The notes under the pieces are model-generated. The model made no database searches, was not told where the DNA came from, and saw nothing but the letters and a program-made list of their open reading frames with translations. Positions 1 through 64,000 of a DNA stretch of 64,000 bases are shown piece by piece (the stretch's first letter is position 1; every line of letters begins with the position of its first letter). The position numbers and the translations under genes are program-made. The DNA comes from Nitrosophilus labii (GTDB lineage Bacteria; Campylobacterota; Campylobacteria; Campylobacterales; Nitratiruptoraceae): the NCBI RefSeq assembly GCF_014466985.1, contig NZ_AP022826.1:186001-250000 (forward strand). Reading direction: 5' to 3'.

Positions 1-279
1 CCAAAAGAGAGCGTTATATACAAAGCAAAAGGGTGTGCAAAATGCAACTATACCGGTTATATAGGAAGAAGTGCGGTGGGTGAACTCTTTTTGCTTGATG
101 AGGAGACGAAAAATCTTATAAAAAACGGAGCAAACGAAAACAAGTTGAGAGAGTATATGAAAAAAAGAGGCTATAAGACGTTGCCCGAGTATCTAAAAGA
201 GAAAGTTATAAACCAAGAGACCTCTTTGGCGGAAGCCATAAGAGTAGGATTAACTGAAGAGATAAAAGATGCGATATAG
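1..279 (+). CDS. GspE/PilB-type secretion/pilus ATPase, C-terminal end (5' partial)
   Basis: The frame is open from base 1, so only the last 92 residues are present. It encodes the C-terminal region of a type II secretion/type IV pilus assembly ATPase. The zinc-site remnant C-A-K-C is followed by the family-typical Y-T-G-Y-I-G-R and the V-G-E-L-F segment. The Walker motifs lie outside the window. The stop codon overlaps the following gspF/pilC gene by 11 bp, the usual order in these operons. The system could be a pilus, a secretion system or competence machinery; the window does not decide which. Confidence 0.85.
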   Translation, partial: PKESVIYKAKGCAKCNYTGYIGRSAVGELFLLDEETKNLIKNGANENKLREYMKKRGYKTLPEYLKEKVINQETSLAEAIRVGLTEEIKDAI

Positions 280-1477
280 ATATATAGGCTTTTCTAAAAA
301 AGGGGAGAAAGTTTCGGGATATATTGAAGCATCCTCCATAGAAGAAGCTAAAAGAAAGTTAAAAGATGCATCTATAGTTTATGAAGAGTTAAAAGAGATA
401 AAGCCGCTTTTGCCATCTTTTAATTTTAAAAAAGAGGTACCTAAAAATATACTTATAGATTTTTCCAAAACTTTGTCTATATACCTAAAGTCGGGCATAT
501 CTATCGCTAAAGCGATAAGACTTGCAAAAAATCAGTTTAGTGACGGTAAAACTTTAGATTTTCTATTTCAGATCCAAAAAAATATAGATGAAGGAAAAAG
601 TTTTTATCAAGCCCTTGATAAACAAAAGATTTATGATATACCGAAATTTTATAAAGAGTCGGTTAAAATCGCAGAAGAGACTGGAACTTTACAAGAGGTT
701 ATTTCTGAGATGGCCGATTTTTTAAAAAATCTAAAATCTATGGAAGATAAAACAAAAAGGGCTTTGATATATCCTCTTTTTATTATAATTGTCGCTATTT
801 TTATGATATCTTTTATGTTAAGTTTTGTTATTCCTAAAATCTCGGCAATCTTTTTACAGTTACATCAAGAGCTTCCAAAAATTACTAAATTGGTTATATC
901 TATAGGAGATTTTTTGACACAAAACTGGATTGGCTTGGTATTTATTATTTTTTTACTTATTTTTTCTTTTTCCTTTACAGTGAAAAAAATATACAGATTT
1001 AGATACATGTTGCATTTTTTCATTTTAAAAATACCGATAATTAAAGATATAGCCATAGCTTCGAATCTGGGTAAATTTTCATATCTTATGTCGGTTTTGA
1101 CAAACTCGGGAGTAAACTTTGTTCATTCGGCAAAACTATCTTCAGAGACTTTACAAAATGAAGTGATAAAAAGAATTTTTCAAGATGCTTCTAAAGAGTT
1201 AGTGGAGGGAAAAAGGTTTTCAAACGCATTGGTAAAAAATGGATTTAATTTTGATAAATCTTTTATTCAATCTATAGCACTTGCGGAAGAAACAAGTGAG
1301 GTAACTGAGATATTTAAGAATCTATCTGAGCTTTTTAAGGAAAAGAACAGTGCTAAAATAGAGCTTTTTTTATCTTTATTGGAACCTACTCTTTTATTGG
1401 TAGTGGGGATTATCATAGGATTTATAGTAACTGCTATGTTATTGCCTATTTTTAGTATGAATTTAACTGTAGGATAA
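269..1477 (+). CDS. GspF/PilC inner-membrane platform protein
   Basis: The 402-residue protein has normal family length. It carries two T2SF domains (about residues 60-185 and 265-390) and three strongly hydrophobic segments near residues 165-195, 215-240 and 370-395. An N-terminal cytoplasmic part begins with the typical Y-x-G-x-x-x-x-G-E-K-V-S-G-Y pattern. It would form the inner-membrane platform that couples the upstream ATPase to pseudopilin/pilin assembly. It overlaps the ATPase gene by 11 bp, which indicates translational coupling. Nothing after it belongs to the same system, so the operon appears to end here. Confidence 0.9.
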   Translation: MRYRYIGFSKKGEKVSGYIEASSIEEAKRKLKDASIVYEELKEIKPLLPSFNFKKEVPKNILIDFSKTLSIYLKSGISIAKAIRLAKNQFSDGKTLDFLFQIQKNIDEGKSFYQALDKQKIYDIPKFYKESVKIAEETGTLQEVISEMADFLKNLKSMEDKTKRALIYPLFIIIVAIFMISFMLSFVIPKISAIFLQLHQELPKITKLVISIGDFLTQNWIGLVFIIFLLIFSFSFTVKKIYRFRYMLHFFILKIPIIKDIAIASNLGKFSYLMSVLTNSGVNFVHSAKLSSETLQNEVIKRIFQDASKELVEGKRFSNALVKNGFNFDKSFIQSIALAEETSEVTEIFKNLSELFKEKNSAKIELFLSLLEPTLLLVVGIIIGFIVTAMLLPIFSMNLTVG

Positions 1478-1510
1478 ATGTTAATTTATGATTTCTTAAA
1501 AATGTTTTAT

Positions 1511-1516
1511 TATAAT
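1511..1516 (+). promoter_or_regulatory. -10 element upstream of the chemoreceptor gene
   Basis: A perfect TATAAT lies 32 bp before the chemoreceptor start in the AT-rich spacer after gspF. Campylobacterota sigma-70 promoters often lack a clear -35 box, and none is obvious here. This is inference from motif and position only. Confidence 0.45.
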
Positions 1517-1547
1517 TGATTATAAATTTTTTGCTTGAAGGATTTAC

Positions 1548-3134
1548 ATGCCTAAATCGATACGAGCCAAGTTTATAGTTATGTTACTCTCTACGCTTTT
1601 AACTATTTTTATTTTGCTTTCGATCCATCTTTTTAATAGTTTTAATCAAATAATCGAAAAGAGTGCAAAAGAGAATCTTAAAACGTTAAGCGATTCTATA
1701 TTTGTTGCAATTAGATCTAGTATGAATTTTGGAAGTAGTGAAGAAGTACAAAAAACATTAAACAATATTAAAAAAATAGAGGGAATTAAAGATATAGATA
1801 TTGCAAAATCTAAAAAGGTAATCCAGCTTTTTGGTTTAAATGAAAATTTTGAAGACTATAATAAGGAAATCAAAAAAGTTTTTAAAACAAAGAAAATCAA
1901 ATATATAGAGGATGAGGTTAGAGATAGTATAAAACTTTTAAAACCTATCGCGGCAACTAAAGAGTGCCTTAGCTGCCATACAAATGCAAAAGAGGGAGAT
2001 GTTTTAGGAGTAATTGATCTTGATATCTCTTTGGAGAGTACAACTAAACAGATAAACTCTCTAAAATTTTATCTTTTTAGCAGTATTTTAGTTTCAATTA
2101 TAATTTTAATAGCTCTTTTTACACATTTTTTTAATAAAAACATATTTAAACCTATTGATGTATTGACACAAAGAGCTAAAGATATAGCAAGTGGTGAAGG
2201 AGATTTAACAAAGAGACTTAGATTTGTAAAAAAGGATGAGATAGCGGAAGCAGGAAACTGGATAGATGCTTTTATAGATAAAATACAAAATGTTATTTCG
2301 AACGCCAAAAAAGCTAGTAAGAAAAATCTCGATATTGCAAATCAGCTTAGTAATGAATCTGAAAAAGTTACAAAACGCTTACATGAAGGAATAGAACTTG
2401 TCGAAGAGAGTGTATCAATAGGTAAAAATGTACATATAGCACTTGAAAATAGTCTTTTAACTATCAAAAAATCACAAGAAAATGTTTTAAACGCTAAAGA
2501 TAAGATTAATATTATTCAAAATGATATTTCCAAGCTTACTACAAAAATAGAGAAACAATCAAGTGATGGTGTAAAGCTTGCGCAAAGATTAAATAATCTT
2601 TCAAAAAGTGCAGATTCTGTAAAAGAAGTTTTAAATGTTATTGCAGAAATAGCTAATAAAACAAATCTTTTAGCTTTAAATGCTGCTATAGAAGCAGCAA
2701 GAAGTGGTGAACATGGAAAAGGATTTGCTGTTGTAGCAGAAGAGGTGAGAAGACTTGCAGAACAGTCTCAAGCTAGTCTCCAAGATATTGATGAGACTAT
2801 TAACGAAATAATAGATGAGATAATAAAAAGTGCCAAAAATATGGATAAAAATGCAAAAGAACTCCAAGAACTGATGATTTCAGCTAAAGAGAGTGAGAAA
2901 AATATGATAGAGACTGCTGATTTTATGGATAATGTCAATAAAGTAAGCATAGATTCTCTAAATATATCACACTCTTTGGCTAAAGAGGTAGAGAAAATAC
3001 TTAATGAAATAGAAAGAATAAAAGAAGTTTCACAAGAAAATATAAATAGTGTATCACAAATGAAAGGATTGATTGAAGAAATAAATAAGATAGCCATTAA
3101 TTTAAATAAAATCTTAGAGAGGTTTAAAACATAA
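1548..3134 (+). CDS. Methyl-accepting chemotaxis protein with periplasmic heme c site
   Basis: The 528-residue chemoreceptor has TM1 at about 9-29, a periplasmic domain to about residue 172 and TM2 at about 173-193. A HAMP domain follows, then a long cytoplasmic methylation helix with the conserved hairpin tip ([13 protein letters not shown], then [13 protein letters not shown]). The periplasmic part holds C140-L-S-C-H144, a CxxCH heme c attachment motif. This suggests a redox, oxygen or NO sensing receptor, like the heme-c PAS chemoreceptors known from Geobacter and Desulfovibrio. It stands alone with its own TATAAT promoter. The ligand and redox role are inference. Confidence 0.9.
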
Positions 3135-3192
3135 TTCCACAATTTTTCCTCAATTTTTTTATATCATCTCCTAAAGTTATAGGAGGTGGGTT

Positions 3193-3624
3193 ATGAGAAA
3201 ATTTTTTCTAGCAGTAATACTTCTTCTTTTAGGAACAAATATTTTAGCAGCCTCTTTTAGTTATACTGAGTATGTAGAGGTAACAAGAAGCGAGCCTATT
3301 TACAGGACGATTACTAAAAGAATTCCATATCAAGAGTGTTGGTATGAAGAGGTACCTGTAGAATACAGTTATGATGAAGGTATAGATGATAATGTTGGAG
3401 CACTTATAGGAGGAGTAGCAGGGGGAATTATAGGTCACCAGATAGGTGAAGGTAGCGGTAAAACTGCTGCGACGGTAGGTGGAGCAATTATCGGAACTTT
3501 GGTTGGAAAAAATCTATCTAAAAAGAGTGATACTTATGTGGAAAGAGGCTACAAAAGAGTAAAAAGATGCCGAACTAAGTATGAAGAGCATGAAGAGCGT
3601 ATCCAAAGAGGGTATAGAAACTAA
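3193..3624 (+). CDS. Glycine-zipper 2TM envelope protein
   Basis: The 143-residue protein has a cleavable signal peptide (hydrophobic residues 5-19, then A-A-S). Its central Gly-rich segment (G-A-L-I-G-G-V-A-G-G-I-I-G and a second G-G-A-I-I-G-T-L-V-G) matches the glycine-zipper 2TM / 17-kDa surface antigen family. The flanks are rich in Tyr, Arg and Glu, with a short Cys-containing part on each side. A strong Shine-Dalgarno AGGAGG sits 5 bp before the ATG. Such proteins act in envelope integrity; the exact role is unknown. IS element A starts 79 bp after the stop. Confidence 0.8.
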   Translation: MRKFFLAVILLLLGTNILAASFSYTEYVEVTRSEPIYRTITKRIPYQECWYEEVPVEYSYDEGIDDNVGALIGGVAGGIIGHQIGEGSGKTAATVGGAIIGTLVGKNLSKKSDTYVERGYKRVKRCRTKYEEHEERIQRGYRN

Positions 3625-3702
3625 ACTTTTTATAACGGAAAAGAGATTGTGAAATTTAGTAAAAGACCTCTTAAAAGAGTAAAGATAAACGTCACCGTCT
3701 CT

Positions 3703-5038
3703 GGGAGTGTAAAAATAACTGTGTAAATCCTTATAAAAAGATTAGATAAAATTAAAGAATAAAAAGGATTTACACAATGAGGTATATCAATACAGAAGAG
3801 GTAAAAAAAGCTATCAAAGAGGGAAAGGGGATAGATATTGATGAGATCTTGGAAGAATTCAAAGGTCTTTTAAAAGAGGTTTATCAGACTGCTACAGAAG
3901 TAGAGTTAACTGAGCATTTAGGATATGAGAAGCATCAAGTTTCAGATAATCCAAATTATCGTAATGGATACAGTGAAAAAACTTTAAAGTCCAAATATGG
4001 GGATATAGAGGTTAAGATACCAAGAGACAGAAACGCTACCTTCGAACCAAAGCTTATCAAGAAACGACAGACTCTCATAAAGGGGACAGAAGATTTAATT
4101 TTGTCTTTATATGCAAAAGGGATGAGTGAACAGATTTCAACACCATCTTGATGATTTATATGGATATGAACTTTCTATTCAGACAATTTCCAATATAACA
4201 GAAGCAATAATAGATAAGGCAAAAGAGTGGCATAGTCGTCCGCTAGAGGCAATATATCCGATAATATTTATGGATGCTACAGTTTTAAAAATAAGAGTGG
4301 ATAGAGTAGTTAAAAATATTGCTGCATATATAATGCTAGGCATAACTCTTGAAGGGAAAAAAGATATTCTTGGTATATGGATAGGTGAAAATGAAAGTTC
4401 TAAACAGTGGTTAACACTTTTAAATGAGATAAAAAACAGAGGTGTTGAAGATGTATTGATATTTGCAATAGACGGACTAAATGGATTTAAAGAGGCTATA
4501 GAGGCAGTTTATCCAAAGGCAGAAATTCAAAGATGTATTGTACACCAGATCAGAAATAGCCTAAAATTTGTATCTTGGAAAGATAGAAAAGAGGTAGCTA
4601 AAGATTTAAAGAGTATCTACACTTCATCAACCGAAGAAGAAGCAGAGCTTGCTCTTACAAATTTTAATGACAAATGGGGTCAAAAATATCCCCATATTAC
4701 CCAGTCTTGGCAATCTAACTGGAATGAGCTATCTACATTTTTTAAATATCCCCAAGCTATAAGAAAACTGATTTATACGACAAATCCCATAGAATCGATA
4801 AATTCAAATATTAAAAAAAGAACAAAGTCTGTGGGTTCTTTTCCAACCATCGATTCAGCTTTTAAGCTTCTTTATCTTGCCACACAGGAGGTACAGCACA
4901 AATGGAGTAATACAAAAATCAGAAGCTGGAGTGAAATCTATCCTCAGCTTTGTATATTTTTCAGTGAAATTATGCAAAAATATACACGCTAAGGTTTTAA
5001 GGGCTTTAGGTGGTTTACACAGTTTATTTTACAGTCCC
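3703..5038 (+). mobile_element. IS256-family element A, copy 1
   Basis: This is a complete 1336-bp insertion sequence. Its ends are imperfect inverted repeats of about 27 bp: the left starts GGGAGTGTAAAAATAACTGT and the right, reverse-complemented, starts GGGACTGTAAAATAAACTGT. It is flanked by a perfect 8-bp target duplication CCGTCTCT at 3695-3702 and 5039-5046, as expected for IS256 elements. It carries a mutator-type transposase split by a frameshift. A second copy at about 46.7 kb differs at only a few bases. Confidence 0.95.
3777..4992 (+). pseudogene. IS256-family (mutator) transposase, frameshifted, IS A copy 1
   Basis: Two frames together make one transposase. Residues 1-124 are read from 3777 to a TGA at 4149-4151. 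The rest (about 288 residues) is open from 4126 in the +1 frame. The first part contains the N-terminal DNA-binding region. The second has the catalytic Asp in F-M-D-A-T, a second Asp in A-I-D-G-L-N, the C-I-V-H-Q motif and the Glu in P-I-E-S-I-N. The join near K-G-M-S lacks about 2 nt relative to the usual G-M-S-T-R-D-I-Q reading. The same break is present in copy 2, so it predates transposition or is a recoding site. Confidence 0.85.
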
Positions 5039-5350
5039 CCGTCTCTTATTGATATACATTGTATTTATTTTGTTTCCTAAGCCTTACGGCTTGCCTTTAA
5101 AATATTTTAACCGAAAATCTTGCATTATTTTACAATGGAGATTTTCTTCAAGGTAAATTAGCTTTTCGTATGTTCGTTACTAAACTCTGATGAGTTTAGA
5201 ACTCACATAGACTCAAAGCTTTCGCAAAGGCACGGAAGCAAAGCAGTTTGCTTCCTAAGCCTTACGGCTTGCCTTTGCTAATTTAAGCGTTTTCTTTATT
5301 AACCTATTATAATATTAATTAATCAATTTTTTAAAATTTTAAGGAAGATA
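5039..5350. other. Gene-free, hairpin-rich region (about 310 bp)
   Basis: No credible gene is seen. The stretch is packed with exact inverted repeats: GAAAATCT/AGATTTTC (5113-5120/5139-5146); CTAAACTC-TGAT-GAGTTTAG (5180-5199); TAAATTAGC/GCTAATTTA (5154-5162/5277-5285); GCAAAGGC/GCCTTTGC (5224-5231/5271-5278); GGAAGCAAA-GCAG-TTTGCTTCC (5234-5255); and AAGCC-TTAC-GGCTT (5257-5270). The last four nest into a branched fold. It could be a structured RNA, a MITE-like remnant or folded single-stranded DNA. Confidence 0.6.
5074..5276. repeat. Direct 25-bp repeat with internal hairpin (5074-5098 and 5252-5276)
   Basis: The 25-bp sequence starting TTCCTAAGCCTTACGGCTTG and ending CCTTT occurs exactly twice in the noncoding DNA after IS A copy 1. 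Each copy contains the hairpin AAGCC-TTAC-GGCTT. The two copies are 178 bp apart. No third copy was noticed in the window. Confidence 0.8.
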
Positions 5351-5773
5351 ATGAAAAAGATATCTATAAAAGAGGCTGCACAGATTTTAGGTATCTCTGA
5401 ACAGGCTGTTAGAAAAAGAATCAGCAGAGGAACTTTAGATTCGGTAAAAGAGAACGGGCATGTATATGTTATTTTAGAAGATGACAGTGCACAGAAGATG
5501 GAAAGAGAGGATTATGAGCAATTTTTCAATCTCTTTTTGGAAGAGATTGAAAAAAAAGAGATAGAGATAAAAGAGCTAAAAGAGATCATTAAACAGAAAG
5601 AGGAGAAGATAGATTTACTGCAAAATGAGGTCAAAGAGGCTTTAAAGGAGAATGCCAAATTATCACAAGGCGTACATATAGAGGCTAGAAAACTTATAGA
5701 GACTTTTTTGCCTATGCTTGAAGATATGAGACATGAACCTGTGAAAAAGAGAAACAAAAAGAAGAAAAAGTGA
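5351..5773 (+). CDS. HTH DNA-binding protein with coiled coil (DUF3972-like)
   Basis: The 140-residue protein has an N-terminal excisionase/MerR-like helix-turn-helix (residues 3-45: I-K-E-A-A-Q-I-L-G-I-S-E-Q-A-V-R-K-R). A long charged coiled coil follows (about 60-105), and the tail is very basic (K-K-R-N-K-K-K-K-K). The architecture matches the small DUF3972-type proteins of Campylobacterota, whose function is unsettled. A Shine-Dalgarno AAGGAAG precedes the ATG. It is monocistronic. DNA binding is inferred from the HTH only. Confidence 0.7.
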   Translation: MKKISIKEAAQILGISEQAVRKRISRGTLDSVKENGHVYVILEDDSAQKMEREDYEQFFNLFLEEIEKKEIEIKELKEIIKQKEEKIDLLQNEVKEALKENAKLSQGVHIEARKLIETFLPMLEDMRHEPVKKRNKKKKK

Positions 5774-5823
5774 TAACTTATAGGGTTTTTAAAAAAAAGT
5801 TTGGATAAAAAGATAAAAAGTGG

Positions 5824-5829
5824 TATAAT
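5824..5829 (+). promoter_or_regulatory. -10 element of the RRM gene; 78-nt leader
   Basis: TATAAT preceded by TGG gives a likely sigma-70 -10 box. It leaves an unusually long leader of about 78 nt (5830-5907) before the RRM start. The leader contains AAAAG and CTTTT arms that can pair around a C-G-rich loop. Long leaders are common in cold-shock-type RNA-binding protein genes. Regulation is inference. Confidence 0.5.
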
Positions 5830-5907
5830 GTTTTTCTCTTTTGATTTAAAAGTCTTCAGCGGCTTTTCTATCTCAAGAGGTGCATTTTATTTCAAAGGGA
5901 CAACGCA

Positions 5908-6177
5908 ATGAAGCAAATTTATGTAGGTAATCTACCTTACAGATCGGGTGAAGAAGAAGTTAGAGAGCTATTCTCTCAGTATGGTGAAGTAAATTCGGTA
6001 AAATTGATAACTGATAGAGAGACTGGAAGACCAAGAGGTTTCGGTTTTGTTGAAATGGAAGATGATGGTGCTTTGAAAGCTATTGATGCTCTTGATGGAA
6101 AAGAGTTTGAAGGCAGAACTTTAAGAGTTAATGAAGCTAGACCAAGAGAGGCTAGACCTAGAAGAGAATTTAACTAA
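5908..6177 (+). CDS. RRM-domain RNA-binding protein
   Basis: The 89-residue protein is a single RNA recognition motif. RNP2 is I-Y-V-G-N-L at residues 4-9 and RNP1 is R-G-F-G-F-V-E-M at about 43-50. A short Arg-rich tail with repeated A-R-P-R-E/R follows. It resembles the small Rbp/RRM proteins of cyanobacteria and proteobacteria, which bind single-stranded RNA and act as RNA chaperones. It is a single gene with its own promoter and a strong terminator immediately after it. Confidence 0.92.
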   Translation: MKQIYVGNLPYRSGEEEVRELFSQYGEVNSVKLITDRETGRPRGFGFVEMEDDGALKAIDALDGKEFEGRTLRVNEARPREARPRREFN

Positions 6178-6188
6178 CAAAATCTAAC

Positions 6189-6208
6189 AGAAGTGCGAAA
6201 GCACTTCT
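6189..6208 (+). terminator. Hairpin terminator after the RRM gene
   Basis: The perfect stem AGAAGTGC-GAAA-GCACTTCT lies 12 bp after the stop and has a stable GNRA tetraloop. It is followed by the T-rich GCTTCTTT. It is a probable intrinsic terminator. Confidence 0.75.
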
Positions 6209-6252
6209 GCTTCTTTGAACTTCTACAAAAATTTTTACATTTTCATTTATAA

Positions 6253-6270
6253 GTCAGCCTAAAGGCCGAC
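6253..6270 (-). terminator. Hairpin at the 3' end of the cytochrome gene
   Basis: The inverted repeat GTC-GCCT/AGGC-GAC has one unpaired base in each arm and lies just beyond the stop of the minus-strand cytochrome gene. On that strand it runs into TTATAAATG. The poly-U tract is weak, so it is a modest terminator candidate. Confidence 0.45.
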
Positions 6271-6275
6271 CTGTT

Positions 6276-8540
6276 TTAATCATCATCCACTTCATTTTCT
6301 CCATAAGGTCCGTTATGGCAATCATAACAGCTTATCTTATGTCCAGCAGCAAATGTTTTTGTTTGTCCATCTTCTATATGAAATGTTCTAGCACTAAAAG
6401 TTTTTGAAAGCTCGCTGCCTCTATAGTCGCTTCCATGGCACGTACTACAACTTAAAAGATTATTTTTAGCTGCATCTTCATGATTTTCTATCCAAGCTTG
6501 TCCTACTGTATGAAGCCCGTGAGGACCTCCGTTAACAGTATCCGGTACGGTTAAGTGACATGCCGTACATTCAGCTATTGTTCCTGCATGTCCTTGAGCG
6601 GCAATGCTTTGTGCATTATCTTCAGGTCTGCTTGAAGGATAAATTGCATGGGTTGAACCGTGACAAGCAGAACATTGAAGTCCACCATGTCCTTTACTAA
6701 ACCTATATAGGCTCTTTCCTTGAATTGGTGTATCGGGGTTTGTAGCAAAACGGCTATCTAATGTAGTTCTAAGAGTTCCTGTTAGCATATCGGTAACAGC
6801 TTCGGTATAGCGTTTGCCGTTTTGATGGCAGCTTTGGCAGTCTGGTTCATCAAGCCAGCCTTCTCTAGTGCTACTGCCTACCGCACTCATTACGCCATGA
6901 CAACTTTGGCATTCTATTAGATTTGTACCATCAGGATTTTTTGCTTTACCCATAGCTCCTCTTAAACATTGCGTAGTTGAGCCGGGATGGCAAGTGTAAC
7001 AAGCATTTCTATTAAGAGAGTCGTTAAGAGATAAGTTGGTATCTGGATCAATAACTTTTGAATGTTTTGCGTGAATAGCTTGCGTTAACGGTGATATGTT
7101 GTCTATTCCGGTACCAGGTAGTGCATTGCTTTTATGACAAGAGGCACATAAAACAGGTGTTCCCTCTTTGACGGTTTCTTCTAAACCATTAATATTATAG
7201 TTCCAACCTTTTGCAGATAGTGAAATATTGTGTTCTAAAACAGCATTAGGAAACTTTTCATCATGAAGTCTTAGTATATTAAATTTATAGTCTTTTTCAG
7301 GCTCTGTTAATTCTACCCAACCATTTTTAGGTTTAGCCGCGTCATAACCTGATGTAGAGCTATGGCATTTTTTACAATCCATTTCATCGCTGACAGGTAA
7401 AACCGTAGTTGTTTCAGCAAGTATATTACCAGCTAAATCTTTTGCGACAACTTTTACCATCGGATAATGGTTTACAGAACCGTCATCATTTTTAGGAGCG
7501 GTTGGAATTCCTTCTGCGATCCACCATTTATATGTGCTGTTAAAATCCATATTGACAGGTGACAAACTTTGTACAGGCTTGCCTTTTAAACCTGTATCGG
7601 GTTGTAGATTGATACCGAAAAGTTTTGAGACATAATCCCAGAAGTTTGTTTTATCGCTGCTTGTAGTGTTATACTTTCCGTCAAAAGAGACAGCAGCTTC
7701 ATAAGTAACGATAACTCCTGAAGTTACAAGTTCAGCCGTTTTGTCACCTTTTTTGATAAGTTGCGCAACTAACGTATTATATGGAGGTAAAATAGAAAAT
7801 ACCGAATAGTCGTTACCGTCCATACAGTGCATTCCAAGATCGTTCCACGCTAAAAGCTGATACTCTGTTGAAGAGGTTGTAGTTGTGGTATATTTTTCCT
7901 CATCATAATCTTCTTCAAACTCTTCAACCTCTCTTTCTAATTCATCTTTTTCCTTTTCTATTTCGATTAATGACTCTTCATAGTGAGATAGAGCTTCATC
8001 TTCTGTCGCAATAGTATCTTTTTCCAGGTAAGTTTTGATAACAGACTCATTTATATCATCCTCTTCGTCAAATCTTATTGGTAGTTTTTGCTTAAGAAGT
8101 TGTTTTGTCTCATCTGAAATTGTTATTCCGTTTGCAGGATCTCCGTCAATATCTGCAGATATTAAAAACTGAACCATTCTAATCACTTTTGTATCATTGG
8201 CATCTACAGGCTGTTTTAGTTTGTATTCCAATATTTTTTGTGGAGTTACGATAAAATCGTTTGGCTCTGGCTGAGCTTCACCTAAAATCACATTTTCTAT
8301 TTTAAAGGTAATTATTTCTCCATCTTTAAAATAGAATCTTCCTAAAGAGTCTGTCTCACCTGTTGTACCTAAATTACCAACATATTCCAATCCTGAAACT
8401 TTACTGTCGATAAATACTCCAGCATTTGCTGTTGTAGTTGTTGATGAAGTCGTCGTGTCTTCTCCACCTCCACCACCTCCGCATCCAGAGAGCAAGATAG
8501 TTATACTCAAACCTATAGAGTACAGAAAACCCTTGTTCAT
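6276..8540 (-). CDS. Nonaheme cytochrome c lipoprotein
   Basis: The 754-residue protein starts with a lipoprotein signal ending in L-L-S-G-C followed by a Gly tract and a Thr/Ser-rich linker. Residues to about 230 form an acidic, partly coiled-coil region (E-K-E-K-D-E-L-E-R-E-V-E-E-F). The rest holds nine CxxCH heme motifs: CKKCH, CASCH, CYTCH, CQSCH twice, CSACH, CTACH, CSTCH and CYDCH. The conserved segment L-A-W-N-D-L-G-M-H-C-M-D precedes them. It is probably anchored in the outer membrane and carries electrons across the periplasm or to an external acceptor. The partner is not visible here. The ATG at 8540 is preceded by GGAGAAG. Confidence 0.88.
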   Translation of the reverse strand: MNKGFLYSIGLSITILLSGCGGGGGGEDTTTSSTTTTANAGVFIDSKVSGLEYVGNLGTTGETDSLGRFYFKDGEIITFKIENVILGEAQPEPNDFIVTPQKILEYKLKQPVDANDTKVIRMVQFLISADIDGDPANGITISDETKQLLKQKLPIRFDEEDDINESVIKTYLEKDTIATEDEALSHYEESLIEIEKEKDELEREVEEFEEDYDEEKYTTTTTSSTEYQLLAWNDLGMHCMDGNDYSVFSILPPYNTLVAQLIKKGDKTAELVTSGVIVTYEAAVSFDGKYNTTSSDKTNFWDYVSKLFGINLQPDTGLKGKPVQSLSPVNMDFNSTYKWWIAEGIPTAPKNDDGSVNHYPMVKVVAKDLAGNILAETTTVLPVSDEMDCKKCHSSTSGYDAAKPKNGWVELTEPEKDYKFNILRLHDEKFPNAVLEHNISLSAKGWNYNINGLEETVKEGTPVLCASCHKSNALPGTGIDNISPLTQAIHAKHSKVIDPDTNLSLNDSLNRNACYTCHPGSTTQCLRGAMGKAKNPDGTNLIECQSCHGVMSAVGSSTREGWLDEPDCQSCHQNGKRYTEAVTDMLTGTLRTTLDSRFATNPDTPIQGKSLYRFSKGHGGLQCSACHGSTHAIYPSSRPEDNAQSIAAQGHAGTIAECTACHLTVPDTVNGGPHGLHTVGQAWIENHEDAAKNNLLSCSTCHGSDYRGSELSKTFSARTFHIEDGQTKTFAAGHKISCYDCHNGPYGENEVDDD

Positions 8541-8619
8541 GGCTTCTCCTTTAATGTTTCTTTCAAAAAATAATAATAAACTATTATTATGAAAATTTGA
8601 TGAAAAAGAGGAGACTCTT

Positions 8620-9282
8620 TTGTATATATTGCTAGTGGATGATAATGAGGAGCTTTTGTACTCTTTGGAAAAGATTTTAAGAAATGAAAAATATAGTGTA
8701 GATAGCGTTTCAAATATCGAAGATGCTTACCAAAAAATAGATTATAAAAATTACAATCTAATAATCTTGGATTGGATTTTAGAAGATGGAAATGGTGTAG
8801 AGTTTTTAAAAAAGATAAGAGAAGATGGATTTACCACTCCTGTTATGATGTTATCTTCAAAAAATGAGGCATTGGATAAAGCTAAAGCCTTAAATTTAGG
8901 GGCAGATGACTATCTTGAAAAACCCTTTTCCAATATAGAGCTATTAGCTAGGGTTAAAGCTATATTAAGAAGAGAGTTTAATCAAAAAAAACCTGTTATA
9001 GCGATAAAGGGAGTTAAGCTTGATTCTGTTAAAAGAGAGGTAGAAGTAGATGGCAAAAAGATTACTCTTTCTTTGAAAGAGTTTGAATTGTTAGAATTAT
9101 TAATGCTCAATGCGGATATGGTTTTGACAAAATATCAGATTTTGCAACATATAAGTAGAGATTTTGATACTTTAAAAGGGAGTAATATTGTAGAAGCTCA
9201 TATCAAAAATCTAAGAAAAAAAATCAAAAAAGATATAATAGAGACGGTAAGAGGAGTAGGGTATATCATCAAAAAGAACTGA
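8620..9282 (+). CDS. OmpR/PhoB-family response regulator
   Basis: The 220-residue protein has a receiver domain with acidic pair D7/D8, phosphoacceptor D51 (L-I-I-L-D-W), Ser79-80 and K101 (E-K-P-F). A winged-helix DNA-binding domain occupies about residues 127-218, ending V-R-G-V-G-Y-I-I-K. It starts with TTG at 8620 behind AAGAGGAG. It converges with, and overlaps by 14 bp, the sensor kinase on the other strand, its likely partner. It is divergent from the nonaheme cytochrome gene, which may therefore be a target; that is inference. Confidence 0.93.
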   Translation: MYILLVDDNEELLYSLEKILRNEKYSVDSVSNIEDAYQKIDYKNYNLIILDWILEDGNGVEFLKKIREDGFTTPVMMLSSKNEALDKAKALNLGADDYLEKPFSNIELLARVKAILRREFNQKKPVIAIKGVKLDSVKREVEVDGKKITLSLKEFELLELLMLNADMVLTKYQILQHISRDFDTLKGSNIVEAHIKNLRKKIKKDIIETVRGVGYIIKKN

Positions 9283-11232
9283 AAACGAAAACGGAAGTTG
9301 TTCCTTTTCCGATCCCCTCACTGTGGATATTTATATCTCCTTTGAGTAAAGTTGCAAACTTTTTGCTAATTGATAATCCAAGTCCTGTGCCGCTTTTGTA
9401 AATTTTGCCTTGGTAAAATTCGTCAAAAATGTATTTGAGATCCTCTTTATCTATTCCTATGCCGCAATCTTTAATATAAATTTTATAATCATTTCCCTCT
9501 TTTTTTAAGCTTAAATAAATATTGCCTTTTGGAGTAAATTTTATAGCGTTAGAGATAAGATTTATGATTACTATTTTAAATAATTTAGGATCAGTATTTA
9601 TTTTTAGTTCCTCTTTTATATTGTTTATGATTTTAATACCTTTTGATTCGGCTAAAGGATTTAAAATATCTAGCACTTCTTTAACAGTATTGGAGATATC
9701 TGTTTTAGAGATCTCCATATCGATTTTTCCGGAATCCACTTTTGCTATAGTTAAAATATCGTTTATTATCTGAAGTAGATGGTTTGCCGAATGTTCTATT
9801 TTTGAGATTGATTCTAAGTTGTTTTGGTCAAGTTTAGAAGATGTAAGTAGATATTGAGAAAGACTCAAAATAGAACCTATAGGAGTTTTGAGTTCATGAG
9901 ACATGGCTGAAAGAAAAGAGGATTTTGCTCTTAAAGCCTCTTTTAGTTCTTCCATTAAAGATATTCTCTCTATCTGTAAAGAGATCATCTGTTTAATAGA
10001 GTTATAAAATCTATTAAGATTTGTTATCTGGTTTGTAGGGTTGAAGATAACTATTTTCCCAAGATTTTCGATCCTGTTTTTTTTGAAATTTTTAACATCA
10101 ATACCAAGCACAAAAGCGTTTTTAAACTCTCTTTTGTCATTTGTAAAAAAGATATCTTGAGTATTCATCAATCTTTTTAGTTCTCTTACGGCGACTGTGA
10201 TAGTATCATATTTCGATTCGGTTTTTGTTATTGTATTGAAAAACTCTATCAAGTCTATCAAGCTCTCTTCATACTTTTTACTTTGTGCTTTTATAGAATC
10301 TAGCGACTCTTTTGTTTTTTTTATCAGTATATTGAAAATTTTAGTGAGATTTCCTATTTCGTCTTGTCTATTGGAGTAGATCTCTTTATTGTAATCACCT
10401 GTTTTGACAATGTAATGGGCAGTTTCATATAATGATTTTATAGGAAGTACCAGATTTTTAGAAATAAAAAATATAAAGACTGAGGTCAAAAGTATCATGA
10501 TAAGAAAGACGATATTCAAAAGCGTTTGTACATGATATACAGTCTCAAAAGCTATTTTTTTGTCAACTGCATAATGGAGAGTGAGATTTTGCAAAGGTGT
10601 AAAAAACTTTTTTTTACCTCAAGAGTTTCTCCAGGTATCTCTGGCTTTTCAAAATCGATAATATCAGAAGTTATCCATGAGTATATTCCTTCGCTGTTTT
10701 TTAAATGTTTTTCAAGATTTTTTAAAAGATAGAGCAAGATAAGATTGCCTATATATCTATTTTTATCAAATGAGGCTGAAACTGGAGTGTTTATTATAAA
10801 AAAGTTGTGGATTATCTGTTCTTGTTTCTTGAGTTTTGAAAACCTAAGTTCAATATCTTTTTGAGAAGTTGCGACTATTTTGCCATTACTGCTTATAACG
10901 GCGAAGATAATATTTTCACCAAGGTCTTGTGCCTTTTTCTTTAAAAGATTACTTACTCTTTTATCTATATCTTTTGCGATAATATCATCCATAATCTCAA
11001 GTTTTGATAAAAAAGTTGCCTCTTTTTTCAAAAAAATTAGATAATTTTTTAGTTCAGAGAGTGTATAGTCGGCTTTATTTTCTAGTTTTTTTATCTCTTT
11101 ATTTATTAAAATCTCATTTTCGTATTTCATAATATAAAAAAAAGTAAGACCATATCCAATAAATATAATAACTAAAAACGTGAAAACAATTTTTGTTTGA
11201 ATAGAGATACTATTTTTTTGGTTTAGATTCAC
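9269..11232 (-). pseudogene. Membrane sensor histidine kinase split by a frameshift
   Basis: One kinase of about 650 residues is split in two. The 5' part (from ATG 11232) has TM1 at about 14-34 and a periplasmic sensor region, and runs out of frame to a stop at 10552. The 3' part has TM2, HAMP, HisKA with M-S-H-E-L-K-T-P-I-G, and a HATPase domain (N-L-I-S-N-A-I-K-F, D-C-G-I-G-I-D, G-T-G-L-G-L-S-I). Its own frame has a TGA just upstream of the break and no ATG nearby. One extra A in the A8 tract, or -1 slippage there, restores continuity. It overlaps the upstream PstS-like gene by 23 bp and is probably the partner of the response regulator at 8620. Confidence 0.85.
10608..10615 (-). repeat. 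A8 homopolymer (T8 on + strand) at the kinase frameshift
   Basis: Read on the coding (minus) strand, the upstream frame is GTA-AAA-AAA-AGT-TTT. The A8 run offers an A-AAA-AAA slippery site; a -1 shift gives AAG-TTT-TTT and enters the kinase frame. An A6 run lies immediately on the other side (10601-10606). The tract is exactly at the break between the two kinase frames. Confidence 0.85.
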
Positions 11233-11647
11233 CGTTTTGTACCTCGTACAATATTTTCAGCTTATGTTTTGTTGCTACATCTTTTTCTAGATATCCTATG
11301 GCATTGTCAACGTTTTTCAAAAAAGAGGCAATTGCTTCTTGAGACTTTAAAACTTTTGGAGGTCTGTGTCCCATATAGTGGGTTTGAAGCCAGTATCTTT
11401 CAAGCTCAAATCTTTTCATTTTCAAAATTATGTTTTCAAACTTTTTTCTTAATAAATGATCATAAGGAAGGTTTATAGGAATAATCTTTTTTTCTCCTAA
11501 AAATCTTATTTTGTCAAGGTAGATTTTTTGTACCGTTTTTCGATTTAGGGTATCTGCCGGGAAATTTCTATTTGCGGCGATAACAAGAGAGTCGGCATAT
11601 ATAAATGAGGCAGAAAGTATGAAAATCAACTTTATAGACCACTTCAT
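11210..11647 (-). CDS. PstS-like periplasmic binding protein (short)
   Basis: The 145-residue protein starts at ATG 11647 (M-K-W-S), chosen because AAGG lies upstream and a signal peptide follows directly; an in-frame start at 11686 would overlap the barrel gene. The N-A-D-S-L-V-I-A-A-N-R-N-F sequence and the K-I-Y-L-D-K-I-R-F-L-G-E-K segment match the phosphate-binding-like (PBP superfamily) proteins that are much shorter than PstS. It sits between an outer-membrane barrel and a sensor kinase, so it may present a ligand to the kinase rather than to a transporter. No ABC permease is nearby. The ligand is unknown. Confidence 0.65.
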   Translation of the reverse strand: MKWSIKLIFILSASFIYADSLVIAANRNFPADTLNRKTVQKIYLDKIRFLGEKKIIPINLPYDHLLRKKFENIILKMKRFELERYWLQTHYMGHRPPKVLKSQEAIASFLKNVDNAIGYLEKDVATKHKLKILYEVQNGESKPKK

Positions 11648-11655
11648 TTTTTGCC

Positions 11656-12666
11656 TTAGAACATAAAAGAGAATGAAAAAAGCCATTTATCGCTCTTTTG
11701 TATAGAGTATCGATTGTACTCACCTTTTATGGCCACATTAGGATACGGTCTGTATGTAAGGCCAAAAGTCCATATATTCTCTTCGATATTTTCACTATCG
11801 GTTAAAATATCCTCTTCATGAGTTTTATATTTTTCAAATCTTGTTATTAGGTAGTAATGTTCACTTAGATTCCAAACATTTTGTAAATAAACATCATAAG
11901 GAATTAGATTTGATGAGTCTATTTTTTTTATAGATGATTCTATCGTTAACGTATAGTTTTGTTCTATTTTTTTAAAAGCAAAAACGCTATAAATAGACTC
12001 TTTATTATCTCTTTGCCGAAAATATCCCCCGCTTACTTTAAAGATACCGTTCTTTTTTTCAAACTCTAGTGTTATACCATAATGTTTTTTGATTTTGAAG
12101 TTGTTGTAACTACTATCTATATCTTCGTTGTTTTGCAATGTTATATATAAAAAATCGAAATTTTCATTAAGAGCGAATCTGTAGCATATTCCCGAAGTAA
12201 GTTTTGGAAAGCTGTTTTCTACAATATATGGACTAGAGGTCGTATCTCTTAAAACATTTATTGGCATTATGTTCCAAAAGCCTATGGGCGAATTGAATTT
12301 GCCAATTTTAATGGTTTGATAATTATCTATATAGTAAGTTAGATTTATTCGTTCTATTTTAAAGTTAAGATTGCTATCTTCTACCTTCATAGGAGTGTTT
12401 TGGTTAATATATATATCTTTTGCTTCAAACTCTGAAACAAAATCCCATCTATCATCTTCGCCGTATAACAAAAAAGCAAGATCATCGACTAAAAAAGCCT
12501 CTTTTTCATCGCTTTTTTCATATTCTGTAGATAAATATCCTCCAAGATAGAAAGTATCGCTTATTTTGTATCCTTTGGTAAAATCATCGCTTATAGATTT
12601 TAATGGGGAAAATAGCAAAAAGGATAAAAAAAGAAGATTTGATATGAGTTTTGTATAAAATCTCAT
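11656..12666 (-). CDS. Outer-membrane beta-barrel protein (porin-like)
   Basis: The 336-residue product has a signal peptide (M-R-F-Y-T-K-L-I-S-N-L-L-F-L) and many alternating hydrophobic/aromatic strands. It ends F-S-F-S-F-M-F with a terminal Phe, the signature for BAM insertion. The start at 12666 is preferred over one at 12735, which would place 23 non-signal residues first and overlap dinB; AAGG lies before 12666. Segments such as I-K-I-G-K-F-N-S-P-I-G-F resemble bacterial porins of the OprP/DUF3373-like type, but the substrate is not clear. It heads the module with the PstS-like protein and sensor kinase. Confidence 0.75.
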   Translation of the reverse strand: MRFYTKLISNLLFLSFLLFSPLKSISDDFTKGYKISDTFYLGGYLSTEYEKSDEKEAFLVDDLAFLLYGEDDRWDFVSEFEAKDIYINQNTPMKVEDSNLNFKIERINLTYYIDNYQTIKIGKFNSPIGFWNIMPINVLRDTTSSPYIVENSFPKLTSGICYRFALNENFDFLYITLQNNEDIDSSYNNFKIKKHYGITLEFEKKNGIFKVSGGYFRQRDNKESIYSVFAFKKIEQNYTLTIESSIKKIDSSNLIPYDVYLQNVWNLSEHYYLITRFEKYKTHEEDILTDSENIEENIWTFGLTYRPYPNVAIKGEYNRYSIQKSDKWLFSFSFMF

Positions 12667-12721
12667 TAATTTGGCCTTAAAAACTCTTTTTGAAGAAATA
12701 ATATCATAAAATATTATATTT

Positions 12722-13990
12722 TTATATAAACTCAACTCCCCACTTTAGAGTGTCAACTCCATATTTTTTTCTTGCTTTGCTAGTTTGGAAGGAGAGCCTT
12801 TTTGCTTTTTCGTCATCTTTATAGGTGAAAATATCGAAGATTTTTTTTTCGTAAAATTTCCCGCAAACCATACTTAAGCGAATAACTTTTGAATATCTGT
12901 ATATATCTGCTTTCAAAAAGAGTCTAAGCATGGTGTCTTTTAAAAGTTTTTCGCTAAAAGGTCTGTTTAAAAGTTCGTGAGCTTTTGATCTGCCTTTGAA
13001 GTCGTAAACTATCTTAAAAGAGAAGTATCTGGGATTAAGATTTAGTTTCATTACGGAAAAAGCTAGATATCTGCTCATAATCACGATTCTTCTTTTAATC
13101 TCCTCTCTATCTTCTATAGGATCTATAGTCCTAGATATCCCTATAGATTTTTTAGGATGGGAGATTAAAATAGGTTCATTGTCTATTCCCAAAACTCTTT
13201 TATAAAGAGTAATGCCCGGTTTTTTCCAATTGTAAAAAAGCTCTTTTGCCTCTTTTATATCTCCTAGCTTTTTTATCTTCACTCTGTGTAATCTTTTTGC
13301 ATATCCTCTTCCTATACCTGGAAAATCTTCAATTGGGATATCTTTGATAAAATCCTCTATCTCATCATCTTTTATTACTTTGATACCGTTTGGTTTTGCA
13401 AAAGATGTGGCAAGTTTAGCAGTCCACTTGCTTCTTGCAACTCCTATGGAGATAGGCAGAGAGAATTTCTCTTTTATCTCTTTTTTTAAATATATCAAAA
13501 ACTCTTTGACCTCATCTTCTTTTATCCACCCCTTCAGATCTCCGAAAAATTCATCTATACTGAACTGCTCTACCAACGGGATTCTGGTTTGCAAAAACTC
13601 TTTTAATTTATGAGAAAGAGAGTGGTAGTAAAGATGATTAGGCGGTACTACTATAAGTTTTGGATAGATACTTAAAGCCTCTCTTATGCTCATTCCCGTT
13701 TTTATACCGTATTTTCTTGCTTCATAGCTAGCGGTTATGATAATGCCTCTTATCTTTTCTCCCTCTATAAAATATTCTTTGAAAGTGGAATCTGAATTGT
13801 AAAAGATGTTTGGAACAAATGCTCCGCTATTTTTTTGGACTATATCTATTTTGCTTTTTTGTTCTTTGTCAAATATGAAAGGATCTCCTCTTCCTCCAAC
13901 TGCTGCTGGAATATCTCTCAATGATGGATTTTTAATTCTCTCTGCTGAGATAAAAAAGGAGTCTAAATCCATATGTATCTTCATAATCAA
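12722..13990 (-). CDS. dinB: Y-family DNA polymerase (DinB/Pol IV type)
   Basis: The 422-residue translesion polymerase has catalytic acidic residues in M-D-L-D (D8) and S-I-D-E-F (D146, E147), the T-A-S-Y-E-A-R motif, a helix-hairpin-helix (D-F-P-G-I-G-R-G-Y-A-K-R-L) and a little-finger domain. About 38 extra residues lie between A-V-G-G-R-G and I-I-I-T-A-S-Y compared with E. coli DinB. It is divergent from an S24 repressor gene, suggesting damage-inducible control. There is no UmuD-like cofactor gene other than that repressor. The family assignment is firm; the Pol IV versus UmuC-like subgroup is less so. Confidence 0.88.
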   Translation of the reverse strand: MIMKIHMDLDSFFISAERIKNPSLRDIPAAVGGRGDPFIFDKEQKSKIDIVQKNSGAFVPNIFYNSDSTFKEYFIEGEKIRGIIITASYEARKYGIKTGMSIREALSIYPKLIVVPPNHLYYHSLSHKLKEFLQTRIPLVEQFSIDEFFGDLKGWIKEDEVKEFLIYLKKEIKEKFSLPISIGVARSKWTAKLATSFAKPNGIKVIKDDEIEDFIKDIPIEDFPGIGRGYAKRLHRVKIKKLGDIKEAKELFYNWKKPGITLYKRVLGIDNEPILISHPKKSIGISRTIDPIEDREEIKRRIVIMSRYLAFSVMKLNLNPRYFSFKIVYDFKGRSKAHELLNRPFSEKLLKDTMLRLFLKADIYRYSKVIRLSMVCGKFYEKKIFDIFTYKDDEKAKRLSFQTSKARKKYGVDTLKWGVEFI

Positions 13991-14005
13991 CCTCTTTTAA
14001 TTTAG

Positions 14006-14062
14006 TTAACAAAATATTAATACAGTTAAAAATACACTTTTAAATAATTAAATATTTGTTAA
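14006..14062. promoter_or_regulatory. Operator-like inverted repeat between dinB and the S24 repressor
   Basis: TTAACAAAATATTAA (14006-14020) and TTAAATATTTGTTAA (14048-14062) form an inverted pair in the 117-bp divergent spacer. TAAAAT preceded by TGC at 14075-14080 is a likely extended -10 for the repressor gene. The arrangement fits autoregulation plus repression of dinB. No binding data exist here, and the region is very AT-rich. Confidence 0.5.
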
Positions 14063-14107
14063 TTTAAATAGTGCTAAAATTGTGATAAAGGGTAAAAAGG
14101 AGTTTGA

Positions 14108-14761
14108 ATGCTATCTTTTGTTGAAGTGATGGAGAGAGTAAAAGATATTTTATCGCGCGAGCTTGGAGAAAAAAAAGTTTATGATAAAGATGTGGCTGCT
14201 GCTCTTGGGATCTCTAAAGAGCACTTTTCTATGATGAAAAAAAGAGGAAGACTTCCTCTAGAGGAGCTTATAACCTTTTGTGCTAAAAGAAATATAAGTA
14301 TAAACTGGCTTTTGTTTGATCAAAGTCCCGAATCTTTGTGTGAACCTACTCAGAAATTTGCCTATATAAGATATTTTAAAGATATAAACGCAAGTGCTGG
14401 TGGCGGTGCTATTAACTATGAAGAGGAGGCTCAAAAGCTCTATCTTGATAGGGAATTAGAAGAGTTTTTAGGAAAAGAGAATATTAAAAATATAGAGGCT
14501 CTAAATCTCATAGGAGACTCTATGGAGCCTCTTTTGAAAGATGGAAGCATAGTTTTTATAGATAAAAGTAAAAGAGATATTAAAAAAGGGGGTATTTTCG
14601 TTTTGGCGACAAATGCCGGAGTTTTTATAAAAAGAGTGATCTTAAAAACTGATGGTAGTATTGAATTGATATCCGAAAATAGTCTTTATCCAAAAGAGAC
14701 TTTGGCTTTTGATGAGGTTAAAATAATTGGAAAAGTTATAGGGAGTTTAGAAAAGATATAA
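14108..14761 (+). CDS. LexA/CI-like repressor with S24 self-cleavage domain
   Basis: The 217-residue protein has an N-terminal XRE/CI-like helix-turn-helix (V-A-A-A-L-G-I-S-K-E-H-F-S-M-M-K, about 29-44). Its C-terminal peptidase S24 domain has a candidate Ala97-Gly98 cleavage bond (N-A-S-A-G-G-G), catalytic Ser138 (I-G-D-S-M-E-P) and Lys175 (V-F-I-K-R-V). These are the same dyad and cleavage site as in LexA and phage CI. Being divergent from dinB, it could serve as a local SOS-like switch; many Campylobacterota lack a classical LexA. No phage genes are nearby. The inducing signal is unknown. Confidence 0.85.
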   Translation: MLSFVEVMERVKDILSRELGEKKVYDKDVAAALGISKEHFSMMKKRGRLPLEELITFCAKRNISINWLLFDQSPESLCEPTQKFAYIRYFKDINASAGGGAINYEEEAQKLYLDRELEEFLGKENIKNIEALNLIGDSMEPLLKDGSIVFIDKSKRDIKKGGIFVLATNAGVFIKRVILKTDGSIELISENSLYPKETLAFDEVKIIGKVIGSLEKI

Positions 14762-14847
14762 GAAACTATTAAGATTTTAATAAAGTGTGAAAAGAAGTTT
14801 TCATCGAAGTTGTTGATTTATAAAAAATTCGATAAAATGAAAATATT

Positions 14848-15594
14848 ATGAAAACATATATAAAATATCTATCTTTTAATATTTTGATAGTGTTTGGCTT
14901 AGGCTTTATTCAGCATTATATTATTTTTCCTCCTTTTTATTTGCACTATTATTATTACATAATTCCCGTTTTAATTGCTGCTATTTTAGCTATTTTCCCG
15001 ACACTGTTGGAAGAGAGAGCTAAATTTTGCGAAGAGCGACTAAAAAGGCTGAAAAAGAAAAGCTCTAAAACCGATTTAAAAAAAATAGAAAAAAATTTAG
15101 AGCTTATTAACAAAGCAAAATACGATTCTTTAACAAAAGCTATGAACAAAGGCTCATTCAATGAGATAATAGGCTATAAGATTATAGAGTCAAAACATTT
15201 TAAAACTCCACTTTCTATAATTATATTTGATATCGATTTTTTCAAAAAGATAAACGATACCTACGGACATCCTGTAGGAGATAAAGTTTTGTCTGAACTT
15301 GCTGATGTTATCAGAGAAAATATAAGAAAATCAGAAAACTTTGTAAGATGGGGAGGGGAAGAGTTTATAATACTTTTGCAAAATACCTCTTTATATAACG
15401 CCAAAATGGTTGCAGAAAAGTTAAGGCAAGTTTTGGAAAATCACAGATTTAATAAGGTTGGGAAAGTAACTTGCAGTTTTGGGGTTACTCAACTAAAAAA
15501 TGATGATACTATTGAGACGTTTATTAGCAGGGTCGATAGAGCTCTTTACAATGCAAAAGAGAGAGGAAGAAACAGAGTCGAGGTGTTAAAATAA
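14848..15594 (+). CDS. Membrane-bound GGDEF diguanylate cyclase
   Basis: The 248-residue protein has two N-terminal membrane helices (about 8-25 and 33-52) and a short charged linker. A GGDEF domain follows with D-I-D-F-F-K-K-I-N-D-T-Y-G-H, the active-site variant G-G-E-E-F, and the end motif A-L-Y-N-A-K-E-R-G-R-N-R. It should make cyclic di-GMP; no RxxD inhibitory site is evident before G-G-E-E-F. The stop TAA overlaps the apparent AUA start of the next gene. Confidence 0.92.
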   Translation: MKTYIKYLSFNILIVFGLGFIQHYIIFPPFYLHYYYYIIPVLIAAILAIFPTLLEERAKFCEERLKRLKKKSSKTDLKKIEKNLELINKAKYDSLTKAMNKGSFNEIIGYKIIESKHFKTPLSIIIFDIDFFKKINDTYGHPVGDKVLSELADVIRENIRKSENFVRWGGEEFIILLQNTSLYNAKMVAEKLRQVLENHRFNKVGKVTCSFGVTQLKNDDTIETFISRVDRALYNAKERGRNRVEVLK

Positions 15595-16331
15595 AAAGAG
15601 TTATAGTTTATGGAGATATTCACGGTTGTTTAGAGGAGTTTTTGGCACTTAGGAAAAAGATAGATATAAAAAAAGATGATATAGAAATAAGTGTGGGCGA
15701 TTTTATAGCAAAAGGTCCTTATTCGCTTGATACACTAAGATTTTTGGAAAAGAGAAAAATTTTATGTGTACGAGGAAACCATGAAGATAAGTTTATCAGG
15801 TATAAACTTCATTATGATGAGGAGAAACGAAGCGGGAAGAAAAATCCTATGAAACTAGAAGAAGAGGAAAAGAAGTTTTTTTTCTCTTTGAAAGAAGAGG
15901 ATTTTAGATTTTTAAGCTCTACAAAATTTTATTTAAAAATAGGCTCCTTAACGGTTGTTCATGCCGGTATTACCAATAAAATCTTTTTAAGTAGAGCAAC
16001 AAAAAAAGCTTACACACAGGTAATGAGAGTGAGGTTTGTAGATGAAAAGGGAGACTTTGTCACTTTAGATGAAACAGATAAAAAAGGGTGTTGTTACTGG
16101 AGCGAGGTTTATGATAACCACGAAGGATTCATAGTATATGGACATCAGCCATTTTTAAAACCAAAAATAGATAGATTTAGTATAGGGATAGATACCGGTG
16201 CTGTTTACGGTAACTTCTTGAGTGCAGTGGTTTTTGATATGGATGAGGATGTAAACATATCTTCATATAGATTCTATTTTCAAAAATCCAAAAAAGCTTA
16301 CGTAAAAAGAAAAAAGTCTTGGTTGCAATGA
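15591..16331 (+). CDS. PPP-family metallophosphoesterase with apparent AUA start
   Basis: The 246-residue product has all the PPP/ApaH-type metal motifs: G-D-I-H-G (residues 8-12), G-D-F-I-A-K-G, R-G-N-H-E, V-H-A-G-I and Y-G-H-Q-P. The first motif lies upstream of the earliest canonical in-frame start (TTG 15642), which would therefore delete catalytic residues. The frame is open only from 15540 and contains no ATG, GTG or TTG before 15642. ATA at 15591 fits M-K-R-V-I-V-Y-G-D-I-H-G, overlaps the previous stop (ATAA) and is preceded by GAGGTG. It is probably a protein or Ap4A-type phosphatase. Confidence 0.75.
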   Translation: MKRVIVYGDIHGCLEEFLALRKKIDIKKDDIEISVGDFIAKGPYSLDTLRFLEKRKILCVRGNHEDKFIRYKLHYDEEKRSGKKNPMKLEEEEKKFFFSLKEEDFRFLSSTKFYLKIGSLTVVHAGITNKIFLSRATKKAYTQVMRVRFVDEKGDFVTLDETDKKGCCYWSEVYDNHEGFIVYGHQPFLKPKIDRFSIGIDTGAVYGNFLSAVVFDMDEDVNISSYRFYFQKSKKAYVKRKKSWLQ

Positions 16332-16777
16332 AGTTTTTAGCTGATGTTCATCTAGGCGGTATGACAAAATACTTAAGAGCCTTGGGTTTTGATACTCTCT
16401 ATTTTAGCAACATAGAAGATAATAAGATTATTGAAATTGCAAAAAGTGAAGATAGAATCGTATTGACAAAAGATAGAGCGCTTTGTGAAAGATTGAAAGG
16501 TAGATGCTATCTTGTAAAATCTAAAAAAACTATAGAGCAGATAAAAGAGATAGCAAAAAGATTTAAACTGAAAAATGATGCAAGCCCTTTTACAAGATGT
16601 TTAAAAGATAACACTATATTAGAAAATGTGGATAAAAGTGAGATTTTAGACAGACTGCCTCTTAAAGTAAAAAAGTTTTATACAAGTTTTAAAATATGTC
16701 CAGTGTGTAAACGTATCTATTGGCTAGGAAGTCATTATGAGAGAATGAAAAGGGTGTTGGACTCTATACTTATTTGA
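16328..16777 (+). CDS. Mut7-C (PIN-like RNase) domain protein
   Basis: The 149-residue protein starts at ATG 16328, which overlaps the phosphatase stop (ATGA); this start gives the family-typical M-K-F-L-A-D-V-H-L-G-G-M-T-K-Y-L-R. The acidic residue in L-A-D-V and the L-T-K-D-R segment match Mut7-C proteins, with a C-terminal zinc ribbon C-P-V-C-K-R-I-Y-W-L-G-S-H. The first half of the ribbon is reduced to a single Cys (R-C-L-K-D-N), where most relatives have C-x-x-C. It is coupled to the phosphatase. The substrate is unknown. Confidence 0.8.
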   Translation: MKFLADVHLGGMTKYLRALGFDTLYFSNIEDNKIIEIAKSEDRIVLTKDRALCERLKGRCYLVKSKKTIEQIKEIAKRFKLKNDASPFTRCLKDNTILENVDKSEILDRLPLKVKKFYTSFKICPVCKRIYWLGSHYERMKRVLDSILI

Positions 16778-17063
16778 GATAGATATTTTTATAGATCTGT
16801 TCTAGATCGAAATTTTTAAGTTCTTCTTCCATACCCATTAAAAAAGGTATGAGTTCGAAAAAGATATAGCCTAGATGAAGCATAGGCAAAAAGATGATAA
16901 GTAGATATTTAAATGTTTTGGGTTTGTGGTGTTCTTTTATCCACTTAATGGCACTTTTTGTTCCGTTTAGTGCAAGGATGGATTCAAAACTGATTATAAA
17001 TCCCCACACTATATATGTTAAAATTGTGCCAAATATAAAAAGGTAGTAGATATACTCTAACAT
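16770..17063 (-). CDS. Small two-TM membrane protein, unknown function
   Basis: The 97-residue protein has hydrophobic segments at about 5-27 and 50-72 and an acidic C-terminal tail. ATG 17063 is preferred over the upstream TTG because AAGGA sits 6 bp before it. It overlaps the convergent Mut7-C gene by 8 bp. I do not recognise a family beyond a general resemblance to small membrane proteins of Campylobacterota. Confidence 0.6.
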   Translation of the reverse strand: MLEYIYYLFIFGTILTYIVWGFIISFESILALNGTKSAIKWIKEHHKPKTFKYLLIIFLPMLHLGYIFFELIPFLMGMEEELKNFDLEQIYKNIYLK

Positions 17064-17109
17064 TTCCAATCCTTTTTTTTATTGTAACATTTTTTCTTGA
17101 AAGGAATAG

Positions 17110-17583
17110 ATGCGCTACTTTTTTTTAATTTTTTTTCTTATGTTTTTCGGATGCTCCTTTAAAAAACCGGTTGGATACTCTACATATCTTATCACAATTA
17201 AAAGTAAAAATATGAGATTTAGCGATATAGGTTATATCAAAAGATATGATAATGGCTCGTTGGAAATGGAGGTTTACAGTGCGGGTACTGCTTTGATAAA
17301 ACTAAAAGTTGATGGGAAAGTGTGTAGTGAAGAGGGTTGCCTTTCTAAAGAGAGCTTTAACAAAAAATATTTTAGTAGAGAGTATCCTCCAGAACTATTT
17401 AAGAGAGTTCTTTTGGGTAAACCTATATTTGATTCTAAAAATTTGATTAAAAAAGGAGATGGATTTGAGCAAACAATTTACAAAAAAAATAGTTTCGATA
17501 TAATCTATAAAGTAAATAATGAGCTAATCTATTTTAAAGACAGATTTAATAAAATTTTGATAAAAGTGAAAAAAATTGAGTAG
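17110..17583 (+). CDS. Putative lipoprotein
   Basis: The 157-residue protein has a lipoprotein signal ending in F-F-G-C. The mature part is Lys- and Phe-rich with two close cysteines (V-C-S-E-E-G-C) that could form a disulfide. No enzymatic motif is seen. The position 45 bp before endonuclease IV and the parallel orientation suggest a shared transcript. Similar lipoproteins of unknown role occur in Campylobacterota. Confidence 0.65.
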   Translation: MRYFFLIFFLMFFGCSFKKPVGYSTYLITIKSKNMRFSDIGYIKRYDNGSLEMEVYSAGTALIKLKVDGKVCSEEGCLSKESFNKKYFSREYPPELFKRVLLGKPIFDSKNLIKKGDGFEQTIYKKNSFDIIYKVNNELIYFKDRFNKILIKVKKIE

Positions 17584-17628
17584 TTTAAAGAGACTATTTG
17601 TCAATTTTAACTAAAAACAAGGATACGA

Positions 17629-18492
17629 ATGATAAATAAAAAATTTGTAGGAGCACATGTGAGTGCAAGTGGCGGTGTGTTTAATGCACCAAAAAATGCG
17701 AAGGAGATAGGAGCTAAAGCTTTTGCACTCTTTACAAAAAATCAGAGACAGTGGAAGGCAAAGCCCTTAGATTCTAAAACTATAGATCTTTTTCATAAAA
17801 ATTTAGAAGATTCAAGTATCGAGCCAAAACATATCCTGCCACATGATAGCTATCTTATAAACTTGGGACATCCAGAACCCCAAAAGAGAGATAAGAGTTT
17901 AGAAGCCTTCATCGATGAGGTTAACAGATGTTCACTTTTGGGTTTGGATAAACTAAATTTTCATCCTGGAAGCCATTTGAAAAAAATAAGCGAGGAGGAG
18001 TGTTTAGACCTTATAGCTGACTCCATAAACAAAACTTTGGATGTTACCAAAGGGGTAACTTTGGTTATTGAAAATACGGCAGGACAAGGAAGCAATCTTG
18101 GCTATAAGTTTGAGCATCTAGCATATCTTATAGATAAATGCGAAGATAAAAGCAGGATAGGTGTTTGTCTGGATACGGCACACCTTTTTGGTGCCGGATA
18201 CGATATTAGAGATGAAGAGTCATATAAAAAGACAATGGATGAATTTGACAAAATAGTAGGATTTGAGTATTTAAAAGGTATGCATATAAACGATTCAAAA
18301 GCTAAACTAGGTAGCAGGGTGGATAGACACCACTCTTTAGGTAAAGGCGAAATAGGACTTGAGGCTTTCAGACTTATTATGAATGATGAGAGACTTGAGG
18401 ATATTCCTTTGATTTTAGAGACTATTGACGATACTATATGGGATAAAGAGATAGAGCTTCTATATAGCATGTGTGGGGAGTGTGTTCAGTGA
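17629..18492 (+). CDS. nfo: Endonuclease IV (AP endonuclease)
   Basis: The 287-residue protein has normal length and the full set of zinc-binding TIM-barrel motifs: [38 protein letters not shown] and H-I-N-D-S-K with R-V-D-R-H. It cleaves DNA 5' to abasic sites in base excision repair. The final GTGA overlaps the start of the following AAA ATPase gene, indicating translational coupling. Confidence 0.96.
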
Positions 18493-20222
18493 AGTTTCTA
18501 GTAGATTTTATCGAATCTAAAGATATAACTAAAAGCAAAATTTTTCCACAGTTAAAATGCAGTGAAGAGGAAGCGGAAATTTTGCGATATATTACGAAAA
18601 AATATATATCGGGAACTGAAGAGATAAACGTACTCGATATTTTATTGGATCTCTATGAAGAGGAGGATTATGAGTATCTTAAAAAACTTCCTCTTATCAA
18701 AAATCTTTTGGATTTTGGATGGGTAGTTTTTGGTAGCTTTTCCAATCTTAAAACAAATGAGAACACAAACCTAGAACTTTTGCACTCAAATATAGTTTTA
18801 AGTGTTCCTTTTCTAAAACTTCTAGAAGAAGGAAGTTTAGATCTTGTTCTTCCGGAAATAAAACCTTATACCGATCATCTTGAGTATCTTCAAGATCAAT
18901 TTTTTAGGATAGATTTATATCAAAAGTTGGCATCTTCAAAACAGAATTTCAATATTAACTCTCCAAATATCAACAGGCTAAAAAACAAACTCAAGCTTTT
19001 GGAAAAAAGAATTGAAGAGAGACTTAAAGTAACAGAACAAGAGATAGAGATAGAAAAGTTTTTTAAAGAGTATGAACTAAATGAAAAAGAGAGAATCATC
19101 TTTTTGGCACTTTTGAAAGAGGAGTATGCTGCTAGTGAAGGTGCGCTTAGAGATATGAATATGCTTATAGATCTTGTAAGTTTTGATGAGTATGAAAGAA
19201 TCGAAAACAGAGTTTTGCTTGAAGAGGGCTCAAAACTTATAGAGGAGAGAATCATCGATTATGATGAGATGCTTACTCCTTTTGGAGGAATCAGCAGATC
19301 TTTTTTCATACTTGAAGATATTTTGCAAAGAATCATACATCCAGGAAAGAAGAAAAAGAGCAAAAAACTAAAACTAAATATGCTTATAAAAGAGCAAGAT
19401 ATTTTCGAACTTATAGAGCCAAAAACTACTTTAGAGGATGTGGTGTTGCATCCAGAAACAAGAAAGACTCTTAACTCTTTATTGAAACAGATGGATAAAA
19501 AAGTTGCAAGCAGACTAAAAGAGTGGGGTATCAAGCCTAAAAAGAAAGGAATAGATGCTAGAATCATCTTTTATGGCCCTCCGGGAACAGGTAAAACGAT
19601 GACGGCTCTTTCTTTAGCAAAATCTTTGAAAAAATCTGTTTTGAGTTTTGATTGCTCTAAAATTTTATCTATGTATGTTGGTGAGAGCGAAAAAAATGTT
19701 AGAAAGATTTTTGATACATATACAGAACTAAGCGAAAAGGCAAAAACCGAGCCTGTTTTGTTACTAAATGAAGCAGACCAGTTTCTTAGTGCAAGAAGTT
19801 CTAGTCCGGGTAGTAGTGCTGATAAGATGCACAATCAGATGCAAAATATTTTTTTAGAACAGATAGAAAAGTTTGAAGGCGTGCTTATAGCCACTACAAA
19901 TCTTTTAGAGACGATAGATCAAGCTTTTTCGAGAAGATTCAACTACAAAATTGAGTTTAAAAAACCAACATATGAAGAGCGAATCCAACTTTGGAATAAG
20001 ATGCTTCCAAAAAATGCTAAGTTTGAAGAGGGGTTTTATGTAAAGAGACTTGCTGAGTTTGAACTTACCGGTGGCCAGATTAACCTAATCGTAAAAAATA
20101 CCGCTTATAAGGTAGCGGTAAAAGATGAACCTGTTTTCACAATGGAAGATTTTATAGAGGAGATTAAAAAAGAGAGAGCCTCTACGTTTGATAATGAAAA
20201 ATCAATGGGATTTTTAAAATAG
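18489..20222 (+). CDS. AAA-family ATPase with long N-terminal domain
   Basis: The 577-residue protein starts at GTG 18489, which overlaps the nfo stop (GTGA) and yields M-K-F-L-V-D-F. Residues 1-330 have no recognised domain. The AAA module has Walker A G-P-P-G-T-G-K-T, Walker [10 protein letters not shown] with Asn replacing the usual Asp, sensor 1 A-T-T-N and the arginine-finger region F-S-R-R-F. Such N-E-A-D variants occur in a subgroup of bacterial AAA ATPases. The protein is probably a remodelling ATPase; coupling to nfo may hint at a DNA repair link, which is inference. Confidence 0.82.
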
Positions 20223-20280
20223 ATCCGTTATTTGAAAACCCGATTTATATTAGATTTACTGATATCTTTAATAATATAAA

Positions 20281-20373
20281 TTGATTATAATCATATTGAC
20301 AATAAGTTATACTATCTGTTTCTATTGGAAACAAATAAAATCTTATGTTTGTCAATTTGAAAATATCAAATTG
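20281..20373. promoter_or_regulatory. nuo leader: FNR-like box and palindrome
   Basis: The 279-bp spacer before nuoA holds TTGATTATAATCAT (20281-20294), one base off the FNR consensus half-sites TTGAT-N4-ATCAA, with an embedded TATAAT (20286-20291). Downstream is the perfect palindrome CAATTTGA-AAATA-TCAAATTG (20353-20373), and TTGACAATAAG has a near-complement CTTATGTTTGTCAA. These are candidate regulatory sites for the operon. The AT-rich context raises the chance of coincidence. Confidence 0.4.
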
Positions 20374-20501
20374 CTTTTAAAAATTTTCTGATATAGTTGC
20401 AATTAGAATGAATATAAGTGTGGAGTGGAAAGTTAACGGCGGCGAGAATCACTCTTGTTGTTGGTTAAATTCGTTGCTTACGCATATAAAAAGGAGTAGT
20501 T

Positions 20502-20894
20502 ATGATGAGTCATATGGATGTGGCACATCCCTATTTTGGTGCATTTTTACTGTTTGTAATTACTGCGGTAGCTTTTATCGCCACTACCACGGCTGCAAGA
20601 TTTGTCAGTAGAAGTCTTGCTAGACTAGATACTGAAAAACTCAAAGCTGCAATTTATGAATGCGGCCCTGAAGTTACCAAACAGCCAAATAGAATATCTG
20701 CACAGTTTTATCTAATCGCTCTTTTGTTTATTCTTTTTGATGTGGAAATAATATTTATGTTTCCTTGGGCGATTGACTTTAAGATTCTAGGATGGTTTGG
20801 TTTTGCTGAAATGATTTTATTTATACTCTTATTGGCTATAGGTTTTATATATGCATGGAGGAAAGGAGCTCTTGAATGGCACAGCATCAAGTAA
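20502..20894 (+). CDS. nuoA: Complex I subunit NuoA
   Basis: The 130-residue protein has three membrane helices and the conserved Y-E-C-G-P-E segment in the first loop followed by [19 protein letters not shown]. These identify the small membrane subunit at the quinone-site interface. AAGGAG lies 5 bp before the first of two adjacent ATGs (20502 or 20505). It is the first gene of a 15-gene complex I operon and overlaps nuoB by 19 bp. Confidence 0.96.
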
Positions 20895-21385
20895 ATTACG
20901 CTGCAAGCGGCGGTTTGCCGGTTGCTTTGACTACTGTAGACAAAATTGTAAACTGGGGAAGATCGAACTCTTTGTGGGCTTTAACTTATGGTTTGGCTTG
21001 CTGCGCTATTGAGATGATGGCATCAGGTGCGAGTAGATACGATTTTGATAGATTTGGAGTTATATTTAGAGCAAGTCCAAGACAAGCAGATGTGATGATT
21101 GTTGCGGGAACACTTACCAAAAAGCATGCTGAATTTATTAGAAGACTTTATGATCAGATGGCGGAGCCCAAGTGGGTTATCTCTATGGGAAGTTGTGCCA
21201 ATACAGGTGGAATGTTTAACACTTATGCGACAGTTCAAGGTGTAGATAGGGTTATTCCTGTAGATCTATATTTGCCAGGATGTGCTCCAAGACCGGAGAC
21301 GTTGCAGTATGCTGTAATGCTTTTGCAAAAAAAGATTAGAAAACAGTCTATTTTCCAAAAACAAAAACCAAAAAGGTTGGTATGA
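20876..21385 (+). CDS. nuoB: Complex I subunit NuoB (N2 cluster)
   Basis: The 169-residue peripheral-arm subunit carries the terminal [4Fe-4S] cluster N2. The adjacent cysteine pair is seen in [10 protein letters not shown], with the other ligands in M-G-S-C-A-N-T-G-G and L-P-G-C-A-P-R-P-E. The protein is complete. It overlaps both nuoA and nuoC, so the three are translationally linked. Confidence 0.97.
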
Positions 21386-22179
21386 TGAGACCTTATAGAC
21401 CCAAAGATAATGTTCAGAAAAAGGCCTACTATACTGATAGATTTTGGATAGCGCCAAGAATTCCTGAAGAAGATGTTTCTCAAGATAAAGTATATGCTGT
21501 GGATCTTGAAAAGATAAAAGCAAAATTCGATATTAAAAAGGCTTATATCCAAAGAGGGCAGCTTGTTATCATAATAGATCCTTCTATTAACAAAGAACTG
21601 CTTTTCTTTTTAAGAGATGAGCTTGGATATGATATGCTCATAGAGCTTAGTGCTATCGACTATCTTGCTCAAGATGGTGAGTTTGAAGTCTTTTATCAGC
21701 TGCTCTCTTTAAGCAAAAGAAAGAGACTAAGAGTAAAATGTAGAATCAAAGAGGATGAAGCGATAGAGAGTGTAAATCCGGTCTTTAGAAGTGCAGACTG
21801 GAGTGAGAGAGAGATGTATGATATGTTTGGTATTAAAGTCAACAATCACCCATACTTTAAAAGAATACTTATGCCTGATGACTGGGTTGGATATCCTCTT
21901 AGAAAAACATATCCTCTACATGGTGACGAAGCAGCACAATGGTATGAGATAGATAAGATTTTTGGAAAAGAGTATAGAGAGATAGTAGGACCAGAAATTA
22001 GAGATGCGGCGTGGATAGATAAAACCGATACTGAACAGTTTGCAAGATACGGCCATGAAGTACCAAAAGGTGCGCCATACGATAGCGAGCCTGTGAAGAT
22101 AGATTCTTTTAACGAAGATGCACCGCTTGTGGAGACATTTGATCTTAAAAAATCGAAAATTGTTGATAGAGATAGATAG
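21382..22179 (+). CDS. nuoC: Complex I subunit NuoC (30 kDa)
   Basis: The 265-residue protein is a separate NuoC, not fused to NuoD as in E. coli. The signature [12 protein letters not shown] and the following [15 protein letters not shown] are present. An N-terminal extension of about 55 residues and an acidic tail flank the core. It overlaps nuoB by 4 bp. Confidence 0.95.
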
Positions 22180-22189
22180 GAGCCTATAA

Positions 22190-23422
22190 ATGCAGCAAAG
22201 AAATAGATTAGAACCTTTTTTTGAGAACCTGGTTTTTGATAGAGATGATAACACTATGGTTGTCAACTTTGGTCCTCAGCACCCTTCAGCACACGGTCAG
22301 TTAAGGCTAATACTAGAGCTTGACGGAGAGCAAGTAGTAAAAGCTGTGCCTGATATCGGCTATCTTCACAGAGGTATGGAGAAGATGGCTGAAAATATGA
22401 TATATAACGAATTTTTACCGACAACTGACAGGATGGACTATATAGCCGCAACATCTAATAACTACGCATTTGCCTTTGCTGTTGAAAGGTTGTTGGGTAT
22501 AGAGAATGAGATTCCAAGAAGAGCAAAGGTTATAAGAACAATACTGCTTGAGTTAAACAGAATCATATCGCACCTTTTCTGGCTCGCTACACATGCACTT
22601 GATGTTGGTGCTATGAGTGTCTTTTTGTACTGTTTCAGAGAGCGTGAATATGCGATGGATTTGATGGAAGATTATTGTGGTGCTAGACTTACGCACAGTG
22701 CAGTAAGAATAGGTGGGGTGCCGTTAGATCTTCCAAAAGGTTGGCTAGAGAAACTATCTGTGTTTTTAAACAACCTTCCAAGTCAAATAGAACTGTATGA
22801 AGGTTTGCTTGATAAAAACAGAATCTGGAGAATGAGACTCGAAAATGTAGGCGTAATCCCACCTGAGATGGCAAAAAGCTGGGGATGTAGTGGCATTATG
22901 CTAAGAGGTAGCGGAATTGAGTGGGATATAAGAAAAGAGGAACCTTATGAACTTTATGATGAGCTTGATTTTGATATTCCGGTAAGTGACAGATGTGATA
23001 GTTATGGAAGGTATAAGCTTTATATGGAAGAGATGAGACAAAGTATCAAAATTATAAGACAACTTATACCGATGTATAAAGAGACGGGGCCAGAGTTGAT
23101 GGCGAAGGTTCCTCAATACATTTCTGCATCCAAAGAAGATATTATGACTCAAAACTACTCTTTGATGCAGCATTTTGTTCTAGTTACCCAAGGAATGAGA
23201 CCGCCTGTTGGAGAAGTTTATGTTCCAACTGAGTCTCCTAAAGGAGAGTTGGGATTTTTTATAAGAAGCGAAGGAGAGCCATATCCATACAGGCTTAAAA
23301 TTAGAGCACCAAGTTTTTGGCATACCGGAATATTGCAAGATTTACTTCCGGGACACTATTTGGCTGACGTAGTAACTATTATAGGTTCTACAAACATTGT
23401 TTTCGGAGAAATTGACAGATAA
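22190..23422 (+). CDS. nuoD: Complex I subunit NuoD (49 kDa)
   Basis: The 410-residue quinone-site subunit has the hallmark [10 protein letters not shown] near residue 28. H-R-G-M-E-K-M and N-R-I-I-S-H-L follow, and the C-terminus has the [15 protein letters not shown] pattern. It pairs with NuoB around cluster N2. A spacer with unusual phased repeats separates it from the nuoE-like gene. Confidence 0.96.
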
Positions 23423-23425
23423 GCA

Positions 23426-23500
23426 GGGAAGGTGAAAAGGTGGGAAGGTGAGAAGGTAAAAATAAGTCCTTCACTCCTTCACTCCTTTACTCCTTTACCC
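23426..23500. repeat. Octamer-phased inverted repeat, site 1 (inside nuo operon)
   Basis: The left arm has AAGGT four times at an 8-nt period. The right arm has TCCTTCAC twice and TCCTTTAC twice. The arms are near reverse complements, so the nuo mRNA could form a long purine/pyrimidine hairpin between nuoD and the nuoE-like gene. It belongs to a class of four similar intergenic spots in this window. Confidence 0.7.
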
Positions 23501-23511
23501 TTTAAAAAAGG

Positions 23512-23748
23512 ATGAAAATGGTTAGATATGATTTGAGACATTTAAAAGACAACTTTTATGATCGAATGATGGAACTTTTGGAAAATGAAGTTAAGCCTGG
23601 AGAGGTAGCGATATTTTTATTTGAAATTGGTGATTTTTCTCCGATCCAAAAAAGTGCTGATTTAGTAAAAGAGGCTGGTCACGAACTTCTAAATTCACTT
23701 AAGTTCAATCAGGTAGATTGGACTATAGTGGTTAGAAGAAAAGCGTAA
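23512..23748 (+). CDS. NuoE-replacing small subunit (HP1264-like)
   Basis: The 78-residue protein lies where nuoE normally does but lacks the [2Fe-2S] cysteines and thioredoxin-like fold length of NuoE. Its pattern, R-Y-D-L-R-H-L-K near the start and F-N-Q-V-D-W-T-I-V-V at the end, matches the HP1264-type protein found in complex I operons of Helicobacter and relatives. There it accompanies the loss of the NADH-oxidising NuoE/NuoF pair. It probably helps assemble or dock the alternative electron-input module. AAAAAAGG precedes the ATG. Confidence 0.82.
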   Translation: MKMVRYDLRHLKDNFYDRMMELLENEVKPGEVAIFLFEIGDFSPIQKSADLVKEAGHELLNSLKFNQVDWTIVVRRKA

Positions 23749-23761
23749 AGAGGGTGAGAAA

Positions 23762-25801
23762 GTGAGCAAAGTCTATTTTTCATGTTGGCGAGATGAATTT
23801 ATCGACAACAGAGGCAAGCCTATAGAAGAGTGGGCAGAATCATCATACAATTTTCCCGTTAATTACAATATAGATATAAACTCTAAAGCATTTATAGGAT
23901 GGGATGGATTTGCACTCTTTGATGAGAATGTAGATGTAGTTAGGCTTGCTACGGAGTATGCTAAGCAGTATCAGATCTATTCCGAAGCATGTGGAAGATG
24001 TGCGCCTGGAAGATGGGGAGGCAGAATTCTTTATGATCTATTTGATAAGATAGCCAGAGGCGAAGGTGAAAAGAGTGATGTTGAACACTTAAAAGAGGTT
24101 TCTAGAACAATGATGGAAACCAGTAAATGTGAAATAGGTAGAACTGTCCCAAGACCACTTTTGTCTATTTTAGAATATTTTGAAGATGATATAAATAGTT
24201 TGATAGAAAATAAAAAACCTTCCCCTCATTACAATGAAGATATAAACTATATTGCTAAAGTTACAGCACCATGTATGGATGCTTGTCCTGCACATGTGGA
24301 TATTCCTGCATACATTGAAGGTGTAAGAGATTTAAGATTTGACGATAGCTTGCAGGCAACAAGAAAGACTATGCCTCTTGCTCATACTTGTGGACGTGTT
24401 TGTCCTCATCCATGTGAAGATGCGTGCAGAAGGGCCAACCTTGATGAACCAATCTCTATTATGGAGCTTAAAAGGATCGGTGCAGATTTTGAAGATAATC
24501 ATGGACTTTTCTGGCTCCATCCTAAAGAACAAAAACCTTTGAATGGCAAAAAAGTAGCGATTATAGGGGCAGGCCCTGCAGGTTTAACAGGTGCTTATTA
24601 TTTGGCACTAGAAGGTGTGGCCTGTGATATATATGAAGAACTCCCTGTCCTTGGTGGTGAAGTTGCCGTTGGAGTTCCAGAATACAGAATGCCCGTTGGA
24701 AAATATAACAAAGATATAGAAGCGGTTGCATCTTTGAATGGCGTAAAGTTTATAACCGGTAAAAGAGTAACTGCCGATGATATGAGAAGATTTGAAAAAG
24801 AGTATGATGCAATACTAGTAGCAACGGGTACAAGAATATCTAAAAAAGTTAGAGCAAAAAATGAAAGAGAAGAGATTAAAGGCTATTGGGGAGCTATTAA
24901 CTTTTTGGACTGCGTAAATTTGTACGTTAAATATGGGATTCCGGTACCAAAAGAGATACAAGAACAGCAGATGCTCGATAAAGATTATGTGGATTTGACC
25001 GGAAAAACAGTTGTTTGTGTAGGCGGTGGTTTTACATCTATGGATGTTGTTAGATGTGCAGTTAGAGCTAATGCAAAAAAGGTCATTATGCTCTATCGCC
25101 GGGATGAAGCAACGATTATTAGAAATACTACTTACGAAGAGTATCATGAAGCGGTAGAAGAGGGTGTAGAGTTTATTTTCTACTCAGCTGTTGAAGAGAT
25201 TATAACAGACGAAAATGATAGACTCAAAAAGCTTAAAGTAAATAGATTTGAGTTGGTTCCAGATCCTAACGGAGGAAGACCGCAGCTTGTTAAGATTGAA
25301 GGTGCGGATTTTGAGATAGAGTGCGATTATCTTATACCTGCAGTTAGTCAAAGTGCCGATCTTTCGCATCTTCCTGAAGAGTGGGAGATCGAACTTACTA
25401 GTTGGGGAACTATAAAAACGGATGGGAAAACATATATGAGTTCAAGAAAAGGCGTATTTGCAGCAGGAGACTGCGAATATGGACCAATGACCATAGTTAA
25501 TGCTGTAGGTCAGGCTAAAAGAGCTGCTTCCGTTATGAGTAGATATGTACAAACTGGAGAAGTAACTTTGACAGATGAAGAGATTATGGAAGATCATCTA
25601 AGAAATCTAAAAGTTTATGATAAAAAAGAGAAAATTACTGGTTGGCTTCCTGGGCTTCCAAGAGTAGTTAGTGAAAAACTAACTGTTCAAGAGAGAAAAG
25701 ATAACAATAAAGAGGTCAATTTAGGTTTTACCCAGGAAGAAGCTATTGCGGAAGCTGAAAGATGTATGAGATGTTATTATATTGCTATGGTAGCTATTTA
25801 G
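23762..25801 (+). CDS. NuoF-replacing hybrid: NuoF-like Fe-S domain fused to GltD-like flavoprotein
   Basis: The 679-residue protein occupies the nuoF position. Residues about 70-150 resemble the NuoF C-terminal N3 domain, but the cluster motif reads C77-G-R-C80-A-P-G83: the third ligand Cys is Gly, while C123 is kept. The FMN/NADH Rossmann part of NuoF is absent. Instead residues 165-640 form a GltD/NfnB-type oxidoreductase: two Cys clusters (C-M-D-A-C-P-A-H; C-G-R-V-C-P-H-P-C-E-D-A-C), an FAD site G-A-G-P-A-G-L and an NAD(P) site V-G-G-G-F-T-S-M-D. It likely feeds electrons from NAD(P)H or another donor to NuoG. The start at GTG 23762 is 13 bp after the previous gene. Confidence 0.85.
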   Translation: MSKVYFSCWRDEFIDNRGKPIEEWAESSYNFPVNYNIDINSKAFIGWDGFALFDENVDVVRLATEYAKQYQIYSEACGRCAPGRWGGRILYDLFDKIARGEGEKSDVEHLKEVSRTMMETSKCEIGRTVPRPLLSILEYFEDDINSLIENKKPSPHYNEDINYIAKVTAPCMDACPAHVDIPAYIEGVRDLRFDDSLQATRKTMPLAHTCGRVCPHPCEDACRRANLDEPISIMELKRIGADFEDNHGLFWLHPKEQKPLNGKKVAIIGAGPAGLTGAYYLALEGVACDIYEELPVLGGEVAVGVPEYRMPVGKYNKDIEAVASLNGVKFITGKRVTADDMRRFEKEYDAILVATGTRISKKVRAKNEREEIKGYWGAINFLDCVNLYVKYGIPVPKEIQEQQMLDKDYVDLTGKTVVCVGGGFTSMDVVRCAVRANAKKVIMLYRRDEATIIRNTTYEEYHEAVEEGVEFIFYSAVEEIITDENDRLKKLKVNRFELVPDPNGGRPQLVKIEGADFEIECDYLIPAVSQSADLSHLPEEWEIELTSWGTIKTDGKTYMSSRKGVFAAGDCEYGPMTIVNAVGQAKRAASVMSRYVQTGEVTLTDEEIMEDHLRNLKVYDKKEKITGWLPGLPRVVSEKLTVQERKDNNKEVNLGFTQEEAIAEAERCMRCYYIAMVAI

Positions 25802-25811
25802 GGGCGCGTAC

Positions 25812-28085
25812 ATGATAAAGTTTTATATTGACGGACGTGAAGTGACAGCTAAAAAAGGCGAAACTATACTTCAAGTTGCTAGAAGAGAGGGGATATATAT
25901 CCCAACAATGTGTTATTTGCCTAAAGTTAAGCCGATCGAATCTTGCCGTCTCTGCGTTGTGGAAGTAGAAGGTGTAGAGGGATTTGTTCTTAGCTGTCAA
26001 ACACCTCCAACACCAGATATTAAAGTAAAAACAAATTCTGCAGAGCTTTTTACTCATAGACAAAATATCATGAAACTATATGATGTAAATCATCCGCTTG
26101 AGTGTGGGGTTTGTGATAAAAGCGGTGAGTGTGACCTTCAAAATAAAACTCTTGAGTTTATGGTGAACTCTCAAGAATTCACTGCAAAAGATCAAAATAG
26201 AAAGATAAAAGATTGGAACTATATTCAATATGATCCTTATTTATGTATTTTGTGTGAAAAGTGTGTTCATGTTTGTAATGAAGTAATAGGTGATGATGCA
26301 ATTGAGATAGAATACGGCGGATACAAATCTCAGATAATTCCAAAAGATGCACCTACACTTGATTGTACTTTTTGCGGTGAGTGCATCGCTGTCTGCCCTG
26401 TTGGTGCATTGATAAGTAAAGATTTTCAATATACTTCTAATGCCTGGGAGTTAAACAGAGTTCCGGCAGCTTGTGCCCACTGTAGCGCTGCTTGTCATCT
26501 CTATTATGAAATTAAACACACATCTACTGACAATCCAGAACCTAAGATCTACAGAGTAAAAAATGAGTTTGAATTTGCAAATCTTTGTGGTGCCGGTAGG
26601 TTTGGATTTGATTTTGAAAACAGGGCAAAAAAAGATGAAAATGCCTTTAAAAATGCGCTTACAGCTTTCAAAAAAGCTGATACAATAAAATTTAACTCTA
26701 TTATTACAAATGAAGAGGCTTTGATACTTCAAAAATTGAAAAACAGATTTGGATTAAAACTTATAAATAACGAAGCAAAAGCGTATCAAAAGTTTTTGAA
26801 AAAATATAGCGAGTTTAGTGGTAGAACTCTTTACTCTGCAGATTTGGAAGATATAAGAAATAGTGATTTTATAATAATTTTTGGGTCTATGGTGGCAACC
26901 GATAATCCAGCCGTTAGATATGCTATGACATTTTCAAATAGAAAAAGAAACAGTGAAATAATAAATTTTCATCCTATGGAAGATGAGCTATTAAAAAATG
27001 TTGTTACTAAGTTTGTAAGATATGAAGTTGGAACAGAAGAAGGCGTTATGGCAATGTTGGCTAACGCTCTTCTTTCTAAAGAAGATAAAGAAAATATTGA
27101 TAAAGAGTGGTTTGAAGATTTAGATATAGGATATCTTAGTGCTGAGAGTAATGTAGGGGAAGAAGAGATAGAGGATGTTCTAAAGAGGCTTACAAGAAAG
27201 AGAAGAGTAAGAGCAAAGAAGTCGACTCTTATATTAGGCGAGGATTTATACACACATCCTAGGGCTGAGAATATAGCTAGATTAGCTGGGTTGATAGATA
27301 GGTTTACAGATTTTGATGTGATGATTATACCTTCTAAGACAAATACACTTGGAGTTTCGTTGATATGTGATTTGGATGAGGAAGAGGGAGATTTTGTTAT
27401 AGGTTATAACACAGACGGTGATTTTGTATTGAGTGCGTTGGGTGATGGCGATTTGGATATGCCGGCACTCAATCAACAGGAGGGTACATTTACAAATATT
27501 GACAAGAGGGTTGTACCTACAAATGTTGCGTTACCGTACGAAGGGTACGTGCTTAATGATATAGCTAGGGCTTTGGGGGTTAGCGATAAGGATTATACGA
27601 TAGAGTTTACAAAAGAGCTACCTAAAGAGAAGGGTTTTAAAGCTATAGATTTTGATGAGTTGCCGAATCATTTTACAAATGCCGGTCAAGAGGAGAGAGG
27701 TTATATATTAGAGTCAAATAAGGTGGCAATTAGTAGGGAGAAAGTTGAGGAGATAGAGGAGTTGCCTGAGTTTAACGGTGTTGTGATATATAGATGTGAA
27801 CCAGTATTACAATTTAGCCCATTCACCGCCAAAACACACCAGCTAAACTTCTCTTCCGAGCTAGTAGGTTCCAAACAGTTTTCTATTGCTGCTAAACTGA
27901 AAGATGGCGATGAAGTAGTTGTAAAAACTTCTTTTGGAGACCTAAAAAGGGTGTTTAGAATTGACACAAGCCTTAAAGGAACTATAGGTCTTTTAGAAAC
28001 TTTTGATATGGGATTAAGCTACTTTGATATACTATCGGATTATCGATACCAAGTGATAAAAATTGAAAAAGCGAGCGGACAATGA
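25812..28085 (+). CDS. nuoG: Complex I subunit NuoG, first copy
   Basis: The 757-residue protein has the N-terminal [2Fe-2S] ferredoxin domain (S-C-R-L-C-V-V-E), the H-P-L-E-C-G-V-C-D motif and two further ferredoxin-type Cys sets (C-I-L-C-E-K-C-V-H-V-C; C-T-F-C-G-E-C-I-A-V-C-P). An N7-type set follows (C-A-H-C-S-A-A-C with a fourth Cys in N-L-C-G-A-G). The C-terminal half is molybdopterin-oxidoreductase-like. About 210 residues near the C-terminus are encoded by a DNA segment identical to one in the next gene; its AGG/TTG-rich codons differ from those flanking it. It overlaps the next nuoG by 4 bp. Confidence 0.92.
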   Translation: MIKFYIDGREVTAKKGETILQVARREGIYIPTMCYLPKVKPIESCRLCVVEVEGVEGFVLSCQTPPTPDIKVKTNSAELFTHRQNIMKLYDVNHPLECGVCDKSGECDLQNKTLEFMVNSQEFTAKDQNRKIKDWNYIQYDPYLCILCEKCVHVCNEVIGDDAIEIEYGGYKSQIIPKDAPTLDCTFCGECIAVCPVGALISKDFQYTSNAWELNRVPAACAHCSAACHLYYEIKHTSTDNPEPKIYRVKNEFEFANLCGAGRFGFDFENRAKKDENAFKNALTAFKKADTIKFNSIITNEEALILQKLKNRFGLKLINNEAKAYQKFLKKYSEFSGRTLYSADLEDIRNSDFIIIFGSMVATDNPAVRYAMTFSNRKRNSEIINFHPMEDELLKNVVTKFVRYEVGTEEGVMAMLANALLSKEDKENIDKEWFEDLDIGYLSAESNVGEEEIEDVLKRLTRKRRVRAKKSTLILGEDLYTHPRAENIARLAGLIDRFTDFDVMIIPSKTNTLGVSLICDLDEEEGDFVIGYNTDGDFVLSALGDGDLDMPALNQQEGTFTNIDKRVVPTNVALPYEGYVLNDIARALGVSDKDYTIEFTKELPKEKGFKAIDFDELPNHFTNAGQEERGYILESNKVAISREKVEEIEELPEFNGVVIYRCEPVLQFSPFTAKTHQLNFSSELVGSKQFSIAAKLKDGDEVVVKTSFGDLKRVFRIDTSLKGTIGLLETFDMGLSYFDILSDYRYQVIKIEKASGQ
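27217..27847 (+). repeat. 631-bp direct repeat shared by the two nuoG genes, copy 1
   Basis: From AGAAGTCGACTC to CACCAGCTAAA this segment matches 29709-30339 (offset 2492) and the encoded proteins agree throughout, while the flanks diverge abruptly. Five of its eight Arg codons are AGG, unlike the AGA-dominated flanks. This indicates recent gene conversion or a shared imported segment. Confidence 0.92.
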
Positions 28086-30568
28086 GTGAGAAAATAAAGA
28101 TAATTATAGACGGCAAAGAGTGTGAAACTCGTGATGGTGAGTTTATACTAAATGTTGCGAGAGCTAACGATATTTTTATTCCAGCTATATGCTATTTGAC
28201 AGGTTGTTCGCCTACACTTGCTTGTAGATTGTGTCTTGTCGAGGCTGACGGCAAACAGGTATATGCTTGTAACGCTAAAGCCAAAGATGGGATGAATGTG
28301 GTTACCGTAACTGAAAATATTATAAAAGAGCGACGAGCGATTATGGAGGTTTATGACGTAAACCATCCATTGGAGTGCGGTGTTTGTGATCAAAGCGGTG
28401 AATGTGAGCTACAAAACTACACTTTAGAAATGGGTGTAGATGAACAACACTATGCCATCAGAGATACCAACAGACCTATTAAAGATTGGAATTTTATACA
28501 TTATGACGCTTCGCTTTGTATTGTTTGTGAAAGGTGTGTAACTGTATGTAAAGACCTAATAGGTGATTCTGCGCTAAAAACCGTACCAAGAGGCGGAGAC
28601 AAGCTTCCTAAAGAGCTCAAAAATGAGATGCCAAAAGATGCCTATGCAATGTGGAACAAGCTTCAAAAATCGATAATAGGTGCTGTTGCTGGAGAAGAGC
28701 TCGATTGTACATGGTGCGGTGAGTGTATTGCTGTTTGTCCGGTTGGTGCTTTAGTTAGTAAAGATTATATGTACACTACAAATTCTTGGGAACTTAACAA
28801 AATTCCAGCTTCTTGTGCACACTGTAGTGCTACATGCCATCTGTTTTATGAAACAAAACATACGTCAATTAACAATCCAGAGCCTAAACTCTACAGAGTA
28901 ACAAATGAATTTCATTATCAGCCTTTATGTGGTGCAGGTAGATTTGGATTTGATTTTGAAAATAGAGCAAAAAAAGATGAAAAAGCATTTGAAAATGCGA
29001 TAAACGCTTTCAAAAAAGCTGATACTATAAAATTTGACTCATATATAACAAATGAAGAGGCTTTGATACTACAAAAATTAAAAGAGAAGCATGGTTATAA
29101 ACTTATAAATCAAGATGCGTTAAACTATAAAAAATTTTTAAACACATATTCAAAATTTAGCGGTTCGTCTTTATATAGCGCAGATGTTAAAAATGTACAC
29201 GAATCCAATTTTGTAGTATCTATTGGAAGTCAACTTAAAAGCGACAATCCAAGAGTAAGATTTGCCTACAACAATGCTGTTAAAATGAACAAAGGAGGGG
29301 GTATATATTTTCACCCACTAAAAGATTCTGTGATAGAGTCTCTTGGTAAGAGTGTAGTTCCAGTATATCATAAACCTTTAAAGGAGGAAGCGGCTCTATA
29401 TCTTATTTTGGAAATGTTCGCAGATAAAGAGAAACTTCCTAAAAAGATCTCCTCATATCTTGAATCTTTTCACACCCAAATAGATAAAGAGATTGAAGAG
29501 ACAATCAAAGAGAAAGTAACGCAAAAAGTCAAAAAGAAAGTGAAAGATGAAGAGACTGGAGAAGAGAAAGAGATAGAAGTTGAAGAGACAAAAATAGTTC
29601 CAAAAAAAGTTAAGAAAACTATCAAAGTTGATCATACAAAACTTTTGGATATGCTTGATGCACCGTCAAATTTTATGGATAAGTTGGAAAAAGTTTTATC
29701 AAAAAGAGAGAAGTCGACTCTTATATTAGGCGAGGATTTATACACACATCCTAGGGCTGAGAATATAGCTAGATTAGCTGGGTTGATAGATAGGTTTACA
29801 GATTTTGATGTGATGATTATACCTTCTAAGACAAATACACTTGGAGTTTCGTTGATATGTGATTTGGATGAGGAAGAGGGAGATTTTGTTATAGGTTATA
29901 ACACAGACGGTGATTTTGTATTGAGTGCGTTGGGTGATGGCGATTTGGATATGCCGGCACTCAATCAACAGGAGGGTACATTTACAAATATTGACAAGAG
30001 GGTTGTACCTACAAATGTTGCGTTACCGTACGAAGGGTACGTGCTTAATGATATAGCTAGGGCTTTGGGGGTTAGCGATAAGGATTATACGATAGAGTTT
30101 ACAAAAGAGCTACCTAAAGAGAAGGGTTTTAAAGCTATAGATTTTGATGAGTTGCCGAATCATTTTACAAATGCCGGTCAAGAGGAGAGAGGTTATATAT
30201 TAGAGTCAAATAAGGTGGCAATTAGTAGGGAGAAAGTTGAGGAGATAGAGGAGTTGCCTGAGTTTAACGGTGTTGTGATATATAGATGTGAACCAGTATT
30301 ACAATTTAGCCCATTCACCGCCAAAACACACCAGCTAAAAGAGTGTGGAGGATTGTATGCAAGCGAAACATTTATGAAAGAATTTGAGCTAAATGAGGGC
30401 GATAAAGTTAAAATTCAAAAAGAAAACAATACCATTACATTAGAAGTTAAACTTGATGATAAAATAGGTAGTGGAGCATATATACCTACCTTTGATAAAA
30501 AGATAGATGCCGGAAAAATCTTCGGCAATGGATATAGATTTACTGAAGTAAACATTGAAAAGGTGTAA
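28082..30568 (+). CDS. nuoG: Complex I subunit NuoG, second copy
   Basis: The 828-residue paralogue keeps every Fe-S motif of the first copy: S/A-C-R-L-C-L-V-E, E-C-G-V-C-D, C-I-V-C-E-R-C-V-T-V-C, C-T-W-C-G-E-C-I-A-V-C-P and C-A-H-C-S-A-T-C with a following N7 Cys. It has about 30 extra residues before the second ferredoxin set, plus a Lys/Glu-rich insert of about 60 residues (29470-29640). The 631-bp segment identical to copy 1 follows. Tandem nuoG genes are known in some Campylobacterota; division of labour between them is unresolved. Confidence 0.92.
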   Translation: MSEKIKIIIDGKECETRDGEFILNVARANDIFIPAICYLTGCSPTLACRLCLVEADGKQVYACNAKAKDGMNVVTVTENIIKERRAIMEVYDVNHPLECGVCDQSGECELQNYTLEMGVDEQHYAIRDTNRPIKDWNFIHYDASLCIVCERCVTVCKDLIGDSALKTVPRGGDKLPKELKNEMPKDAYAMWNKLQKSIIGAVAGEELDCTWCGECIAVCPVGALVSKDYMYTTNSWELNKIPASCAHCSATCHLFYETKHTSINNPEPKLYRVTNEFHYQPLCGAGRFGFDFENRAKKDEKAFENAINAFKKADTIKFDSYITNEEALILQKLKEKHGYKLINQDALNYKKFLNTYSKFSGSSLYSADVKNVHESNFVVSIGSQLKSDNPRVRFAYNNAVKMNKGGGIYFHPLKDSVIESLGKSVVPVYHKPLKEEAALYLILEMFADKEKLPKKISSYLESFHTQIDKEIEETIKEKVTQKVKKKVKDEETGEEKEIEVEETKIVPKKVKKTIKVDHTKLLDMLDAPSNFMDKLEKVLSKREKSTLILGEDLYTHPRAENIARLAGLIDRFTDFDVMIIPSKTNTLGVSLICDLDEEEGDFVIGYNTDGDFVLSALGDGDLDMPALNQQEGTFTNIDKRVVPTNVALPYEGYVLNDIARALGVSDKDYTIEFTKELPKEKGFKAIDFDELPNHFTNAGQEERGYILESNKVAISREKVEEIEELPEFNGVVIYRCEPVLQFSPFTAKTHQLKECGGLYASETFMKEFELNEGDKVKIQKENNTITLEVKLDDKIGSGAYIPTFDKKIDAGKIFGNGYRFTEVNIEKV
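29709..30339 (+). repeat. 631-bp direct repeat shared by the two nuoG genes, copy 2
   Basis: This is the partner of 27217-27847. The sequence appears identical over the whole length; the C-terminal tails beyond it (after K-T-H-Q-L) are unrelated in detail. Confidence 0.92.
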
Positions 30569-30571
30569 GCT

Positions 30572-31564
30572 ATGAGTGGTGCATTTATCATAGAGACAAT
30601 TATCAAGATTTTAATAGTTTTGGGTCTATTTTCGGCTCTTGCAGGTTTTGCTACATACATTGAGCGTAAAGTCCTTGCTTTTATGCAAAGAAGGCTTGGA
30701 CCAATGCATGTTGGACCTTATGGTATTTTACAGGTATTGGCAGATGGTATAAAACTCTTTACTAAAGAGGATTTTGTTCCACAAAATGCAGTAAAATCGA
30801 TTTTTAAAATAGCACCTGTTATCACTGCTGCCACTGCATTTATGGCTATGGCCGCAATACCGATGTTCCCTGAGTTTACGATTGGTGGGTATACTGTTAG
30901 ACCGATTATTTCAGATATAAATGTTGGACTTTTATATGTTTTAGGTGTTATGGCCGTAGGTATGTATGGGCCACTTTTAGCAGGTATGGCTTCTGGAAAT
31001 AAATGGTCGTTGATAGGTGCGGCAAGGACAACAATCCAGCTGCTTAGCTTTGAAGTTGTTACGGGACTTTCAGTTCTCGCCCCACTAATGATGGTAGGAT
31101 CGCTTTCATTGATCGATATAAACAACTATCAGTCAGGAGGAATGGAAAACTGGTTAATTTGGAGCCAGCCGGTAGCATTTGTGCTTTTCTTGATTGCTGG
31201 GTTTGCTGAGACAAACAGAACTCCTTTTGACCTTCTAGAACATGAAGCGGAAGTAGTTTCTGGTTATGCAACAGAGTATTCTGGAATGAGATGGGGTATG
31301 TTCTTTATTGGAGAATATGCAAACCTTTTTACAGTATCATTCTTAGTTAGTATAATCTTTTTAGGCGGTTTTAACGATTGGGGATTTATACCTGGAGCGA
31401 TTGCGATACTTTTAAAAGTATTTTTCTTTATATTTTTGTTCTTATGGACAAGAGCGGCTTGGCCTCATATCAGACCAGATCAATTAATGTGGTTATGTTG
31501 GAAAGTTTTGATGCCAGTTGCGGTTATCAATATAGTAATTACCGGTATCGTTTTGATGATATGA
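30572..31564 (+). CDS. nuoH: Complex I subunit NuoH
   Basis: The 330-residue membrane subunit has about eight helices. It has the conserved E-R-K-V-L-A-F-M-Q-R-R-L-G-P and G-P-Y-G-I-L-Q near the start. F-A-E-T-N-R-T-P-F-D-L-L-E-H-E-A-E-V-V-S-G carries the quinone-channel acidic residues. It is complete, beginning 3 bp after nuoG2. Confidence 0.96.
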   Translation: MSGAFIIETIIKILIVLGLFSALAGFATYIERKVLAFMQRRLGPMHVGPYGILQVLADGIKLFTKEDFVPQNAVKSIFKIAPVITAATAFMAMAAIPMFPEFTIGGYTVRPIISDINVGLLYVLGVMAVGMYGPLLAGMASGNKWSLIGAARTTIQLLSFEVVTGLSVLAPLMMVGSLSLIDINNYQSGGMENWLIWSQPVAFVLFLIAGFAETNRTPFDLLEHEAEVVSGYATEYSGMRWGMFFIGEYANLFTVSFLVSIIFLGGFNDWGFIPGAIAILLKVFFFIFLFLWTRAAWPHIRPDQLMWLCWKVLMPVAVINIVITGIVLMI

Positions 31565-31574
31565 GGGGGATGTA

Positions 31575-32186
31575 ATGAGTTTAGAACAGTTTAAAAACAG
31601 ATATGTTGGATCACAAAATTACAAGCTTATAGAGATAGAAGAATATCCAGCAACACCATGGGAAAAGTTTAAAAGAGTAGTAAAAAGAACATTTAAAACC
31701 GAGTTGTTTGTAGGTCTAAAAATTGTATTCATGGAGATGGTTAGGTTTAATATCCATACAATACAATATCCAAAAGAGAAAATTCCTATTGGACCAAGAT
31801 ATAGAGCTATTCATAAACTATTAAGACTTCTTGAAAGCGGTAATGAAAGATGTATCGGTTGTGGATTGTGTGAAAAAATTTGTATAGCAAAATGTATAAG
31901 AATAGATACTAAAATAGATGAAAATGGAAGGAAAGTTCCGACCGAATATACTATTAATTTCGGAAGATGTATATTTTGCGGATATTGTGCTGAAGTATGT
32001 CCCGAATTAGCAATAGTACATGGTCCAGATTATGAAAATGCCAGTGATCAAAGAGCTCATTTTGCTTTGAAAGAGGATATGCTTACTCCAATAGATAAAT
32101 TAAAAGAGCAGAAAGAGTATCAAGGTTTTGGAGCACCGACCCCGGAAGCAGATAAGCTTATCAAAAAAACACCATTAGCCTATTAA
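31575..32186 (+). CDS. nuoI: Complex I subunit NuoI
   Basis: The 203-residue protein has two ferredoxin-type [4Fe-4S] motifs, C-I-G-C-G-L-C-E-K-I-C and C-I-F-C-G-Y-C-A-E-V-C-P, which bind N6a and N6b. The first motif is followed by I-A instead of the common proline. It links the NuoG arm to NuoB. Strong GAGGGGG precedes the ATG. Confidence 0.95.
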   Translation: MSLEQFKNRYVGSQNYKLIEIEEYPATPWEKFKRVVKRTFKTELFVGLKIVFMEMVRFNIHTIQYPKEKIPIGPRYRAIHKLLRLLESGNERCIGCGLCEKICIAKCIRIDTKIDENGRKVPTEYTINFGRCIFCGYCAEVCPELAIVHGPDYENASDQRAHFALKEDMLTPIDKLKEQKEYQGFGAPTPEADKLIKKTPLAY

Positions 32187-32197
32187 AAGGGATAGAC

Positions 32198-32752
32198 ATG
32201 ATAGAAGCTATTGCATTTTATACATTTGCAGCTTTGACTATAGCAATGTTTACAATCACTGTGATGAGTAAGAACGCATTATATGCAATGAGTGCGTTGG
32301 TGGCTGGAATGATTTTTATTTCAGGATTCTTTTTTCTTCTTGATGCAGATTTCTTAGGTGTTGTTCAGATCATCGTTTACACTGGTGCAGTAATGGCTTT
32401 ATATGCATTTGGAATGATGTTTTTTGATAGTGCTAAAGATGTAAAAGAGAATAATACAAGTAATAAAGTAGTATTTCTGTTAAGTGGAATGGCAGCGCTT
32501 TTACTTGTCGTAATATTTGTTGCACCGATCATTTCAGACAAGGTTCATGCACTATATCCTATGAAAGATGGAATTGGAAATGCCGAAGCTGTTGGTATTG
32601 TTTTATTTACTAAATATCTAGTTCCATTTGAAGTTGCAGCAGTTATGCTTTTGGTTGCAATGATTTCTGGAATTATTATGGCAAGTAAAAGAATGGATGA
32701 AAGCTTAACGCTTAAAGATGATGACGAAATTCAAGAAAAGGCAGTGCAATGA
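32198..32752 (+). CDS. nuoJ: Complex I subunit NuoJ
   Basis: The 184-residue protein has five predicted membrane helices. The typical Q-I-I-V-Y-T-G-A-V-M-A-L-Y-A-F segment in helix 3 includes the pi-bulge region implicated in coupling. A charged C-terminal tail follows the last helix. It overlaps nuoK by 4 bp (ATGA). Confidence 0.94.
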   Translation: MIEAIAFYTFAALTIAMFTITVMSKNALYAMSALVAGMIFISGFFFLLDADFLGVVQIIVYTGAVMALYAFGMMFFDSAKDVKENNTSNKVVFLLSGMAALLLVVIFVAPIISDKVHALYPMKDGIGNAEAVGIVLFTKYLVPFEVAAVMLLVAMISGIIMASKRMDESLTLKDDDEIQEKAVQ

Positions 32753-33051
32753 TAACACTAAGTCACTATTTGGTATTATCGGCTATACTTTTTTGTATAG
32801 GCTTAGTTGGAATCTTAAGAAGAAAGAACTTATTAATGTTATTTTTTGCGACTGAGATGCTATTAAATGCCGTAAATATTGGCTTTGCTGCAATTTCTAA
32901 ATTTTATATGGATTTGACTGGTCAGCTTTTTGCTTTTTTTATTATCGCTATTGCGGCTAGTGAGGTGGCCGTAGGGCTTGGTTTACTGATAATTTGGTAT
33001 AAAAGAGTTGGAAGCATCGATCTTGATACGATGCAATCAATGCACGGTTAA
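32749..33051 (+). CDS. nuoK: Complex I subunit NuoK
   Basis: The 100-residue protein has three membrane helices. It keeps the membrane glutamates in F-A-T-E-M-L-L-N-A-V-N and in A-A-S-E-V-A-V-G-L, which are essential for proton pumping in characterised enzymes. It has standard length. Confidence 0.95.
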   Translation: MITLSHYLVLSAILFCIGLVGILRRKNLLMLFFATEMLLNAVNIGFAAISKFYMDLTGQLFAFFIIAIAASEVAVGLGLLIIWYKRVGSIDLDTMQSMHG

Positions 33052-33061
33052 GGGAAGGCAC

Positions 33062-34951
33062 ATGGAAAAATATCTATATCTTGCACTGTTTTCACCATTA
33101 GTAGGATCACTTTTTGCAGCTATGTTCGGTGCTCAGCCTAAAAAGCTGTTTACCGGAATTGTAGCTTCAGCACTACTATTTGTTTCACTATTTAGTTCAC
33201 TCTATTTGCTTAGCTATGTTACATCAACAGGAAATATTATCCATGTCAAACTTTTTGACTGGATTAATGTCGGCGGGCTTGATATACCATTTGGCTTTAT
33301 AGTAGATCAAGTATCAGTTATTATGATGGTTACTGTTACTACCGTTTCGGCTCTTGTACATGTCTATTCTATAGGTTATATGAAATATGACGAAGGTTTT
33401 AATAGATTTTTCTCTTATCTTTCAGCCTTTGTTTTCTCTATGATGATTCTTGTTATGAGTGACAATTTTGCAGGTCTATTTATAGGTTGGGAGGGCGTTG
33501 GTCTCTGTTCTTGGTTACTAGTTGGTTTTTGGTACAAAAAGCCAGATGTTACAAGAGATATTAACCCTTCTATAAGTCCTTCATGGGCAGCTAATGAAGC
33601 TTTTATAATGAACAGAATAGCAGATCTTGGAATGCTTATCGGTATCTTCTTAATCTATTGGAATACAGGTTCGTTACAGTATGATGTAGTATTTAAAGAT
33701 GTTTCAGCGTTAAATATCGGTTTAGTTAGTTTAATAGGGATTTTCCTATTCATTGGTGCTATGGGAAAATCAGCGCAGTTCCCTCTTCATACTTGGCTTG
33801 CTGACGCTATGGAAGGACCTACGCCTGTATCGGCACTTATACATGCTGCTACAATGGTTACGGCCGGGGTATATTTGGTTATAAGAGCAAATCCAATTTA
33901 TAGTACTATCCCAGACGTTGGTCTTCTTATAGCAACTATTGGTGCATTTGTTGCTGTTTTTGCTGCTTCAATGGCATTAGTTAACCAAGACCTAAAAAGA
34001 ATAATTGCATATTCAACATTAAGCCAACTTGGTTATATGTTTGTAGCCGCAGGTTTAGGCGCATACTGGATTGCTCTATTTCACCTTATGACTCATGCAT
34101 TTTTTAAAGCACTTCTTTTCTTGGGTGCTGGTAACGTAATGCATGCAATGGATGATGAACTTAACATATTTAAAATGGGCGGCCTTGCAAAAACAATGAA
34201 ATGGACTGCTATTATGATGATCATAGCATCGCTTGCTCTAGCCGGAATATATCCATTTGCAGGATTTTTCTCTAAAGATAAAATATTAGAAGTTGCATTT
34301 GATTCAGAGCACTATTTACTATGGTTTATGTTGTGGCTTGGAGCCGGTATGACAGCATTTTACAGTTTTAGACTTGTAATGCTAGTGTTCTTTGGTGAAG
34401 AGAGATATAAAAAATATGGATTTCATCCTCATGAAGCTTATTGGTATATGTTAGTAGCTATGTTGCCTCTTGCAATTTTGGCAATTATATCTGGATTCTT
34501 TGAAGAGAGCTTTGAACATTTTGTTACTATGTTATTGCCTGAATACCACTTTAATGTTCACGGTATAACTGTTGTTGCTTTGATAGGTATAACTACTATG
34601 ATTGCGCTATCGGGTATAGGCTTTGCTGTATATAAATATAGTAGAGGCGGCTTTAGCGAAAAATGGAAAGAGACTTTTATTTATAAATTATTGATAAATC
34701 AGTATTATATTCCTATTATCTATGAGAAAGTTTTCTCAAAGCCGTATGCTGAATTATCACGAATTGCGTGGAAAGAGTTGGATTTAAGAGTGGTTGATGC
34801 TACTGTTGATTTTATTGCAAACGTAATTTACAAATCTGGGTTTAAAGGTAGAGTTGTTCAAAGCGGTAACCTTTCAAGTATGCTTAAATGGATGGTTATT
34901 GGTCTTATTGCTCTACTAGTATTAGCTATAGTTTATAGTCCGGTAAGGTAA
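33062..34951 (+). CDS. nuoL: Complex I subunit NuoL
   Basis: The 629-residue antiporter-like subunit is taken from ATG 33062 (M-E-K-Y-L-Y-L), 10 bp after nuoK. The in-frame start at 33008 would overlap nuoK and add non-hydrophobic residues. The conserved G-W-E-G-V-G-L-C-S-W-L-L and H-A-A-T-M-V-T-A-G-V-Y are present, as is the long C-terminal lateral-helix region. It is the distal proton-pumping module. Confidence 0.95.
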   Translation: MEKYLYLALFSPLVGSLFAAMFGAQPKKLFTGIVASALLFVSLFSSLYLLSYVTSTGNIIHVKLFDWINVGGLDIPFGFIVDQVSVIMMVTVTTVSALVHVYSIGYMKYDEGFNRFFSYLSAFVFSMMILVMSDNFAGLFIGWEGVGLCSWLLVGFWYKKPDVTRDINPSISPSWAANEAFIMNRIADLGMLIGIFLIYWNTGSLQYDVVFKDVSALNIGLVSLIGIFLFIGAMGKSAQFPLHTWLADAMEGPTPVSALIHAATMVTAGVYLVIRANPIYSTIPDVGLLIATIGAFVAVFAASMALVNQDLKRIIAYSTLSQLGYMFVAAGLGAYWIALFHLMTHAFFKALLFLGAGNVMHAMDDELNIFKMGGLAKTMKWTAIMMIIASLALAGIYPFAGFFSKDKILEVAFDSEHYLLWFMLWLGAGMTAFYSFRLVMLVFFGEERYKKYGFHPHEAYWYMLVAMLPLAILAIISGFFEESFEHFVTMLLPEYHFNVHGITVVALIGITTMIALSGIGFAVYKYSRGGFSEKWKETFIYKLLINQYYIPIIYEKVFSKPYAELSRIAWKELDLRVVDATVDFIANVIYKSGFKGRVVQSGNLSSMLKWMVIGLIALLVLAIVYSPVR

Positions 34952-34962
34952 GGAGAAACTAA

Positions 34963-36489
34963 ATGAGTTATATTTTATCAGTATTGGTCTTTTTCCCGGC
35001 CCTTGCGGGGTTGTTAGGATTTATCGTTAAAAAAGATAGTATAAGAGCTTATGGTATTACCGTAGCGGCTATAGAGTTTGTGTTATCACTATGGCTATGG
35101 CTGAGTTTTGATAGCTCAAACGGCGGTTTTCAGTTTGTAGAGTTGATTCCATTGATTCCGCAGTTTGGCATAAATTATTATTTAGGTGTAGATGGTATAT
35201 CGCTATTTATCGTTATATTGTCTACTTTTATAACATTAATAGGTTTGATTTCATTAACTATTGAAAATAATTTAAAAAATCTTATAGTCTCTCTTCTATT
35301 TTTAGAGATGACTATGGTTGGTGTTTTTGTTTCACTAGATGCGGTATTGTTTTATATCTTTTGGGAATTATCATTAGTTCCGATGTTGTATATTATCGGT
35401 TACTGGGGTAGTGAGCTTAGAATTTATGCATCAATTAAGTTTTTTCTATATACCTTTACCGGATCGTTAATAATGCTTGTAGGTATGTTATATCTTGCCT
35501 ATTCATACTATTTAGCAACAGGAACCATAAGTTTTGCAATAACAGATTGGCATAAACTAATACTGCCTTACGATACTCAAATTTGGCTTTTTGTAGCATT
35601 TTTTATTGGATTGGCTATCAAAGTGCCAATGTTTCCGTTTCATACTTGGTTACCTTATGCACATGGTCAGGCACCGACTATAGGTTCAGTGATATTGGCA
35701 GCTGTACTTCTAAAAATGGGTACTTACGGATTTGTTAGATTGTCATTACCAATATTTCCTGATGCTTCAGTAGCGGCTATAATACCTGTGGCTATTCTTT
35801 CACTTATTATGATTATCTATACAGCTATGGTCGCTTATGCTCAAGAGGATATAAAGCAAGTAATCGCTTATAGCTCAATTTCCCACATGGGTGTTATTGT
35901 TTTAGGTACTTTTGCTATGAACGTAGAGGGTATTGCTGGTTCTATATTTTTAATGCTAAGCCATGGTATCGTAAGTGGTGCTCTGTTTATGCTGGTTGGA
36001 AATATATATGATAGAAGACATACTAAACTTATAAAAGAGTTTGGGGGGCTTGCTTCAGTTATGCCTAAATACGCCACTATATTTGGAATTATGCTAATGG
36101 CCTCTGTTGGACTTCCACTGACAATAGGATTTGTTGGAGAGTTCTTGAGTCTACTTGGATTTTATAAAGTCTCTCCTGCATTAACGTTATTAGCTGGAAC
36201 TTCAATAATTTTAGGCGCTGTTTATATGCTTAGAGTCTATAAAGAGAGCTTTTTTGGTCCATTAACAAATGAAAAAAATAAAAACCTCACCGATTTAAAC
36301 GCTAAAGAATTGACATCATTGGTTCCTTTAGTACTAGTAGTTGTTTGGTTAGGAGTATATCCTAAGCCTGTACTTGGTCCTATTGATACTAGTGTTAAAA
36401 GTCTTGTAGAATTGATGGAGAAAAAGGCAATAACAAAAGAAGCGAAAGAGTTGTTTAGCACAAATAGAGTAGAATTGGAGGCGAAATAA
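34963..36489 (+). CDS. nuoM: Complex I subunit NuoM
   Basis: The 508-residue antiporter-like subunit has the conserved membrane Glu in [13 protein letters not shown] and helix-breaking [12 protein letters not shown]. Its A-Y-S-S-I-S-H-M-G motif is typical. It shares its last base with the nuoN start codon. Confidence 0.96.
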
Positions 36490-37973
36490 TGGAGCCGATT
36501 AAAGTAAGCTTAGAATCGTTAAATCTAATAACCTTAGCTCCTATGCTTATTGCAGTTGCTGGAGGATTGGTTATTTTATGTATAGATTTGATAAAAGAGA
36601 ATTTGCATAAGTCGTTGTACGTAATGCTTTCTATTTTGTTCTTATTTATAGATTTGGGGGCCATTATCGGACTGGATGTAAATGAAAGAGGTTTTTTTGA
36701 TGTTATGTTAATAGATGGTATTGCAATACTTTCACAAATAATTATAGTTGTTGCCTCAATGCTATTTATACCTTTAGCATTAACATCTAAAAGATTTCAT
36801 GAATTCAGTCTTCCAGAGTTTTTTGCGCTTTTTTTATTTATGATAGCCGGTTTTCAGTTTATGGTTGCAACAGACAACTTGATTTTGATATTTGTTGGTT
36901 TAGAAACAGCAAGTTTAGCGCTATACACATTAATAGCTATGCATAATAGAGAGAAGAGCTTTGAAGCCGCTATTAAATATTTTACGATGGGAGCTTTGGC
37001 CGCCGGTTTTTATGCTATGGGATCAATGATTATATATGCTTTGACCGGAAGTGTAGAACTATATAAGATTGCTGAAGTATTGGCTGATAGAGGATATGAA
37101 CCGATTTGGGCTGTTCTTGCAGCAGTAGCATTTATGATTGCTGCTATTGGTTTTAAACTTTCTATGGTCCCTTTTCATACCTGGACTCCGGATGTTTATG
37201 AAGGTGCAAGCGCCGCTTTGGCTGGTTATATGTCTGTAGTACCAAAAATAGCAGGATTTATAGTAGCCATAAGATTTTTCGAATTTTTAATACATAGTGA
37301 TGTTACTTGGGTAAGAGATATATTGTATATAGCTGTTGTTGTAACTATGACTTTTGCCAATATCGTTGCTTTGGTTCAGGACGATGTAAAAAGAATGTTA
37401 GCTTATAGTTCCATCAGCCATGCAGGTTTTGTTATGGCGGCAATAATGATAGGAACTACACAATCTAACAGTGCTCTATTTTTATATTGGGTCCTTTTCT
37501 TGTTCACAAATCTAGGCGCTTTTACAATGCTTTGGATTTCAAGACATAAAAGTACAATTTGGCATAAGAGATTTGACCATCCATACGAAAAATTCTCAGG
37601 ACTTGTTCATATAATGCCGGTAGCTGCAACCATAATGGCAATTTTTATGCTTAGTCTTGCAGGTGTCCCCCCATTTAGCCTTTTTTGGGGAAAATTATAT
37701 GTAATGAGTTCTGCAGTTAATGCTGGATATATAGTATTAGCTTTGATTATGGCTATAAATAGTGCAATAAGTGCATACTACTATCTAAAATTGATTGTTT
37801 ATATGTTTATGAGAGAGCCTATAGTAGATAGCAATACCGTATATTTTAAAAATGCCTCACTTTCACTTAAGACTATAGTAGGCTTGTCAGCTGTGGCTAC
37901 TATACTATCTGTTGTTTTTATTTCGCCTTTGATGGAGTATATAACTCATTATGTTAGTATAAGCGGTTTTTAA
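36489..37973 (+). CDS. nuoN: Complex I subunit NuoN
   Basis: The 494-residue antiporter-like subunit carries [25 protein letters not shown] and A-Y-S-S-I-S-H-A-G. It closes the operon. A strong hairpin overlaps its stop and the stop of the convergent miaA. Confidence 0.96.
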
Positions 37974-37987
37974 TCCGCTTATCTAAC
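37953..37987. terminator. Bidirectional terminator between nuoN and miaA
   Basis: GTTAG-T-ATAAGCGG pairs with CCGCTTAT-CTAAC around an 8-nt AT loop, giving a 13-bp stem with one bulge. It covers both stop codons. A/T-rich flanks (A5 and T6 runs nearby) allow function in either direction. Confidence 0.75.
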
Positions 37988-38876
37988 AAAAATCTTTTTT
38001 GATTAGCTCGTAAAGTTTATCTATTGTATTACATGTTTTCTTATCAAATTGAGTTTTATTAAATATTTGCTGTCTTTTGGCAAGTCTAGCTGTATTTGTA
38101 GTGATTTTTTCTATTAATTTCTCTTTGTTGTATTTTCCATCTAAATATTCTAGCGTCTCTTTTATACCTATAGCCTTCATCGGATTTGGTTCTCTTGTGT
38201 ATTTTTTTTCAAGATAGGCGACTTCGTCTATTAAGCCCATTTTGATCATCTTTTTTGTTCTAGTTTCAATTTTCTTTCGTAAAGTTTCTCTATCAATATC
38301 TATTTCATATATTGTTAAATCATTTATAAACGGTATTTTGGGATTTTTCATAAAGTAAATGGATGGAGGTAAGTTTGAAGAAAAGTATATTAACAGAGCT
38401 TTTTCTATTCTGTATCTGTCGCATGAAGAGATTGTTTGTACATATAAGGGATCAACTTTTTTTAATAGATTATATGCATCTATAATGTTTTTCATTATAT
38501 TTTTTGTTTTTATAATTGTCTCTTGTTCTATTTTTGGAATAGGAGAAATTCCTTCAATAAGAGTTTTTAGATAAAAACTTGTACCTCCGACCATTATAAG
38601 ATTTTTTTTCTCTTTTGAAGCAGTCTCTTTTGCTTTTTTGTAGATATTGATAAAAATGTCTACGCTAAAGTGTTCATTTGGATATAATTCATCAATACCG
38701 AAGTGTAAAATCTTTTTTAATTCCGATTTTGAAGGTTTTGCAGAGACTATATCAATCTCTTTATAAACAGATAGACTATCAATTGACAAAATATATGCAT
38801 TACACTCTTGTGCTAATTCTAAAGCAAGATTACTTTTACCGCTCGCAGTCGGTCCAATGATGGCTAATTGTTTCAT
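37983..38876 (-). CDS. miaA: tRNA dimethylallyltransferase
   Basis: The 297-residue enzyme transfers dimethylallyl to A37 of tRNAs reading UNN codons. The P-loop G-P-T-A-S-G-K-S is at the N-terminus, D-S-L-S-V-Y-K and V-G-G-T-S-F-Y-L-K follow, and the C-terminal [11 protein letters not shown] is typical. ATG 38876 is chosen; a TTG five codons upstream is the only earlier option. Confidence 0.95.
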
Positions 38877-38930
38877 CTTAAAATTATACAATGAATAATT
38901 AATTTTGAAAAATGTATAATTTCAATTTAG

Positions 38931-39014
38931 TTGAGTAGTTAAGCGGTTGAGTAGTTAAAAAAGCTTAATAATTAAACCATTCAACAAATCAACTTATTTG
39001 ACCAATTTAACAAT
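38931..39014. repeat. Octamer-phased inverted repeat, site 2
   Basis: TTGAGTAGTTAA occurs twice, 16 bp apart, and is followed by a complementary arm with TTAAACCATTCAACAAATCA spacing. Read as octamers (TTGAGTAG, TTAAGCGG, TTGAGTAG...), the left arm mirrors the reverse complement of the right (TTGATTTG, TTGAATGG...). It lies between miaA and the prenyltransferase gene. Confidence 0.6.
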
Positions 39015-39028
39015 CTAAAAGAGGTAAT

Positions 39029-39895
39029 ATGCAAAAGATATATAAACTTTTAAAAGATTTTAACGAATTTGTGATGTTTAAACATACTATCTTTAGTCTC
39101 CCATTTATTTTTATTGCAATGATTGTTGCGGCAAATGGATGGTTTGGATGGAAACTCTTTTTTTTAGGATTGGTAGCAGCTGCAAGCGCAAGAAATTTTG
39201 CTATGGGTGTAAATAGATACTTAGATAGAGATATAGATAAGTTAAACCCAAGAACTTCAAATAGACCAAGTGTTGATGGTAGAATAAGTGAGCAAGCACA
39301 ACTTTTATTTATAATAGCCAATGCTTTTATTTTTATAATTACTGCATATTTTATTAACAATCTAGCTTTTTGGCTCTCTTTTCCTATACTATTTATTTTA
39401 GGAATATATTCATATTTTAAAAGATTTAGCGAGTATGCTCATATAATCCTAGGAGTCAGTCTTGGTTTGGCGCCAATTGCAGGAGTTATTGCTGTAGAGG
39501 CAAAGATAACATTATGGTCTGTTTTTTTAGCTATTGGTGTAATGTTTTGGGTAGCGGGATTTGATCTTCTTTATAGTTTACAGGATATGGAGTTTGATAA
39601 AAAGATGGGTCTATACTCAATTCCATCTAAGTTTGGAGCTAAATGTACTCTTTTTTTATCTAAGATTTTTCATAGTCTGACTGTGCTTTTTTGGTTATTT
39701 TTTGTAATTGAGTCGAAGCTAGGTTTTTTTGGATATTTAGCTGTTATAGTAAGTGCTGTTATGCTTTATTATGAACACTTAATAGTAAATAGGGATTTTA
39801 AAAAAATTGATAGAGCCTTTTTTACTGTAAATGGATATTTGGGAATAATTTTTTTATTTTTAACTGTTTTAGAAGTATTATTTGACAAAATTTAA
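39029..39895 (+). CDS. UbiA-family prenyltransferase (menaquinone pathway)
   Basis: The 288-residue membrane protein has about eight helices and both Asp-rich UbiA motifs: N-R-Y-L-D-R-D-I-D with K-L-N-P-R-T-S-N-R-P, and Y-S-L-Q-D-M-E-F-D. It attaches a polyprenyl chain to an aromatic ring. In Campylobacterota, which use the futalosine route, this protein is generally the MqnP-type enzyme for menaquinone, fitting its place after the quinone-reducing complex I operon. Substrate assignment is inference. GAGGTAAT precedes the ATG. Confidence 0.85.
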   Translation: MQKIYKLLKDFNEFVMFKHTIFSLPFIFIAMIVAANGWFGWKLFFLGLVAAASARNFAMGVNRYLDRDIDKLNPRTSNRPSVDGRISEQAQLLFIIANAFIFIITAYFINNLAFWLSFPILFILGIYSYFKRFSEYAHIILGVSLGLAPIAGVIAVEAKITLWSVFLAIGVMFWVAGFDLLYSLQDMEFDKKMGLYSIPSKFGAKCTLFLSKIFHSLTVLFWLFFVIESKLGFFGYLAVIVSAVMLYYEHLIVNRDFKKIDRAFFTVNGYLGIIFLFLTVLEVLFDKI

Positions 39896-40005
39896 GTTTC
39901 ATTTTTATAAGAAATAACTATTTTTAATATATTTTTGCTCTTATCTTTTTTATATTGATATCTCCATTATGTATTAGTACAATTTTTTTGCCAAAGCAAG
40001 TTCTA

Positions 40006-40184
40006 TATTAAATCCGGATTATGCAATAGAATTTATTTCAGTAGTGCTTTTGCTTGAGCTTTAGAGGCTTTTTAAAAATTTTGAAGGCCTGTTTACAAGG
40101 TGATAAGTCAAAAAATTTTTGATCGCCAAAACCTGATGTTTAGTAATAATGTGATAAAGTCTATTGCAAAATCCGGGTTTAATA
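40006..40184. mobile_element. MITE-like element with 31-bp inverted repeats
   Basis: The left end is TATTAAATCCGGATTATGCA continuing ATAGAATTTAT. The right end, reverse-complemented, is TATTAAACCCGGATTTTGCA continuing ATAGACTTTAT. The arms differ at three positions. Both ends can be read as a TA duplication outside TTAAAYCCGG, as in TA-targeting (IS630/Tc1-like) elements. About 117 bp lie between the repeats and encode nothing. The family is unassigned. Confidence 0.7.
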
Positions 40185-40263
40185 AAAATTTATACTTTTT
40201 AAAGCCAAAGCTATCGGATTTTTTAAGACATTACTCATAGCAATTTTGATAATATTGTTAATA

Positions 40264-40332
40264 CCTATAAAAAGCACTTTTAATGATATGTTTTTTTGCA
40301 GTTGTACCATGTCTAAAAGTGGCCTTTATAGG
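40264..40332. repeat. 19-bp inverted repeat, possible terminator or mini-element
   Basis: CCTATAAAAAGCACTTTTA (40264-40282) and TAAAAGTGGCCTTTATAGG (40314-40332) are reverse complements with three mismatches around a 31-bp loop. It is followed by CTTTTTTAG, so it may also end transcription on the + strand. Confidence 0.5.
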
Positions 40333-40448
40333 CTTTTTTAGTACCTTAAAAATAAAAACTAATATAACTTATGTGCAAAAGTTGAGTTATATAACATAAA
40401 ATTTATAGTTTGATAAAAATAGGCTAGATTTAAATATAGTGAGCTTTT

Positions 40449-41162
40449 ATGGTTGAAAATAGTTGGGGAGAGATAATTTTAGAATCTTTTAATGTTCTTG
40501 ACAAAGATTATAAAGATTTTATAAAAAACAGCAACTCATATTTCCCAGATTTTAACAATATGTTCAATGCATTTAAAACTTTGCCATTAGAAAAAACAAG
40601 ATATATTCTTTTTGGACAAGACCCGTATCCAAGAAAAGAGAGCGCTATAGGTTATGCTTTTATAGACGCAAAAGTTAAAAAAATATTTGATGAAAAAAAT
40701 GGACTCTCCAAAGAGGTAAATAGAGCCGTTAGTCTTAGAAACTTTATTAAGATGGCTTTGATAGCAGATGGAAGACTTACTCAAGAGGATACTTCCAAAG
40801 AGGCGGTAAAAAGAGTTAAAAAAGATGATCTTATCAATGACATCATGGAGCTAAAAAGCAATTTTGAAAGAAACGAAGTTTTACTTTTAAACAGAGCACT
40901 TATTTTTACGAAAAAAGAAGATAGCAAAAAACATCTAAAACTTTGGTATCCATTTATTGAAAAGATTTTAGAATCTATAAAAGATAAAGATATTGAGTTG
41001 ATTTTGTTTGGAAATGCCGCAAAAGAGATAGATAGTATGAAAGTATCACAATATTTTAAAATCCATAGGTTCGAACACCCTTATAATGTTAGTTTTGTCT
41101 GTAATAAAAACGCAATAAACTTTTTTAAGCCGATGAAACTTTTATCTAAAAATCTTTTATGA
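40449..41162 (+). CDS. Uracil-DNA glycosylase-like protein
   Basis: The 237-residue protein has L-F-G-Q-D-P-Y-P at about residues 54-61, matching motif A (G-Q-D-P-Y) of family 1 UDGs with Pro replacing the usual final His. Near the C-terminus F-E-H-P-Y-N-V-S-F stands where H-P-S-P-L-S normally occurs, so the His is kept but the loop differs. It may excise uracil or another base, or have altered activity. It lies between the MITE-like region and the tRNA. Confidence 0.75.
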   Translation: MVENSWGEIILESFNVLDKDYKDFIKNSNSYFPDFNNMFNAFKTLPLEKTRYILFGQDPYPRKESAIGYAFIDAKVKKIFDEKNGLSKEVNRAVSLRNFIKMALIADGRLTQEDTSKEAVKRVKKDDLINDIMELKSNFERNEVLLLNRALIFTKKEDSKKHLKLWYPFIEKILESIKDKDIELILFGNAAKEIDSMKVSQYFKIHRFEHPYNVSFVCNKNAINFFKPMKLLSKNLL

Positions 41163-41179
41163 TATAATTTCACCGCAAT

Positions 41180-41256
41180 GCGCCCGTAGCTCAGCTGGAT
41201 AGAGCAACAGGTTGCGGTCCTGTAGGCCGGGAGTTCGAATCTCTCCGGGCGCGCCA
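41180..41256 (+). tRNA. tRNA-Arg, anticodon GCG
   Basis: The 77-nt cloverleaf has a 7-bp acceptor stem GCGCCCG/CGGGCGC, discriminator G and an encoded CCA. The D arm is GCTC/GAGC with G18-G19-A20. The anticodon arm is ACAGG-TTGCGGT-CCTGT and the T arm contains GTTCGAATC. The 7-nt loop gives anticodon GCG, reading CGC/CGU Arg codons. A20 and C35, the major arginine identity bases, are present. Most bacteria use ACG here. Confidence 0.93.
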
Positions 41257-41274
41257 TAGCTTAACCTTCATTAA

Positions 41275-42546
41275 TTACTTTTTTTTAAAGCCGAAGTTTT
41301 CTACAGGACTAGGTTTGTCTCTATATTCAAAATATATTTTTGCTGCTTTTAGAAGATTTCTTAAAAGAAGTATGTTTGATATGGCTATCAAAAGAGCCGA
41401 TAACTTCTCAAGTGGCAAAAAAGGTAAAATTAAAAGAGAAATAAGTGCTAATGTATGAAAAATAAGCTGTAATTTTGCATCTTTATCTTTAATCATCTCT
41501 TTCATAGTGGGTATATCGAAAAAACCTCTACTACTTAAATGAAACCAAGCCAAAAAAGGAATGATCTTATATAGCATTCCGTTTATCAAAGATATGGCAA
41601 ACCCATATATCAGTAAAACCCCTCCTATCCATAAAAGTTGGTCTATAGAAGTGAATAGATAGATAGTGAGTAAAATAGCTCCAAAAATGAGTGAAACACT
41701 AGAAAGCATCCAGTAGTTGATAGTGATATCTTTTAGTTTTCTTTTTCTTTTTCCATAAAGCTTCAAAGTAGCTACTGCAAAGATTATATAAAGAGCCGAT
41801 AAAACAGTTAGTATATATTTAAACTCTATAAAAAGTGCCGCTGTACTTAAAATCAGAAGTGTAAATATACAAACATCAAGATATTTTTTGATCTTTTCTT
41901 CAAAATCTGGAGTAACGTAAAACATAGGTATTACCTGATAGCTTACACCAATGATAAGAAGTCCTACCCAGCCAAAAACTGCAAACATAGCATGTAAAGA
42001 TAAAAATGTATCAAAACTCTCAGAAACCTTTGAAATTCCCAAAGAAACTAGAAGATGTGCACCTAAAAGAAGTGTGATAAAAAGTGATATCAAAGAGAGT
42101 TTCATAGCATTTACAGTGGCACCCGAATATGAGGCACTAAAGAGTTTATAAAGTGTTATCAAAGCAAAAATTCCCATACCCACTAACAAAAAGAAGAGGG
42201 CTCCCATTATGAGTGGAGTTTTGAAAAAGTAGAGTCCCGCTGCAAACAAAACGGTTCCCAAAATCAAAGAGATATGTATGATTTTAGAGAAAAATATGGG
42301 TTTTGGAAAGGTAACGCCTACCAAAACAGGCAGCATCTGCTGCATAGCTCCTATCATTATCATACTCATAAAACCGATAGTAAACAGATGTAAAATGGCA
42401 ACAGTCTCGGGAGAGTGTATGCTTGATAAATCTTGAGAGAAAAATATAAGAACAGCTGCTGCTATTGCAAAAATAGGAGCTGTTAGGAAAAATCTAAGGG
42501 GCGCTTCAAAAGGTGGTGCTTGATCCAGTGAGAGCCCGGTAAACAT
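41275..42546 (-). CDS. Twelve-TM NnrS/oxidase subunit I-like membrane protein
   Basis: The 423-residue protein has about 12 hydrophobic helices. Conserved His-bearing helices include A-I-L-H-L-F-T-I-G-F, S-L-H-A-M-F-A-V-F-G-W and A-W-F-H-L. The pattern resembles NnrS-type heme/copper membrane proteins and distant heme-copper oxidase subunit I relatives tied to nitric oxide handling. It ends the operon hemerythrin-DUF2249-this gene and abuts the DUF2249 gene by 1 bp overlap. The function in NO stress or anaerobic respiration is inferred from context. Confidence 0.7.
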   Translation of the reverse strand: MFTGLSLDQAPPFEAPLRFFLTAPIFAIAAAVLIFFSQDLSSIHSPETVAILHLFTIGFMSMIMIGAMQQMLPVLVGVTFPKPIFFSKIIHISLILGTVLFAAGLYFFKTPLIMGALFFLLVGMGIFALITLYKLFSASYSGATVNAMKLSLISLFITLLLGAHLLVSLGISKVSESFDTFLSLHAMFAVFGWVGLLIIGVSYQVIPMFYVTPDFEEKIKKYLDVCIFTLLILSTAALFIEFKYILTVLSALYIIFAVATLKLYGKRKRKLKDITINYWMLSSVSLIFGAILLTIYLFTSIDQLLWIGGVLLIYGFAISLINGMLYKIIPFLAWFHLSSRGFFDIPTMKEMIKDKDAKLQLIFHTLALISLLILPFLPLEKLSALLIAISNILLLRNLLKAAKIYFEYRDKPSPVENFGFKKK

Positions 42547-42797
42547 TATCCGAGAATTTCCTCTATTTTATTTCTGTCATTTTTGAAGAATATATAAATA
42601 TGATAATCTTCTCCATCCTTTTTTACGATATAGTCGTACTCCATACCTTTTATCTTGTTTAGAAGCATTTGGGGAACCATTCTGTGGATTTGGTGTATGT
42701 AGCTCTCCCCTTCTAGAACTGATTGCAAAGCCGAAAGCACCATCTGCATCGGTGCTGGAGCTTCGAACTCTCTTGTATCTACTAATATTTCAGTCAT
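42546..42797 (-). CDS. DUF2249-domain protein
   Basis: The 83-residue protein has the DUF2249 pattern: D-T-R-E-F-E-A-P-A-P-M near the start, then Y-I-H-Q-I-H-R-M-V-P and a terminal beta-strand segment (Y-H-I-Y-I-F-F-K). The domain has a TusA-like fold and often accompanies hemerythrin-like and NnrS-like genes in nitrosative-stress clusters. It overlaps both neighbours by 1-4 bp, so all three should be made together. Confidence 0.8.
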   Translation of the reverse strand: MTEILVDTREFEAPAPMQMVLSALQSVLEGESYIHQIHRMVPQMLLNKIKGMEYDYIVKKDGEDYHIYIFFKNDRNKIEEILG

Positions 42798-43228
42798 ACA
42801 TCGACCTTTTTCATCTCTTCTAATGTTTGTTCTTTGTCGATAGGAAGCTGTTCGGCCATATTGTAAAGTATCTGTTCTTCTTTCATGTTATGCTGTTGAG
42901 TCATAATCATAAACGTTTCTCCTAGACCAAGAGCTTTTTCTTGATTTTTAGCTTCTATTGCTTCTCCAAGTTGATCTATTATACTTCTTATCTGTGCATG
43001 CTCCATCTTCATAATATAAATCGGACCTTCACCGCTTCCCATAAATTCTTCCATCTTTGGAAACAGAACCTCTTCTTCCATAGCAAAATGTTTTAGCATT
43101 GCTTTTTTAAAAGGTATGAAAAGTTCTAGCGCTTTTTCGAAATCTCCTTCATTTAGGGCCTCTTCTAATGGAGCATAAAGATTGTCGCATTCTCTGTGAT
43201 CTGTTGTCATATACTCTTTTATACTCAT
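42794..43228 (-). CDS. Hemerythrin-like (HHE) di-iron protein
   Basis: The 144-residue four-helix protein has hemerythrin-type ligands H11, H47, E51, H77, H113 and E117. It likely binds a di-iron centre and senses or repairs O2/NO damage, like YtfE/RIC-type proteins. AGGAG precedes the ATG. A perfect FNR-type box lies 52 bp upstream of the start, so the three-gene operon is probably induced under low oxygen or by NO through a CRP/FNR-family regulator. Confidence 0.85.
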   Translation of the reverse strand: MSIKEYMTTDHRECDNLYAPLEEALNEGDFEKALELFIPFKKAMLKHFAMEEEVLFPKMEEFMGSGEGPIYIMKMEHAQIRSIIDQLGEAIEAKNQEKALGLGETFMIMTQQHNMKEEQILYNMAEQLPIDKEQTLEEMKKVDV

Positions 43229-43279
43229 TTTTACTCCTAAAATTTTTTTGTTATTTTATCTAAAATATAAGAAAATATT

Positions 43280-43293
43280 TTGATTAAGATCAA
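43280..43293 (-). promoter_or_regulatory. FNR-type binding site
   Basis: TTGATTAAGATCAA is a perfect match to the CRP/FNR-family consensus TTGAT-N4-ATCAA. It lies 52 bp before the hemerythrin start on the minus strand, leaving room for a -10 (TATATT-like) downstream. Activation by an FNR/NssR/DNR-type regulator is inference. Confidence 0.75.
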
Positions 43294-43328
43294 AAAAAGT
43301 AGAGGCTATATTGGAAGATTTAAAGAGG

Positions 43329-43349
43329 AAGGCAACTGAAAGTTGCCTT
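43329..43349 (-). terminator. Hairpin after the 30-residue membrane protein
   Basis: AAGGCAACT-GAA-AGTTGCCTT is a perfect 9-bp stem 7 bp past the stop of the small minus-strand gene. On that strand the stem is followed by CCTCTTTAAATC, with only a short U run. Confidence 0.55.
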
Positions 43350-43355
43350 GCGAGA

Positions 43356-43448
43356 TTAGGCTTTTTTTAGGTTAAAACCTAGCCACATTGCTACAGAAAC
43401 TACGCCGACTACTGAGTAAACAATACCTAAAATTTCAGATGGCATCAT
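43356..43448 (-). CDS. 30-residue single-TM small protein
   Basis: A short reading frame starts at ATG-ATG behind a strong AAGGAG (5 bp spacing) and encodes a start M-M-P-S-E, a hydrophobic helix (I-L-G-I-V-Y-S-V-V-G-V-V-S-V-A-M-W-L-G-F) and a basic tail N-L-K-K-A. A perfect hairpin follows the stop. It is upstream of, and parallel to, the hemerythrin operon. It resembles accessory peptides of membrane enzymes in size and topology, but I recognise no family. It is too short for most gene finders. Confidence 0.7.
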   Translation of the reverse strand: MMPSEILGIVYSVVGVVSVAMWLGFNLKKA

Positions 43449-43486
43449 AATATCTCCTTATTATTGATATTAAAAATAATAATAAT

Positions 43487-43515
43487 AAGAAAAACTCTTA
43501 TAAAAAGTTTTTCTT
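43487..43515. repeat. Inverted repeat upstream of the small-protein gene
   Basis: AAGAAAAACT-CTTATAAAA-AGTTTTTCTT is a perfect 10-bp inverted repeat 39 bp before the small-protein start. The 260-bp spacer to prfB is otherwise AT-rich and shows no gene. It may be an operator for the small gene or a terminator remnant of prfB. Confidence 0.5.
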
Positions 43516-43708
43516 ATGGTTTTATATTAATGATATATAAATAAATTTTATCTTAAATCTGTTGTAATTGTAAAGAAAAAAGTAGAAAATGAGAAGAAAA
43601 AACAAAAATTGATAAAAATATTTTATCTATCCATAAATTTTTTTGAATAGATGATAAATACCTTCTTTAAAATAGATTATTTTTCATTTTGCGTTTTTAA
43701 ATATAATG

Positions 43709-44818
43709 TTACTCTTTACTTCCCTTTTCAGCTTCTGCGATCAAAACATCTTCTATAATTTTGTCAATATCTCCGTCAAGAATGGCTTCAACATTAGAAT
43801 AGGCAATGCCACTTCTATTGTCTTTGACCTGTTGGTAAGGAGCCAAAACATAGCTTCTTATCTGATGACCCCATCCTATTTCGCTCTTTTCGATACCTTC
43901 TTCTTCGGCTTTTCTCTTTTCTAGCTCAAGTTCATAGAGTCTCGATTTTAACATTTTCATAGCCGTAGCTCTGTTTTTATGTTGGCTTCTGTCGTTTTGG
44001 CACTGTACTACTATTCCCGTTGGGATATGCGTTATACGAATCGCCGAATCGGTTTTGTTGACGTGTTGTCCTCCGGCACCTGAAGCTCTGTAAGTATCGA
44101 CTCTAATATCTTTATCTTCGATAACGATATCTATATCATCATCTACTTCGGGACTGACCATAACCGAAGCAAAAGATGTGTGTCTTCTTGCGTTAGAATC
44201 AAAAGGGCTTATTCTAACTAGTCTATGTATCCCATTTTCCGCTTTTAGGTAGCCGTATGCGTTTTCTCCCTTTATTATAAAACTAACATCTTTTATTCCT
44301 GCTTCATCTCCCTCTTGATAGTCAAGAACTTCTACTTTAAAACCGTGCCTTTCTGCCCATCTAAGATACATCCTATAAAGTATGCTTGCCCAATCTTGAG
44401 ACTCTGTGCCTCCGGCTCCTGGATGTATAGAAACGATAGCGTTTTTATCGTCGTTTTCACCGCTAAGCATAGTTTCTATTTCTATTTTAGTAACTTTTTC
44501 TTCCAAAGAGGTTGCCTCTTCAAAAAGCATACCTAAAGTCTCTTCGTCCCCTTCTTCGCTAGCCATCTCAAAAAGCTCTTTAGCATCTTCTACAGCGCTT
44601 TTTGCTTCATTATATTTTTCCAAAATTCTAGATATTTTGTTTTTTTCTTTTTGAATTTCGCCTGCTTTTTTTGCATCGTTCCAAAATTCTGGAGAGTTTT
44701 CCACCTCTTCTATCTCTTTTAGTCTATTTTCTATAGCAGATGGTTTTATTATATTTTTGATATTTTCTATCTTCTTTTCAAGCTTTTTTAGAAGTTCGGA
44801 ATATTCGTAGCTGTCCAA
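43709..44818 (-). CDS. prfB: Peptide chain release factor 2
   Basis: The 369-residue protein has the G-A-G-G-Q-H-V-N-K peptidyl hydrolysis motif and the RF2-specific S-P-F tripeptide for UGA/UAA recognition. The frame is continuous: the in-frame UGA and +1 frameshift usual in prfB of many bacteria are absent. It begins with TTG at 44818 behind GGAGATAAAA. It is divergent from panC. Confidence 0.95.
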
Positions 44819-44897
44819 TTTTATCTCCTAATTTGGGTAAAATAACTTTAAAAGTTTAGTGCAATTATATCAAATAATTATATCAATAAGGATATGT

Positions 44898-45719
44898 ATG
44901 AAAGTAGTAAAAAACCCTAAAGAATTGATGAAGATTTTAAGAAAAGAAAAAAGAAGCATTGGGTTTGTTCCTACAATGGGTGCTTTGCACGAAGGACACC
45001 TCTCTTTAATCAGACAATCTTGCAAAGAAAATGAGATTACAGTGGTATCCATCTTCGTAAATCCTACTCAATTTCTACCGGGAGAAGATTTTAGCAGATA
45101 TCCTAGAAAATATGAAGCGGATAAAAAAATATGTGAACTAGCTGGAGTAGATTATCTTTTTATGCCAAGTGTGGAAGATATATATCAAAAAGATGAGGTT
45201 TTGGTAAAAGCGCCGAAAATTAAAGGATATATACTCGAAGGCTACAATAGACCCGGACATTTTGATGGAGTTTTACAGATAGTAAATAAACTTTTAAATA
45301 TTGTTAAACCTACACGTGCCTATTTTGGTAAAAAAGATGCGCAGCAACTGTATCTAATAGAGAAGATGGTGGAAAATTTTTATATGGATGTAGAGATTGT
45401 TCCTTGCGATATTGTAAGAGAATCTGACGGTCTTGCAATGAGTAGCAGAAATGTATATCTGAGTGAAGAAGAGAGGAAAAGAGCACTGCTACTTTCTAAG
45501 TCCTTAAAAAGAGCTGGAAAGTTAATAATGCAAGGCGAGAAAGATGTCGAAAAGATAAGAGAGGAGATGTTTAAAGTCTTAGAGAAAGTTGAAATCGAAT
45601 ATATTGAAGTAGTTAATAAAAATTTGGATAAAATAAAAAGTGTTGAGAAGGGGAATAGTATCATTTTAGTTGCTGCGAAAGTTGGAAATACAAGGTTTAT
45701 AGATAATTTATGGATATAG
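44898..45719 (+). CDS. panC: Pantothenate synthetase
   Basis: The 273-residue enzyme joins pantoate and beta-alanine. It has [24 protein letters not shown] and Y-F-G-K-K-D-A-Q-Q motifs with the nucleotide-binding S-S-R-N-V-Y-L. ATG 44898 (M-K-V-V-K-N) is used rather than 44859 because AAGGA precedes it and the usual N-terminus results. Confidence 0.95.
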
Positions 45720-46714
45720 TTATGAATTGTAAACGATGGCTCTCTTTAAAAAAGCCCAATATTGAAGATACTAGAAAAATTTCTGAGGTGGCTAAAAAGA
45801 CTTTAGCCTTTATGGCAAAGCATTATATCCCCTTAACTCCTAAGAATTACGAAGATTGGTTTTTTGTATTGTGTAGCGCTATAAATGAAAAACATCTTTT
45901 AACGGATCAAAATATTTTTTTATTATATGAAGAGTATTTAAAAGATAAGCCTATAATTTTAGATGATTATGTTGCAAAAGAGGTATCGGATAAGTTAAAA
46001 AGCGTAGCTAATGAGTCTGAAAATATAATCTCTATGATAGATTCAAACATTGATAAACATAGACAATATATAAAAGATAGTAAAGATGTTATTGAAGAAA
46101 AAGAGTTCGGAAAAATTAAAGAACTACAAATAAAAATTAATGAATTAGAAAAAGAGAATAGAAAACTAAAAGAGAAGATCAATAAAAATATCAAAAAGTT
46201 AGATAACCTTCAAGACAAATTTGAGGAGTATAAACATCTTTCATATATTGATCCATTAACCGAACTTTATAATAGAAGAGGTTTTGAGAAAGAACTAGAG
46301 AGAGTAATAAGCGACTCTAAAAATGTATTCTTAATATATCTTGATATTGATGACTTTAAAAAGATTAACGATCAATATGGTCATAATGTAGGTGATGAGG
46401 TATTGAAAAATATAGGTGAGATTTTGAAAAACTTTATAAGAAAAGGGACAAAGGCATTTAGATTAGGGGGAGAGGAGTTTGCGATAATTTTGTCCGATTT
46501 GACGCAACAAGATGTATATAAAATAGCCGAAAGACTTAGAAAAGTTATAGAAAATCATAATGTCAGAATAGATGAAAAAATAATTTCATATACGGCAAGT
46601 TTTGGTATAACGGAGTATAAAGAGAGTGAAAGCATGGAAGAGTTTTTAGATAGAGCCGATAAAGCTATGTACGAGGCAAAGAAAAAAGGTAAAAACAGAG
46701 TAGTTTTGCTATAG
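45710..46714 (+). CDS. Soluble GGDEF diguanylate cyclase
   Basis: The 334-residue protein has an N-terminal helical region (about 20-100) of the type seen in Campylobacterota DGCs ([17 protein letters not shown]), a coiled coil (about 125-170) and a GGDEF domain with G-G-E-E-F. There is no membrane segment. The start may be 45710 (10-bp overlap with panC) or 45722. IS A copy 2 begins 22 bp after its stop, so the gene is intact. Confidence 0.9.
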
Positions 46715-46810
46715 AGAGTCTAAGATAATTTTTATAGGGAGTGTAAATATAACTGTGTAAATCCTTATAAAAAGATTAGATAAAATTAAAGAATAAAAAG
46801 GATTTACACA

Positions 46811-47975
46811 ATGAGGTATATCAATACAGAAGAGGTAAAAAAAGCTATCAAAGAGGGAAAGGGGATAGATATTGATGAGATCTTGGAAGAATTCAAAGGT
46901 CTTTTAAAAGAGGTTTATCAGACTGCTACAGAAGTAGAGTTAACTGAGCATTTAGGATATGAGAAGCATCAAGTTTCAGATAATCCAAATTATCGTAATG
47001 GGTACAGTGAAAAAACTTTAAAGTCCAAATATGGGGATATAGAGGTTAAGATACCAAGAGACAGAAACGCTACCTTCGAACCAAAGCTTATCAAGAAACG
47101 ACAGACTCTCATAAAGGGGACAGAAGATTTAATTTTGTCTTTATATGCAAAAGGGATGAGTGAACAGATTTCAACACCATCTTGATGATTTATATGGGTA
47201 TGAACTTTCTATTCAGACAATTTCCAATATAACAGAAGCAATAATAGATAAGGCAAAAGAGTGGCATAGTCGTCCGCTAGAGGCAATATATCCGATAATA
47301 TTTATGGATGCTACAGTTTTAAAAATAAGAGTGGATAGAGTAGTTAAAAATATTGCTGCATATATAATGCTAGGCATAACTCTTGAAGGGAAAAAAGATA
47401 TTCTTGGTATATGGATAGGTGAAAATGAAAGTTCTAAACAGTGGTTAACACTTTTAAATGAGATAAAAAACAGAGGTGTTGAAGATGTATTGATATTTGC
47501 AATAGACGGACTAAATGGATTTAAAGAGGCTATAGAGGCAGTTTATCCAAAGGCAGAAATTCAAAGATGTATTGTACACCAGATCAGAAATAGCCTAAAA
47601 TTTGTATCTTGGAAAGATAGAAAAGAGGTAGCTAAAGATTTAAAGAGTATCTACACTTCATCAACCGAAGAAGAAGCAGAGCTTGCTCTTACAAATTTTA
47701 ATGACAAATGGGGTCAAAAATATCCCCATATTACCCAGTCTTGGCAATCTAACTGGAATGAGCTATCTACATTTTTTAAATATCCCCAAGCTATAAGAAA
47801 ACTGATTTATACGACAAATCCCATAGAATCGATAAATTCAAATATTAAAAAAAGAACAAAGTCTGTGGGTTCTTTTCCAACCATCGATTCAGCTTTTAAG
47901 CTTCTTTATCTTGCCACACAGGAGGTACAGCACAAATGGAGTAATACAAAAATCAGAAGCTGGAGTGAAATCTAT
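46811..47975 (+). pseudogene. IS A copy 2 transposase, 5' part (frameshifted and truncated)
   Basis: It has the same two-frame transposase as copy 1, with the identical break near K-G-M-S (ORF 1 ends 47185; ORF 2 starts 47160). It is cut by IS B after W-S-E-I-Y, removing the last residues; the frame then runs 24 codons into IS B. It is probably inactive. Confidence 0.9.
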
Positions 47976-49370
47976 GATAATGTCAAGAAAAATTCGCAAT
48001 TTTCCTTCCCAGCAAGTTGTATTTCATTGGATATCAAGCAGCTTTAAGCTGCGCTTCATAGATTTCCATCACCTCTTGAAGCTTTTGTGGATGAATATAG
48101 CTTCTCTCAATCTCCCAGTCTTCAGTGTACTCCATCAAGTATGTGGTAATGAGTCTAATATAGGACTCTCTTGATGGAAAAACAGATACTACTTTAGAGC
48201 GTCTTCTAATCTCCTTGTTGATTCTTTCTAACACATTTGTCGAACTTATCCTCCTTTTATCAATTTGCGGGAAGTGATAAAACTGCAAAGAGTCTTCCAA
48301 TCCATTTTGAAGCACTTCAATTGCTTCAGGGAATTTTTTGCCATATTCATCGATAATAGCTTGGGCTATAAGATAAGCTTCCTTTTTGCTGTTTTGCAGC
48401 CAGATTTGTTTGAGTTTTGCTGCAAATTTCTCTTTTGCTTTAGGTGGAACATGAGCCAGGATATTACGCATAAAATGGACTTTACACCGTTGCCATGATG
48501 CGCCAATAAAACTCTCTTTGAAAGCCTTTTGAATCCCTAAATGTGCATCACTGACAAGAAGGGCAATCTTTTCTATGCCTCTTTGTTTGAGTTTATCAAA
48601 AAAACTCTTCCAGCTCTCTACGCTTTCATTGACAAAAGGCTCGATCGCCAATACTTCTCTTTTTCCTTCCAATGTCACACCATAGGCTATCATAATAGCG
48701 GTAGATACCACTCTTCCTTCATAGTCTCTCACTTTCTCATACAAAGCATCAACCCTTGCGTTGGGATACTCTTTTTGCAGTGGTCTGTTTCGAAACTCTT
48801 CTACTTGTTCATCTAGCCCTTTGTTGATTTGTGATACCTGTGATGCACTGATATTCTCTATTCCAAGCTCTTTTGCAAGGCGCTCTATCTTTCTTGTTGA
48901 TATTCCATTGACGTATGCCTCTTTCACCATCGAAATCAGAGCCTGTTCACTTCTTCTCTTTTCGGTGATGAAAAAGGGAATGTAGCCACCTTTTCTTATC
49001 TTTGGAATCATAAGATAAACTGTCCCTAGTCTCGTATCGAACCTTCTTGGTCTATAACCACTGAAATAGCTTTTTCTCTCACTATTATGCTCACCTTTTT
49101 TAGCTCCAACTTTCATCTCGGACTCTATCTTCATCAACTGTTCCATCATCCATTTCATCATTGATAAAAGTGGATCTTCATCAACTACAAACTGTGTCAT
49201 TATCTCTTTGAATATTTTTGTTTCATCTATTTTTTTGCTATTATTTCTTTTAGATTGGTTTCCTCCTGCTTGCTTTATTCCTCACTGGGAAGTCTATCCA
49301 ACTCTTTTGAAGATTTCAAAATCTAAAAAAGAGTCTTCAAGTGAAATTGCGAACTTTAGTGTACACTATC
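47976..49370 (-). mobile_element. IS256-family element B, nested in IS A copy 2
   Basis: This complete 1395-bp element is flanked by a perfect 8-bp duplication AAATCTAT (47968-47975 and 49371-49378) of IS A sequence. Its ends are inverted repeats starting GATAATGTCAAG at the left and GATAGTGTACAC at the right when reverse-complemented, both leading into TTCGCAATTT. It has one intact transposase on the minus strand, opposite to IS A. Confidence 0.95.
48034..49200 (-). CDS. IS256-family transposase of IS B, intact
   Basis: The 388-residue mutator-type transposase has family-normal length, with the DDE residues placed in R-V-D-A-L-Y, L-V-S-D-A-H-L-G and V-L-E-R-I-N-K-E-I, and C-K-V-H-F-M-R-N between. 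It is only distantly related to the IS A transposase. Being intact, with exact target duplications, it is likely still mobile. Confidence 0.95.
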   Translation of the reverse strand: MTQFVVDEDPLLSMMKWMMEQLMKIESEMKVGAKKGEHNSERKSYFSGYRPRRFDTRLGTVYLMIPKIRKGGYIPFFITEKRRSEQALISMVKEAYVNGISTRKIERLAKELGIENISASQVSQINKGLDEQVEEFRNRPLQKEYPNARVDALYEKVRDYEGRVVSTAIMIAYGVTLEGKREVLAIEPFVNESVESWKSFFDKLKQRGIEKIALLVSDAHLGIQKAFKESFIGASWQRCKVHFMRNILAHVPPKAKEKFAAKLKQIWLQNSKKEAYLIAQAIIDEYGKKFPEAIEVLQNGLEDSLQFYHFPQIDKRRISSTNVLERINKEIRRRSKVVSVFPSRESYIRLITTYLMEYTEDWEIERSYIHPQKLQEVMEIYEAQLKAA

Positions 49371-49429
49371 AAATCTATCCTCAGCTTTGTATATTTTTCA
49401 GTGAAATTATACAAAAATATACACGCTAA
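49371..49429 (+). pseudogene. IS A copy 2 transposase, 3' remnant
   Basis: After the duplicated AAATCTAT the IS A reading frame resumes and encodes the last residues (P-Q-L-C-I-F-F-S-E-I-I-Q-K-Y-T-R) to the TAA, with Ile where copy 1 has Met. Confidence 0.9.
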
Positions 49430-49563
49430 GGTTTTAAGGGCTTTAGGTGGTTTACACAGTTTATTTTACAGTCCCTTTTTATAGTCCATAGCTACTATAG
49501 TTTTATAGTTTGTAGGTAGTGAAGTTAAATATAGTATATTCTTTAGCGAAAAGCTATATCGAT

Positions 49564-50568
49564 TTAACTTTTTATGATCTCATCTATAACAGATCTAGAA
49601 CCTCCTCTTTTTGTAAGGCCTATCAATCTTTTGCTATATTGAGACAGATCCTTTTCTATAATATCCAATAACTGTTTTGGACCTAGTTTTTTATCGTATA
49701 AAAATGCGGCTTTATATTTTACTAAAAATCTTGCGTTGAACTCTTGATGATTTCCGGCGGCGTAAGGATACGGCAGGAAAAGTGTGGGGATTGCGTTTGC
49801 GGCAAGTTCCCAAAGAGTACTAGCGCCTGCTCTACTAACTGCAAAGTCCGCTTTTTCGATTTTTTCTACAACTTTTTTATCAAAATCAAAAATATCAACT
49901 TTTATATCTAGTTTTTCATACTCTTTTTTAACTCTTTCAAGATCTTTTTTGCCGGTTTGATGAATGATTTTTATACCCCTTTGTTCTAGTTCTTTTGCAA
50001 CATAAAGAGCAAAATCGTTTATCTCTTTTGCACCTTGACTACCGCCTAAAAATATGACGGTTTTTACCTCTTTTCTAATACGCCTTTTTTCAAAAAAAGA
50101 TTCTGAAACTGGATATGGATCATAAGGGGGTAAAAATGAGCAAAAGACTCTTTTTGCAAAAGGAGAAAGGATTTGGTTTAGTTTTCCTTTTACAGCATTT
50201 TGTTCATGGATAAAAAGAGGAGTTTTTGAGAGTATTGCTGCAAAACTTGCAGGTGCGGCTGAGTAGCCTCCTACGCTTATGACAGCCTCAATATTTCTAG
50301 TTTCTATAATATCTTTGCACTTTTTTGCTATTTTTAAGATATTTATAAGTGAATATATTTTTTTTAATCCTTTTTTATTTATTACTCCTGAGCTATCGAA
50401 AAATATTTTTTCACTAAAGCCCTCATCGTTTTCAAACCAGGCTCTATCTTGTCCATACGTAGAGCCGATATAGATAGGACGAATCTCTCTTTTATTTAAT
50501 TCCTCTTTAAAAGCTTTGGCTACGCTGAGATGTCCACCTGTACCCCCACCGGTAATTATAATATTCAA
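49564..50568 (-). CDS. murG: UDP-GlcNAc transferase for lipid II
   Basis: The 334-residue GT28 enzyme has the N-terminal G-G-G-T-G-G-H motif, H-E-Q-N-A-V-K-G and the C-terminal donor-site segment S-R-A-G-A-S-T-L-W-E. It converts lipid I to lipid II at the inner membrane. It follows ftsW in the same direction, the standard division-cluster order. Confidence 0.95.
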   Translation of the reverse strand: MNIIITGGGTGGHLSVAKAFKEELNKREIRPIYIGSTYGQDRAWFENDEGFSEKIFFDSSGVINKKGLKKIYSLINILKIAKKCKDIIETRNIEAVISVGGYSAAPASFAAILSKTPLFIHEQNAVKGKLNQILSPFAKRVFCSFLPPYDPYPVSESFFEKRRIRKEVKTVIFLGGSQGAKEINDFALYVAKELEQRGIKIIHQTGKKDLERVKKEYEKLDIKVDIFDFDKKVVEKIEKADFAVSRAGASTLWELAANAIPTLFLPYPYAAGNHQEFNARFLVKYKAAFLYDKKLGPKQLLDIIEKDLSQYSKRLIGLTKRGGSRSVIDEIIKS

Positions 50569-50592
50569 GCTTATTCCTTTCCTAAAGTTTTA

Positions 50593-50645
50593 AGTGATGG
50601 GTAATCAGTGGTTAGTAATCCGTCACTCACCACTCATTACTACTC
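50593..50645. repeat. Heptamer-phased inverted repeat, site 3
   Basis: The left arm reads GTGATGG-GTAATCA-GTGGTTA-GTAATCC. The right arm, reverse-complemented, reads GTAATGA-GTGGTGA-GTGAC. Both are degenerate 7-nt units. The repeat fills the spacer between ftsW and murG and touches the ftsW stop. Confidence 0.65.
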
Positions 50646-51805
50646 TATTTTATCTTCTTACTTATCATTAAAACAAGTCCAATAGCTATACCGTTAGCGA
50701 GCATAGAGCTTCCTCCATAGCTTAAAAAAGGAACTGCGATCCCTTTTATCGGTGTAAGACCGCTTATTCCATACGCATTTATTAAAAAAGAAAAACCTAA
50801 AAGAAGACCTACGCCTATGCAAAAAAGATAATCCAAATGATCTTTGCTTCTATTGGCAATTTTGAATATTCTATGAATCATCAAGGCTATTATAACGGTA
50901 ACGGCAAAAACGCCTAAATAGCCAAGTTCTTCAGCAATTCCGGCAAGTATAAAATCTGTATGTACCTCGCTTAAAAAACCCAGTTTCAGTACTCCCTCTC
51001 CAAGTCCAGTTCCAAAAATACCTCCATGATGTATAGCATTTAGTGAGTGGGATATCTGATAAGGTTCAGGTGCATTTTCTACTCTTAGTTTTTCCGCTAT
51101 GGCTTGAGGTAGATAAGATAAAATATAGTTTTGGGCATTTGCCCACCAAGATAAAATTCTATTTATTCTGTGCTCGGAAGTAAAAATGAAAATGATAAAA
51201 AGAGCCACAGCCGAGCCAATTAGAGTCAAAAAGAGTTTAAAGCTTCTTCCGGCAAAAAAAAGCATAAAGCTTAAAGTCAAACCCAAAACCATCACTTGTC
51301 CTAAATCGTTTTGAAATACGGCTATTAAAATAACAACGAATAAAAATACCACCATATACGGTAAAATCATTTTTATCTCTTCTAAAAGATCTCTTTTTTT
51401 CTCATCATTTGCAAATTTTCTTGAAAAACTCCAGGCCAAAAAGTATACAAAACCTATTTTGAAAAACTCTACGGGAGCTAAAGAAAAACCGGAAAGTCTT
51501 ATCCATCTTTTAGCGCCTCCGGCACTTGTTACCAAAGATGATGGTAAAAAATACATAGATATCATTAAAATGAAAAATATTATAAATAGAGATATTCCTA
51601 TAATTTTAGTCCATTTGGAGGGTTCTAACCTAGAGATCCCCCACATCAATAATATAGCACCTATACCGGCTATGAACTGCCTTGTTAAAAAATGAAACTC
51701 GTTAAAACCGTATAGTAAAGTTGTGTATGTAGAAAAAGTATAAGAGCCTATTATACCTATAGTTATAAGTATAGAAGCGAGAATAAAGAGTGTTTTATCT
51801 ACCAT
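50645..51805 (-). CDS. ftsW: Cell-division SEDS protein FtsW (lipid II polymerase)
   Basis: The 386-residue SEDS-family membrane protein has about 10 helices. Motifs include G-A-K-R-W-I-R-L-S-G-F, P-Y-Q-I-S-H-S-L-N-A-I and V-P-F-L-S-Y-G-G-S-S. FtsW rather than RodA is favoured by the adjoining murG and the divergent ftsI-like gene. Confidence 0.92.
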   Translation of the reverse strand: MVDKTLFILASILITIGIIGSYTFSTYTTLLYGFNEFHFLTRQFIAGIGAILLMWGISRLEPSKWTKIIGISLFIIFFILMISMYFLPSSLVTSAGGAKRWIRLSGFSLAPVEFFKIGFVYFLAWSFSRKFANDEKKRDLLEEIKMILPYMVVFLFVVILIAVFQNDLGQVMVLGLTLSFMLFFAGRSFKLFLTLIGSAVALFIIFIFTSEHRINRILSWWANAQNYILSYLPQAIAEKLRVENAPEPYQISHSLNAIHHGGIFGTGLGEGVLKLGFLSEVHTDFILAGIAEELGYLGVFAVTVIIALMIHRIFKIANRSKDHLDYLFCIGVGLLLGFSFLINAYGISGLTPIKGIAVPFLSYGGSSMLANGIAIGLVLMISKKIK

Positions 51806-51903
51806 ATCAATCTTTCTTAAACTAACCCTTAAGTCAAATTTTATAGCTTTAAGAGTATCATTTTAGCCACTATAAGCCAAATCTTTGATTAAGAATAGAT
51901 TTT

Positions 51904-53658
51904 ATGAATACCCAAAGCAAACTATACAAAATAGCCACCCTTTTTTTCTTGCTATTGTTCGGTTTTTTAATATTTTTGTTTGCCGTTTTTAAGATAGTAA
52001 TAGACGATAGAAAACTACCTGCTCTTAAAATAAGTGAAAAAAACAGAGCTATTAGAGGAGCAATAGTTACAAATGACGGTTTTAATGTAGCAAGTAGTAA
52101 AAAACTGTATAAAATCTCAGTCAATACAAGATGTATTGATCCGAACAAAAAAGAGTTGTTTGTAAAACTTTTTTCTGTTTACAGTGGAATGGATCACAAT
52201 AGAATAAAAAAGGTTATAGAGAGCAAAAAAGGTAATGTTGTTCTTACTTATGCGATGGATCCAAAAAGAGCTAATCTTTTAAGAGAACTTGCTAAAAAGC
52301 TATATCTTATGGATGTATTTATTGAGTATGAATCAAATGGCAAAGTCTACAAACAAGGACTTTCCGTAAAAGAGAGTGGAGAGAGTAGATTATATCCTTA
52401 TCAAGATATTTTAACTCCCATAGTTGGATATGTAAGAAAATATGAAGATGAAGGGTACACAAGAATAACTGGGGTCAAGGGTATTGAAAAATATTATGAA
52501 GAAAAGCTCAAGCCTATACAAGATGGGTTAATAGAAGGTTATAGAGATATTGGAAATAATATCATTTTAAACAGAGAATCAAAAATAAAAAAAAGAGTTG
52601 ACGGTTTTAATGTGCATCTAAATATTCCAATACTTCTTCAAAAAACTGTAGAAAATATACTGGATAGATATAAAAAAAAGTTAAGAGCGAAAGAGATAAT
52701 TGCAGCTGTAATGGAGAGCAGAAGCGGTAAAATAATAGCTTTGGCTTCTAGTAACAGATTTGATCCAAAAAACATAAGAAAAAGAGATTATGAATCTCTC
52801 AATGCTTCTGTAATAGAGTACAGTTTTGAGCCAGGTTCTGTTATGAAGCCTATAACTTTTGCTCTTTTACTTGAAAACTCTCTTGTATCTCCCTACGATA
52901 TTATTAGAACTTATAGTGGACGATTTAAACTTGGAAAAAAAATTATAACCGATGAGCATAAAGAGGAGTGGATGAGTGCCGAAAATGTTATAGTTTACTC
53001 CAGTAATATAGGTATAGCACAGCTTGCGCAAAAACTCTCTCATATACAATTTTTTCAGGGATTAAAAAAATTTGGTTTTTCTAGGAGGACGGAGATTGAT
53101 CTTCCATATGAGCATACAGGTTATATTCCTTCTCTATCAAAATTTAAAAGTGAAATCTACAAAGCAACTATAGGGTACGGATACGGTATGAAAGCGACTT
53201 TTATGCAGCTTCTAAAAGCGTATAACGTATTTAACAACAACGGAAAAGAGGTAATTCCGAGAATTGCTAGCTATCTTAGTTTGCAAGACGGGAAGCAGTT
53301 TGCTCTACCAAGATTTAGTGCTCAAAAAGTGATCTCTATTGGCACAGCTGCAAGAATGAACAAGATTTTAGTGAAAGTTGTGGAAAAAGGAACTGGAAGA
53401 GCAGCAAAGATAGAAGGCATTAATATAGGAGGTAAGACCGGAACGGCTCACATAGTAAAGAAGGGAAAATATGTAAAAAGCTACAATAGCTCCTTTTTTG
53501 GTTTTGCTAACGATGAAAAGAATAGATATACTATAGGAGTGACAGTGATTGAGCCAAAAAAAGTTTATTTCGCTTCACAGACGGCTGTACCGGTATTTAA
53601 AGAGATAGTAGATGTTTTAATAGACCAAGGATATTTAGTGCCTATGATTAATGAGTAG
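51904..53658 (+). CDS. ftsI: FtsI-type division transpeptidase (PBP3/PBP2 class B)
   Basis: The 584-residue class B PBP has an N-terminal anchor (about 10-32), a dimerisation domain and a transpeptidase domain with S-x-x-K in G-S-V-M-K-P, S-x-N in Y-S-S-N-I-G and K-T-G-T in G-G-K-T-G-T-A-H. It cross-links septal peptidoglycan and pairs with FtsW, encoded on the opposite strand 98 bp away. Confidence 0.9.
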   Translation: MNTQSKLYKIATLFFLLLFGFLIFLFAVFKIVIDDRKLPALKISEKNRAIRGAIVTNDGFNVASSKKLYKISVNTRCIDPNKKELFVKLFSVYSGMDHNRIKKVIESKKGNVVLTYAMDPKRANLLRELAKKLYLMDVFIEYESNGKVYKQGLSVKESGESRLYPYQDILTPIVGYVRKYEDEGYTRITGVKGIEKYYEEKLKPIQDGLIEGYRDIGNNIILNRESKIKKRVDGFNVHLNIPILLQKTVENILDRYKKKLRAKEIIAAVMESRSGKIIALASSNRFDPKNIRKRDYESLNASVIEYSFEPGSVMKPITFALLLENSLVSPYDIIRTYSGRFKLGKKIITDEHKEEWMSAENVIVYSSNIGIAQLAQKLSHIQFFQGLKKFGFSRRTEIDLPYEHTGYIPSLSKFKSEIYKATIGYGYGMKATFMQLLKAYNVFNNNGKEVIPRIASYLSLQDGKQFALPRFSAQKVISIGTAARMNKILVKVVEKGTGRAAKIEGINIGGKTGTAHIVKKGKYVKSYNSSFFGFANDEKNRYTIGVTVIEPKKVYFASQTAVPVFKEIVDVLIDQGYLVPMINE

Positions 53659-53758
53659 AGGAAAAAAGTATAAAGTTTGGCTTACTTAGTTACAAATCAC
53701 GAGTTATTGTAGTATAAAAAAGGATAATATTAAACTCCATTAACGAACTAATTTATGT

Positions 53759-53764
53759 TAAAAT
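53759..53764 (+). promoter_or_regulatory. Extended -10 element before alaS
   Basis: TAAAAT preceded by TGT sits 27 bp before the alaS ATG in an AT-rich spacer. This is assignment by motif and position only. Confidence 0.35.
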
Positions 53765-53791
53765 TACCAAAAAAATTAATAAGAGGCTTTT

Positions 53792-56347
53792 ATGGATATT
53801 AGAAGTGAATTTTTAAAATATTTCGAATCAAAAAATCATAAAATCTATCCCAGTTCTCCTTTGGTACCTGAAGATCCTACCCTCCTTTTTACCAATGCAG
53901 GGATGGTGCCTTTTAAAAAGATTTTTACAGGAGAGCTTCCGCCCGAGAGTTCTAGAGCTACAAGTTGTCAAACCTGTATAAGAGCTGGCGGGAAACACAA
54001 CGATTTAGAAAATGTTGGATATACAGCAAGACATCATACATTTTTTGAGATGCTTGGAAATTTTAGTTTTGGGGACTACTTTAAAGAAGAGGCTATAGAG
54101 TACGCATGGGAGTTTGTTACAAAAGTTTTGGAACTACCTATTGATAGGCTTTGGGTTACTGTTCATGAAAGTGATAATAAAGCTGAGAAGATTTGGCAAA
54201 AGTTTGTAAGCAAAGATAGAATAAAAAGATTTGGGGATAAAGATAACTTTTGGCAGATGGGTGATACGGGACCTTGCGGTCCATGTAGTGAGATTTTCTA
54301 CGATCAAGGAGTGGTGCGTTTTAACGGTCCTGAAGATTATCTTGGAGGAGACGGGGACAGGTTTTTAGAGATTTGGAACCTTGTTTTTATGCAGTACGAG
54401 AGAAATGAAGCCGGTGAACTTCTTCCTTTACCAAAACCTAGTATTGATACAGGAATGGGTTTAGAAAGAATAACGGCCATAAAAGAGGGAGTTTTTAGTA
54501 ACTACGATAGCTCTTTGTTTATGCCGATCATCGAAGAGATTTCAAACCTAGCTAAAAAAGAGTATATTTACAAAGAGGGGGCTAGTTTTAGAGTTATAGC
54601 CGATCATATTAGAGCCGTAACATTTTTGCTTTCTCAAGGAGTTATGTTCGATAAGGAAGGGCGCGGTTATGTTCTTAGAAGAATTTTAAGGCGTGCTGTT
54701 AGACACGGATATCTGTTAGGATTAAAAGAGCCGTTTATGTATAAACTATCCGATGTGGTCGCCGAAATTATGGGAAAACACTACACATATTTAAATGAAA
54801 AACTTTCTACCGTAAAAGAGCAAATACGTGCCGAAGAGGAGAGATTTTATCAAACTATAGAAGCGGGGATGAGACTTTTTGAAGAAGAGCTTTCAAAAAC
54901 TCAAGAGGTTTTTAGCGGTGAAGTGGCATTTAAACTTTACGATACATACGGATTTCCTCTAGATTTGACCGAAGATATGCTTAGAGAAATAGGTTTGAGG
55001 CTCGACAAAGAGGGTTTTGAGCGTCTTATGAAAGAACAGAGAGAGCGTGCCAAAGCTGCATGGAAAGGTAGTGGAGATATGGCGCTTTCCGGTGATTTTA
55101 AAGATCTTTTGGGATTAAAAAACGAGTTTGTAGGTTATGAGAAACTAAAGGCCAAAACGATAATTTTGGCGATTTTAAACGAAGATTTTAAAAGAAGCGA
55201 GAAACTCAAAAAAGGTGAAAAAGGTTGGATTTTACTAGAAGAGACCCCTTTTTACGCCCAAAGCGGTGGACAAGTTGGAGATATAGGCGAGATAAGAGTT
55301 TACGAGGGAGAAAATATAGCCAAAGTTTTGGACACTCAGAAATTTTTCGATCTCAATATGAGTCTTGTTGAAGCTCAAGATGAGGTAAAGGTTAACGAAG
55401 CTGTTGAAGCTGTGGTAGATAAAAGCCGCAGAGAAATTGCAAAACACCACTCTGTTACGCATCTTTTACACTCTGCTCTAAGACAAATCTTAGGAGAACA
55501 TGTTACGCAACAAGGAAGTTTGGTTGAAGCAAATAGACTAAGATTTGATTTTTCCCATTCAAAAGCCCTAAGTACCGAAGAGATAAAAAAAATAGAAAAT
55601 TATGTAAACGAAGTTATTGCACAGGGTATTGAAGCAAATATAGAAGAGATGAGTATAGAAAAAGCAAAAGAGAAAGGGGCAATGGCTCTTTTTGGCGAAA
55701 AGTACGGTGATATTGTGAGAGTCGTAGAGTTTGGCGATGCCAGTATAGAGCTTTGTGGCGGGACTCACGTTAAAAATACGGCAGAAATAGGTAGTTTTTT
55801 TATAACAAAAGAGAGTGGAGTCAGCAGTGGAGTAAGAAGAATTGAAGCTGTTTGCGGTATGAGTGCTGTTGCGTTAGCTAAAAAGTGGAGAGAGACTTTA
55901 GAAGAGGCTAAAGCGGAGCTAAAAGCTAAAGATCTGCTTTTGGCTATCAAAAAACAAAAAGATGAGATTAAAAGACTAAAAGAGGAACTTAAAAATGCAG
56001 CTAAAGTTAGTCAAAAAGAGCTAAAAAGCTATGAGATTGGTGGTGTAAATGTGATAGTGGATGAAGTGGAAGCAGGAGATATAAAAAATATCATAGACGA
56101 TATAAAAAATGCAAATGAAAAAGTGGCTGTTATGCTTTTTCAGAAAAAGGGCGATAAAGTACTCATAGCTGCAGGAGTAAAAGGAGTTAGTCTAAAAGCT
56201 GGCGATTGGGTTAAAAAAATTGCTCCTATTGTTGGTGGTGGTGGAGGAGGCCGTCCCGATTTTGCTCAGGCTGGCGGAAAAGATCCAAGCAAAACCAAAG
56301 AAGCAAAAAGAGAGGCTCTAGAGTTTGTAAAAAAGAGTTTAAATTGA
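53792..56347 (+). CDS. alaS: Alanyl-tRNA synthetase
   Basis: The 851-residue class II synthetase has the usual order: aminoacylation core ([20 protein letters not shown]), editing domain with H-S-V-T-H-L-L-H and C-G-G-T-H, and a C-terminal domain with [15 protein letters not shown]. It is complete. The next gene follows 16 bp later. Confidence 0.97.
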
Positions 56348-56363
56348 TATAAAAGGAAAAGAT

Positions 56364-57107
56364 ATGAGAAAAGTTTTGAGCGGCTTATGTGTAATGTTTT
56401 TTACAGTATCCGGTTTAAATGCCGATTTTCTAAGAGCAGAAGTAGGTGCTGGTGCGTGGATAAATACGCCTAAAGGTAGTGCAGAATATTTAAGTAGTGA
56501 CGGAAGCGTAGGCGGAAATGATACTTTTAAGGAAGATTCAACAACCAATGGTTATGTTTGGGCTTTTATAAAACATCCAGTACCACTTTTACCTAATATC
56601 AGAGCTGAATATAGTAAGTTCGAAGCTGAAGGAAATCCAACGGGAAAATGGGGCAACCAGACTTTTAATACCGGAGCTGCAAGTAATCTTGATATAACGC
56701 AATACGATATTATTCCTTATTACAATATTTTGGATAACATGTTTTGGTTAACAGTAGATTTAGGGATAGATTTTAGAATATCTGAAGTTAAATATGAGGC
56801 TTATCAAACTTCCAATCTAGCAAAATATAGTTATAATGATACTATTGTTTATCCTCTTGGTTATTTAAGAGCCAGAGGGGAAATACCGATGAGCGATATC
56901 GGTATTGAGGGTGATATAAAATATATAAGTTATAATGGCTCTACAATATATGATTATCGTATAAAGCTTGATTATACTTTTTCTTTTATAGGTTTTGAAG
57001 TAGGGTATAGATATGAAAAAATAAATATAGATGACAAAGATGTTTCTGAAGTAAAAACCGATCTCTCTTTTAGCGGAATATATACCGGAATTATGTTTAG
57101 ATTTTAA
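56364..57107 (+). CDS. TIGR04219-type outer-membrane beta-barrel protein
   Basis: The 247-residue protein has a signal peptide ending near L-N-A-D, then A-E-V-G-A-G-A-W and W-A-F-I-K-H-P-V-P-L-L-P-N-I-R, the hallmark of this Campylobacterota/gammaproteobacterial barrel family. It ends G-I-M-F-R-F with the terminal Phe for outer-membrane insertion. The function is unknown. It shares a transcript direction with alaS. Confidence 0.85.
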   Translation: MRKVLSGLCVMFFTVSGLNADFLRAEVGAGAWINTPKGSAEYLSSDGSVGGNDTFKEDSTTNGYVWAFIKHPVPLLPNIRAEYSKFEAEGNPTGKWGNQTFNTGAASNLDITQYDIIPYYNILDNMFWLTVDLGIDFRISEVKYEAYQTSNLAKYSYNDTIVYPLGYLRARGEIPMSDIGIEGDIKYISYNGSTIYDYRIKLDYTFSFIGFEVGYRYEKINIDDKDVSEVKTDLSFSGIYTGIMFRF

Positions 57108-57126
57108 CAATCAATAAGGCGGTGTA

Positions 57127-57597
57127 ATGGAAAACTATCTTTTATATATCATCTTTTTTCACGTTTTAGGAGCAATTATTTGGGTTGGGGGTATGATAGC
57201 TATTAGATTTGCCGTTCATCCGGCACTGCAAAATATAGATGATGCCAACACAAGAATGGCTAGAACTTTGGAGATAACAGGAAGACTGTTTGCACTGGTT
57301 CTGCCTTTTATCCTTATCATTTTGGCTACTGGGCTTATGATGGCTAGTACTTTTGGTTTTAGAGGCCAAACAGATTTAAGTATGATAGTTCATATTAAAG
57401 AGGCTATTTGGCTTGTTATGACACTTAATTACGCTTTGATGGTATATATAAGATTTCAGGCACAAAGCAGATTTTTAGCTGCGGATATAGAAGGGGCTAA
57501 AAATCTTTTATCCAAAATAGCAAAATATATGCTTCCTTTAAATATCTTTTTAGGGGTTTTGGCGCTATATTTTGGGCTGGTTCTTAGAGGATTTTAA
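57127..57597 (+). CDS. CopD-like four-helix membrane protein
   Basis: The 156-residue protein has four membrane helices with conserved His (F-F-H-V-L-G-A-I-I-W-V-G-G, V-H-P-A-L and V-H-I-K-E-A-I-W) of the CopD/DUF2269-like type, which may bind heme or copper. A following speD does not share an obvious pathway. The function is unassigned. Confidence 0.65.
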   Translation: MENYLLYIIFFHVLGAIIWVGGMIAIRFAVHPALQNIDDANTRMARTLEITGRLFALVLPFILIILATGLMMASTFGFRGQTDLSMIVHIKEAIWLVMTLNYALMVYIRFQAQSRFLAADIEGAKNLLSKIAKYMLPLNIFLGVLALYFGLVLRGF

Positions 57598-57610
57598 TAA
57601 AAGGATGTAA

Positions 57611-58030
57611 ATGAAATCACTTGGAAAACATCTTTTGGCGGAGTACTATCGATGTGACGAGAGTGCTATAAACGACGTCTTAAGAGTCGAAGAGGCACTG
57701 AAAAAGGCTGCCGAGATAGCAGGTGCTACGGTTATAGGTAGTTCTTTTCATAGATTTGAGCCTTATGGAGTAAGTGGCGTCGTAGTCATAAGCGAATCTC
57801 ATCTAACAATTCATACTTGGCCAGAATACGGTTTTGCGGCTGTTGATATTTTTACATGTGGGGAATATGTCGATCCTATGAAAGCTCATGAGTATCTAAA
57901 AGAGGTTTTCAAAACAAAAAACGCTACCGTAGAGACTGTTTTAAGAGGCGTTTTGAATATTCCGGATCTTAGACACAAACCGGGAGGAAGCTGTATAGAA
58001 AGTAGTTGTGATAGAGCTTTAAAGGAGTGA
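57611..58030 (+). CDS. speD: S-adenosylmethionine decarboxylase proenzyme
   Basis: The 139-residue class 1b enzyme self-cleaves at Glu62-Ser63 (S-E-S-H-L-T-I-H) to form the pyruvoyl group. His68 and Cys83 match the known processing and catalytic residues. It provides aminopropyl groups for spermidine. It overlaps maf by 4 bp (GTGA). Confidence 0.95.
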
Positions 58031-58599
58031 GGTTGATAATACTTGCGAGCGCAAGCGAAACAAGAGCAAAGATTTTGACTGAAGCTGGAGTTGAGTTTAA
58101 GCAATCTCCAGTAGAGTTTGACGAAGACTCTCTGGCTTTAAAATATACCTCTGCTAGAAGTTTTGTTTATCACGTCACAAAAGGAAAACTTCAAAAGGCT
58201 ATTGAGAAACTAGGACTTAATGAGCCTCTTTTGGTAGCCGATACGGTAGTTGCCGTAGGAGAGAATATTCTTAGAAAAGCAAAAAACGAAGAAGAGGCCA
58301 AAAAAATTTTGGAACTTCAAAGCGGTTCTAAAGTTTCTATATTAACTTGCACTGCCTACAAATCTAAAAAGATAGAGTTTATTGACATTAGCGTTACATC
58401 ATATATTTTTGATATATTCGACGAAAAAGAGTTACAAGAGTATCTAAAAAGCGGTGATTGGAGAGGGAAAGCCGGAGCTTGTATGGTTGAAGGTTTTTGC
58501 AAAAAGTATATAAAAGAGGTTAACGGCTTTGAAAGTTGTGCTAGAGGTTTGACGATAGAAAAGCTTATTCCTTTTATAAAACTGGATGAAAATCATTAA
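58027..58599 (+). CDS. maf: Maf-family nucleotide pyrophosphatase
   Basis: The 190-residue protein has the Maf N-terminal L-A-S-A-S-E-T-R pattern, V-A-D-T-V-V-A-V-G and G-D-W-R-G-K-A-G-A. Maf enzymes hydrolyse non-canonical nucleoside triphosphates. It begins with GTG overlapping the speD stop and overlaps the next gene by 14 bp. Confidence 0.9.
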
Positions 58600-59128
58600 A
58601 AAAATTTTTGAGGGAAAAAGAGGTGAAATTTTTCTAGTTGAATATAGAGGCAAAATTTGTGTTATGAAAAGAAAAAAAGAGGGAGTTCCTGACTTTATAG
58701 ATAAAGAGTATGAGATTTTAAACTATCTTTCTAGCGAATATGTTCCAAAAGTGTGTGAAAAAACAGAAGATTATATTTTGATGGAGTATCTAAAAGGGTA
58801 CGATTTTAAAGAAGCTTTACGATTAAATAGAAAAACCTCTCTTCTTCTTGGACTTAAACTTAGCTACTTTTTAGATAAAAAAAGAGTTTACCACTCTCAA
58901 CTCGGAAGATACTATCATCTAATAGTCTCTAAAGATTTTAAAAATATAAAAGCTTTGGATTTTGAGAGAGCAAAAGTCGATACTACCCAAAAAAATCTTT
59001 TACAGATTGTCGGATATTATATGAGAGATTTTTATCCTTTTTTAAAAGAAGAGATAAAGATATATAAAAGTGATATCGATAGCGGATATGAGAGGATTGT
59101 TAAAAAAATTATGTTGGTTGATGATTGA
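58586..59128 (+). CDS. Degenerate protein kinase-like (RIO/Bud32-like) protein
   Basis: The 180-residue protein has features of a kinase N-lobe (G-K-R-G-E-I-F-L-V then C-V-M-K-R-K), a helix-C-like K-E-Y-E-I-L, and hinge Y-I-L-M-E-Y. A catalytic-loop equivalent H-S-Q-L-G-R-Y-Y-H replaces H-x-D, and A-L-D-F-E-R-A-K replaces D-F-G. It may be a small kinase or pseudokinase related to RIO/Bud32-like proteins. It is coupled to maf. Confidence 0.6.
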   Translation: MKIIKKIFEGKRGEIFLVEYRGKICVMKRKKEGVPDFIDKEYEILNYLSSEYVPKVCEKTEDYILMEYLKGYDFKEALRLNRKTSLLLGLKLSYFLDKKRVYHSQLGRYYHLIVSKDFKNIKALDFERAKVDTTQKNLLQIVGYYMRDFYPFLKEEIKIYKSDIDSGYERIVKKIMLVDD

Positions 59129-59205
59129 TGGTGTATTAGTATATTAAAAAAATAAACCAATACACTAATATCCAAACCAAAATACTAAATTTACAAGTTA
59201 TGACT
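59109..59205. repeat. Octamer-phased inverted repeat, site 4
   Basis: GGTGTATTAGTATATT (left) mirrors AATACACTAATATCCA (right) around an A-rich centre. Units such as GTTGATGA, TTGATGGT and GTATTAGT recur at 8 nt. It starts inside the 3' end of the kinase-like gene and fills the spacer before bioF. Confidence 0.55.
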
Positions 59206-59224
59206 TAAGGTATAAAGGCAATGT

Positions 59225-60331
59225 ATGTATGAAAAAGAGCTTTTAGCTTTAAAAAGAGCAGATAGATTTAGACAAAGAGTTGTATATGATAAAAATCTCA
59301 AAGATTTTGCTTCAAACGATTATTTGGGATTTGCGGAAAAAAAGAGTTTTTTAAAAAAAGCCTATAAAGAATTGAAAAGATTTCCATCAAATGCTGCCAA
59401 GGCATCTTTACTAGTAAACGGATATACACAGATTCATAAAAATTTCGAAGAGGATCTTTGTAGAGTAAACGGTTTTGAAAATGGGGTGGTTTTAGGAAGC
59501 GGTTTCTTGGCAAACATCGCTATGATTGAGGCTCTGCCAAGAAGAGGAGATCTTCTTTTGATAGATGAGGAGTATCACGCAAGCGGCATTTTGGCTACGA
59601 AGCTTAGCATAGGAAAGGTTGAGTTTTTCAGACACAATGATGCAGAGGATTTAAAGAATAAAATAAAAAGAAGCTCTGCTAAAAGAGTTTTCATTGCCGT
59701 AGAGGGTGTTTACTCTATGAGCGGCGATTTACTAAATGAAGAGATTTTTCACATCGCTGACGAAAATGAAGCTCTTTTAATAGTAGATGAAGCACATAGC
59801 AGCGGTGTTATAGGTCAAAAGCTTATGGGAATATTTGATTATTATAAAATTTGGCCAAAATCAAACCATATAAAGATGGGAACTTTGGGAAAAGCTTATG
59901 GCAGTTATGGAGCTTATATTTTAGCTTCCAAAGAGATAATCTCTTTTTTAGAAAATAGAGCAAAAAGCATTATCTATACTACTGCACTTTCACTTTTTGA
60001 TGTTTTGTTGGCTCATGAAGCTTTGAAATATATTAAAAAAAAGAGTAAAAAGTTATCAAAAAGAATTGAGGAAAGAAAAGATATAATAAAATCTGTTTTG
60101 AATAAAGATATAGAGTCTTTGATACTTCCAATAGAGTTTAAAAGCTCTAATGATGTTTTAATGGCTCAAAAATCTCTTTTACAAAAAGGTTTTTTGGTCG
60201 GGTCTATAAGGCCGCCGACAGTGAAACAACCGATACTTAGGGTGATTCCTAGGTTAAAAGAGAGCAAAAAAAGTTTTTATAGACTTTTAAAAGAGATAGA
60301 GTTACTTCAAAAAGAGTTTAGGTCAAAATAA
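59225..60331 (+). CDS. bioF: 8-amino-7-oxononanoate synthase-type PLP enzyme
   Basis: The 368-residue alpha-oxoamine synthase has F-A-S-N-D-Y-L-G-F near the N-terminus, V-D-E-A-H-S-S-G and the PLP lysine in G-T-L-G-K-A-Y-G. This suggests the first committed step of biotin ring synthesis; a KBL-like function is a less likely alternative. No other bio genes are nearby. Its stop overlaps the next start (TAATG). Confidence 0.8.
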   Translation: MYEKELLALKRADRFRQRVVYDKNLKDFASNDYLGFAEKKSFLKKAYKELKRFPSNAAKASLLVNGYTQIHKNFEEDLCRVNGFENGVVLGSGFLANIAMIEALPRRGDLLLIDEEYHASGILATKLSIGKVEFFRHNDAEDLKNKIKRSSAKRVFIAVEGVYSMSGDLLNEEIFHIADENEALLIVDEAHSSGVIGQKLMGIFDYYKIWPKSNHIKMGTLGKAYGSYGAYILASKEIISFLENRAKSIIYTTALSLFDVLLAHEALKYIKKKSKKLSKRIEERKDIIKSVLNKDIESLILPIEFKSSNDVLMAQKSLLQKGFLVGSIRPPTVKQPILRVIPRLKESKKSFYRLLKEIELLQKEFRSK

Positions 60332-61029
60332 TGTTTATATGTGAAAAGTTAACAATAGCAGATTTTGAAAAAAGAAAAATTTTGGTTGATATATCTTTCA
60401 AGATCGAAGACTCTTTGGCATTAGTGGGAGAGAGCGGCAGTGGAAAGAGTCTGACTTTAAAGGCTCTTTTGGGACTTTTGCCATCGAACATAAAAGCAGA
60501 TATGAAGATAAAGAGTGAGTTTGAGTTAAAAAGAGGCAAGACAATCTCTTTGGTACCCCAAAATCCGTTTACCTCTTTATCTCCACTAACAAAGATAAGA
60601 GATCAATTTTTAACCCCTTTGGACAAAGCAAAAGAGTTAATGAAATTGGTAGGATTAAAAGAGGAGTTTTTAGATAGATTTCCACCAGAACTTAGTGGCG
60701 GGCAGCTTCAAAGAGTCATTATAGCTATGGCTCTCTCTTTAGAGCCGAAGCTTCTTTTGCTTGATGAGCCAACAACTGCGCTAGATCCCGATACAAAAGA
60801 TATGGTTATAAAACTTTTGAATGATATGAAACGAAGATTTGATTTTTTGACACTTTTTGTAACACACGATATAGATAGTGCTTCAAAGATTTGCAAAGAG
60901 ATTTCTGTTATAAAAAAAGGTGAGATAATTGAAGAGGGATTAATGAACCAGATTTTAAAAAATCCAAAAAAAGAGTATACAAAAAGATTGATAGAGTCAA
61001 ATTTTGCTAAAAGAGAGTGGAGAAAGTGA
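60331..61029 (+). CDS. ABC transporter ATP-binding protein (Dpp/Opp type)
   Basis: The 232-residue ATPase has Walker A G-E-S-G-S-G-K-S, Q-loop V-P-Q-N-P, signature L-S-G-G-Q-L-Q-R, Walker B L-L-L-L-D-E-P and H-loop V-T-H-D. The F-T-S-L-S-P-L segment is typical of peptide/nickel importers. No permease or binding protein gene is in the window, so the partner is unknown. It lies between bioF and a PBP gene. Confidence 0.88.
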   Translation: MFICEKLTIADFEKRKILVDISFKIEDSLALVGESGSGKSLTLKALLGLLPSNIKADMKIKSEFELKRGKTISLVPQNPFTSLSPLTKIRDQFLTPLDKAKELMKLVGLKEEFLDRFPPELSGGQLQRVIIAMALSLEPKLLLLDEPTTALDPDTKDMVIKLLNDMKRRFDFLTLFVTHDIDSASKICKEISVIKKGEIIEEGLMNQILKNPKKEYTKRLIESNFAKREWRK

Positions 61030-62957
61030 GATACTTTATATCTTTTTTGTTGATAACTTTTATGGCAATAGGCGCTATACTCATATATTATTATAATCAA
61101 ATAAGGGGACAAGCCGACTATATTATTAACTATGAACCTAAACTCACTACTAAAATATACGATAGAAATAAGAAACTGATTGCAAATCTCTTTGATGAGG
61201 AAAACAGAATATATGCTACGTACGACGAGATACCCGCACACGTTATCGAAGCTCTTTTGGCTATAGAAGATACTCTCTTTTTTGAACATCATGGAATAAA
61301 TTTCGATGCGATTTTTAGAGCGATTATTAAAGATATAAAGGCTAGAAAGTTTGTAGAGGGTGCAAGTACTCTTACGCAACAGTTGGTTAAAAATACTGTT
61401 TTGAGCAGAGAGAAGAAGATAGAGAGAAAGATAAAGGAGATTTTGCTAGCTTTACGCTTAGAGTCAATGCTCTCTAAAGAGGAGATTTTAGAAAGATACT
61501 TAAATCAGATCTATTTTGGACACGGATATTACGGTATAAAGACGGCAGCACAAGGCTATTTCCATAAAAGTTTGAAAGATTTGACCCTAAAAGAGGCAGC
61601 TATGTTAGTTGGACTGCCAAGGGCTCCTAGTTTTTACGATCCTACCAAAAACTTAGAAGCCTCATTAGAGAGAGCCAACAGAGTAATATCTAGGATGCAT
61701 CAATTAGGATGGATAGATGATGAGGAGTTTACAAAATCTATAAAAGAAGTGCCTATCGTTTATGATGATACCTTAACTCAAAACAGGGCTCCATATGTGG
61801 TAGATGAGATTATTAGAAGATTATCAAAAGATATCGAAGATTTAAAAAGCGGTGGATACAGTATATATACGACTATTGATCTTGAATATCAAAAACTAGC
61901 GAAAAAAGTTCTAAAAGAGGGATATGAAGCAATCCTTAAAAGAGCCAAAAACGAAGAGCAGGTAGAGACGCTAAACGGTGCTATGGTAGTTATGGAGAAT
62001 AAAACCGGAGATATTTTAGCTTTGGTTGGAGGGGTCGATTATAAAAAAAGCTCCTTTAGCAGGGCTACCCAGTCAAAAAGGCAGCCGGGAAGCTCTTTTA
62101 AGCCTTTTATATATCAAGCGGCCCTCAATATGGGCTACTCTACCGTATCTTTGATTCCAGATGTTGCTCGAACCTACGAGTTTGATAACGGGGATGAGGT
62201 TAAAAAATGGCAGCCTAAAAATTATGAGAAAGATTTTAAAGGTCTTATAACTCTTAGAGAGGCTTTGGTCCATTCAAGAAACCTAGCTACCATAAACCTT
62301 GTAAATGAGATAGGACTTTTGAATGTTTACAAAGAGTTAAAAAGATTTGGCTTTAAAGACTTGCCTATGGATCTCTCCTTGTCTTTGGGAAGTCTAGGGA
62401 TTTCACCTTATGAGTTTGCAGGTTTTTATTCGATCTTTTCCAACTATGGAACGAAAGTAAAACCAAGACTTATTTTGCAAATTAGTGATAAAAACGGAGA
62501 TGTAATCTATGAAAAAGAGGAAAAAAAAGAGTATCTATTTGAACCAAAACAGGCCTTTTTGATGATAGATATATTAAAAGATGTGGTAAAGAGAGGAACC
62601 GGAAAAAGAGCTAGAGTAAAAGGGTTAGAGGTAGCCGGAAAAACCGGAACAACAAACAACAATATAGACGCATGGTTTTGCGGTTTTACGCCGGAATTAG
62701 AGGCTATTGTTTGGTTTGGAAAAGATAACAATACCCCTATGAGAAAGGGAGAATCGGGTGGTGTGGCAGCAGCGCCGGTTGTAGGGAAATTTTTTAAAGA
62801 GCTTTTGAAAAAACATCCTGAAATTAAAAGAGAGTTTGATGCTCCAAAAGGTATTATAATAACTAAATATAATGGTAAAAGAGAGGTATTTACTGATATC
62901 TCAAAACCTCCTGCTATGAAAGAGGAGCCGGTTATTGAAGATAAACTACTTTTTTAA
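61026..62957 (+). CDS. Class A penicillin-binding protein (PBP1a type)
   Basis: The 643-residue bifunctional enzyme has an N-terminal anchor, a GT51 glycosyltransferase domain (E-D-T-L-F-F-E-H-H-G; G-A-S-T-L-T-Q-Q-L) and a transpeptidase domain with S-x-x-K in G-S-S-F-K-P, S-x-N in S-R-N and K-T-G-T-T. GTG 61026, overlapping the previous stop (GTGA), is preferred over GTG 61017 on spacing. Confidence 0.92.
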   Translation: MRYFISFLLITFMAIGAILIYYYNQIRGQADYIINYEPKLTTKIYDRNKKLIANLFDEENRIYATYDEIPAHVIEALLAIEDTLFFEHHGINFDAIFRAIIKDIKARKFVEGASTLTQQLVKNTVLSREKKIERKIKEILLALRLESMLSKEEILERYLNQIYFGHGYYGIKTAAQGYFHKSLKDLTLKEAAMLVGLPRAPSFYDPTKNLEASLERANRVISRMHQLGWIDDEEFTKSIKEVPIVYDDTLTQNRAPYVVDEIIRRLSKDIEDLKSGGYSIYTTIDLEYQKLAKKVLKEGYEAILKRAKNEEQVETLNGAMVVMENKTGDILALVGGVDYKKSSFSRATQSKRQPGSSFKPFIYQAALNMGYSTVSLIPDVARTYEFDNGDEVKKWQPKNYEKDFKGLITLREALVHSRNLATINLVNEIGLLNVYKELKRFGFKDLPMDLSLSLGSLGISPYEFAGFYSIFSNYGTKVKPRLILQISDKNGDVIYEKEEKKEYLFEPKQAFLMIDILKDVVKRGTGKRARVKGLEVAGKTGTTNNNIDAWFCGFTPELEAIVWFGKDNNTPMRKGESGGVAAAPVVGKFFKELLKKHPEIKREFDAPKGIIITKYNGKREVFTDISKPPAMKEEPVIEDKLLF

Positions 62958-62966
62958 AGGGAAATT

Positions 62967-63377
62967 ATGTTGTTTGTAATGGAAGGAATCTGTCCAAAAT
63001 GTAAACAAAAAGGACAAAAGGTCTCTCATGAGGTACTGATGGCACATCTAAAAGATATATCAAAAATAAAAAAGGATAAAGGGTATTACTTTTGTTGGAG
63101 CGGTGATTGTGAAAATATCTATTTTGCGATAGGAGAAAATCTAACGCAAGAGGATGTTATAAGAGAAGTTGGATATAAAAATTTCTCAAGTGAAGATGGA
63201 ATAGTATGTTTTTGTTTTAACTATACAAAAGGGAGTATTGGTCCCGACTCTTTTAAAGAGAAAAAGTTGAAAGTTAAACTCCACGGATGTAACTGCGCTC
63301 TTAGAAATCCTAGCGGGGGATGCTGTACCAGTTGGTTTAAAAATTATGTAAAAGAGAAATTTAAGAGGGGTGATTAA
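62967..63377 (+). CDS. CopZ N-terminal-like zinc/Fe-S protein
   Basis: The 136-residue protein is Cys-rich: C-P-K-C near the start, then C-W-S-G-D-C, V-C-F-C-F-N-Y-T-K and a final C-N-C with N-P-S-G-G-C-C. This set matches the zinc and [2Fe-2S] domain of Archaeoglobus CopZ, but without the usual fused C-terminal HMA copper-binding domain. It could be a stand-alone redox or metal chaperone. No copper genes are adjacent except the distant CopD-like gene. Confidence 0.75.
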   Translation: MLFVMEGICPKCKQKGQKVSHEVLMAHLKDISKIKKDKGYYFCWSGDCENIYFAIGENLTQEDVIREVGYKNFSSEDGIVCFCFNYTKGSIGPDSFKEKKLKVKLHGCNCALRNPSGGCCTSWFKNYVKEKFKRGD

Positions 63378-63418
63378 TTTTTAATCAAAAAATAAAATTT
63401 AATTAAATTTGATTTAGA

Positions 63419-63424
63419 TATAAT
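63419..63424 (+). promoter_or_regulatory. -10 element of glnA
   Basis: TATAAT lies 36 bp before the glnA start. The 83-bp spacer also has TGATTAA-TTT-TTAATCA (63371-63387), a perfect 7-bp hairpin spanning the previous stop. Confidence 0.6.
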
Positions 63425-63460
63425 TTTTGGTGAATTCAAAAAAATATAAAAGGAGTATAT

Positions 63461-64000
63461 ATGTTTCAAATAGATGAAGCAAAGCTTCAAAAACTCTTTG
63501 ATACTATCAAAGAGCATGAGATTGAATTTATAGACTTTAGATTTACTGACATTAAAGGTGCTTGGCATCATGTTACTTATAATGTAAAGGCTATTAGTGA
63601 GGAAACTTTTAGAAATGGACTTCCATTTGACGGTAGTTCTCTTCCAGCTTGGCAGCCTATCAATAAGTCCGATATGGTTTTAGTGCCAGAAGCTGGAACT
63701 GAATTTGTTGATCCTTTTACAGCTGATCCGACTTTAGTCGTAATTTGTGATGTTTATGATATATACAAAAACCAGCCATATGAAAAGTGTCCAAGAAGCA
63801 TAGCAAAAAAAGCTCTAAAATATCTACAAGAGAGCGGAATTGGAGATGTTGCTTATTTTGGACCTGAAAATGAATTTTTTGTTTTTGACAACATTACAAT
63901 CAGAGATGAGATAAATTGTCAAAGCTATGAGGTTGATACAAGTGAAGGAGAGTGGAATAGAGGTGTTGATAATCCTGAAAACGATGTTTACAATATTGGA
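63461..64000 (+). CDS. glnA: Glutamine synthetase, N-terminal part (3' partial)
   Basis: 180 codons of a type I glutamine synthetase are present to the window edge. The N-terminal beta-grasp has [10 protein letters not shown], then F-D-G-S-S and [10 protein letters not shown], where the Glu residues bind active-site metals. Strong AAGGAG precedes the ATG. The gene has its own TATAAT promoter. The adenylylation site is outside the window. Confidence 0.95.

Follow-up and report, generated by a model that had tools for sequence, protein, structure and literature searches.

Evidence for segmental concerted evolution of tandem nuoG genes in Nitrosophilus labii and its relatives

Gene conversion between bacterial paralogues has been described in several systems. 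In Salmonella, the two copies tufA and tufB are kept similar by conversion; large sequence differences block conversion tracts, mismatch repair limits the process, and loss of repair raises the frequency of tuf conversion by a factor of about two hundred to a thousand (PMC5485169). The RF1/RF2 genes (prfA/prfB) are ancient bacterial paralogues in which conversion is nearly confined to one domain, domain 3 (PMC4530459). Within the Campylobacterota, the bab and homA/homB paralogue pairs of Helicobacter pylori are reported to be linked with gene conversion and concerted evolution (PMC2795765, PMC4552749). No paper on nuoG gene conversion in the group studied here was found in the literature searched. 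We analyzed a 64,000-nucleotide stretch of the Nitrosophilus labii genome (the window) that carries two tandem nuoG genes sharing an identical block. As judged from comparison of the sequences, this block, a segment of an ancient tandem pair of nuoG paralogues, very probably undergoes concerted evolution by recurrent, presumably non-reciprocal interlocus gene conversion. Gene conversion itself is a familiar process; here it has been acting for a very long time on a single segment of an old gene pair.

The tandem nuoG genes and their shared block

The pair lies in a nuo operon with the order nuoA, nuoB, nuoC, nuoD, a GltD-like flavoprotein, nuoG-A, nuoG-B, nuoH, nuoI, further ORFs, nuoL and beyond (Table 1). 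The start of nuoG-B overlaps the end of nuoG-A by 4 bp, and both proteins score above the NF006305 cut-off of 591 bits, which places them in the curated NuoG family. The place of nuoEF is occupied by the GltD-like NAD(P)-binding flavoprotein (23762-25801), whose N-terminal stretch matches the end of NuoF; it may possibly serve as an electron-entry module.

Table 1. Features of the nuoG pair and its surroundings, in window coordinates
Feature	Coordinates	Strand	Description
nuo operon around the pair	20502..37973	+	NCBIfam matches for ten genes and ORF map
nuoG-A (first nuoG)	25812..28085	+	757 aa; NCBIfam NF006305 (NuoG) 954 bits; Pfam Fe-S domains
Homogenised block, nuoG-A copy	27217..27847	+	codons 470-678; identical to 29709-30339
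Unconverted nuoG-A 3' end	27848..28085	+	44% nt identity to nuoG-B 3' end
nuoG-B (second nuoG)	28082..30568	+	828 aa; NCBIfam NF006305 1240 bits
B-specific insert, absent from nuoG-A	29462..29629	+	about codons 461-516 of nuoG-B
Homogenised block, nuoG-B copy	29709..30339	+	codons 544-752; identical to 27217-27847
Unconverted nuoG-B 3' end	30340..30568	+	A/B identity comparison

A sequence-only reading of the window had described an exact 631-bp identity with sharp edges between genes that had otherwise diverged to the level of paralogues, and both points were confirmed. Base-by-base extension of the match gave 631 bp with 0 mismatches, ending exactly at the limits given in Table 1. The two copies lie in the same codon frame of their genes at a spacing of 2492. 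Upstream of the block, nuoG-A and nuoG-B share 60.6% of nucleotides and 51% of amino acids, and downstream 44% and 24%, respectively. The longest run of identical codons between the two genes is 209, compared with at most 18 in 2000 shuffles.

The whole 2.09 Mb genome contains these two copies of the block only. A genome-wide habit of homogenising genes was considered and rejected, as most other repeats of 99-100% identity found by self-comparison of 464 kb looked like mobile elements, a call inferred from copy pattern and transposase-like ORFs. As separate observations, the repeats at 3703-5038 and 46737-49475 are about 95-100% identical to several other genome sites and resemble mobile-element (IS) copies, and L150 carries a 195-bp exact direct repeat (9966-10160 and 11945-12139), unusually long for an insertion, around a transposase-like ORF (10190-11968).

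Recurrence of the block among relatives

The family of the source genome (f1), a family of vent bacteria, was represented by 22 sampled genomes, including a metagenome-assembled genome (MAG) labelled Nitratiruptor, and both nuoG copies were fully assembled in ten of them. A comparison with the nuoG pairs of relatives, proposed in the sequence-only reading, showed the same block in nine of these ten genomes, 94.4-100% identical within each genome and with edges at or near the same alignment columns. Between most f1 species, the block is 23-30% different (about 70-77% identity), so that copies within a genome resemble each other more than they resemble those of other species, the pattern of concerted evolution; the source genome and its sister species G002 differ by 4%. 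The nuoG pair also occurs in other families of the order. One of these, the non-sister family f10, shows the same block, whereas the region is not homogenised in 64 pairs outside f1 and f10; over all pairs other than those of f1 and f10, its A/B identity averages about 56%. The two-gene members of f5 are not homogenised according to the A/B alignment; the same holds for those of f7, judged from the unequal scores of the two copies only. Several further f1 and f10 contigs terminate within the block (G004, G013, G017, G019, G021, G063, G123 and G030) or at its left edge (G011), as expected if an exact repeat breaks short-read assemblies.

Phylogenetic trees gave the same picture. In the tree of the upstream part, A and B form two clades with a support of 100, and the block tree contradicts this flank tree, as concerted evolution would have it: A pairs with B by genome in 10 of 10 f1 genomes, mostly with starred support, and the A and B copies of the f10 genome also pair. 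An AU test rejects a single f1 A-clade for the block (p = 2e-6). This genome-wise pairing requires that every homogenised species underwent one or more conversions once it had separated from its sister, from which we infer about ten conversion events in f1 as a lower bound. The earlier claim of conversion between the copies is therefore strongly supported by within-genome identity and block trees recurring across the family. The block is a case of long-standing concerted evolution, not of a single event or an import, and its homogenisation is best read as being as old as f1. In the rpoB tree, f10 groups with f20, f7 and f5, and a clade of f1 and f10 is rejected (p = 7e-5). Since f10 is not sister to f1, the block probably arose twice, an account slightly more parsimonious than a single origin followed by losses. 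Trees based on nuoG mix histories in this group.

Silent sites behave in the same manner. Between the copies of homogenised genomes, block dS is 0.01-0.25, as concerted evolution predicts. Comparisons between species gave 0.14 in the closest pair and about 0.6 in the second closest, and the remaining pairs tested ranged from about 1.0 to saturation. The sequence-only reading had named silent differences between the copies of relatives as evidence against conversion; such differences are clear in G018 (L053) only, the single fully assembled f1 pair in which the two blocks are plainly divergent (77.7% nucleotide identity, 14% protein difference, saturated dS of about 2.0 and dN of 0.094). G018 is a natural escape from homogenisation and shows the outcome without conversion. 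Its dS and dN values indicate that protein selection does not require identity; its divergence is that of ordinary constraint tolerating differences, so the identity elsewhere comes from conversion and not from protein selection. As a further observation, dS between the source genome and G002 is 0.06-0.15 in the block and 3' ends (27217-28085 and 29709-30568) and 0.36-0.50 upstream, about 3-fold lower in the former, and G007 versus G009 shows the same trend of lower silent divergence in the block and 3' ends than upstream.

Codon usage and alternative explanations

The block had also been credited with a codon habit of its own, which was borne out. AGG encodes five of its eight Arg residues and GAG 18 of its 21 Glu residues, and its third-position G/(A+G) of 0.51 exceeds that of 384/384 genome windows (0.29, sd 0.068; z 3.2), the baseline being 209-codon windows drawn from a 464 kb sample of this genome. 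Third-position C is not raised (0.18 vs 0.25). All four members of the genus that were measured carry this G-ending bias, as do G005, G007 and G009; it is weak in G006 and lacking in G008, G012, G014, G021 and f10. The bias is real and lineage-specific, and it is no mark of foreign origin.

GC-biased gene conversion might have produced this codon bias, an explanation that concerns the bias only and is compatible with concerted evolution of the block. The block's G3 excess averages +0.125 in homogenised genomes and +0.001 in 66 others (Mann-Whitney p = 1.6e-4, uncorrected for kinship), as such a process might yield. Nevertheless, we consider it unlikely. Only G rises and C does not (p = 0.87), and the codon bias thus lacks the two-sided signature of GC-biased conversion, in which both would be raised. 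Moreover, several homogenised or probably homogenised genomes have no G3 excess in the block, and polarised block changes show no clear excess. GC-biased conversion was accordingly rejected as the general cause of the bias.

From the same codon usage, unlike that of the flanks, the sequence-only reading had suggested that conversion possibly followed import of a foreign segment. A recent import into one copy with later spread to the other, for which codon usage above every genome window might speak, was not supported and is very improbable, because the block tree follows the family, with the source block grouping with that of its sister species (100/99), and because the bias is common to the four genus members measured and to three further genomes but missing in other homogenised lineages. 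Among the loci compared, no block donor outside the family was closer than G002, contrary to what a recent horizontal import should leave behind.

Even less credible is an assembly artefact, in which one copy was pasted over the other while the true copies differ. The evidence does consist of assembled sequences, and several of the relatives are short-read MAGs; however, independent assemblies of at least eight species share the block, each with species-specific sequence, and six of those species (besides the source genome) were assembled in 1-2 contigs. An artefact would not place the edges almost identically in one genome after another, nor would it produce identities of an intermediate level (94-99%). 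Finally, purifying selection alone, to which the well-conserved block protein (78-83% amino acid identity between species in most of f1) might point, has almost no chance of being the explanation, since silent sites have been homogenised too, being identical or nearly so within genomes and different or saturated between species, and the G018 copies have diverged in protein.

Direction, limits and meaning of the probable conversion

The direction of conversion can be read from one congener, G001 (L171, contig C77). Its nuoG-A has A-type residues to about codon 262-270 and B-type residues after that, giving the order of A-type part, B-type part including the B-specific insert, block and A-type end. 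A 103-nt exact match to the B copy runs to the contig end in B. This tract reads clearly as conversion from B to A that reaches about 0.8 kb further than in other genomes. The founding event in f1 leans toward the same direction: diagnostic residues of the f1 block number 7 B versus 2 A, or 17 B versus 8 A in the comparison with the Hydrogenimonas-like group. In the tree, the f1 block takes a moderately supported position intermediate to the A and B clades, which favors neither direction.

The edges of the block lie approximately where good homology ends, as seen from the drop of outgroup A/B protein identity on both sides: it is 0.06-0.27 just to the left, mostly 0.4-0.6 within the block (with one dip to 0.15), and 0.12-0.41 to the right. 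The B-specific insert, where outgroup A/B alignments are gapped at B residues 461-520 and the AlphaFold model predicts a long beta hairpin (464-519), lies left of the block and contributes to the nonhomology near that edge. In the nuoG-B model (mean pLDDT 69, moderate), the block is predicted to start at strand 545-549 and to stop before the last 76 residues, a C-terminal part modeled as mostly strand-rich, and the block could fairly be described as one subdomain. This structural placing depends on the moderate-confidence model, because sequence mapping onto solved NuoG gave no domain placement beyond the Fe-S part and Foldseek, where NuoG/Nqo3 and formate dehydrogenases were matches to the model as a whole, gave no residue ranges.

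In the proposed course of concerted evolution, an early conversion, with B as the likelier donor, would have created an identical island in the f1 ancestor, and RecA-type repair between copies 2.5 kb apart would then keep restoring identity. Conversion would be confined to the well-aligning part of the paralogues, and the edges may stay put because too little homology exists beyond them, with the B-specific insert and poorly alignable sequence on the left and the fast-diverging C-terminal part on the right. Wider conversion may also be purged by selection, since A and B have come to differ in their Fe-S halves. It is doubtful, although conceivable, that the block was captured independently in two non-sister families because conversion is favored rather than merely tolerated; the two NuoG proteins would then share one working domain that benefits from being identical, but have Fe-S halves that need to remain distinct. 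In a profile search of 17 genomes in which the positive controls were detected, no MutL exceeded the cut-off, and the score of the MutS1-like protein fell short of its family cut-off. The missing MutL probably makes recombination between mismatched sequences easier, a role that can be permissive only, given that MutL is also missing in non-homogenised relatives and outgroups.

Recombination between the two blocks would delete 2492 bp in frame, and the sequence-only reading had predicted a gene fused in this way. An intact in-frame gene composed of A-upstream part, block and B-downstream part is present in the MAGs G014 (f1) and G088 (f10), and no B-upstream part was found elsewhere in either assembly. 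The prediction is thus matched by sequence, yet short-read assembly could make the same join, and the fused genes may be false joins since both MAGs are fragmented short-read assemblies; their structure is suggestive of the predicted 2.5 kb deletion. In general, short-read assemblies break, or may falsely fuse, at the nuoG pair.

With the nuoG pair, a bacterial housekeeping operon provides a clean natural example of segmental concerted evolution. About ten species with mostly constant edges, the escaped G018 for control, a single expanded tract and perhaps a second origin make it possible to test what determines where conversion tracts end and how long homogenisation can persist in lineages lacking MutL. 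Like tufA/tufB, it consists of two copies kept similar by conversion; however, the tuf genes are alike over their whole length and 762 kb apart (PMC5485169), whereas only one block of old, otherwise divergent tandem genes is homogenised here. The Helicobacter pylori pairs encode outer-membrane proteins at the cell surface, under host pressure and within one species, whereas the nuoG case concerns a core respiratory subunit and spans an entire family. RF1/RF2 resembles the nuoG pair in the restriction to one domain and in that the same place was hit independently in two lineages (PMC4530459). For RF1/RF2, few ancestral events were inferred from trees (PMC4530459), whereas the nuoG block is identical now and has been renewed in nearly every species checked.
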